Source of the DNA: Bacteriovoracaceae bacterium | Lineage (GTDB): Bacteria > Bdellovibrionota > Bacteriovoracia > Bacteriovoracales > Bacteriovoracaceae | Assembly: GCA_023137315.1 (NCBI GenBank) | Contig: JAGLPP010000012.1 | Location: 1-32,106 of the forward strand | Reading direction: 5' to 3' | Length of the DNA: 32,106 nt | Part shown: piece by piece, positions 1 through 32,106 of the stretch | Position numbering within the stretch: position 1 is the first letter of the stretch | Layout: each line of letters begins with the position of its first letter | Position numbers and translations under genes: made by a program | The notes under the pieces: generated by a model | Told to the model about the DNA's origin: nothing | Seen by the model: the letters and a program-made list of their open reading frames with translations, nothing else | Database searches by the model: none

Positions 1-35
1 ACTGCTTCCAATTCCTCTTTACCAAAAATATGCAT
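1..35 (-). CDS. 5' end of a gene running off the left edge
   Basis: An ATG at 35-33 is preceded, 8 nt upstream, by GAGG (47-44). It opens a frame reading MHIFGKEELEA that continues past the window edge. It lies 17 bp after the stop of the upstream gene on the same strand, so it is probably the third gene of the HD-GYP operon. Eleven codons are too few to name a product. Confidence 0.55.
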   Translation of the reverse strand, partial: MHIFGKEELEA

Positions 36-52
36 TAAGATTTCCTCATTTC

Positions 53-1756
53 TTACAATTTTGATTTTTCGTCATGTTTAATTTTTCTCACCACGTCAAT
101 ACGATCAGGTTTAACCTGTTTTGTATTATCCGTTTGTGTGGCGGTTTGTTGCATATTCTTTTCCATTTCCTCTTTTTCCTGTTCTTCAAAAGCTTCACGA
201 TCAAATTTAAATGCATTTGGTTTTTTAAAAATTATTTGATTAACAAATTGTCTTAGAATTTGAAGACGTTCTTCGTCAACCGAGTGAATAATGCCCATAT
301 AATGTGTCTTATCCGCAGAATTTTCCAGAGTTCTTATTGGAGGAATCACGGTTATAAAGATATCCGTGGGTTCTTCCATTTTTAATATAGTGTAATATGA
401 AAGAGAATCATTCGAAAGAAATGTTACTTCATGTTCGGTCAGGCTTGTAATTATGACATTTCTCTTTAGCTCAACATATCTTCTGGGATCAGTCACCTTC
501 ATCTGAAACGCTGGTCCAATCCCATTATTTATTTGTTTTTCCAGAAAACTTTCCAAAATGGTCTTCATGAACTTTATATTCATTGGAGCATCAGATGAGA
601 TTATTGACTGATACGCGAAGGTCTTTCGAAGGGCCTCACTCGAGGAACCGTTGAGGAATGTAAGGATTATGGGATAATATGAGTCTATTGTTTTTATAAA
701 GTTAACAAGCTGATTCATGCTGTTCAGTGTATTTTTAAGATAAATTTCATCAGTCGTATCATCAATTCCTTTCGACTTTTCAGAGGTTTCTTCTTCATCA
801 TCAAAGGAATAAAAGATTGTATCCGGCTTAAAATTTTTTATCAGTTCAAAATCCCTCCTTAAACGACTGGTGTAATGAATATTGACGTTATTGATCGGAT
901 TACTTCTGAAAAAATCATAAATCGTTTCCAGATTATTGTTAACAATCAGAACTGAACCATAGGAATGCTGAAAAAATTCCTTGTTGAAATCAAGCCATGT
1001 TTCCATGGTATCCTTTTTAAATGAATTCTCGTCAATTTCATCCCATGGCCCCCCAGAGTACGGTATGTATAGTTCCACTGAATAAATGTAGTCGTATAAC
1101 ATTGCGCTGTCATTGATAAATGAAACATCAAACTTTTTGGGAGTAAAATCCTTGAAAAGGTAAAAGTTTGACTCCACTTCTGTATCAATTTCGGGTTTTA
1201 GATCTGTTTCCACGGTTATCGCATTGACCGTCAGCTCCGAAATACTTGTAACATGCTTGATATCGTACGGTAGGTTTATATGTGATGCCACGGCATATTT
1301 GGGAAAGGTTATTTTTTCCTCAAACCCGATATAGAACGAATCCTCAAAAAGTGTCCCATTGTAATCCGCCTTTATATGAGCGTATACAATACCACATGAA
1401 AAAAGATATCTTAGCCTGTAAATTTCATCACTGTTGCAGAATATACCAAATACTGGAACCGTTTTTAATTCATGATGATGTTTGAACAAAAGAAGAAGCT
1501 TCGCCAATCGAGCAATATATTTTTTATTTGTTGAAACATTCCAAAAATCAATCATCACCACATGTGGAACATTTTTTATTAATTCATTCGCAAACTGATC
1601 AAGTGCCACATCCCGGTCATCATTTGATATTTTAATGATTGTATTAACACATGAATTCTCATCCTCTGTTGCACTCTTGTAGAATGCTTCGAGGTCCTGA
1701 AAGAAAGTTTCATCATTTCCAAGATAAACAACAATTCTCTCATTTTTATTCATCAT
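53..1756 (-). CDS. Receiver-like protein of unknown function, possible PilZ-like C-terminus
   Basis: A 567-residue soluble protein with no signal peptide or membrane segment. Residues 1-130 resemble a receiver fold (NERIVVYLGND at the start, then a hydrophobic strand ending VVMIDFWNV), but the acidic pocket is not convincing. A second alpha/beta stretch (about 265-395) again looks like a degenerate receiver (GSVLIVNNNLETIYDFF). Around 420-500, PRRYVELKRNVIITSL and the following strands weakly suggest a PilZ-type beta barrel, which would fit c-di-GMP signalling beside an HD-GYP gene. The C-terminus is a charged, Glu/Lys-rich tail. It starts with tandem ATG codons that overlap the end of the HD-GYP gene by 11 bp, so the two are translationally coupled. 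The domain reading is inference from the look of the sequence; I do not recognise the family. Confidence 0.8.
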   Translation of the reverse strand: MMNKNERIVVYLGNDETFFQDLEAFYKSATEDENSCVNTIIKISNDDRDVALDQFANELIKNVPHVVMIDFWNVSTNKKYIARLAKLLLLFKHHHELKTVPVFGIFCNSDEIYRLRYLFSCGIVYAHIKADYNGTLFEDSFYIGFEEKITFPKYAVASHINLPYDIKHVTSISELTVNAITVETDLKPEIDTEVESNFYLFKDFTPKKFDVSFINDSAMLYDYIYSVELYIPYSGGPWDEIDENSFKKDTMETWLDFNKEFFQHSYGSVLIVNNNLETIYDFFRSNPINNVNIHYTSRLRRDFELIKNFKPDTIFYSFDDEEETSEKSKGIDDTTDEIYLKNTLNSMNQLVNFIKTIDSYYPIILTFLNGSSSEALRKTFAYQSIISSDAPMNIKFMKTILESFLEKQINNGIGPAFQMKVTDPRRYVELKRNVIITSLTEHEVTFLSNDSLSYYTILKMEEPTDIFITVIPPIRTLENSADKTHYMGIIHSVDEERLQILRQFVNQIIFKKPNAFKFDREAFEEQEKEEMEKNMQQTATQTDNTKQVKPDRIDVVRKIKHDEKSKL

Positions 1757-3182
1757 CTGCCTTGCTTAATATTCTCAATTCATTTTCATTACTGTCGATA
1801 TTGATGAATATACGTCCAAATACCTTGAGAAAATTGGGATCAAATCTATAAAGATTTCTTTCATCTTTCAAAATCGCTTTATAGGCCTCGACAGGAGAAA
1901 GATTTCTTTCAGTCATAAGATGGGCACATATATCCACGAGTCCCACTATTTGTGCCAGTGGAAATATCTTTTTACCTGAAATTTTGCGTGGAAAACCACA
2001 GCCATCAATTGTTTCATGGTGTTGTAATATAATTTGCCTTACAGGCTCCGTGACCAGTAGCGAGTTCTCAAGCATTTCGACACCAATCTGTGGATGTAGC
2101 TGATATTCTTTAAGTTGTTTGGCATCCATTTGCCCGGGCCTTAAAAGAGAGATTGACTTTGAAAGTTTTAATTTTCCAATATCGTGAAGCATTGCGCCAA
2201 GAGTGATTTTTTCACGTGTTCTTTTACTTGTCCAGCTCAATTGATTGCTGATTATTGTTGAGAAAAAAACCACCAAAAATGCATGAGAGTATGCCGAAGG
2301 ATCAAAGTTTTCAAGTTCACGTATAACCTTTGAAAGCTTTCTATCCCTATGAATAAGCCCACTTATATGTTCACAGATTTTTTCCCCCTCCTCCACCATT
2401 TGTGGCTTGATTCCACTTGTATAAATTTCCTCCACATATTTTTCGGTGATATTGCGTATCATCTGGATTTTTTTTGCTGTCGGAACAGTTGAAATTTTCA
2501 TTGTTTTTTCAACAAGATCGTTCATAAAACGAATATAGAGTGTGCGATCATGCGTCCTGAAATAGAGATATTCTACATTTTTATCCTCCTTATATCGTTT
2601 AATTACACCACTATCAAAGGCCTCGCCGGCATGGAGTATCTTGATATAGTGGTTTGGATTAATTCTGATATATATGTCAAAAACTGAACGATTAGAGGAA
2701 TAAAATTGATCAATTTTCAATCTGGTGAATTCATCATCACGTGCCTTTATGGCACCTCCTGTTTCATGAAGGTGTCTTTTTTTTTGTGAAGTATTTTTCC
2801 ACAAATTAAATTGCAATTCTCCTGAAATAGACTTTATAAGAGAATCCTTACTGAAGGGTCTTACCAAAACATCACATGCACCCAATCTGGCAAGTACATT
2901 TTTATCAATGTCCAGCTTCTCCAGTTCTTTCATGGAGCTTATCGTAACAATCACCTTGGTCGAGGGGGAATTGAGTTTTAAATATTTCAGAACCTCAATT
3001 ACTGAATGGTCACGAATTGCCCAATCCAAAACAATGGCGAAGTATTTATTCTTGTATGCCTTCAATTGTACATTCTTGCCAATCATGGCCGTGGATACCT
3101 CATACCCATTTTCTACAAGAAAAGAGCAACTCCTGTCACAGGAATCACTGTCTGGATCGGCAACAAGAATTTTTAATGACAA
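1746..3182 (-). CDS. Response regulator with HD-GYP phosphodiesterase domain
   Basis: A 478-residue cytoplasmic protein. Residues 1-120 form a receiver with the phospho-acceptor Asp53 (VLDWAI). The usual KP pair is RP (Arg108). A middle domain (about 165-230) precedes the HD-GYP domain (290-445). All metal-binding positions of the family appear intact: His300, His333-Asp334 in LHDIGK, His363, His388-His389 and Asp417. The signature loop reads DGCGFP, so GYP is GFP. By family it should hydrolyse cyclic di-GMP. The start is TTG at 3182; no ATG is near, and AAGG sits 7 nt upstream. The gene overlaps the next gene downstream by 11 bp and diverges from a degenerate paralogue at 3434. Whether the Arg substitution affects phosphorylation switching cannot be judged from sequence. 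Confidence 0.9.
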   Translation of the reverse strand: MSLKILVADPDSDSCDRSCSFLVENGYEVSTAMIGKNVQLKAYKNKYFAIVLDWAIRDHSVIEVLKYLKLNSPSTKVIVTISSMKELEKLDIDKNVLARLGACDVLVRPFSKDSLIKSISGELQFNLWKNTSQKKRHLHETGGAIKARDDEFTRLKIDQFYSSNRSVFDIYIRINPNHYIKILHAGEAFDSGVIKRYKEDKNVEYLYFRTHDRTLYIRFMNDLVEKTMKISTVPTAKKIQMIRNITEKYVEEIYTSGIKPQMVEEGEKICEHISGLIHRDRKLSKVIRELENFDPSAYSHAFLVVFFSTIISNQLSWTSKRTREKITLGAMLHDIGKLKLSKSISLLRPGQMDAKQLKEYQLHPQIGVEMLENSLLVTEPVRQIILQHHETIDGCGFPRKISGKKIFPLAQIVGLVDICAHLMTERNLSPVEAYKAILKDERNLYRFDPNFLKVFGRIFINIDSNENELRILSKADDE

Positions 3183-3289
3183 TTTTTTTCCTTTTTATTT
3201 TTACCTAATTTTAAACCTTATTATAAAAAAAACAATATTTTTATATGACGAAAATCTGGCAACAAACAACAATAGGAAACTGTTTCTGT

Positions 3290-3305
3290 TTGTTATTTAT
3301 AACAA
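3290..3305. promoter_or_regulatory. 16-bp palindrome in divergent spacer (TTGTTATTTATAACAA)
   Basis: Perfect 7-bp arms around TT, lying midway between the two divergent HD-GYP genes. It superficially resembles a Rex-type site, but its half-sites are 2 bp closer together than in the hydrogenase promoter palindromes, so I do not assign it to Rex. A protein-binding site is plausible. Confidence 0.4.
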
Positions 3306-3315
3306 TAGTATTCAC

Positions 3316-3332
3316 TGTGACTTCGTGTCACA
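3316..3332. promoter_or_regulatory. CRP-like inverted repeat TGTGA-N7-TCACA
   Basis: The 6-bp arms TGTGAC and GTCACA flank TTCGT. The half-sites match those of CRP/FNR-family operators, but the spacing is 7 rather than the usual 6, so the factor is uncertain. It lies in the same divergent spacer as two other palindromes. Confidence 0.4.
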
Positions 3333-3346
3333 TGCGTATAAAACGT

Positions 3347-3364
3347 AACTGTTCCGAAACAGTT
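3347..3364. promoter_or_regulatory. 18-bp palindrome upstream of the degenerate HD-GYP gene
   Basis: AACTGTTCCGAAACAGTT has 7-bp perfect arms around CCGA. It is followed by a T run, so a terminator for leftover rightward transcription is an alternative. However, there is no gene ending here, and the centre falls about 62 bp upstream of the start site implied by the TATAAT at 3406. That is a typical distance for an activator site. Confidence 0.45.
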
Positions 3365-3405
3365 CTTTTTTATAAAAAATAATCCCAATGATAAGTGAAA
3401 TTTTA

Positions 3406-3411
3406 TATAAT
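3406..3411 (+). promoter_or_regulatory. -10 element TATAAT of the rightward HD-GYP-like gene
   Basis: A perfect TATAAT lies 22 bp before the chosen start codon at 3434, giving a short leader that contains the Shine-Dalgarno AGGAG (3426-3430). No good -35 hexamer is found 16-18 bp upstream, which suggests activator dependence. Confidence 0.45.
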
Positions 3412-3433
3412 TAACTTTCACGACAGGAGAAAA

Positions 3434-4768
3434 ATGAAAAAAGAAATTTTAATAGTTGAAGATGACGATGAAACAATAAAACATATTGTCATGCATATTG
3501 AAAGCGAATTTAACGTCTTATTCCATTTTGCAAAAAGTGTTGAGATGGCAATTGAAAAACTTGCACAGAAAAATAATATCGCACTTGTTATTGCCAAATA
3601 TATTATTGATGGGAATGTCGGTAGCAGTATTTATGCTTATATTAAAAACAAAGAATTAAATATCCCGTTTATCCTCCTTACCAACAAATATCCTGCAAAA
3701 GATCCTGATATGTCCGGTTTTATGGTTTCCGGAAAATTAAACACCTATTTGAAATATCCAATCAAGGAAAATCTACTGTTGGATAGTGTTTCTCCTGTAA
3801 TCAAATTAAAAAGGCCCTCAATACAGGAAGGATATCGAAGGGTCAGTGGAGTTAATGTGGAACTCTTTGTAATGGAGGAGATTCCCATTTTCATGCTGGA
3901 TCATGAGAATAATTATATTCATGTAAAAAATCCGGAGATTGAAGAGACACAAACCGATGACTTTTATTTTGTCACAATCAAAGACTATAAAAATATTTCA
4001 TCAAAAATAAATGAAAGACTGACAAAAAAAATAAAATGCAAAACACTTCCAACATCGGAAAGAATTGACTATCAATTTGATTCCGTGAAAAAAATCCACA
4101 ATTCCCTCAGGGATTTGGGCCTCACAGTTGAAGAGATTGAGCTTGGAAAAGCTGTATATGAATCCAGTGTTGGAATCATCAAAAAGAATAAAAGAATGTC
4201 CGGCCTTCTAGGCAATTTGATTAGATATCAAAATTACACTTATGAGCTTTCAATGATGACAAACTACCTGGCAATTGCCATTGCAGGACATACAAAATGG
4301 TCTTCAAATCATTCGATGAAGAAACTTTCAATTTCATCCATTTTCCAGGACATTTCCATACAAGAAGATCATTTGGCCCGGATAACCTCGCTTGAATCAA
4401 GGCAGTACAAGGAACTTTCAAAACATGACAAGGACATTGTTTCCGGCCATCCCTATGAAAGCATGAAATTAATAGACGAAGTGGATGGCATCGATGATGT
4501 CAGCAACAATATTCGTGATATTATTATATCCCATCACGAACGTCCAACTGGAAACGGATTCCCAAAGGGAACAACCATGGAAAACATCTCCGGCATGTCA
4601 TGTATATTTATCATGGCACATGAATTTTCCCACCGCCTTCTCTGCGACAGACTTTCCATCGAGGTTTTGCAAAAGATTCAGGTGGATTTTGAACGGGATT
4701 ATTCACATGGACATTTCCGTATTCCTTATCAGGCCTTTATAGATTCCTTTCATCAACGCAAAAATTGA
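3434..4768 (+). CDS. Degenerate receiver / degenerate HD-GYP protein
   Basis: A 444-residue paralogue of the divergent HD-GYP regulator with the same three-part layout. The receiver (1-120) starts well (ILIVEDDDE) but the phospho-acceptor position is Lys55 (LVIAKY), so it cannot be phosphorylated there. In the HD-GYP-like domain, HD is QD (Gln305-Asp306), the first His is replaced (near Tyr270) and the last Asp is His396. His339, His367-His368 and a GNGFP loop remain. It is therefore probably a catalytically dead binding or scaffold protein rather than a phosphodiesterase; this is inference from the residues. The start at 3434 is chosen over an in-frame ATG at 3395 because AGGAG (3426-3430) stands directly before it and the receiver fold begins immediately. 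It converges with the TolC gene 9 bp away. Confidence 0.85.
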   Translation: MKKEILIVEDDDETIKHIVMHIESEFNVLFHFAKSVEMAIEKLAQKNNIALVIAKYIIDGNVGSSIYAYIKNKELNIPFILLTNKYPAKDPDMSGFMVSGKLNTYLKYPIKENLLLDSVSPVIKLKRPSIQEGYRRVSGVNVELFVMEEIPIFMLDHENNYIHVKNPEIEETQTDDFYFVTIKDYKNISSKINERLTKKIKCKTLPTSERIDYQFDSVKKIHNSLRDLGLTVEEIELGKAVYESSVGIIKKNKRMSGLLGNLIRYQNYTYELSMMTNYLAIAIAGHTKWSSNHSMKKLSISSIFQDISIQEDHLARITSLESRQYKELSKHDKDIVSGHPYESMKLIDEVDGIDDVSNNIRDIIISHHERPTGNGFPKGTTMENISGMSCIFIMAHEFSHRLLCDRLSIEVLQKIQVDFERDYSHGHFRIPYQAFIDSFHQRKN

Positions 4769-4797
4769 ACTGAAAAATCACTGGTTCAAACTTTTTT
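4765..4797 (+). terminator. Possible rho-independent terminator
   Basis: TTGAAC (4765-4770) pairs with GTTCAA (4784-4789) across a 13-nt loop and is followed by ACTTTTTT. It begins in the last codons of the rightward HD-GYP-like gene and lies inside the 3' end of the convergent TolC gene. The short stem and long loop make it modest. Confidence 0.35.
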
Positions 4798-6151
4798 GGG
4801 CCAAAAGCATGTCATTCAAGTTCAACCATTCCAAACATGATTTGTTAAAATTAATAAGGTCGGTATTGTATTTAAAACGATATTCGGCGAAATCATTTTT
4901 TATCTCAATCAATCTCTCCAGCGTCAACTTTGCATACAAATAACGCCTTTTTTCATCTTCCAAAATCTGTCCGGCAACCCTGACCTTTTCCCTGCTCAAT
5001 TCCAACTTTTTTTTCAATTGTTCAAGTCTGTTCTTTTGTTCCTTGAATTGTTGTTCCGTATCCTTGAAAACTTTTTTTCTCTCGATTTTTGATTTCATGA
5101 ATTTTAACAGTTCACTTTTTTTATCCGCTTTTGCCGTGGAATCCCCGATTGGTATATTGATCTTTATACCAACTATTGCTTCATTATTATTTGAAGAGGA
5201 TGTATCTGTTTTGTTTTTATTATAATTATACCCGGCAACCAGATTAACGTCTGGATATAGCTCTCTTTTACTCAGAAGATAATTTTTAGAGGCAATATTC
5301 TCATTGAGCTGCTGAATCTTATAAACTCTCAGCGATTTATTTTTAATTTTGGTAATATCCGACCCGAAAGAATATCCGGCCGGAAGATTAATATCTATTT
5401 CAGGAATTTCATTATCAAGCTCCTTGCCAATAATCCTTTTAACCTTTTCCTTGACGGAAACATATTCTATTTCCCTGTTTATAACATCCTCTTTTTTAAG
5501 AATCACATGAAGTTTTATGCGGTTTACATCTGTACGGGTGGCAATATTCTTTTTTCTTTTTTTTAGTACATTATTCTCAAGTCGCAACGTCTCCCTGGAT
5601 ATTTCCCTGGCCAGTTTCAAATTTATATATGACTGTGCAAAATCCAAATAGATTTTTGATATCTCGCTTATATAATTTTCATAGCTGTCAAGGATCTGAA
5701 GTTTTACAATCTCTCTTTCAACATTTAACGCATCTTTTTTCAATCTGACATCTCTTCCCATAAAATTTTTATAAATAGACTGCTCCATCCTTACTTCGGT
5801 CTCCTTGTCAACACTTCCGGCCTTTTCGGTATTGATCTGAGTCAGTGATAGATTTGTACCTGTCGAAATAATATCCTTTGAGATTGATGCTGTCGTTTTG
5901 GAGCTGTCCTGATTGTTGCTTGATGCGACTTCGTGTTCACTTTGCAAGCTTAAAAGAATTTTCCTGGATGGAAGATTCTTATCCACAAGATAATCCAGCT
6001 TGCTTCTATCTGATTGGATTTTTTCAAAATCCGGATCATTTTTTTTAGCTAAATCAATAAATTGCTCCAATCGCAGAATTTTATCCCTGGCGTGAATTGA
6101 TATGGATATACTGAAAATAAATGCAAATATCAGCATGGTATATTTTGTCAT
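4778..6151 (-). CDS. TolC-family outer-membrane efflux protein
   Basis: A 457-residue outer-membrane channel component. The N-terminus MTKYTMLIFAFIF followed by a hydrophobic stretch ending near IHA is a signal peptide. The rest consists of the long alternating helical coiled coils (for example KNRLEQLKKKLELSREKVRVAGQILEDEKRRY) and short strand segments typical of the OEP family, in the expected two-fold repeat. By family it forms a trimeric duct through the outer membrane for the RND pump encoded just upstream. The start is at 6151: it forms an ATGA overlap with the pump's TGA and has GGAGAAGGGGAG before it. An in-frame ATG at 6166 lacks this support. The C-terminal coding region overlaps a possible terminator of the convergent gene. 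Confidence 0.9.
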   Translation of the reverse strand: MTKYTMLIFAFIFSISISIHARDKILRLEQFIDLAKKNDPDFEKIQSDRSKLDYLVDKNLPSRKILLSLQSEHEVASSNNQDSSKTTASISKDIISTGTNLSLTQINTEKAGSVDKETEVRMEQSIYKNFMGRDVRLKKDALNVEREIVKLQILDSYENYISEISKIYLDFAQSYINLKLAREISRETLRLENNVLKKRKKNIATRTDVNRIKLHVILKKEDVINREIEYVSVKEKVKRIIGKELDNEIPEIDINLPAGYSFGSDITKIKNKSLRVYKIQQLNENIASKNYLLSKRELYPDVNLVAGYNYNKNKTDTSSSNNNEAIVGIKINIPIGDSTAKADKKSELLKFMKSKIERKKVFKDTEQQFKEQKNRLEQLKKKLELSREKVRVAGQILEDEKRRYLYAKLTLERLIEIKNDFAEYRFKYNTDLINFNKSCLEWLNLNDMLLAQKSLNQ

Positions 6152-9100
6152 ACTCCCCTTCTCCATAATTTAAACTGAAGATGAAAGCTATACAAGCACG
6201 GGAGTAAAACCAGGGTGATAAACATTCCGAATAGCAACCCCCATCCCATGGCAAGCATCATCTCTGCAAGCATCGAATCATAACCGCTTATTCCGTATGC
6301 TGTAGGAAACAGTCCTGCAGTTGTTGTAAATGTTGTGACAACAACCGCCCGCAGGCGAGTCGATGTCACATTTGCAACATGGACAAATATTCCTGATTTA
6401 TTATTGACAAAATTATCAAACTCTTTTTCCAACTTATTCACCAGCACTATTGAATCATTAACAACAACCCCCATCATACCCAAAGTACCAACTACTGCAA
6501 AAAAACCATAGTTAACCATGCCATGGATTAAAAAAGCGTAAATAACACCTATCACACCAAAAGGAATAATTGCTCCAATAAGCAGTGGGGTCGACATGGA
6601 ATCAAATAAAAACACAAGAAGTATATACATAATTGCCAGGGCCATTATTATCGAAATTAAAAAATCCGATTTGGACTCCCGTGAATCCTCCACCTCTCCC
6701 CTGAAATTCAAAGCTGTTGTAGGATTGCCTGCCAGCAACCGGGGAAATATCTCCGCTTCAACTTTTTCAGCGAAAACCAAAGGTGTCATTTTTTTATGAG
6801 GGGCAAAATCGGCGTATACAGTGACCGTTCGTTTATAATTTACATGCTCAATACTACCGGCCTTTCTGGCTTTTCTGACACTAACCAATCCCTTGATTGG
6901 AACAAGATAGTTTTCCTTGTTGGCCACAGTTAAATTCAATAATTTTTCAATATCATCCTTTCCATTATCCTCACTGGTAAAGCGAACATCCACTTCCTCC
7001 TCTCCGGAAATCAGTGTATACAATATCTCACCTTCAACGTACGCCCGAAGTGTTGAAGATAGCTGTTCATAATCAATTCCAAGACCACTCACTTCATCCT
7101 TTTTAACTTCCAATATATACTCATTTTTTTTCTTTGGTTCTTCAATCTCCACATTAATCAAACCTGGCAATACCTCAAGTTCATTCTTTAACCTTTGCGC
7201 TATCTCATTTTTCAAATACTCATTATTTTCCTGTATTTCAATAACAATTGGACTACCACTCTCCGACCCGAATCTGCTTTTCAAAAAACGTACCTGTGCA
7301 AAATCCTTCAATCCACCGACCAGTTTTTTCCATCTTTTCATTAATCGTGACAAAGATATCTCGCGTTCAGATGGAGGAAGTATCTCCACTCGCATACTTG
7401 CCTCATTCTCCCTGACCTCTCCACCACGACGACTTTGTCCGATCCTCGTTCTGACTGAAGTTACCACTTTATCAGAATCGTTTAGAAAAATTTTTTCAAC
7501 CTGATTTACAAGTTTTGCCATCTCGTGACGATTAAGATCCTCCTTGGCAACGACCTTTACCCTGAAGCTTCTCAATTCCTCCCTTGGAAACATTACATAT
7601 TTCATTTTATTGCTGAATAAATATCCCCCAAGCACCAGAATAATAATAAAACCTGTCAAAATTGCAATTCTGAATGGAAGTATCTTTATCATGGTTTTTG
7701 AGTAAAAATTTTCAATCTTATGTCTTATTTGTCTTCTACGATTTTCATTCTCAAACCGTGCAAAAAATCTTTTAAATGGTAATGGATGTGCCATATGTGA
7801 TGGCAGGATAAACAGGGATTCCAGAAAACTTGCAGTAAGCATCAAAAAAACAATGGTGGGAATATATTTTACAAAAAGCCCAAACCTTCCAGAGAAAAAA
7901 TATAAAGGAACAAATGCTGCACAAGTGGTTAGAATACTGGCAATTATCGGACCGATCACTTCCAGCGTTCCTTTGGTCGATGTGTTGGTATTTTCAAAAT
8001 CCTTTTTTCTGGAGATATTTTCAGCAATAATAATTGCATCATCCACCACTATACCCAAAACGATAATAATTGCCGCCAGGGTCATATTGTTAACAGTATA
8101 ACCCATCGCGAAGGCAATAAGCAGAGTGAAGGCCAAAGAAAAGGGAATTCCCATGGCCACCCAGATCCCTGATTTAAAATCCAGAAATATAAACAAGACA
8201 ATTACAATTAAAATAAAACCCAAAATTCCATTATTGCTTATAAGTGAAAGTCTGTTTCTTACATCATAGGATTCATCATCAATCAAAACGAAATCAACCG
8301 GTGAATCCGGATCATTTTTTTTGTAGGTATTTAGAAAATTTATAATTGCCTTCTGCCCGGAAATAATATCAACATTGGTGCTCTTTTTAACTCTGAGAAT
8401 GACTCCCTCGCTACCCTGAATTTTTAAAATATAATTGGATTTTTCAAATCCATTTTCAACTTTGGCAATGCTGGACAATTTGACCTGTTGTCCCTGGAAT
8501 CCGCTTGTAACAATAACATTTTTTATACTCTCTATATCATCCAATTCAGAAATCAAGGTTATCTCTGATTCACTTTTATCTTTCATACTTCCAATCGGAC
8601 GTCGAACATGTTGCTGAACGATTTGTGACCTGATCTGTCCCATGGATATCTCATATTTTTTGAGTTTCCAAGGAAGAACCTTTATCTGTAATTCCGGTCT
8701 TCGATACCCCTGGGTGTCAATACCGCTTATTTCCTTTAAGGAGATCAATTTGTTTTTAAATGCCAGGGCATATTTTTGCAGTTTAATTCTCGCATCAACA
8801 TCCAGGGCATTTTTGTTTTTTAAATATATGCCAATATCAATAATCGCATGTTCACTTGTTTTAAATCTCCTGTATACAGGATCATCCGCCTCCTTAGGGA
8901 AGGAGACAGCGTCAATGGCATCCTTGACTTCTTGAATTTTCTCCTGAATATCCGGAAGTTTTGGCTCGAAAGATATCCTGAAAGAGCCTGTTCCATATGA
9001 TGATGTACTGATTACGTCCTTTAGTCCCGTAATTCCTTTTAACTTTTCTTCTGCAGGCTTGGTAATGGAAAGTTCCACATCCTCTGCCGATGCTCCAGGA

Positions 9101-9255
9101 TATCTTATGGATACCCTTATTGAATTCATGGCAAAATCAGGCAGTTCCTCTTTCCCGATTTTTTCCCATAAAACTATTCCTGAAAGAATCAAGCCAAACA
9201 TGAATAAATTGGCAATAACAGGCCTGTTAATGAAATAACTTACTATGCTCTTCAT
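6148..9255 (-). CDS. RND-superfamily efflux permease (HAE type)
   Basis: A 1035-residue inner-membrane proton-driven exporter, normal length for the AcrB/MexB-like family. It opens with the usual cytoplasmic start and TM1 (SIVSYFINRPVIANLFMFG) followed by LPDFAMNSIRVSIRYPGASAEDVE. TM4 carries the paired aspartates of proton relay in GIVVDDAIIIAENISR (near residue 404), and the second-half counterpart reads GVVVNDSIVLVNKLEKEF. Two large periplasmic loops are present, as expected for the internal duplication. It is the third gene of a kinase-regulator-pump-channel operon, 86 bp after the regulator. No membrane-fusion (adaptor) gene exists in the operon or anywhere in this window, which is unusual. 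The substrate cannot be predicted. Confidence 0.93.
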   Translation of the reverse strand: MKSIVSYFINRPVIANLFMFGLILSGIVLWEKIGKEELPDFAMNSIRVSIRYPGASAEDVELSITKPAEEKLKGITGLKDVISTSSYGTGSFRISFEPKLPDIQEKIQEVKDAIDAVSFPKEADDPVYRRFKTSEHAIIDIGIYLKNKNALDVDARIKLQKYALAFKNKLISLKEISGIDTQGYRRPELQIKVLPWKLKKYEISMGQIRSQIVQQHVRRPIGSMKDKSESEITLISELDDIESIKNVIVTSGFQGQQVKLSSIAKVENGFEKSNYILKIQGSEGVILRVKKSTNVDIISGQKAIINFLNTYKKNDPDSPVDFVLIDDESYDVRNRLSLISNNGILGFILIVIVLFIFLDFKSGIWVAMGIPFSLAFTLLIAFAMGYTVNNMTLAAIIIVLGIVVDDAIIIAENISRKKDFENTNTSTKGTLEVIGPIIASILTTCAAFVPLYFFSGRFGLFVKYIPTIVFLMLTASFLESLFILPSHMAHPLPFKRFFARFENENRRRQIRHKIENFYSKTMIKILPFRIAILTGFIIILVLGGYLFSNKMKYVMFPREELRSFRVKVVAKEDLNRHEMAKLVNQVEKIFLNDSDKVVTSVRTRIGQSRRGGEVRENEASMRVEILPPSEREISLSRLMKRWKKLVGGLKDFAQVRFLKSRFGSESGSPIVIEIQENNEYLKNEIAQRLKNELEVLPGLINVEIEEPKKKNEYILEVKKDEVSGLGIDYEQLSSTLRAYVEGEILYTLISGEEEVDVRFTSEDNGKDDIEKLLNLTVANKENYLVPIKGLVSVRKARKAGSIEHVNYKRTVTVYADFAPHKKMTPLVFAEKVEAEIFPRLLAGNPTTALNFRGEVEDSRESKSDFLISIIMALAIMYILLVFLFDSMSTPLLIGAIIPFGVIGVIYAFLIHGMVNYGFFAVVGTLGMMGVVVNDSIVLVNKLEKEFDNFVNNKSGIFVHVANVTSTRLRAVVVTTFTTTAGLFPTAYGISGYDSMLAEMMLAMGWGLLFGMFITLVLLPCLYSFHLQFKLWRRGV

Positions 9256-9341
9256 CTATTTTTCTTGGTAATTCTTTAATTACATATAACAAGATCAATA
9301 TACCGCATCATTATATGTTTTTGCAAACAAAGCTGTTGCAT

Positions 9342-10082
9342 CTACCCTTCAATTTCATAATCAAAGATGTACCCAACAGATCGAAGACTTTTAAAATAGA
9401 CTGGCCCTTTTGGGTTTTCTTCAAAATATTTTCTAAATCTGACAATAAAGTTATCAATGGTCCTGGTGCTGATATCTCCATCATATCCCCAGCATGTTTC
9501 CAACAGGGTTTGCCTTGTAAGAGGTGTTTGGGGATTTGTTACAAAAAGTTTTAACAATTTTACTTCCTGGCTGGTCAGTTTAATTTTTCCCAACTGACAG
9601 GTTGCGGTATTGGAGGTGAAATCTATTTTATTTTTTCCAAAATGATATATTTTTTTTACATCGTCCGTCTTGATGTTACCCGAATCCTTGCTCCATGATG
9701 CCCTCTCCAGAAGTCTTGATACTCTTAATAAAAATTCCTCAAGTGCAAAAGGCTTGGAAAGATAGTCATCAACGCCATAATGTAATCCTTTTATTCTGTC
9801 TTGAACAGAATCCCTGGCAGATAAAATCAAGACTGGAATTTTCTCATTTTCCAATCTGATGTTTTTTAATACGGAATAACCATCAAGACCAGGAAGCATT
9901 AAATCAAGGACAATTAAATCGGGATTCCAGTCTTTCCACTCGGATATTGCGGAAATTCCGTCAGATATTACTTTTACATCATATCCCTGCAAGGATAGAT
10001 TTAATTTCAATCCTTCAGCAATATGATCTTCATCCTCGATAACCATGATTTTTTTACGTATTGTATCACCTTCTTTATTCAT
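9342..10082 (-). CDS. OmpR/PhoB-family response regulator
   Basis: A 246-residue DNA-binding regulator. The receiver (about 11-125) has the acidic pair in IEDEDH, phospho-acceptor Asp60 in VLDLMLPGLDG, and Lys110 in YLSKPF. The winged-helix effector (about 145-243) includes LTSQEVKLLKLF, a recognition-helix region around STRTIDNFIVRFRKYF and the C-terminal hairpin KSLRSVGYIFDYE. It overlaps the upstream kinase by 4 bp (ATGA), so it is the cognate partner. It probably activates the pump genes and its own operon. The 11-bp tandem repeat upstream of the kinase (11107-11128) is the kind of site this family binds. Confidence 0.94.
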   Translation of the reverse strand: MNKEGDTIRKKIMVIEDEDHIAEGLKLNLSLQGYDVKVISDGISAISEWKDWNPDLIVLDLMLPGLDGYSVLKNIRLENEKIPVLILSARDSVQDRIKGLHYGVDDYLSKPFALEEFLLRVSRLLERASWSKDSGNIKTDDVKKIYHFGKNKIDFTSNTATCQLGKIKLTSQEVKLLKLFVTNPQTPLTRQTLLETCWGYDGDISTRTIDNFIVRFRKYFEENPKGPVYFKSLRSVGYIFDYEIEG

Positions 10083-11056
10083 GACCTTATCTCATCCTCT
10101 AACATTGACTTTTTAAGTGGAAACATCAGTGAAACAGTTGTTCCCTTCCCGACTCCTGCACTTGTGGCCTTTACCTTCGCCTTGTGTATTTTTGCTATGC
10201 TTTGCACAAGATATAATCCAAGCCCCGACCCCTTGGCCGTCATATCATCAGGATTTCCAAGTTGATGAAACTTTTTAAACACCTTTTTTAGTTCATTTTT
10301 AGGAATACCTATTCCGTTATCGGAAAATTCCATGTGCAAATAATTATTAATCTCCCGAAAGTTTATATTTATTTCAGGAAAAGACGAAGAATTATAAATT
10401 ACTGAATTTCTAATTATATTTATTGCAAGCATTTCCATCAATGAAACATTTATTGGAAAACGGTATGCTTTTTCATTATTTGATATTGATATTTTTGCGT
10501 TATGAAAAAGCTGGCAATTATCATTTATCAGATCCGTCATGCAGGAGCAGATATCACAGTCCGTAAAATCTTTTTTGTAGCTGTCACCTTCAATCTTTGC
10601 AAGGTTTAAAATTCTATCAACATTTCCGGACAGGCGATCAATATCCTTGATCATAAAATCAATGTATTTTAGTTGATCATTTCGTGACAAATCATGCTTT
10701 GCAAATGTATCCAGGAAAAGTCGAAGTGATGTAAGTGGTGTCTTGAGTTCATGAGTAAAATTGTTTATAAAGTTGCGTTGCATTCGATATAATTGGATAT
10801 TTTTATGATTGTAGATATAAATTGTGACAATACCGAGACAGATGATTGACACTAAAATGGATAACACCAATATAACGGCCCATGCCTCCACCTCAAAAAA
10901 TCTGTCCACATCCAAATTAAATTTCTGTATGTAGTTTTCAAAAGCCTGCTTGGCCTTTAAATACCATCTTATATACAAAAACAGGGATGTTGCCGTAGCA
11001 AGCAGTGAAAAGATGAAAACTGCCAGTGGATGATAGAACCATTTTGATCTAAGCAT
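10079..11056 (-). CDS. Membrane sensor histidine kinase
   Basis: A 325-residue two-component sensor. Two membrane helices (about 9-29 and 57-80) enclose a very short periplasmic loop of roughly 27 residues, so it probably senses within or near the membrane. The phospho-acceptor is His102 in NFTHELKTPLTSLRLFLDTF. The ATPase domain shows the N box IIRNSVIYN, G1 FSDNGIGIP and G2 GSGLGLYLV. It is the first gene of the efflux operon and overlaps the regulator by 4 bp. No Shine-Dalgarno sequence precedes the ATG, and the best promoter would place the transcript start only a few bases upstream, so leaderless translation is possible. Confidence 0.92.
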   Translation of the reverse strand: MLRSKWFYHPLAVFIFSLLATATSLFLYIRWYLKAKQAFENYIQKFNLDVDRFFEVEAWAVILVLSILVSIICLGIVTIYIYNHKNIQLYRMQRNFINNFTHELKTPLTSLRLFLDTFAKHDLSRNDQLKYIDFMIKDIDRLSGNVDRILNLAKIEGDSYKKDFTDCDICSCMTDLINDNCQLFHNAKISISNNEKAYRFPINVSLMEMLAINIIRNSVIYNSSSFPEININFREINNYLHMEFSDNGIGIPKNELKKVFKKFHQLGNPDDMTAKGSGLGLYLVQSIAKIHKAKVKATSAGVGKGTTVSLMFPLKKSMLEDEIRS

Positions 11057-11065
11057 AGTATGGAA

Positions 11066-11094
11066 GGGATATCCGCAATAACCCGATAAGTCAA
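11066..11094 (-). promoter_or_regulatory. Candidate promoter of the kinase-RND operon
   Basis: Read leftward, TTGACT (11094-11089), a 17-bp spacer and TATCCC (11071-11066). The implied start point is within about 5 bases of the kinase ATG at 11056, which has no Shine-Dalgarno sequence. A rival -10, TATGAT (11106-11101), abuts the tandem repeat. Confidence 0.4.
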
Positions 11095-11106
11095 AACCAG
11101 ATCATA

Positions 11107-11128
11107 TTTTGTAAAACTTTTGTAAAAT
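11107..11128. repeat. 11-bp tandem direct repeat, likely OmpR/PhoB-type box
   Basis: TTTTGTAAAAC is followed directly by TTTTGTAAAAT, ten of eleven bases identical. Exact 11-bp periodicity is what dimers of OmpR/PhoB regulators bind. It lies 12 bp upstream of the -35 of the operon that encodes such a regulator, which points to autoregulation. Confidence 0.6.
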
Positions 11129-11144
11129 CCACACCGTTATGTGC

Positions 11145-11174
11145 TTGAAAACTTTAATCTGAATTTCATATACG
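11145..11174 (+). promoter_or_regulatory. Candidate promoter of the radical SAM gene
   Basis: TTGAAA (11145-11150), an 18-bp spacer and TATACG (11169-11174), about 31 bp before the start codon. It is a fair but imperfect sigma-70 match. Confidence 0.4.
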
Positions 11175-11205
11175 TACAATCCTTCTAAAAAACCAGGGAG
11201 CGCCA

Positions 11206-12909
11206 ATGGACAGCGTTAAAAACGGCAAATTCACAAAAAAAATTCTAATGTCTTCAGTTTGCAGTCCAATAGGTCCAAGTGTCGGAGATTCTGAATCCGT
11301 AGGATATGAACTTTTACATGGGCAGGTTACAAGGGCGCAACATATATATTCACCCAGGGTTGTGCATAAACAATTCGCTCTGGATTACATTGCAGTTAAT
11401 TTGGATACTTCGTCCATGGTTTTACATTACCCATCAAAAAAATCATTCATTAAAGAGATAAAAAAAGGGTATGAATATATTGCAATTGCCTTTGTATTAT
11501 CAACAGCTCACCACATGAAAAAGATGTGTCATCTGATTAGAACTCATGCCCCGAATTCCAGGATAATTCTGGGTGGGTACGGAACCGTAATGTCAGATGA
11601 AGAGCTTTTTCCATTCGCTGATTACATCTGTCGCGAAGAAGGTGTTGGGTTCATGAGAAAACTTTTAAATGAGCCCCCCTTGACAATTGAAAGGTATAAA
11701 CATCCAGACATAAGAAGCAGACTTAAGGTCTTTGGAATACCGATTGCCCATACCGGAATGATTTTTGCCGGACTTGGATGTCCCAATGGATGTGATTTTT
11801 GCTGTACATCCCACTTCTTCAAGAAAAAACACATAAGACTTTTACCAACGGGCAAGTCTGTTTATGATTTCATGAAGGGCCATAAAGACAAATATCCCGA
11901 TATTGAGCATACTATTTTGGACGAGGATTTTTTATTAAGCAAGGATCGGTCAAAAGAATATCTGGAATTGTGTCGCAAAAACAATCAAAGCTTTTCCACA
12001 TTTTGTTTTGCCTCCGTCAAGGCGATATCCCAATATACTCCCCACGAACTATTGGAAATGGGAATTGATGGTCTGTGGGTTGGATATGAGAGTAAAAAAG
12101 CAGGATATGAAAAACACGAAGGGGTTGACATTGATTCCTTGATCAAGGAATTGCAAAGTCATGGAATAACAGTATTGACTTCCATGATTGTTGGAATTCC
12201 TTATCAGACAGATAAAATTGCCAAAAGGGAATTTTCTGAACTGATGGAAACACGGCCGGCACTTTCTCAATTTTTAATCTATGGTCCGACACCTGGTACA
12301 CCTTTTTACGAGAAGGTAATGAAACAGGATTTAATGCAGGATGATTTAAAAAATGATCGCATGAAATACTATAAAAAATGCACCGGTTTTAGTTCAATGG
12401 TAAAACATCCCTTCTTGAGAAGGGAGGAAATTGAAAAATTGCAACAAGAATTTTATGAAAATGATTTTAAAACCCTTGGGCCGTCAATTTTTCGGATAGC
12501 AGAGATCAAGATGGCCGGTTATAAAAGATATCGTAACAATCCAAATCATCTTTTAAGAAACAAGGCAAAAGAGTTTAGAAAAAAACTTCCCCCCTATCTT
12601 GCAATATTACCGGTTGGAATATTGGGACCGAAAATTTCATTAAAAAACAGGTGGGAATATTTAAAACTGTTATTCAAGATCCTTGGACATGCCAGGGCCC
12701 ATGAGCTTTCCTACCTGCTGGCATCACCCATTATGGGACTTGCGGCCTGTGCATGTTGGATGAATAAAAAGCTGAAGTTTTTTCAACATCCTGTCACACG
12801 GATTTATAAATACAGGGGACGCTTGGTTCAGGAAGAAATACCTGAAGAAAGTATCTCCCGTCGCAGATTAGAAACCACCCTCTATTCTTCTAATGAGGTA
12901 ACCCCTTAA
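11206..12909 (+). CDS. Radical SAM protein with B12-binding-like N-terminal domain
   Basis: A 567-residue protein. Residues about 55-155 have the Rossmann-like layout of cobalamin-binding domains (strand, helix, then RIILGGYGTVMSDEELFPFADYICREEGVGFM), without the DxHxxG lower-ligand motif, as is common in radical SAM members. The radical SAM core follows, with the [4Fe-4S] ligands Cys192, Cys196 and Cys199 in CPNGCDFCC and later GLWVGYES and LTSMIVGIPYQT. The C-terminal 120 residues are an extension of unknown role (SLKNRWEYLKLLFKILGHAR). GGGAG lies 5-6 nt before the ATG. It stands alone between divergent and downstream genes, so context does not reveal a substrate. Related proteins act as methyltransferases or lipid-modifying enzymes; I cannot choose. 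Confidence 0.88.
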   Translation: MDSVKNGKFTKKILMSSVCSPIGPSVGDSESVGYELLHGQVTRAQHIYSPRVVHKQFALDYIAVNLDTSSMVLHYPSKKSFIKEIKKGYEYIAIAFVLSTAHHMKKMCHLIRTHAPNSRIILGGYGTVMSDEELFPFADYICREEGVGFMRKLLNEPPLTIERYKHPDIRSRLKVFGIPIAHTGMIFAGLGCPNGCDFCCTSHFFKKKHIRLLPTGKSVYDFMKGHKDKYPDIEHTILDEDFLLSKDRSKEYLELCRKNNQSFSTFCFASVKAISQYTPHELLEMGIDGLWVGYESKKAGYEKHEGVDIDSLIKELQSHGITVLTSMIVGIPYQTDKIAKREFSELMETRPALSQFLIYGPTPGTPFYEKVMKQDLMQDDLKNDRMKYYKKCTGFSSMVKHPFLRREEIEKLQQEFYENDFKTLGPSIFRIAEIKMAGYKRYRNNPNHLLRNKAKEFRKKLPPYLAILPVGILGPKISLKNRWEYLKLLFKILGHARAHELSYLLASPIMGLAACACWMNKKLKFFQHPVTRIYKYRGRLVQEEIPEESISRRRLETTLYSSNEVTP

Positions 12910-12915
12910 AAAAAC

Positions 12916-12948
12916 TTCGATATTTTACGTATTTTCGATATGTTACGT
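12916..12948. repeat. Two direct 15-bp repeats before the antiporter gene
   Basis: TTCGATATTTTACGT (12916-12930) and TTCGATATGTTACGT (12934-12948) differ at one base and are spaced with an 18-bp period. They sit just after the radical SAM stop and 74 bp before the antiporter start, so they may be regulator-binding sites for the antiporter gene. Confidence 0.5.
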
Positions 12949-13021
12949 CCTTTTAAGAATAAAATTTTTTTGATAAAATCAACTCACTATTAATATTTTT
13001 ACAATACACAGGATTTAATAA

Positions 13022-14977
13022 TTGGAACATATTGAAAGCACACTTGTTTTTCTACTTTGTTTTTTCTTCGTAGCACTGGCAGCAAAACAATTCGGACGCT
13101 ATTTTAAAATAATAAGACTGCCACTAATAACCGGTTTTTTATTCACTGGTATAATCGTCGGCCCATATTGCCTGAGTTTAATATCCATAGACGCTGTCAA
13201 TAATCTAAACTTTCTTGCCCAACTGTCTTTGGCATTTATCGCTTTTGCCGCAGGTGGAGAACTCAATTTCAGTGAACTAAAAAACCGGGTCAAAAGTATT
13301 AAATGGATCACCATGGGGTTGGTCTTTTGCACATTTTTTATCGGAAGTGCGGCCTTCTTCCTCCTGACTGATTTCATACCCTTTATGCAGTCAATGTCAG
13401 TCAACGCACGAATTGCTGTTTCAATTCTGGGAGGCTCTATTCTTGTGGCACGTTCTCCATCGTCTGCAATAGCCATCATAAAGGAATTGCGTGCAAGCGG
13501 CCCTTTTGTTCAAACTGCCATGGGAGTGACGGTTATCATGGATGTATTGGTGATTGTATTATTCTCCATCAATTCATCAATAAGCGATGTTCTTTTAACA
13601 GCAACCAGTTTCAACATATCATTTATATTTCTACTGGCCGTTGAAATCTTAATCATGTTTGCGCTTGGCTGTCTGATCGGAAAACTATTACAATTTATTA
13701 TTTCCAAACCACTGCACAAATGGATCAAAGGTGGAAGTATTTTACTTATTGGATACGGAATCTTTGTTTTTTCCGAAAAAATCCGCCACTACACCGCCAA
13801 TAATTTCAACGTCGAAATTTTTTTGGAACCACTTCTGATTTGCATGATCGGTGGATGTATAGTGTCAAATTATGGCCAACATCGTGATGAGTTTTTAAAT
13901 CTACTTCACGACATTGGGCCGACAATCTATCTTATCTTTTTTACTCTGACAGGTGCATCAATAAATCTGACCCTGATAGGAACACTATGGCCGGTTATAT
14001 TGCTACTATTTTTAATACGAATTGGAGCTGTCTTTGTCGGTTCCTTTTCAGGTGGAGTACTTGCCGGGGATTCAATGAAACATAATCTTGTTGGTTGGAT
14101 GTCCTACATAACTCAAGCCGGTGTGGGAATGGGACTGGCGAGAGAGGTTGCCGAGGAATTTCCAGAATGGGGTGGTGCCTTTGCCACTTTACTGATTTCA
14201 ATTATCGTAATTAATCAAATAGTTGGACCGGCTTTTTTCAAGTGGGTAATCTTTTTTGTAAAGGAGGCACATCCACGGGCCAAAAAGACAGAAAAGAACA
14301 TTATTCATAATGTGATCGTTTTTGGTGATGACGGACAGGCCGTGGCACTTGCCCGTCAATTACATTCACATCATTGGCAGACCAAAGTGGTATATTTTGA
14401 AAATGATGAGATGAAAGATATGATAGAGACACCAATTGAACTACACAAAATTTCAAGCATTACTCTTGATGAATTGCGTTCACTTGGAGTTGGTGGAGCG
14501 GGTGCAATCGTAACCATGCTGTCTGATGAAATCAACTATCAAATTTGCGAGCTGGTTAATAAAAATTTCAAAAACACAAATTTGATTGTCCGACTGAAAA
14601 AACGAATAAATCTTGAACGTTTTCAAGACCTGGATGCAATGATCGTGGCACAATCCACGGCCATGATAAGCCTGCTTGATCATTTTGTCAGATCACCATC
14701 CCTTGTCTCCATGCTATTGGATCTTGAAGAAGATCAAGACATCATTGATCTTAAAATTCGCAATCCATACGTCTCGGACAAGAGGTTGAGTGAACTGGAT
14801 ATTCCCCCAGGAATACTGATAATATCAACCCATCGTGCCGGAAAAATGTTGAATATTTTCGATAATTTTAAATTCAAAATGGGCGATAGATTGACCATTA
14901 TCGGACCTTCCGAAGAATTAACCAAGGCCGAATCATTTTTTACCACCAACCATTATGTACCAATGGTAATATACTAA
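13022..14977 (+). CDS. CPA2-family cation:proton antiporter with TrkA domains
   Basis: A 651-residue inner-membrane exchanger. Residues 1-415 hold about a dozen hydrophobic segments with family-like stretches (LPLITGFLFTGIIVGPYCLS, GGSILVARSPSSAIAIIKEL). The cytoplasmic part has a TrkA-N nucleotide-binding fold from about 428 (NVIVFGDDGQAVALARQL) and a TrkA-C domain at about 560-645 (DLKIRNPYVSDKRLSEL ... MGDRLTIIGP). This is the KefB/YbaL-like arrangement, expected to exchange K+ or Na+ for H+. The dinucleotide-binding glycine motif is GDDGQA rather than GxGxxG, so ligand preference may differ. The start is TTG at 13022 with AGGA 8 nt upstream; no ATG fits. Its stop abuts the stop of hydF on the other strand with no spacer. 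Confidence 0.92.
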   Translation: MEHIESTLVFLLCFFFVALAAKQFGRYFKIIRLPLITGFLFTGIIVGPYCLSLISIDAVNNLNFLAQLSLAFIAFAAGGELNFSELKNRVKSIKWITMGLVFCTFFIGSAAFFLLTDFIPFMQSMSVNARIAVSILGGSILVARSPSSAIAIIKELRASGPFVQTAMGVTVIMDVLVIVLFSINSSISDVLLTATSFNISFIFLLAVEILIMFALGCLIGKLLQFIISKPLHKWIKGGSILLIGYGIFVFSEKIRHYTANNFNVEIFLEPLLICMIGGCIVSNYGQHRDEFLNLLHDIGPTIYLIFFTLTGASINLTLIGTLWPVILLLFLIRIGAVFVGSFSGGVLAGDSMKHNLVGWMSYITQAGVGMGLAREVAEEFPEWGGAFATLLISIIVINQIVGPAFFKWVIFFVKEAHPRAKKTEKNIIHNVIVFGDDGQAVALARQLHSHHWQTKVVYFENDEMKDMIETPIELHKISSITLDELRSLGVGGAGAIVTMLSDEINYQICELVNKNFKNTNLIVRLKKRINLERFQDLDAMIVAQSTAMISLLDHFVRSPSLVSMLLDLEEDQDIIDLKIRNPYVSDKRLSELDIPPGILIISTHRAGKMLNIFDNFKFKMGDRLTIIGPSEELTKAESFFTTNHYVPMVIY

Positions 14978-16174
14978 CTAATGCCCAAAGACTGAAATTG
15001 CGCGGTCAAAAATCCCTAATGCGTAAGCTATCGCCATTCCGTAATTGGTTACAGGGATTTTCTTTTCTATTGCCGGAGCAACACGATTCAACAACTGCTT
15101 ACCTGTAAACATGCATCCCCCACACTGTATTACTAATTTATAATCACTGATTTCCCCTGGAATTTCATCAAAACCGGATACTGTTTCAAAATCAAGCTGC
15201 ATGCCTGTGTAGTTTCTAATCCAGCGGGGGATCTTCACCATGCCAATATCATCCTCGTTGACATGATGAGTGCATGACTCAAGAATTAATACCTTGTCCC
15301 CATTTTTTAAATTATCTATTTGTCTTGTTCCATGGATAAATGTTTCAAAATCCCCCTTAAACCTGGCAAAAAGAATACTAAAACTTGTTAAGGGAATATC
15401 CGCAGGAACTGCGGCAGATACTTTAAAAAATGCCTGACTGTCTGTTATCACCAAATCAGGATTGATTTTTTTTAAAACGAGATCAATTTCATGTTCCTTG
15501 GCAATTGTAATAATACAGTCATTATCCAACGCATCCCTGATTGCTTGCACCTGTGGAAGTATTAACCTCCCTTCAGGGGCCTCGGAATCAACTGGACAAA
15601 TCATCAAAACATGACTTCCACGTTGCACCAGATCTCCCATGATTGATTGCATGTTGAAACTTTTTTCAGGTAGATTTTCCTTGATTGCCCCAATAATATC
15701 CCTGCCCTTGTCTTTAGATGGCCACTTACAACTGAATGTTAAAATATCACAAAAATATTTATTTTTAATCTTTTCAAGTTTATCAGGCATTACCGGGAAA
15801 ATATCCACTTTGTTTCTGACCATGATCCAGGCAATCTTTTTTTTGGTAAATGTTTTTATTAATTCCAACTCATGCCTTCCCAAATCATCGGCTGCCATAA
15901 CCATTACAGCAAGATCAATCTTTTTAATCGCCTTTAACGTTGTCAGGACACGTTTATGGCCAAGTTCACCATCATCATCAATTCCGGCCGTATCCATAAA
16001 AACGACAGGCCCGATGTCATACAATTCAATACTTTTATAAACTACATCGGTGGTGGTTCCAGCATGCTCACTAACAATGGATATTTCCTGTCCCGTCAGC
16101 GAATTTATTACGGAACTTTTGCCAACATTTCTTTTTCCAAAAATACCAATATGTGGTTTCATGGAATTCAACAT
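14978..16174 (-). CDS. hydF: [FeFe]-hydrogenase maturation GTPase HydF
   Basis: A 398-residue scaffold on which the 2Fe subcluster of the H-cluster is assembled and from which it is passed to HydA. The GTPase domain has GKRNVGKS (13-20), DTAGIDD (60-66) and the NKxD motif at 120-123. The C-terminal Fe-S domain shows the HydF ligand pattern: Cys300-x-His302, then 47 residues, then Cys350-x2-Cys353 (CGGC). It is the last gene of the hydrogenase operon. The ATG at 16174 shares one base with the hydE stop and has AGGAGG 7 nt upstream; an in-frame TTG at 16195 inside hydE is rejected. It converges with the antiporter gene with no gap, leaving no room for a terminator between them. Confidence 0.96.
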   Translation of the reverse strand: MLNSMKPHIGIFGKRNVGKSSVINSLTGQEISIVSEHAGTTTDVVYKSIELYDIGPVVFMDTAGIDDDGELGHKRVLTTLKAIKKIDLAVMVMAADDLGRHELELIKTFTKKKIAWIMVRNKVDIFPVMPDKLEKIKNKYFCDILTFSCKWPSKDKGRDIIGAIKENLPEKSFNMQSIMGDLVQRGSHVLMICPVDSEAPEGRLILPQVQAIRDALDNDCIITIAKEHEIDLVLKKINPDLVITDSQAFFKVSAAVPADIPLTSFSILFARFKGDFETFIHGTRQIDNLKNGDKVLILESCTHHVNEDDIGMVKIPRWIRNYTGMQLDFETVSGFDEIPGEISDYKLVIQCGGCMFTGKQLLNRVAPAIEKKIPVTNYGMAIAYALGIFDRAISVFGH

Positions 16175-17217
16175 CACACCACCTCCTCTGTGCAATATAC
16201 AAAATTTTCATTAATTCTTTTTACATTTTTCTCCAAGGCATGCCTGTTTTCAGACACATTGTTTTCCAAGCAATCCTTCCTGTTATACAAGGAATACATT
16301 TCCTGATATTTCGCAGGTGTCTGGTTAAACATGACAACATTCGCACCGGAACAAATACCTTTAAAACGTCCGGTATCTGAAATCACATCCAAGGCCGTGG
16401 AGGCAGCGATATTGATTTTTGGCATCATTAACCTTAAAACTGCCAACACGTTCAAGGTCAATTCCAATCTTTCCGCTTTAGACAAAACACCATTTGCCCC
16501 GAAGATCGGGGTATCCTTATGCTCGACATAGGGACCAAGTCCAACCATGTAAACATTTAATTTTTTAAGTAATAACAAATCATCAGCTAAATCTTCAACC
16601 GTCTGGGAGGGGATTCCAACCATCATACCTGAACCAACCTGATAACCAATATCCTTTAAAAATTCGAGACATCTCATTCTTTGCCTGAAATCATGATTTA
16701 AATCGGCTGGATGTATTTTCCTGAACAGTTCAGGATTGCTGCTTTCAAATCTAAGTAAATATCTGTCAGCACCACTCTCTTTCCACAATTTGTAAGTTTC
16801 AAAACACTGCTCCCCACATGAAAGGGTAATCTTCACATCTTTGGAAAATTTTGTTTTTATTCTTTTCAAAATGAAGCTAATGTCATTAATAAATTTTCTT
16901 GTCTTGATCTCTCCTGATTGGATTACAAAAAACCTGTATCCTTGGTCAATTGATTTTTGGCAGGCATCCAACACAACATCAACAGGAAGATCATATCTTT
17001 CCACATTGCTGTTGCTGTGCCTTATTCCACAGTAATAGCAATCTTTATAACAATAATTGGAATATTCAATCAAGGCACGAAGATAAACCCCTTTTCCAAA
17101 CAGCTCTTGCTTCAACTTCAATGCACTCTCTCGAAATTCCAATGCCTGCTCACCGCGAAACATCAAATGTTTTACAATATTTTTTTTATTCCAATCAATC
17201 TTTTTTAGATATTTCAC
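16174..17217 (-). CDS. hydE: [FeFe]-hydrogenase maturation radical SAM enzyme HydE
   Basis: A 347-residue radical SAM enzyme that acts in building the dithiomethylamine-bridged 2Fe subcluster. The SAM-cluster cysteines are Cys56, Cys60 and Cys63 (CYKDCYYCGIRHSN), followed by the family stretches VIQSGE and MVGIPSQTVEDLADDL. The length is normal for HydE. The start is GTG at 17217, with a purine-rich AAGAGAAA just upstream and the hydG stop 10 bp before. It overlaps hydF by one base. Neighbours hydG and hydF complete the standard set of three maturases. Confidence 0.95.
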   Translation of the reverse strand: MKYLKKIDWNKKNIVKHLMFRGEQALEFRESALKLKQELFGKGVYLRALIEYSNYCYKDCYYCGIRHSNSNVERYDLPVDVVLDACQKSIDQGYRFFVIQSGEIKTRKFINDISFILKRIKTKFSKDVKITLSCGEQCFETYKLWKESGADRYLLRFESSNPELFRKIHPADLNHDFRQRMRCLEFLKDIGYQVGSGMMVGIPSQTVEDLADDLLLLKKLNVYMVGLGPYVEHKDTPIFGANGVLSKAERLELTLNVLAVLRLMMPKINIAASTALDVISDTGRFKGICSGANVVMFNQTPAKYQEMYSLYNRKDCLENNVSENRHALEKNVKRINENFVYCTEEVV

Positions 17218-17227
17218 AGTTTCTCTT

Positions 17228-18631
17228 TTAAAAAAAGATATCTCTTTTCCCGTCGCTGATCAAACTCAACTTATCCCTGACCTTGTCTTGAAGCTGTTCA
17301 TTTTGAATTTCCACTAACATTTTATCAATTAGTTCCCTGCCTTCTTTTTTCAAACTTCTGTCTCCAAAATCATGAATATATTCGGCAAATGTAAAGATAC
17401 CGTTGGGAATACAGTGTTCCTTTATAAGACCAGGTATTGCCAGATCCATAAAATCATTTCCAACTCTTCCCTTCCTGTAGCATCCCGTGCAAAAAGAGGG
17501 AATATAACCGCATTGAACAATGTCTTTTATGACTTCCGATGTTGATCTTGTGTCACCCAGCGAGAATTGTTCCAAATTATCTGCATTGTGTTTATCTCTC
17601 TCATTGTATCCACCTGGATTTGTTTTCGATCCTGCTGAAATTTGAGACACCCCCAATTCAAAGGCCTCTCGTCGAACTTTTTCATTTTCCCTGGTTGAAA
17701 GAATTATACCGGTATAAGGAATGGCAATTCTCAAGACGGATATTATCAGTTTAAAATCCTCATCGTTAACAACAAAAGGAGGATTTTTGCTGATCGGTGA
17801 ATTCAACGCTGGCTCAATCCTCGGTACGGAAATAGTGTGAGGGCCAACTCCAAATTGATGCTCCAGATGACGAATATGCTCCACCATTGCAAGTACCTCA
17901 TATTTCCAGTCGTAAAGTCCGAACAATACTCCAATACCTACATCATCAATCCCTGCCTTAAATGCGCGATCAATTGTTTCCAGTCTGAAATTATAATTAC
18001 TTTTAGGCCCTTTTAAATGAACCTTGCCATATGTTTCTTCGTGATACGTCTCCTGAAATATTTGATATGTACCAATTTTACAACGTTCCAATCTTTTGAA
18101 TTGCCACACACTCAATGGTGCAATATTTACATTTATTCTTCTAATATTTTGCGTCCCATCGCGTACACCATAAATGGTATCGATGGATTCCATGACAAAA
18201 TCCAAATCCCTGTCACTATGCGTTTCCCCTGCAACCAGCAATACTCTCTTATGCCCGTCTTTTAAGAGCATTTTTGTTTCTTCGATTATCTCTTCTTCAT
18301 CCAGCTTTTTACGTATTAACCCACCGTTTTGTGATCTATAAGCACAATAGGTGCATTCATTTTGACAATAATTTGAAACATAAAAAGGAGCAAATAAAAC
18401 CAGTCTTTTCCCATATATCTCCTGTTTCACGTATTTTGCCACCTTGAATATTTCATTTTTTATTTTTGAATCTTTAACGTTTAATAAATCAAATATCTCT
18501 CCACTATCGAGGCCTTTTAATTCCCGTCCTTTTCTTAAAATATCATAGGCCCTTCCGTCGTCTGGGATTTTTGCATCATTTAATAAACTGTGGATTTTTT
18601 TATCATCTATAAATTTATAATTATTCATCAT
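17228..18631 (-). CDS. hydG: [FeFe]-hydrogenase maturation radical SAM tyrosine lyase HydG
   Basis: A 467-residue enzyme that cleaves tyrosine to supply CO and cyanide for the H-cluster. The radical SAM cysteines are Cys89, Cys93 and Cys96 (CQNECTYCAYRS). The C-terminal auxiliary cluster motif CxxC-x22-C is complete (Cys381, Cys384, Cys407), which separates it from the related thiamine enzyme ThiH. The tandem ATG start overlaps the end of the upstream receiver-histidine kinase gene by 11 bp, so translation of this maturase is coupled to a signalling gene. AGAGG lies just before the start. Confidence 0.96.
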   Translation of the reverse strand: MMNNYKFIDDKKIHSLLNDAKIPDDGRAYDILRKGRELKGLDSGEIFDLLNVKDSKIKNEIFKVAKYVKQEIYGKRLVLFAPFYVSNYCQNECTYCAYRSQNGGLIRKKLDEEEIIEETKMLLKDGHKRVLLVAGETHSDRDLDFVMESIDTIYGVRDGTQNIRRINVNIAPLSVWQFKRLERCKIGTYQIFQETYHEETYGKVHLKGPKSNYNFRLETIDRAFKAGIDDVGIGVLFGLYDWKYEVLAMVEHIRHLEHQFGVGPHTISVPRIEPALNSPISKNPPFVVNDEDFKLIISVLRIAIPYTGIILSTRENEKVRREAFELGVSQISAGSKTNPGGYNERDKHNADNLEQFSLGDTRSTSEVIKDIVQCGYIPSFCTGCYRKGRVGNDFMDLAIPGLIKEHCIPNGIFTFAEYIHDFGDRSLKKEGRELIDKMLVEIQNEQLQDKVRDKLSLISDGKRDIFF

Positions 18632-19751
18632 TAAACCTCTTTAGTTTTATAGTAAATGTGGTTCCATTATCTTTTTCGCTATCAACTTTTACGTTGCCTT
18701 GGTAATTCGTTATTATCTTTTTCAATATTGAAAGCCCCAACCCACTTCCAGTAATATCCCTGGTCTTGGAATTTTTTACTCTGGAAAATTCCTGGAACAG
18801 CTTTTTCTGTTCCCCTTCTGTCATTCCAATGCCTGTGTCAACACACTTCATTACAAAGTGATACTCATCCCCATACACACTAAAATCAACTTTTCCACCG
18901 TCCTTGTTATATTTTACAGAGTTCGTCAGAAGATTATTAATTACCATTTGCAATTCATCCCTATCGGCCTTGATTTTAAAATTGCCGGGGCATGTAACAT
19001 TTAAATCAATATTTCTCTTCGTGGCATCCACTTGGACATTTTCAACACAATATTCAAGCAATTCATCAAAATTAAATTCCACCATTTCACGTCTTTTGTT
19101 ACCGGATTCAATCCTGGTTAAATCCAGCAAATCTGAAATCATCTTCCTCATACCATCCAGCCTGATAATTGATCGATCAATCATGCTTTGATAATTAGTC
19201 ATGTTTTCTCCGGCAGTTTTCTTTTGCATCAAAAACATATACCCCTCTATTGCAGATAAAGGCGCCTTCAATTCATGTCCCAACACCGAAATAAACTGAA
19301 ATCTTACTGCGTTTTTTTCTTTCTCTAATTTTTCCGCTTTCCTTTGAAGAAATATTCTTTCCGAGGCATTTTTAATTCTCGTTTTGAGGTCGTCAGGGGT
19401 GAAGGGTTTTGCCAAAAAATCAAAAGCTCCATTACGGGTGGCACTAATTGCAACTTCCAGGGATGCAAAAGCTGTAATCATAATTGTCAGGACATTTACA
19501 TTTTCTTTTTTTATAAAATCAAGTATTTCCAACCCTGTAATATCCGGAAGTTGGTGATCAAGTATCAAAATATCAGTTTCGCTTAATTGTAAAATATTGA
19601 GAGCATCATCACCATTATCCACCGTTTTAACACAATATCTGACACTCTCATTAAATTCATTAAAATCCACACTAAATGTTCGAAGGGCCCTTTCAATCCC
19701 GGACCTCATTCCAAATTCATCATCGACAACAAGAACATTCAATGTCTGCAC
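18621..19751 (-). CDS. Receiver-histidine kinase hybrid in the hydrogenase operon
   Basis: A 376-residue soluble protein. The N-terminal receiver (1-125) has Asp10-Asp11, phospho-acceptor Asp65 (LILDHQLPDITG) and Lys115 (FLAKPF). A short coiled coil (about 130-150) leads to the kinase: His159 in VLGHELKAPLSAIEGYMFLM, N box NLLTNSVKYN, G1 CVDTGIGM and G2 GSGLGLSIL. There is no membrane segment and no separate sensing domain, so its input is presumably phosphorylation of its own receiver, perhaps by the hydrogenase-like kinase two genes upstream. The start is GTG at 19751 with GGAG upstream; an overlapping ATG is out of frame. It lies 1 bp after the preceding receiver gene and overlaps hydG by 11 bp. 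Confidence 0.93.
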   Translation of the reverse strand: MQTLNVLVVDDEFGMRSGIERALRTFSVDFNEFNESVRYCVKTVDNGDDALNILQLSETDILILDHQLPDITGLEILDFIKKENVNVLTIMITAFASLEVAISATRNGAFDFLAKPFTPDDLKTRIKNASERIFLQRKAEKLEKEKNAVRFQFISVLGHELKAPLSAIEGYMFLMQKKTAGENMTNYQSMIDRSIIRLDGMRKMISDLLDLTRIESGNKRREMVEFNFDELLEYCVENVQVDATKRNIDLNVTCPGNFKIKADRDELQMVINNLLTNSVKYNKDGGKVDFSVYGDEYHFVMKCVDTGIGMTEGEQKKLFQEFSRVKNSKTRDITGSGLGLSILKKIITNYQGNVKVDSEKDNGTTFTIKLKRFNDE

Positions 19752-19752
19752 A

Positions 19753-20142
19753 TTAGTCTCCTATTAATTTATCAATCGCACCCTTAAGTTGTTCAAAACG
19801 TAAATCTTTTTGAATAAACTCATCAGCTTTAATCCAGGATCGCTCCTCTAAAGTCTTAATGCCAAAATGAATTCCTGTTTCTTTTGTAACTCCAGTGACA
19901 ATAATAACAGGCTTGCTATTATCAAGTTTTTTTATCTTGTGACTTAGCACAAAACCACTATCTTGATTTTCCATCATTAAATCAATTACTGCCAAATCAT
20001 AATTATTTTTATTTATATATTCAATGGCCTCACTTTCACCACCGGCTTCAAGAACTTCATAACCACTGGATTCAAGAAAAAATTTCATCTGTCCCCTTAA
20101 ATCCATATCATCATCCACCATAAGAATTGTTTTCTTTTTCAT
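19753..20142 (-). CDS. Single-domain response regulator
   Basis: A 129-residue stand-alone receiver. The acidic pocket (Asp10-Asp11-Asp12) and phospho-acceptor Asp54 (AVIDLMM) are present, Thr83 is in IIVTGVT, and the Lys position is Lys112 in FIQKDL, where the usual proline is Asp. About 20 extra residues (KETGIHFGIKTLEERSWIKA) separate the Thr strand from the Lys strand, compared with roughly 10-15 in an ordinary receiver. It overlaps the hydrogenase-like kinase gene by 32 bp and has AAGGAG before its ATG. By position it is the natural phosphate acceptor of that kinase. There is no output domain, so it must act by protein contact or phosphorelay. Confidence 0.92.
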   Translation of the reverse strand: MKKKTILMVDDDMDLRGQMKFFLESSGYEVLEAGGESEAIEYINKNNYDLAVIDLMMENQDSGFVLSHKIKKLDNSKPVIIVTGVTKETGIHFGIKTLEERSWIKADEFIQKDLRFEQLKGAIDKLIGD

Positions 20143-22183
20143 TACATCTCCTTAAATTGCTTTTACTTTCAATTAAAATATGTTTTTCATCTGAATGCTT
20201 CGGAATTGATATAATGAATTCTGTTCCAGTATCACCTTTACTGGAATCGTTATTTGAATTTACAGACACCATTCCCTTGTGCATTTTTACAATACCAAAA
20301 GACACTGCCAGACCAAGGCCAGTCCCCTTCCCCATTTGTTTAGTCGTATAAAATGGTTCAAATATCTTTTTTAGATTTTCCTTCGCAATTCCAGGGCCAT
20401 TATCAGCAACTTTTATATAACAAGATTCTTGATCTTGATCGACATCCACAGTAATTGTTCCACCACCAGGCATGATCTCAATAGCATTGGTCAAGAGATT
20501 GATTATTACCTGGGTAAGCTGGGTGGTATCAATTTCAGCGTTTATTATTTCGTTTTTAAAACTTTTAACTATTTTTATATTTCCCGGGATGATCATGGAT
20601 TGAATGTTGGTTTCAACCAGTTTAACCACATCGTTTTTCTCCAGAGTAACTTTATTTTTTCTGGCAAAATTTAAAAGTCCTCCCACTATTTTTTTACAGC
20701 GATCAGCTTGTCCCGCTATCATTCCAAGATCCTTGGCCATTTGAGAATTTTTATCACATCCATCCAAAAGAATATGGGCATACAGTAGAACAACCCCCAA
20801 CGGATTATTTACTTCATGGGCAATTCCTGCTGCCAGTTGCCCCATGCTGGCAAGCTTTTCATTTTGTACCAAGGCTTCCTTTGTATCCGCCAGCATTTCA
20901 TAAGACGTTGATAATTCTTTCGCCGTCATTTTCAATTTTTCTATAGTATAAGGAAGGCACATCTCAGACTCTGCCAAACCTCTATGAATGGCCACCGCAT
21001 GATTCAAACAACTTTCATATCCACATGCTCCACAATTAAGCTCATCCGTAAATTCGTATTTACCCATTGAATTGAGAATCTTTTTTACTTCATCCTTTGA
21101 GGGCATTGGAAGACGTTTATCATTGATTGTAAAACGAGTCTTTAAATCCAAATATTCAAAACGCCCAAGACTCTCTTCCCATTTTTTCTTGTTAACAGTA
21201 CTCATCCTTTTTCTGGCCCTTTTACTAATAAGTACCTGGCGTTCATGAATTGTTTTATCTGTTGTCATTCCCGGGCCCATGATACATCCTTCACAGCAAA
21301 GAGGATCCAGCAATTTGATGCCTTCCAAGTTACCATTTTCATATTCTCTCAGCGATTGTATACAATGCTTGTTCCCCTCCACCGATATGATATTGCTATA
21401 AACAAGATCATCCGAAATAGCCGCTGCCTGTAAAATACCCCTGCACATGGGAAAAATCGCACCTCTATATGATTCATATCCATCAAATTCCACCTCTTGA
21501 ATATTGGAAAGAACAATATCCACATGCTTAAACCATTTTCTAAGTTCTGAAAAAGTTAGTACCGCATCAATTTCTCTTTCAAGTTCAGGTCTTTCTGCTT
21601 CATGTTTTTTAGCAACACATGGGCCAATAAAGACAACTTTGGTCTTACGTCCATAATCCTGATGAATCACTCTTGCCAATGCCACCATTGGAGAAACAAT
21701 TGAAACGAGATATTTAACAAGAGCGGGATGATATTTTTCAACATACGAAACAACTGCAGGACATGGTGATGTAATAAAACGCTTGTCTGGATTGGCATCT
21801 AAAAGAGATTTGTATTGATTGGCCACTAAATCCGCACCAAATGAAACATCCATCACCTTGGAAAAACCAAGATTTTTTAAAGCACCAACAAACTGTTGTT
21901 CACTACACTCAGAAAACTCTGTAACAAAACTTGGAGCAACAATTGCCACAACCTCTTCATTGCGTTCAATAAGATTTTCAACTAATTGTTCTGAACTTCT
22001 AACTTCTTTGGCATTTTGGCTGCATACTATGACACAGTTACCACAAGCAATACAGCGATCCGGTAAAATTTCAGCCTGCCCGCCAACTATACGTATGGCC
22101 TTTGCCGGACATTCCCTAACGCAAGTATAACAAACACGACATTTTTCTTTAATTGTTTGAACAAGATGATTGCTTGACATCAT
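20111..22183 (-). CDS. [FeFe]-hydrogenase-like sensor histidine kinase
   Basis: A 690-residue soluble fusion. In order: two [4Fe-4S] ferredoxin clusters (Cys15/18/21/25 and Cys44/47/50/54); an H-cluster-type domain (about 75-310); a further 4Fe-4S domain with CGACGYESC (Cys384-390) and Cys408; a short coil; and an NtrB-like kinase with His456 (GIAHEVNNPLG), N box NLLTNAIE, G1 VADNGPGI and G2 GTGLGLAV. The four H-cluster ligands are retained: Cys141 (TSPCP), Cys189 (GPCVAKK), and Cys296 and Cys300 (CCEGC). The residue at the proton-transfer cysteine position is Pro140, as expected for a sensor rather than a fast catalyst. It probably reports H2 or redox state to the adjacent receivers. The start is the tandem ATG at 22183 behind AGGGG, 7 bp after hydA; an in-frame ATG at 22237 lies inside hydA and is not chosen. 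Confidence 0.9.
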   Translation of the reverse strand: MMSSNHLVQTIKEKCRVCYTCVRECPAKAIRIVGGQAEILPDRCIACGNCVIVCSQNAKEVRSSEQLVENLIERNEEVVAIVAPSFVTEFSECSEQQFVGALKNLGFSKVMDVSFGADLVANQYKSLLDANPDKRFITSPCPAVVSYVEKYHPALVKYLVSIVSPMVALARVIHQDYGRKTKVVFIGPCVAKKHEAERPELEREIDAVLTFSELRKWFKHVDIVLSNIQEVEFDGYESYRGAIFPMCRGILQAAAISDDLVYSNIISVEGNKHCIQSLREYENGNLEGIKLLDPLCCEGCIMGPGMTTDKTIHERQVLISKRARKRMSTVNKKKWEESLGRFEYLDLKTRFTINDKRLPMPSKDEVKKILNSMGKYEFTDELNCGACGYESCLNHAVAIHRGLAESEMCLPYTIEKLKMTAKELSTSYEMLADTKEALVQNEKLASMGQLAAGIAHEVNNPLGVVLLYAHILLDGCDKNSQMAKDLGMIAGQADRCKKIVGGLLNFARKNKVTLEKNDVVKLVETNIQSMIIPGNIKIVKSFKNEIINAEIDTTQLTQVIINLLTNAIEIMPGGGTITVDVDQDQESCYIKVADNGPGIAKENLKKIFEPFYTTKQMGKGTGLGLAVSFGIVKMHKGMVSVNSNNDSSKGDTGTEFIISIPKHSDEKHILIESKSNLRRCNEKENNSYGG

Positions 22184-22190
22184 TAACCCC

Positions 22191-23915
22191 TTAGAGCAAG
22201 ACATCCCTTTTTTTGTAATGCGTATGTAATAACTCATGGCTCAGTTCACCAAGAGGCTCTCCTAAAAATTCTTCATACAACTCTTTAACTGCACCATTTT
22301 CATGTGATTTTCTTAAATGCCCGGTACTATCAATATTATAAAGAGCATTCATTCTTGCCCTTATAGTTTCCTTATCAGCTCTAATTGGCTGCCCCCCTCC
22401 ATTAATGCAACCTCCGGGACATGTCATTACCTCAATAAAATGTATATCGTCCCTGCCTGCTTTTATCTCTTCCAGTAACTGTCTGGCATTTCCCAATCCG
22501 CTGACAACAGCAATACCAAGCTCCAAATCACCAATTTTGACATTGGCCTTTTTAACCTCTTTTAATCCCCTGACTGGCTCCAGCTTAAGATTTTCGGTCT
22601 CCTTGCCTGTAACAAGATAATGAGCTGACCTGAATGCCGCTTCCATCACTCCACCGGTAACTCCAAAAAGTTTTCCTGCAGTACTTCTCGTTCCAAAGGG
22701 AAGATCAGCTTCTTCCGGATCAAGTTCAGGAAGTTTAATACTGTAGGATTTGATCAATTGGGCCAATTCTCTTGTCGTTAAAACAGCATCTATGTCAGGG
22801 GTCCCATCCTTTTCAACCATTTCAGGCCGACCAGCTTCAAATTTCTTGGCAGTACACGGCATGATGGCAACACTGTAAATATCTTCAGGATTTATATTAT
22901 TTTTTTCGGCATAGTAACTTTTAATAATGGCACCAAGCATCTGTTGCGGTGATTTACATGTAGAAAGATTTTCTACATATTCAGGATATGTTTGTTCGAC
23001 AAATTTAACCCACCCTGGGGAACAACTTGTAAACATTGGCAATTTCCCACCTGTCTTTATTCTTTGTACCAGTTCACTTCCTTCTTCAATGATGGTTAGA
23101 TCCGCAGAAAATGATGAATCAAATACACGTTTAAATCCCATCATTCTAAGAGCAGTTGTCATTTTACCAGCGACATCAGTACCGGCCTTCATTCCAAATT
23201 CCTCTGCAATGGTAACTGAAATACTTGGGGCATGCTGAATAACAACATGTTTTTTCGGATTGGATAAGGCATCTACAACTTGAGGGATATGACTTTGTTC
23301 TCTTAACGCACCTGTTGGACAAACCAAAATACACTGTCCACAACTAATACAACTGGACACATTTAAACCTTCATTAAAGGTACATCCAACAATAGTATTA
23401 CTTCCCCTTCCTATAAATTCAAGTGCTGATACTGATTGCACCTCTTCACAAACCCGTACACATTTTCCACATAAAATGCATTTATCCGGATCACGTATAA
23501 GTCCAAGAGATGAAACATCCAGCGGATATCCCCTCTCCTTGCCAGGATAACTTTTTTCTGTGATTCCATATTCCCTGGCCAGATCATTAAGATCACATGA
23601 ATGTGATCTTTCGCAGTAAAGACAATCATCGGGGTGATTCGAAAGCAACAATTCAACAATTGTCTTTCTGGCCTGTATTACTCTTCCAGAATGTGTTTTA
23701 ATTTTCATTCCATCACTGACTGGATAAGAACAACTCGGAACCAATCCTGAAATTCCCTCCACCTCAACCACACATAAACGACATGCTCCGGTAGGAGTAA
23801 GTTCTTTCATATGACAAAGAGTTGGTACACTAATTCCAATCTCATTTATCACTTCAAGAATAGTACCACCCTCTTCAACGTCATGGCCTTTTCCATTAAT
23901 CTCGACATTGATCAT
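22191..23915 (-). CDS. hydA: NAD-linked [FeFe]-hydrogenase catalytic subunit
   Basis: A 574-residue enzyme interconverting H+ and H2. In order: [2Fe-2S] domain (Cys34, 45, 48, 62); His94-Cys98-Cys101-Cys107 cluster; two [4Fe-4S] clusters (Cys146/149/152/156 and Cys189/192/195/199); the H-cluster domain; and a C-terminal small-subunit-like tail (about 515-574). The H-cluster motifs are FTSCSPGW (298-299 = Cys-Ser), IMPCTAKK (Cys354) and TCPGGCINGGG (Cys499, Cys503). Motif 1 reads TSCSP, not the classic TSCCP. With HydB and HydC it forms the trimeric NADH-linked, possibly electron-bifurcating, type. AAGGAG lies 6 nt before the ATG, and hydB ends 17 bp upstream. Confidence 0.96.
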   Translation of the reverse strand: MINVEINGKGHDVEEGGTILEVINEIGISVPTLCHMKELTPTGACRLCVVEVEGISGLVPSCSYPVSDGMKIKTHSGRVIQARKTIVELLLSNHPDDCLYCERSHSCDLNDLAREYGITEKSYPGKERGYPLDVSSLGLIRDPDKCILCGKCVRVCEEVQSVSALEFIGRGSNTIVGCTFNEGLNVSSCISCGQCILVCPTGALREQSHIPQVVDALSNPKKHVVIQHAPSISVTIAEEFGMKAGTDVAGKMTTALRMMGFKRVFDSSFSADLTIIEEGSELVQRIKTGGKLPMFTSCSPGWVKFVEQTYPEYVENLSTCKSPQQMLGAIIKSYYAEKNNINPEDIYSVAIMPCTAKKFEAGRPEMVEKDGTPDIDAVLTTRELAQLIKSYSIKLPELDPEEADLPFGTRSTAGKLFGVTGGVMEAAFRSAHYLVTGKETENLKLEPVRGLKEVKKANVKIGDLELGIAVVSGLGNARQLLEEIKAGRDDIHFIEVMTCPGGCINGGGQPIRADKETIRARMNALYNIDSTGHLRKSHENGAVKELYEEFLGEPLGELSHELLHTHYKKRDVLL

Positions 23916-23932
23916 TCTTCACTCCTTACAAA

Positions 23933-25906
23933 TTACTCTCTTATCACAGCATCCAGACGACAAGCTTGAAAGCAGGCACCACAAGCAATGCATTTTGATT
24001 GTTCAATTGTATGGATACCATTTTTGTCACCCCAAATGGCGCCAACAGGACATTTTTTTGCACACAAAGTACATCCAACACATTTATCCACATCAATGGT
24101 ATATGTAAGTAATTCCTTGCAAACCCTGGCACGACATTTTCTCTCATAAATATGTTCTTCATATTCATTTCGAAACCACTTAAGCGTACTTAATACCGGA
24201 TTGGGAGCAGTTTGCCCCAACCCACACAAGCTTGTATCTTTTATAACATTGGCAAGTCTCTCCAAATGCATAATTCCCTTAAAACGCTTTAATGCATCGT
24301 TATCCTTCTCAGTCGAACGCCCCCGTGTAATAGTATTTAAAATTTCCAACATACTTCGAGTTCCTTCACGGCATGGGATACATTTACCGCAACTCTCTCT
24401 TTGAATAAAATCCATAAAAAATTTTGCAACATCAACCATACATGTTTCGTTATCCATGACAACAAGACCACCTGAACCAACCATGGCACCAATTTCCTTT
24501 AATGATTCATAGTCAACAGAAACATCCAGATTTTCCGCAGGAATGCAACCTCCTGATGGCCCTCCCATTTGAACTGCCTTGAATTCATTATCATTTTCGA
24601 TACCACCACCAATTTTATAAATAATATCCCTCAGTGAAGTCCCCATGGGAATTTCAACAAGACCGGATCTTTTAATTTTTCCTGAGATAGAAAAGACCTT
24701 TGTTCCCTTACTGTCTCCCACACCCATTGATGAAAACCAATCTGCGCCCCTGGAGACAATTAGTGGAACATTTGCAAGAGTTTCAACATTATTGATAACT
24801 GTAGGTTTACCAAAAAGCCCACTGGTGGTTGGATATGGTGGCCGTGGTCTAGGCATTCCACGCTTCCCTTCAATACTATGTATGAGAGCAGTTTCCTCGC
24901 CACAAACAAATGCACCCGCACCCATTTTTATAACAATATCAAGATTGACCCCGCTTCCATAAATATCTTCACCAATAATACCGCATTCCATGGCATCATT
25001 TATCGCCTTTTTCAGATTTTTTATGGCAAGTGGGTATTCCGCTCTTATATAGATATATGCTTTTGAAGCACCAATGCCATATGCTGCAATTGCAAGACCT
25101 TCAATTAATTTATGTGGATCCCCTTCAATAATGGCACGATCCATAAATGCTCCGGGATCACCTTCATCCGCATTACAAATAACATATTTTTGATCGGAAT
25201 CTGTACCAAGGGCCAACTTCCACTTGCGCCCGGTTGGAAATCCACCACCTCCGCGACCTCGAAGTCCCGAACTCTCTACATAATCACAAAGATCGTTTGG
25301 AGTAATCGTATGAATTGTTTTCAAAAGAGCACTATAACCACCATGTGCAATATATTCATTAATATCGACAGGATTAATAACTCCACAATTTTCTAAAACA
25401 CATTTAACCTGTAATTTAAAAAACGGATGATCATTTATATATGGAAGATTATCCCAATTTTCCAGACCTTCTTGATGATACTGTCCTAAAAGGTCATTCA
25501 CCGGAACTGATTCTGCAAAAATATTATCTAAAAGTTCTTTTACCTTGTCTTCAGTTATTTTTTGAAAGGAAAGTCTGTTTTTGCCGGGAAGTTGAATATC
25601 AAACAAAGGTTCCAACGAACAAATCCCAACGCAACCGACTTCAATGACTTCAATATCCAATTTTTTTTCTTTAATATATTTTTTTACTTCAGGAATTGTT
25701 TTATCCGCACCTGAAGCAAAACCACATGTTCCTGCACCAATATAAACAACCGCCCTTTCAACCTTTTCCCTTCGAAGAAGGCAAAGCTTTTTTTCAAGAT
25801 CATCAGTCTGAAACCTTGATCTCATGGAATTATAAAAGCGATCTTTTACATCTTTTGGAATCACATCAAAATTTTCTTTTATCCAAACGGAACTCCAGTA
25901 TGTCAT
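23933..25906 (-). CDS. hydB: NADH-binding flavoprotein subunit of [FeFe]-hydrogenase (NuoF-like)
   Basis: A 657-residue subunit that carries FMN and NADH and passes electrons to HydA. An N-terminal thioredoxin-like ferredoxin domain (50-130) has Cys61, Cys92 and Cys96, but the fourth expected cysteine is missing (Ile56 in YIGAGTC). The NuoF core follows: GLRGRGGGGFPTG (214-226), NADEGDPGAF (245-254), GAGAFVCGEETAL (329-341), then an SLBB-like segment and the 4Fe-4S site CGKCIPC (506-512) with Cys561. The C-terminus is a two-cluster ferredoxin (Cys609/612/615/619 and Cys639/642/645/649). This composition matches HydB of trimeric hydrogenases. The ATG overlaps the hydC stop as ATGA. Confidence 0.96.
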   Translation of the reverse strand: MTYWSSVWIKENFDVIPKDVKDRFYNSMRSRFQTDDLEKKLCLLRREKVERAVVYIGAGTCGFASGADKTIPEVKKYIKEKKLDIEVIEVGCVGICSLEPLFDIQLPGKNRLSFQKITEDKVKELLDNIFAESVPVNDLLGQYHQEGLENWDNLPYINDHPFFKLQVKCVLENCGVINPVDINEYIAHGGYSALLKTIHTITPNDLCDYVESSGLRGRGGGGFPTGRKWKLALGTDSDQKYVICNADEGDPGAFMDRAIIEGDPHKLIEGLAIAAYGIGASKAYIYIRAEYPLAIKNLKKAINDAMECGIIGEDIYGSGVNLDIVIKMGAGAFVCGEETALIHSIEGKRGMPRPRPPYPTTSGLFGKPTVINNVETLANVPLIVSRGADWFSSMGVGDSKGTKVFSISGKIKRSGLVEIPMGTSLRDIIYKIGGGIENDNEFKAVQMGGPSGGCIPAENLDVSVDYESLKEIGAMVGSGGLVVMDNETCMVDVAKFFMDFIQRESCGKCIPCREGTRSMLEILNTITRGRSTEKDNDALKRFKGIMHLERLANVIKDTSLCGLGQTAPNPVLSTLKWFRNEYEEHIYERKCRARVCKELLTYTIDVDKCVGCTLCAKKCPVGAIWGDKNGIHTIEQSKCIACGACFQACRLDAVIRE

Positions 25907-26388
25907 ACCGACTCCTCTGAACGATAACGTCTAATGATCTTGTTAATCTTTTGCTGATCAACATTGCCATAAAACTCACCATTAACACTTACAACGGGGG
26001 CCAAACCACATGCTCCTATACACGCAACAACTTCTATACTAAAGACTCCATCTTTCGTGGTATCGCCTGCCTTTATTGCAAGGGACTCTTCTAAAATTTC
26101 CAAAACAGGCTGAGACCCTTTAACGTGACATGCAGTTCCTCTACAAATCATGATGTGATATTTTCCAAATGGTTTAAATCTAAATTGATTATAAAAAGTT
26201 GCAACACCATATATTTTACTTGTAGGTAAATTTAGATGTCTGCCAATTTGTACAACTGCTCCTTTTGAGAGATACCCCTCCTCATTTTGTACTTCCTGCA
26301 ATATCGGAATAAGCTGCTCACGACCAACTTTTTGATATTTATTCAGTACTTCTGTCACCTTTTCGCTTTTTTCAAATAATGCCGGCAT
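25903..26388 (-). CDS. hydC: [2Fe-2S] thioredoxin-like hydrogenase subunit (NuoE-like)
   Basis: A 161-residue electron-transfer subunit. The helical N-terminus (LIPILQEVQNEEGYLSKGAV) and IYGVATFYNQFRF are typical of NuoE. The [2Fe-2S] ligands are Cys82-x4-Cys87 (CRGTAC) and Cys123-x3-Cys127 (CIGAC), all present. It docks to HydB near the flavin. The ATG follows the rex stop with no intervening base, and GGAGGGG lies in the last codons of rex. It overlaps hydB by 4 bp. Confidence 0.96.
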   Translation of the reverse strand: MPALFEKSEKVTEVLNKYQKVGREQLIPILQEVQNEEGYLSKGAVVQIGRHLNLPTSKIYGVATFYNQFRFKPFGKYHIMICRGTACHVKGSQPVLEILEESLAIKAGDTTKDGVFSIEVVACIGACGLAPVVSVNGEFYGNVDQQKINKIIRRYRSEESV

Positions 26389-27045
26389 TTAAAATTTCCC
26401 CTCCGTTAAAGAAGATTCTTCTTCAACACTCAATTCTGCAAAATATGCAGTTTTTTCAATTGCCGTGGTTATATCAATATTTTCTATAAAAACCTTTTCA
26501 CTGATATGAATCTTGGTCGGAGCAAAATTTACAATCCCTCTAACGCCGGCCCTTACCATGCTTTCAGCAATATCCTGTGCATCAGAGGCAGGAACAGTTA
26601 AAATTCCAACGGAAATTTCATTTTTTTTAATAATCTCCCCGATTTTTGAAATGTGATAGCATTTGCATCCTGACAAAACGCGATCCACCTTTGCTTCATC
26701 ATCATCAAAAGCTGCTATAATCTCAATGTTTGGTCTTCTCTTGATAAAGTAAGATAAAATCGCTCTCCCCAGATTTCCCACACCTACCAACGCAGCATAT
26801 TTTTTTTTCACTGAACGAACGATTTTATTAATTTCGTCCAACATCTCCTCCACTCGATAACCTCTTTGAGGTATTCCCTTGATGGAAAGAGGCATAAGGT
26901 CTCTCCTGACACGAGCAGGAGAGGCCTTGATTGCAGAGGCTAATTCATGTGAAAAAACATATTCCCTTCCCTGATTCCTGACACTCATCAAGATCTGTCT
27001 GTAGATACACATTCTTTCAATTGCTTTTTCACTTATCTGTGTAAT
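26389..27045 (-). CDS. rex: Redox-sensing transcriptional repressor Rex
   Basis: A 218-residue repressor if started at ATT 27045. Residues 1-85 form the winged helix (SHELASAIKASPARVRRDLMPLSIKG then QRGYRVEEMLDEI). The Rossmann domain begins ALVGVGNLGRAILSYF and continues with AFDDDEAKVDR. Rex family proteins release DNA when NADH is high. The first ATG (27012) has no good Shine-Dalgarno and would cut off the conserved N-terminal helix. In frame upstream lies TQISEKAIERM, which matches the usual Rex start, and a perfect AGGAGG stands 5 nt before an ATT codon. I therefore infer an ATT start. It is the second gene of the operon and probably controls the operon through the palindromes near 27.55 kb. 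Confidence 0.9.
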   Translation of the reverse strand: MTQISEKAIERMCIYRQILMSVRNQGREYVFSHELASAIKASPARVRRDLMPLSIKGIPQRGYRVEEMLDEINKIVRSVKKKYAALVGVGNLGRAILSYFIKRRPNIEIIAAFDDDEAKVDRVLSGCKCYHISKIGEIIKKNEISVGILTVPASDAQDIAESMVRAGVRGIVNFAPTKIHISEKVFIENIDITTAIEKTAYFAELSVEEESSLTEGKF

Positions 27046-27056
27046 AACCGCCTCCT
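27043..27056 (-). promoter_or_regulatory. Shine-Dalgarno AGGAGG and ATT start of rex
   Basis: AGGAGG (27056-27051), a 5-nt spacer CGGTT and ATT (27045-27043). No ATG, GTG or TTG is in frame between this site and the internal ATG at 27012. Confidence 0.6.
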
Positions 27057-27066
27057 TTCTATTTTT

Positions 27067-27477
27067 TTAGCCACCAACATTTATTTTTTCTGAAGGTAAG
27101 GCCAATAGTTTATTGGTTAATTCAATCAACTTATCCGGAGTAATTGGCTTCTCAATAAACTCATCCACTGGTAGATACTCTCCACCTTTGTCTTTACTAA
27201 AACCAAGTCCGGTTACTTGATTAATTGAAGTTAACATTAAAATGGGTTTATATTTCAAAGCTTGATTTTTTCTAAATTTGTAAGTGGTATGAAAGCCATC
27301 AGTTGTATCATCCATCATTACATCAATTAAAATCATGTCCGGTCCAAAATCCTTTGCCTTCAAATATCCATCTTGACCCCCTGTTGCAATCTCAACGATA
27401 TGGCCCTCCGCTTCAAGAGTTACCTTACATGTTTCCAAAATGTCCCTGTCATCATCAATACAGATTATTTTCGCCAT
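27067..27477 (-). CDS. Single-domain response regulator, first gene of the hydrogenase operon
   Basis: A 136-residue stand-alone receiver with Asp8-Asp9-Asp10, phospho-acceptor Asp52 (ILIDVMMDD), Thr83 (MLTSIN) and Lys110 (FIEKP). It shares with the receiver at 19753 an enlarged segment before the Lys strand (NQVTGLGFSKDKGGEYLPVDEFI) and the DEFI-x-K ending, so the two are probably related and may serve the same kinase. GGAG lies 6 nt before the ATG. The gene sits 21 bp upstream of the proposed rex start and is the promoter-proximal gene. There is no output domain. Confidence 0.92.
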   Translation of the reverse strand: MAKIICIDDDRDILETCKVTLEAEGHIVEIATGGQDGYLKAKDFGPDMILIDVMMDDTTDGFHTTYKFRKNQALKYKPILMLTSINQVTGLGFSKDKGGEYLPVDEFIEKPITPDKLIELTNKLLALPSEKINVGG

Positions 27478-27488
27478 AATTTCTCCTT

Positions 27489-27504
27489 CGTTACACTTGT
27501 ATCA
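27489..27504. promoter_or_regulatory. Degenerate third copy of the hydrogenase-operon operator
   Basis: CGTTACACTTGTATCA keeps the left half-site and spacer of the palindrome at 27585 (CGTTACCCTT), but the right half is imperfect. It lies just upstream of the first gene of the operon. Confidence 0.3.
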
Positions 27505-27536
27505 AATTAAATACAAGCCAAGTTCTATTCGTTACT

Positions 27537-27562
27537 CTAATTGTTACATTGGTAACAATTAG
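27537..27562. promoter_or_regulatory. 26-bp palindrome, likely Rex operator
   Basis: Perfect 11-bp arms CTAATTGTTAC and GTAACAATTAG flank ATTG. The core TTGTTAC-N4-GTAACAA closely resembles known Rex sites of the form TTGTTAA-N4-TTAACAA. It lies between the operon promoter and its first gene. A hairpin in the leader RNA is an alternative reading. Confidence 0.65.
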
Positions 27563-27584
27563 AGACACCCACTTCCCTAACCAT

Positions 27585-27600
27585 CGTTACCCTTGTAACG
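27585..27600. promoter_or_regulatory. Second GTTAC-N4-GTAAC palindrome at the transcript start
   Basis: CGTTACCCTTGTAACG has 6-bp arms and the same 4-bp spacing as the palindrome at 27537. It begins roughly 3 bp downstream of the predicted transcript start, where a bound repressor would block initiation. Confidence 0.6.
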
Positions 27601-27609
27601 TTCAAATTA

Positions 27610-27638
27610 ATGATACAGCAACTCTTTACTAATCTCAA
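27610..27638 (-). promoter_or_regulatory. Sigma-70-type promoter of the hydrogenase operon
   Basis: Read leftward: TTGAGA (27638-27633), a 17-bp spacer, TATCAT (27615-27610), with an A-rich tract just upstream like an UP element. The implied start is near 27603, giving a leader of about 125 nt that contains the palindromes. Confidence 0.6.
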
Positions 27639-27685
27639 GTTTTTTTTAGAAGGTAATGTAAATTTTTTAAGTAGACGTGAATTCT

Positions 27686-28093
27686 TTATTTCTTCTTTTC
27701 TTTTTTTAAATAAAATGAAGGTTTTATATTTTCTACGGCCTCAATAACAGAAGAATAAAAAACAATCTTGTCTTCGGTCAACAAATCCATGATTTTTAAA
27801 AATTTTATCTGCCCGGGTGTTGACTTGTTTTTTTTACGAATCATACACCTGATTTCAACCAGCTTTGAGATAAGCTGTTGCGAATCCATGCCATAAACAA
27901 AACAAATCAATTTTATCCACGCATCAAGGCCACCTTTTCCCCTATATAACATAAGATCAAGTGCCCCCTCTGAAATTCCTGTCTCCCGGGATGCATCCCG
28001 CTTTTTAACTATAGTGTTCAAGTAAGGGTAGACAGTACGCCTCAAAAAATCCCTGAATTGCCCGGGATTTTTACTGCAATCAATATCATTCAT
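27686..28093 (-). CDS. Small basic protein with helix-turn-helix-like segment
   Basis: A 135-residue protein (143 if a GTG at 28117 is used; neither start has a Shine-Dalgarno, and ATG is preferred). The segment ASRETGISEGALDLMLYRGKGGLDAWIKLICFVYGM looks like a Cro/CI-type helix-turn-helix followed by a scaffold helix, and the C-terminus is Lys-rich. I do not recognise the family. It diverges from the unknown gene at 28218, and two operator-like palindromes in the spacer are candidate binding sites for it. It reads in the same direction as the hydrogenase operon but is separated from it by that operon's own promoter. Confidence 0.7.
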   Translation of the reverse strand: MNDIDCSKNPGQFRDFLRRTVYPYLNTIVKKRDASRETGISEGALDLMLYRGKGGLDAWIKLICFVYGMDSQQLISKLVEIRCMIRKKNKSTPGQIKFLKIMDLLTEDKIVFYSSVIEAVENIKPSFYLKKEKKK

Positions 28094-28151
28094 ACCGCTG
28101 ATTCTAATGTATTCCACTATAAAAGTCTAAAAGCAATTGAATTCCAAGTTT

Positions 28152-28170
28152 AACTTTACATAGTAAAGTT
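28152..28170. promoter_or_regulatory. 19-bp palindrome in divergent spacer
   Basis: AACTTTAC-ATA-GTAAAGTT, perfect 8-bp arms. It lies between the helix-turn-helix-like gene and the unknown gene at 28218, and a similar sequence repeats exactly 30 bp further on. Confidence 0.5.
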
Positions 28171-28181
28171 TTATGGGCTTT

Positions 28182-28200
28182 AATTCTATATAGTTAAGTA
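28182..28200. promoter_or_regulatory. Degenerate second copy of the spacer palindrome
   Basis: AATTCTATATAGTTAAGTA matches the palindrome at 28152 at 14 of 19 positions in the same register. The offset is 30 bp, close to three helical turns, so both copies would face the same side of the DNA. It ends 18 bp before the start codon at 28218. Confidence 0.4.
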
Positions 28201-28217
28201 TTTCAAAAAGGAATTAT

Positions 28218-28685
28218 ATGAGCGATATTAACGATTTTCTATTTCCAAACGACTCCTGGATGGACGGAAGTTTTTCCTCAATACAAGAGCTTATCTGTTC
28301 CTTTGAATTTCTTGAAAAATACCTTAATAAATGCTGGTCAGGTAAAAACAACGAAAGAATCGAAAATCTTCGAAGAAACATATACATTGAACACATCGAG
28401 GTTAAATTCAAAGAAATATCTCACATGGAGACACAAGTGGCCTTCAGTTCAGGCACTTTGAAAATCTTTCTGCCAAAAAACAAAAATCTTAGTGATGAAC
28501 AGGAAGATATTTTAAAGGCCAGATATCATGTCATGTTTGCCCCGATAATCAAGGAATCACACCATCGATGCAACGCCCTTATATGGAAATTGCTTTCTCC
28601 TGAAATCAAAAAAAGCATCAAATGCCTTTATCCGAAAGACGAGGAGGTAATTGAAAAAATTAAAAAAGATTTTCGCAATGAATGA
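28218..28685 (+). CDS. Hypothetical protein coupled to a receiver gene
   Basis: A 155-residue soluble protein, mostly helical, with no signal peptide, membrane segment or motif I recognise. Visible features are an acidic N-terminus (DINDFLFPNDSWMDG), a central charged stretch (IYIEHIEVKFKEI) and a Lys/Glu-rich C-terminus. AAGGA lies 5 nt before the ATG. Its last 8 bases overlap the next receiver gene, so the two are co-translated, and its spacer carries a tandem palindrome. Given the company it may be a regulator or partner of the receiver, but no function can be assigned. Confidence 0.75.
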   Translation: MSDINDFLFPNDSWMDGSFSSIQELICSFEFLEKYLNKCWSGKNNERIENLRRNIYIEHIEVKFKEISHMETQVAFSSGTLKIFLPKNKNLSDEQEDILKARYHVMFAPIIKESHHRCNALIWKLLSPEIKKSIKCLYPKDEEVIEKIKKDFRNE

Positions 28686-29058
28686 ACAAAATCGAAAAAA
28701 AACGTTGTTATTTGTTGACGATGAAAGGATGACCTTATCAGCATACAAGAAGTATTTTGAACCTTCTTCCGAATATAATCTCATATTTGCAGATGATGGG
28801 GACAGTGCACGTAAGATCATAATGGAAAACAAAATTGATCTTGTTATTTCAGACTTTAACATGCCCGGATTAAATGGTTTACAACTTTTAAAAATGATCA
28901 AACACAAACATGTCTCCGCTGGCTTTATTCTATGTACTGGAGACAAGCACATCAAGGATTTCGCTCTTTTTCTTGGAGCTGATCATTTTTTATACAAACC
29001 AATCAAGTTCAAAGAACTGAAAGGCGCAATTTTAGATATATTGAAAACAGGCCAATAA
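28678..29058 (+). CDS. Single-domain response regulator
   Basis: A 126-residue stand-alone receiver with the acidic pair in FVDDE, phospho-acceptor Asp59 (VISDFNMPGLNG), Thr in LCTGDK and Lys107 in LYKPIKF. All switching residues are present; no output domain follows. The ATG at 28678 overlaps the preceding gene by 8 bp. An in-frame TTG at 28651 has AGGAGG only 3 nt upstream and is a possible alternative start. It converges tail to tail, with no spacer, on a histidine kinase that is a plausible partner. Confidence 0.9.
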   Translation: MNEQNRKKTLLFVDDERMTLSAYKKYFEPSSEYNLIFADDGDSARKIIMENKIDLVISDFNMPGLNGLQLLKMIKHKHVSAGFILCTGDKHIKDFALFLGADHFLYKPIKFKELKGAILDILKTGQ

Positions 29059-30144
29059 TCAGGAAGAAAGACGGAATTCAATATCGAAGGATGTCCCGTC
29101 ACGGCTTGACTTAAATGAAATTTCACCGTCATTTTGTTGTATGTAAGTATTTACAAGACTCAGACCAAGACCAGTTCCCTTATTTGGCGGCTTTGTTGTA
29201 AAAAACGGATCAAATACTTGTTCTTGTATTTCAACAGGAATTCCTGCTCCTGTGTCCGTAACATAAATATGCAGGACATTCTTTTTTTTCTCGGTTTTCA
29301 AGGTCAGTATTTTTACATTAGAATCTCTCATTGCATCAATCGAATTGTGTATCAGGTTCAATAACGCCTGTTCCACAAACGTATAATCAGCATGTATTTT
29401 AGGATTATCCGGTGATAAATCGTAAATTATTTTTATTCCCAAATCCAGGGCCATCCATCTAAAAAAGTCTGAAAGATTTTCTATTAAGTTATTAATATTA
29501 ACCTCTTTCATCTTACTTTTAGCCGCTTCCGTATCGCATGAAAAATCTTTTATGTGTGAAACAATTTTTAAAATTCTGTTGCAGTTTTCGTCTATGACAT
29601 TAATTTTTTTAGTCGGGCCTTGTGATTCCGTACAGATTTTACTTAATTGTTTTTTTAGCAGATTAACATTACCCAATATGATGGTTAGTGGATTATTTAT
29701 TTCATGAGCTATTCCTGCCCCCATCGTTCCAAGAGATACCATTTTTGAAGTTTGTATTAATTGCTTCTGTGTTTCTTTTAATTTGGAATGCATCAAACTT
29801 ATATCTTCAATATTTTTCTTCAGTTCCTCGTTCCTATCCAACAAGCTTTTATTTAATTCAATGTTTTTTTCATCAAACTCGTTTAATGTTTGTAAAAATG
29901 ATTTGAATAGTAGTGAGACTGGGTAGGCAATTAATAATGGACATACTGTTGCTACCATTATCTCAAACGGGGGAAGTTTTACGGAAAAAAATATATGTAA
30001 AAACGTAGAGATCATAATAGAGGACACAACGCTGACAGAAGTCAGAAAAAAAGGGTTTGAAATATAGCGCCCAATTTTAAAAAGAAATGTTTCATTACTA
30101 TAATTGTTATTTTTTGATTGAAGATAAGTTTTTAATTTACGCAT
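29059..30144 (-). CDS. Membrane-anchored NtrB-like histidine kinase
   Basis: A 361-residue kinase. Two membrane helices (about 31-55 and 60-84) are joined by a loop of only a few residues, so there is no periplasmic sensor. A coiled coil (about 86-135) leads to the kinase core: His147 in [21 protein letters not shown] box [12 protein letters not shown]1 [10 protein letters not shown] box [10 protein letters not shown] and G2 GTGLGLSLV. The phospho-acceptor region resembles that of the hydrogenase-like kinase (GIAHE-x-NNPL), suggesting shared ancestry. AGAG lies before the ATG. The adjacent convergent receiver is the likely partner; the signal is unknown. Confidence 0.92.
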
Positions 30145-30269
30145 AGTCTCTTAATACCAACCAGAAGGCGGAAGTCGACCAATCCTTCTTATTCAAGCCA
30201 CATGGATAACCTTTATCGGATTATAATAATTAAAGGTTAAATAAAATCAAACAAAATTCCTCGGTTTTT

Positions 30270-31250
30270 CTACCAATTAAGAACATAGGCAAAAACAAGT
30301 GGTGCCACAATAGTGGCATCCGATTCAATAACAAATCTTGGCGTATCAATATCCAGCTTACCCCACGTAATCTTTTCATTTGGAACAGCGCCGGAATATG
30401 AACCATAGCTAGTAGTGGAATCACTTATCTGGCAAAAATATCCCCATAGAGGAGTTTCAATTTTCATATCCTGTTCCAAAAGAGGGACAACGCAAATTGG
30501 AAAATCACCAGCAATTCCTCCACCTATCTGAAAAAATCCAATCGAACAATTCGCCGATATTTCCCGATACCATCCGACAAGTCTTGTCATAAGCTCGATT
30601 CCATTCTCCACAACATGAGAACTTTTAATCGGGCCCGTCATAACATCTGCCGCAAATTTGTTTCCAAGTGTCGAGTCTTCCCAACCGGGTGTAAAAATTG
30701 GAATATTCCTTTCCCAGGCGGCGTACAGCCAACTGTCTTTCTTATCAATTTGAAAGTACTGGTCAAGCACCTTCTTTTCAAAAAGTTTCCAAAGATAAAA
30801 ATGCGGAGGATGGGTCTCTCCCATTCTATCAGCTTCCCTCCACTCCTCGAGAACAAACGCCTCAATTCTTCTCATGGCCTCTTCTTCGGGGATACAGGTA
30901 TCGGTCACCCTGTTAAGGCCTTTTTTACAAAGCTCCATCTCCATCTCAGGAGAGAGATCGCGATAATTTGGAACCCTTTCATAATAATCATGGGCCACCA
31001 GATTAAAAACATCCTCTTCGAGATTGGCACCTGTACAACAAATCCCATGCACCTTTTCCTGTCTTATCATCTCGGCTAAAGACACCCCCAGTTCCGCCGT
31101 ACTCATGGCACCTGCCAGGGTGATAAACATTTTTCCACCATTTTTCAGATGATTTTCGTAGGCGGAGGCGGCATCAACCAAACCGGCCGCATTGAAATGG
31201 CGAAAGTGGTGTTTAATGAAATTTCTAACTGGGGTTTTCAGGTCAGACAT
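30270..31250 (-). CDS. Deoxyhypusine-synthase-family enzyme
   Basis: A 326-residue homologue of eukaryotic/archaeal deoxyhypusine synthase. It shows GGKMFITLAGAMSTAELG (substrate/NAD region), GGGIAGDF and the C-terminal SYSGAVPNEKITWGKLD, where Lys298 matches the catalytic lysine of the family. Bacteria have no eIF5A, so the natural role is not hypusine formation. Bacterial members have been linked to polyamine transfer such as homospermidine synthesis; that is family knowledge and untested here. AGGAG stands 5 nt before the ATG. It is monocistronic as far as seen, 125 bp from the kinase downstream and divergent from a membrane-protein gene. Confidence 0.9.
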   Translation of the reverse strand: MSDLKTPVRNFIKHHFRHFNAAGLVDAASAYENHLKNGGKMFITLAGAMSTAELGVSLAEMIRQEKVHGICCTGANLEEDVFNLVAHDYYERVPNYRDLSPEMEMELCKKGLNRVTDTCIPEEEAMRRIEAFVLEEWREADRMGETHPPHFYLWKLFEKKVLDQYFQIDKKDSWLYAAWERNIPIFTPGWEDSTLGNKFAADVMTGPIKSSHVVENGIELMTRLVGWYREISANCSIGFFQIGGGIAGDFPICVVPLLEQDMKIETPLWGYFCQISDSTTSYGSYSGAVPNEKITWGKLDIDTPRFVIESDATIVAPLVFAYVLNW

Positions 31251-31261
31251 CTTTACTCCTC

Positions 31262-31278
31262 TTGGATGGTATATCCAA
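31262..31278. repeat. Inverted repeat before the deoxyhypusine-synthase-like gene
   Basis: TTGGAT-GGTAT-ATCCAA, 6-bp arms, directly upstream of the Shine-Dalgarno at 31255-31260. It could be an operator or an RNA hairpin near the ribosome site. The rest of the 276-bp divergent spacer is AT-rich, and I see no convincing promoter pair in it. Confidence 0.3.
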
Positions 31279-31526
31279 AGACACTTATCAAAAATGACAA
31301 AAGAAAAGTAATGTTTTTATTAACTTTTTCCATGTTTTTTAAACTTGTTAAGCAAAAACATTGACATTACCCACAATTGCACGCCGCAATAAAATCACCT
31401 GACTTCAACTACATAGCTAATTTTATTGATTTTTTATATATGTATATTTTTCATTTAATTGATTTCTAAATATAAAACTAATAAGCTCGGTTTTTTGGGA
31501 TAAATCACTAAGGGCTTAGAATAAAA

Positions 31527-32106
31527 ATGAGAAGAGATTATCTAAAAACATTGCTTAATCCGTTCTCCCAAGCATTTACGTTCATTCTTATCCTGTCAAC
31601 AGTCGCTATTCTTTTTTCCCCAACCTTGGTTCAACTCATCTCAATCACGGTTATTGATCTAACCCTCATTATGATCATTGTCGCCTTGGATAAAAAAATA
31701 TATCCACGCCTCTTTCCGGAAACAAGGATATTTTTTCCAACTGTCAATGAAGAAAAAATAGCTAAATTGACCGATGATCAAAAGATCAACTTACTTGACA
31801 CGCTCTTTGATTTTCCCAATAAACGCACATCATTTATTTTCTTCGTAAGCATCATCAAGGTGACAATTGTTGGTATAATCATTATATATTTTTGGGACAA
31901 GCAGGGGGAAAGCTATCCCCATAGATGGATTAAATTTATCATTCTAGAGTTTGTCGCCCAAGTATATTTTTACACTCTCACCTATATTGATCTTCATAAA
32001 AAACAGTCCATCCAGATTGCAGAATTTCATCGAAGATACAATTGGGAAAACGCAATCCTTAATTTTAAGCCGAAATCCGGATCAAGCAAATTCATCCTTC
32101 TTGAGA
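31527..32106 (+). CDS. N-terminal part of a multi-pass membrane protein, truncated by the window
   Basis: An open frame of 193 codons from ATG 31527 with no stop before the right edge. It starts MRRDYLKTLLNPFSQAFTF and has about four hydrophobic segments, at residues 16-35, 36-54, 104-122 and 136-155. A cytoplasmic-looking stretch (FPETRIFFPTVNEEKIAKL) lies between the second and third. The end of the visible part (EFHRRYNWENAILNF) is hydrophilic and may begin a soluble domain, which would fit a membrane-anchored signalling enzyme such as a cyclase or kinase. That is a guess, because the domain is outside the window. The Shine-Dalgarno is weak (AAGG about 14 nt upstream). Confidence 0.7.
   Translation, partial: MRRDYLKTLLNPFSQAFTFILILSTVAILFSPTLVQLISITVIDLTLIMIIVALDKKIYPRLFPETRIFFPTVNEEKIAKLTDDQKINLLDTLFDFPNKRTSFIFFVSIIKVTIVGIIIIYFWDKQGESYPHRWIKFIILEFVAQVYFYTLTYIDLHKKQSIQIAEFHRRYNWENAILNFKPKSGSSKFILLE

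Follow-up and report, generated by a model that had tools for sequence, protein, structure and literature searches.

Results

Gene organization of the hydrogenase locus

The window analysed here, a stretch of 32,106 nucleotides from a Bacteriovoracaceae bacterium (contig JAGLPP010000012.1), carries a run of minus-strand genes in the order RR0, Rex, HydC, HydB, HydA, SHK, RR1, RR-HK, HydG, HydE and HydF. The run extends from 27477 to 14978 (12.5 kb), and its genes overlap or are separated by short gaps, a layout from which an operon is predicted. The features are as follows.

27488..27601, no strand: three tandem palindromes of Rex geometry upstream of RR0 (27488-27505, 27541-27558 and 27584-27601)
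27067..27477, minus strand: RR0, single-domain receiver with a conserved INV(D)G tail, first gene of the run (Pfam, orthologues)
26389..27012, minus strand: Rex redox (NADH/NAD+) repressor (NF003995, 178.9 bits, cut-off 126)
25903..26388, minus strand: HydC, NuoE-like (profile matches)
23933..25906, minus strand: HydB, NuoF-like (profile matches)
22191..23915, minus strand: HydA, NADH-dependent [FeFe]-hydrogenase, group A6 model (NF040763, 839 bits, cut-off 765)
20111..22183, minus strand: SHK, putative sensory [FeFe]-hydrogenase/histidine kinase fusion of 690 aa (domains, motifs, orthologues)
19753..20142, minus strand: RR1, single-domain receiver, 32-bp overlap with the end of the kinase gene (Pfam, orthologues)
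18621..19751, minus strand: RR-HK, receiver-HisKA-HATPase hybrid (Pfam, orthologues)
17228..18631, minus strand: HydG maturase (TIGR03955, 504.5 bits)
16174..17217, minus strand: HydE maturase (TIGR03956, 337.4 bits)
14978..16195, minus strand: HydF maturase (TIGR03918, 488.9 bits)

The original prediction had placed a sensor, its likely receivers, the catalytic enzyme and the maturases in one operon, and this arrangement of the genes was borne out. Its description of the locus as a complete H2-responsive unit was not supported as stated. Pfam searches of the receivers and the hybrid kinase found no DNA-binding domain in RR0, RR1 or RR-HK, and Rex, the only DNA-binding regulator identified in the run, had been left unlisted.

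The L1 motif of HydA, TSCSPGW, has a serine at the position of the CpI ligand C300. An inactive HydA was considered and rejected, because the solved HydA1 of entry 7q4v, which we take to be the A. woodii protein, carries the same motif.

Two genes of the window outside the run were also recorded. A deoxyhypusine-synthase-like gene (30270-31250; PF01916, 2e-41) represents an archaeal/eukaryotic-type family in a bacterium. The gene of a B12-binding radical SAM protein (11206-12909) adjoins that of a Na+/H+ antiporter (13022-14977), whose product contains TrkA domains and which is convergent with hydF. The assembly contains no 16S gene.

Domain structure of SHK

The plus strand at 20111-22183 is full of stop codons, and the SHK reading frame lies on the minus strand. 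Two ATG codons were compared as translational starts. The ATG at 22183 has AAGGGG just upstream and follows the HydA stop codon by 7 bp, whereas the alternative at 22237 (708 aa) has no Shine-Dalgarno sequence and overlaps HydA; 22183 is therefore the better start. The orthologues described below begin at the matching position, so that the gene boundaries originally proposed can be kept. Pfam searches gave matches far beyond chance to Fer4_10, Fe_hyd_lg_C (8.6e-55), FeS (PF04060), HisKA (1.4e-12) and HATPase_c (9.2e-27), which resolve the protein into these parts:

22022..22141, minus strand: two CxxCxxCxxxC ferredoxin cluster motifs, Cys 15, 18, 21, 25 and Cys 44, 47, 50, 54 (motifs, Pfam Fer4_10)
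21272..21955, minus strand: H-cluster-type domain (H-domain; PF02906) with L1 TSPCP (C141), L2 GPCVAKK (C189) and L3 LCCEGC (C296/C297, C300)
20957..21034, minus strand: C-terminal 4Fe-4S motif Cx2Cx4Cx16C, Cys 384, 387, 392 and 409 (PF04060)
20657..20845, minus strand: HisKA domain with the phospho-acceptor His456 at 20818-20816 (Pfam)
20198..20530, minus strand: HATPase_c domain with N, G1, F and G2 boxes (Pfam, orthologues)

The kinase is complete, as all boxes are present: HEVNNPLG (H), NLLTNAIE (N), DNGPGIA (G1), FEPFYTTK (F) and GTGLGLAV (G2). Thus, the two ferredoxin clusters, the additional 4Fe-4S domain and the entire histidine kinase with His456 that had been read from this frame were all confirmed. 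SHK and the adjoining hydA are the only two PF02906 genes in the genome of the window. Structure prediction of SHK, for which only proteins of the window were aligned, reached a pLDDT of 35.8 and a pTM of 0.22, and a scan of genome contigs returned a single hit, an unrelated kinase in a Chryseobacterium MAG.

Conservation of SHK and its neighbours

We surveyed 369 genomes of the phylum. Six of them, including the window's own, encode the full hydrogenase-kinase; the other five proteins share 47-54% identity with SHK and have the same domain order. The gene lies directly downstream of hydA in all six. No PAS domain was matched by Pfam in any of the six proteins, while the same kind of search does find PAS in locus L076 and in genome G011, which is why SHK was not classed with the PAS-type HydS proteins. 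In G011, a seventh genome of the set, a HydS of that type is encoded, with a SpoIIE phosphatase gene after it.

The Cx2Cx4Cx16C spacing is exact in 6/6 SHK proteins, and in each of them 47 residues separate the last cluster cysteine from the phospho-histidine. Such constancy would be expected if the linker were a helix that relays a signal through its register. In the close pair G074 and G067, dN was 0.08-0.15 in every SHK domain; purifying selection thus acts on the H-domain as it does on the kinase. Because dS was saturated between these closest orthologues, we do not report dN/dS. In a midpoint-rooted tree of H-domains, which does not fix the branching order of SHK and HydS, the six SHK proteins formed a single clade (98/94) that lies outside the one uniting the catalytic A+B sequences (99/97).

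The gene set SHK-RR1-RR-HK-RR0 recurs in the relatives as far as the contigs extend. Two further genomes, G024 and G130 (loci L074 and L081), have hydrogenase operons with RR0 and RR-HK and without SHK or RR1. This distribution suggests the pairings SHK-RR1 and RR-HK-RR0.

Active site of the H-domain

The active-site residues of SHK were read by alignment against CpI. All five proton-transfer residues of group A are lost: E279 falls into a gap, while E282, R286, C299 and S319 are replaced by Gln, Leu, Pro and Val, respectively. Met353 is replaced by Gly, and M497 by Leu or Pro depending on the alignment of L3. Pocket residues for the diiron ligands and cyanides, namely APS and the lysine of PCxAKK, are retained. 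Loss of these proton-transfer residues together with a Cx2Cx4Cx16C motif is listed by Land et al. for the M2e/M2f (group C/D) sensors (PMC8163306), and a proline at C299 occurs in approximately 10% of the sensory sequences in HydDB (PMC10055695). Judged from the alignment, the active-site pattern of SHK is that of sensory [FeFe]-hydrogenases.

The two ferredoxin clusters leading to the H-domain would also suit a protein that serves HydABC as an accessory subunit, donating electrons or acting catalytically, and that works mainly in H2 turnover despite having acquired a kinase. Such a role is very improbable, given the replacement of C299 and of all other group-A proton-transfer residues and the presence of a full kinase followed by cognate receivers.

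For the sensory kinase that these replacements favour, the L3 motif is the abnormal element. LCCEGC lacks one residue relative to the canonical MxCxxGC and to L3 of every HydS and HydA aligned, and the motif reads L[CS]C[EN]GC across the SHK orthologues. C296 gives the usual C-x3-C spacing, C297 a C-x2-C spacing, and the sequence leaves the L3 ligand of the cubane ambiguous between them. Of the four H-cluster ligands originally assigned (141, 189, 296 and 300), all are cysteines and 141, 189 and 300 are clear. C296 is only one of two options, because C297 is invariant in the six SHK proteins and C296 is a serine in one orthologue (G017).

The shortened L3 and the missing proton path would fit a different kind of sensor, in which the H-domain lacks the diiron site and the Fe-S clusters, all of whose motifs are intact, report ferredoxin reduction or, as an O2 sensor, cluster damage. 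We consider this explanation unlikely. The L1 and L2 cysteines, the last L3 cysteine, APS and PCxAKK are invariant across the six orthologues, and the SHK gene always adjoins hydA. The maturase genes do not bear on the matter; the presence of HydEFG is no evidence for an H-cluster in SHK, since HydA needs these proteins anyway.

Comparison with known sensory hydrogenases

Over the sensor part, the best named relatives of SHK are the HydS proteins of R. albus 7 (36.7%), Acetoanaerobium and Monoglobus. The R. albus protein (WP_013483411.1, pRUMAL01) is the closest named relative with genetic context. A PAS domain is clear in the Acetoanaerobium protein and weakly matched in that of Monoglobus; no PAS family scored in Pfam for R. 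albus HydS, yet an extra C-terminal region is present. SpoIIE phosphatase genes follow the R. albus and Monoglobus HydS genes.

A comparison with HydS-type proteins had been proposed as a check of the original prediction. Like HydS of R. albus 7 and T. maritima (group C, M2f), SHK combines two ferredoxin clusters, an altered H-domain and a Cx2Cx4Cx16C motif ending in MCLPY. The exchange of Met353 for Gly has been reported for TmHydS as well. Moreover, HydS shares with SHK its location in an operon with a hydrogenase, and the R. albus operon also contains Rex. In contrast to HydS, SHK is directly fused to a histidine kinase and has no PAS domain, whereas in R. albus the SpoIIE phosphatase gene comes after hydS; the L1 of SHK reads TSPCP/TTCP and its L3 is one residue shorter.

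SHK resembles TamHydS (group D, M2e) in the lack of PAS, the same C-terminal cluster, the loss of C299 and, if aligned at C297, a leucine at Met497. It falls outside group D, as its kinase is fused (TamHydS has none) and Met353 is replaced by Gly, not by Ser as in TamHydS. Two N-terminal 4Fe-4S clusters with PF02906, the Cx2Cx4Cx16C motif and the replacement of C299, the proton path, Met353 and Met497 are features that it shares with group C. HydDB describes group C1 as 'histidine kinase-linked (putative)', with predicted H2 sensing via a histidine kinase (PMC5037454); the best-matching C1 entry lacks a HATPase domain (PMC11406978).

A close parallel in architecture and neighbourhood is BfuT. 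Group C3 H-domain-histidine kinase fusions of this name are encoded beside BfuABC in Hydrogenedentota, Calditrichota and Bacteroidota (PMC11406978), that is, next to a bifurcating-type hydrogenase and in some cases downstream of its A subunit. Since such fusions have already been described, an SHK-type fusion is not new, and the near-uniqueness initially attributed to it had to be abandoned in view of these published parallels (PMC11406978, PMC5037454). Unlike at the SHK locus, neither a response regulator relay nor Rex is mentioned in the main text of PMC11406978, as searched by term. The regulatory [NiFe]-hydrogenase system HoxBC/HoxJ likewise has an H2-binding hydrogenase module controlling a histidine kinase (PMC5707799), but the hydrogenase is unrelated, the modules are separate polypeptides and the kinase contains PAS.

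Rex, RR0 and the palindromes upstream of the operon

The palindrome at 27541-27558 is a perfect 18-bp TTGTTACN4GTAACAA, whose score was reached by none of 1000 shuffles; the other two are imperfect versions of it. The 3.15-Mb genome contains no other GTTACN4GTAAC. The half-site TTGTTAC differs from the usual Rex half-site TTGTGAA. Boxes of the TTGTGAA type are found upstream of rex or of the operon in G019, G067 and G358, where 0-4 of 1000 shuffles reach them, and a weaker Rex-type palindrome is present in G074 (38/1000). The recognition helix of the window's Rex reads SPARVRRDL where its relatives have AQVRRDL; this replacement of Gln by Arg could explain the changed half-site.

Rex relatives start approximately 11 residues earlier (corresponding to 26389-27059 of the window). 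The only in-frame candidate upstream that stands behind a strong Shine-Dalgarno sequence (AAAGGAGG) is an ATT codon, which points either to initiation at AUU, a rare start codon, or to a mistake in the assembly. Upstream of RR0, a 143-aa frame (27686-28117) contains an HTH-like stretch (RETGISEGALDLMLYRGKGG...) without a Pfam match and could encode another regulator of the operon.

RR0 orthologues (E < 1e-25) were detected in 7 of the 369 genomes, in six cases within [FeFe]-hydrogenase operons. RR0 adjoins Rex in three genomes (the window's own, G019 and G017). In the seventh, G358, which has no [FeFe]-hydrogenase, the Rex frame runs straight into RR0 to give a single frame of 361 aa (L091, 10209-11294). 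The RR0 part has a Shine-Dalgarno sequence of its own; therefore, the fusion and a free RR0 could both be made. The fusion is preceded by a Rex box (13 of 14), and the same contig carries genes of the complex-I/[NiFe]-type 49/30 kDa, antiporter and molybdopterin types. Among plasmids no Rex-RR0 fusion was found and no record covers 80% of it, and our literature search found no title linking Rex with receivers and hydrogenases.

An output through protein activity has to be weighed against one through transcription. RR0 might dock on HydABC or another enzyme and change its activity rather than its expression, a relay that concerns the output only and is compatible with H2 sensing. The lack of a DNA-binding domain in RR0 would agree with this, as would its conserved tail and its conservation, which matches that of HydA and HydB (70% identity to the G019 orthologue vs 64-67%). 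Furthermore, RR0 stays with the hydrogenase in G024 and G130, in whose genomes no Rex was detectable although RR0 and RR-HK are kept. Rex therefore cannot be the only target of RR0, which must have some Rex-independent role. Against a purely post-translational relay stand the adjacency of RR0 to Rex in three genomes and their fusion in G358, which lacks [FeFe]-hydrogenase, and on balance we regard it as rather less probable than its opposite.

Discussion

The architecture of SHK, the loss of its proton path, its C-terminal cluster and kinase boxes, its recurrence in six genomes and its linkage to HydA fit the original assignment as a sensory [FeFe]-hydrogenase kinase; the L3 motif is abnormal. 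We consider it reasonably probable that SHK is a cytoplasmic histidine kinase responding to H2 or redox state, and H2 fits best as the signal. A sensory function of [FeFe]-hydrogenases is still described as putative (PMC8924675), because the known examples signal via PAS domains and via phosphatases with unknown targets; that an [FeFe] protein senses H2 directly is likewise regarded as putative in every case (PMC8924675). Genetic support for regulation by PAS-type relatives comes from hfsB deletions, which raise adhE expression and ethanol yield (PMC5707799).

From the features of the locus we infer an H-cluster in SHK, H2 as its signal and a series of phosphotransfer steps. The H-domain probably carries an H-cluster matured by the HydEFG proteins of the operon and would bind H2 or equilibrate with the ferredoxin pool; its turnover would be slow because the normal proton path is missing. 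A change of state would then pass from the H-domain through the Cx2Cx4Cx16C domain and the fixed-length helix to the HisKA dimer and alter phosphorylation of His456. Work on TamHydS, a group D model, argues that H2 does not reduce its C-terminal cluster (PMC13104023). By analogy, the route through this cluster in SHK may be structural rather than electronic, the signal passing as a conformational change. The phosphate would be transferred to RR1, to the receiver of RR-HK or to both, and the kinase of RR-HK itself would then act on RR0. The output would adjust the expression or activity of hydABC and the maturases.

The most economical DNA-binding output would be Rex, which presumably already sits on its own upstream operators, with RR0 as the link. 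RR0 and Rex are adjacent or fused, and the operon is preceded by Rex-type palindromes, so that Rex may be the point at which the H2 signal arrives, although two genomes have RR0 but no Rex. That RR0 acts on Rex, taken as a single step, is a tentative proposal which we hold at somewhat below even confidence. More speculative still, and on the doubtful side, is the combined model in which Rex is a repressor with two inputs, H2 and NADH, whose grip on the hydrogenase promoter would change when it is bound by RR0, the phosphorylation of RR0 being set by SHK and RR-HK, and in which the sensor clade may hold an H-cluster with a shortened C-x2-C L3.

SHK is thus a well-supported variant within a known but still unproven class of hydrogenase-kinase fusions, and we tentatively regard the surrounding relay and the connection to Rex as the new leads. 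With hydrogenase and kinase in one polypeptide and receivers encoded next to it, a direct assay can ask whether H2 changes autophosphorylation. Should the link between Rex and RR0 prove real, it would reveal how H2 pressure and NADH state are integrated by anaerobes when they set the amount of hydrogenase.
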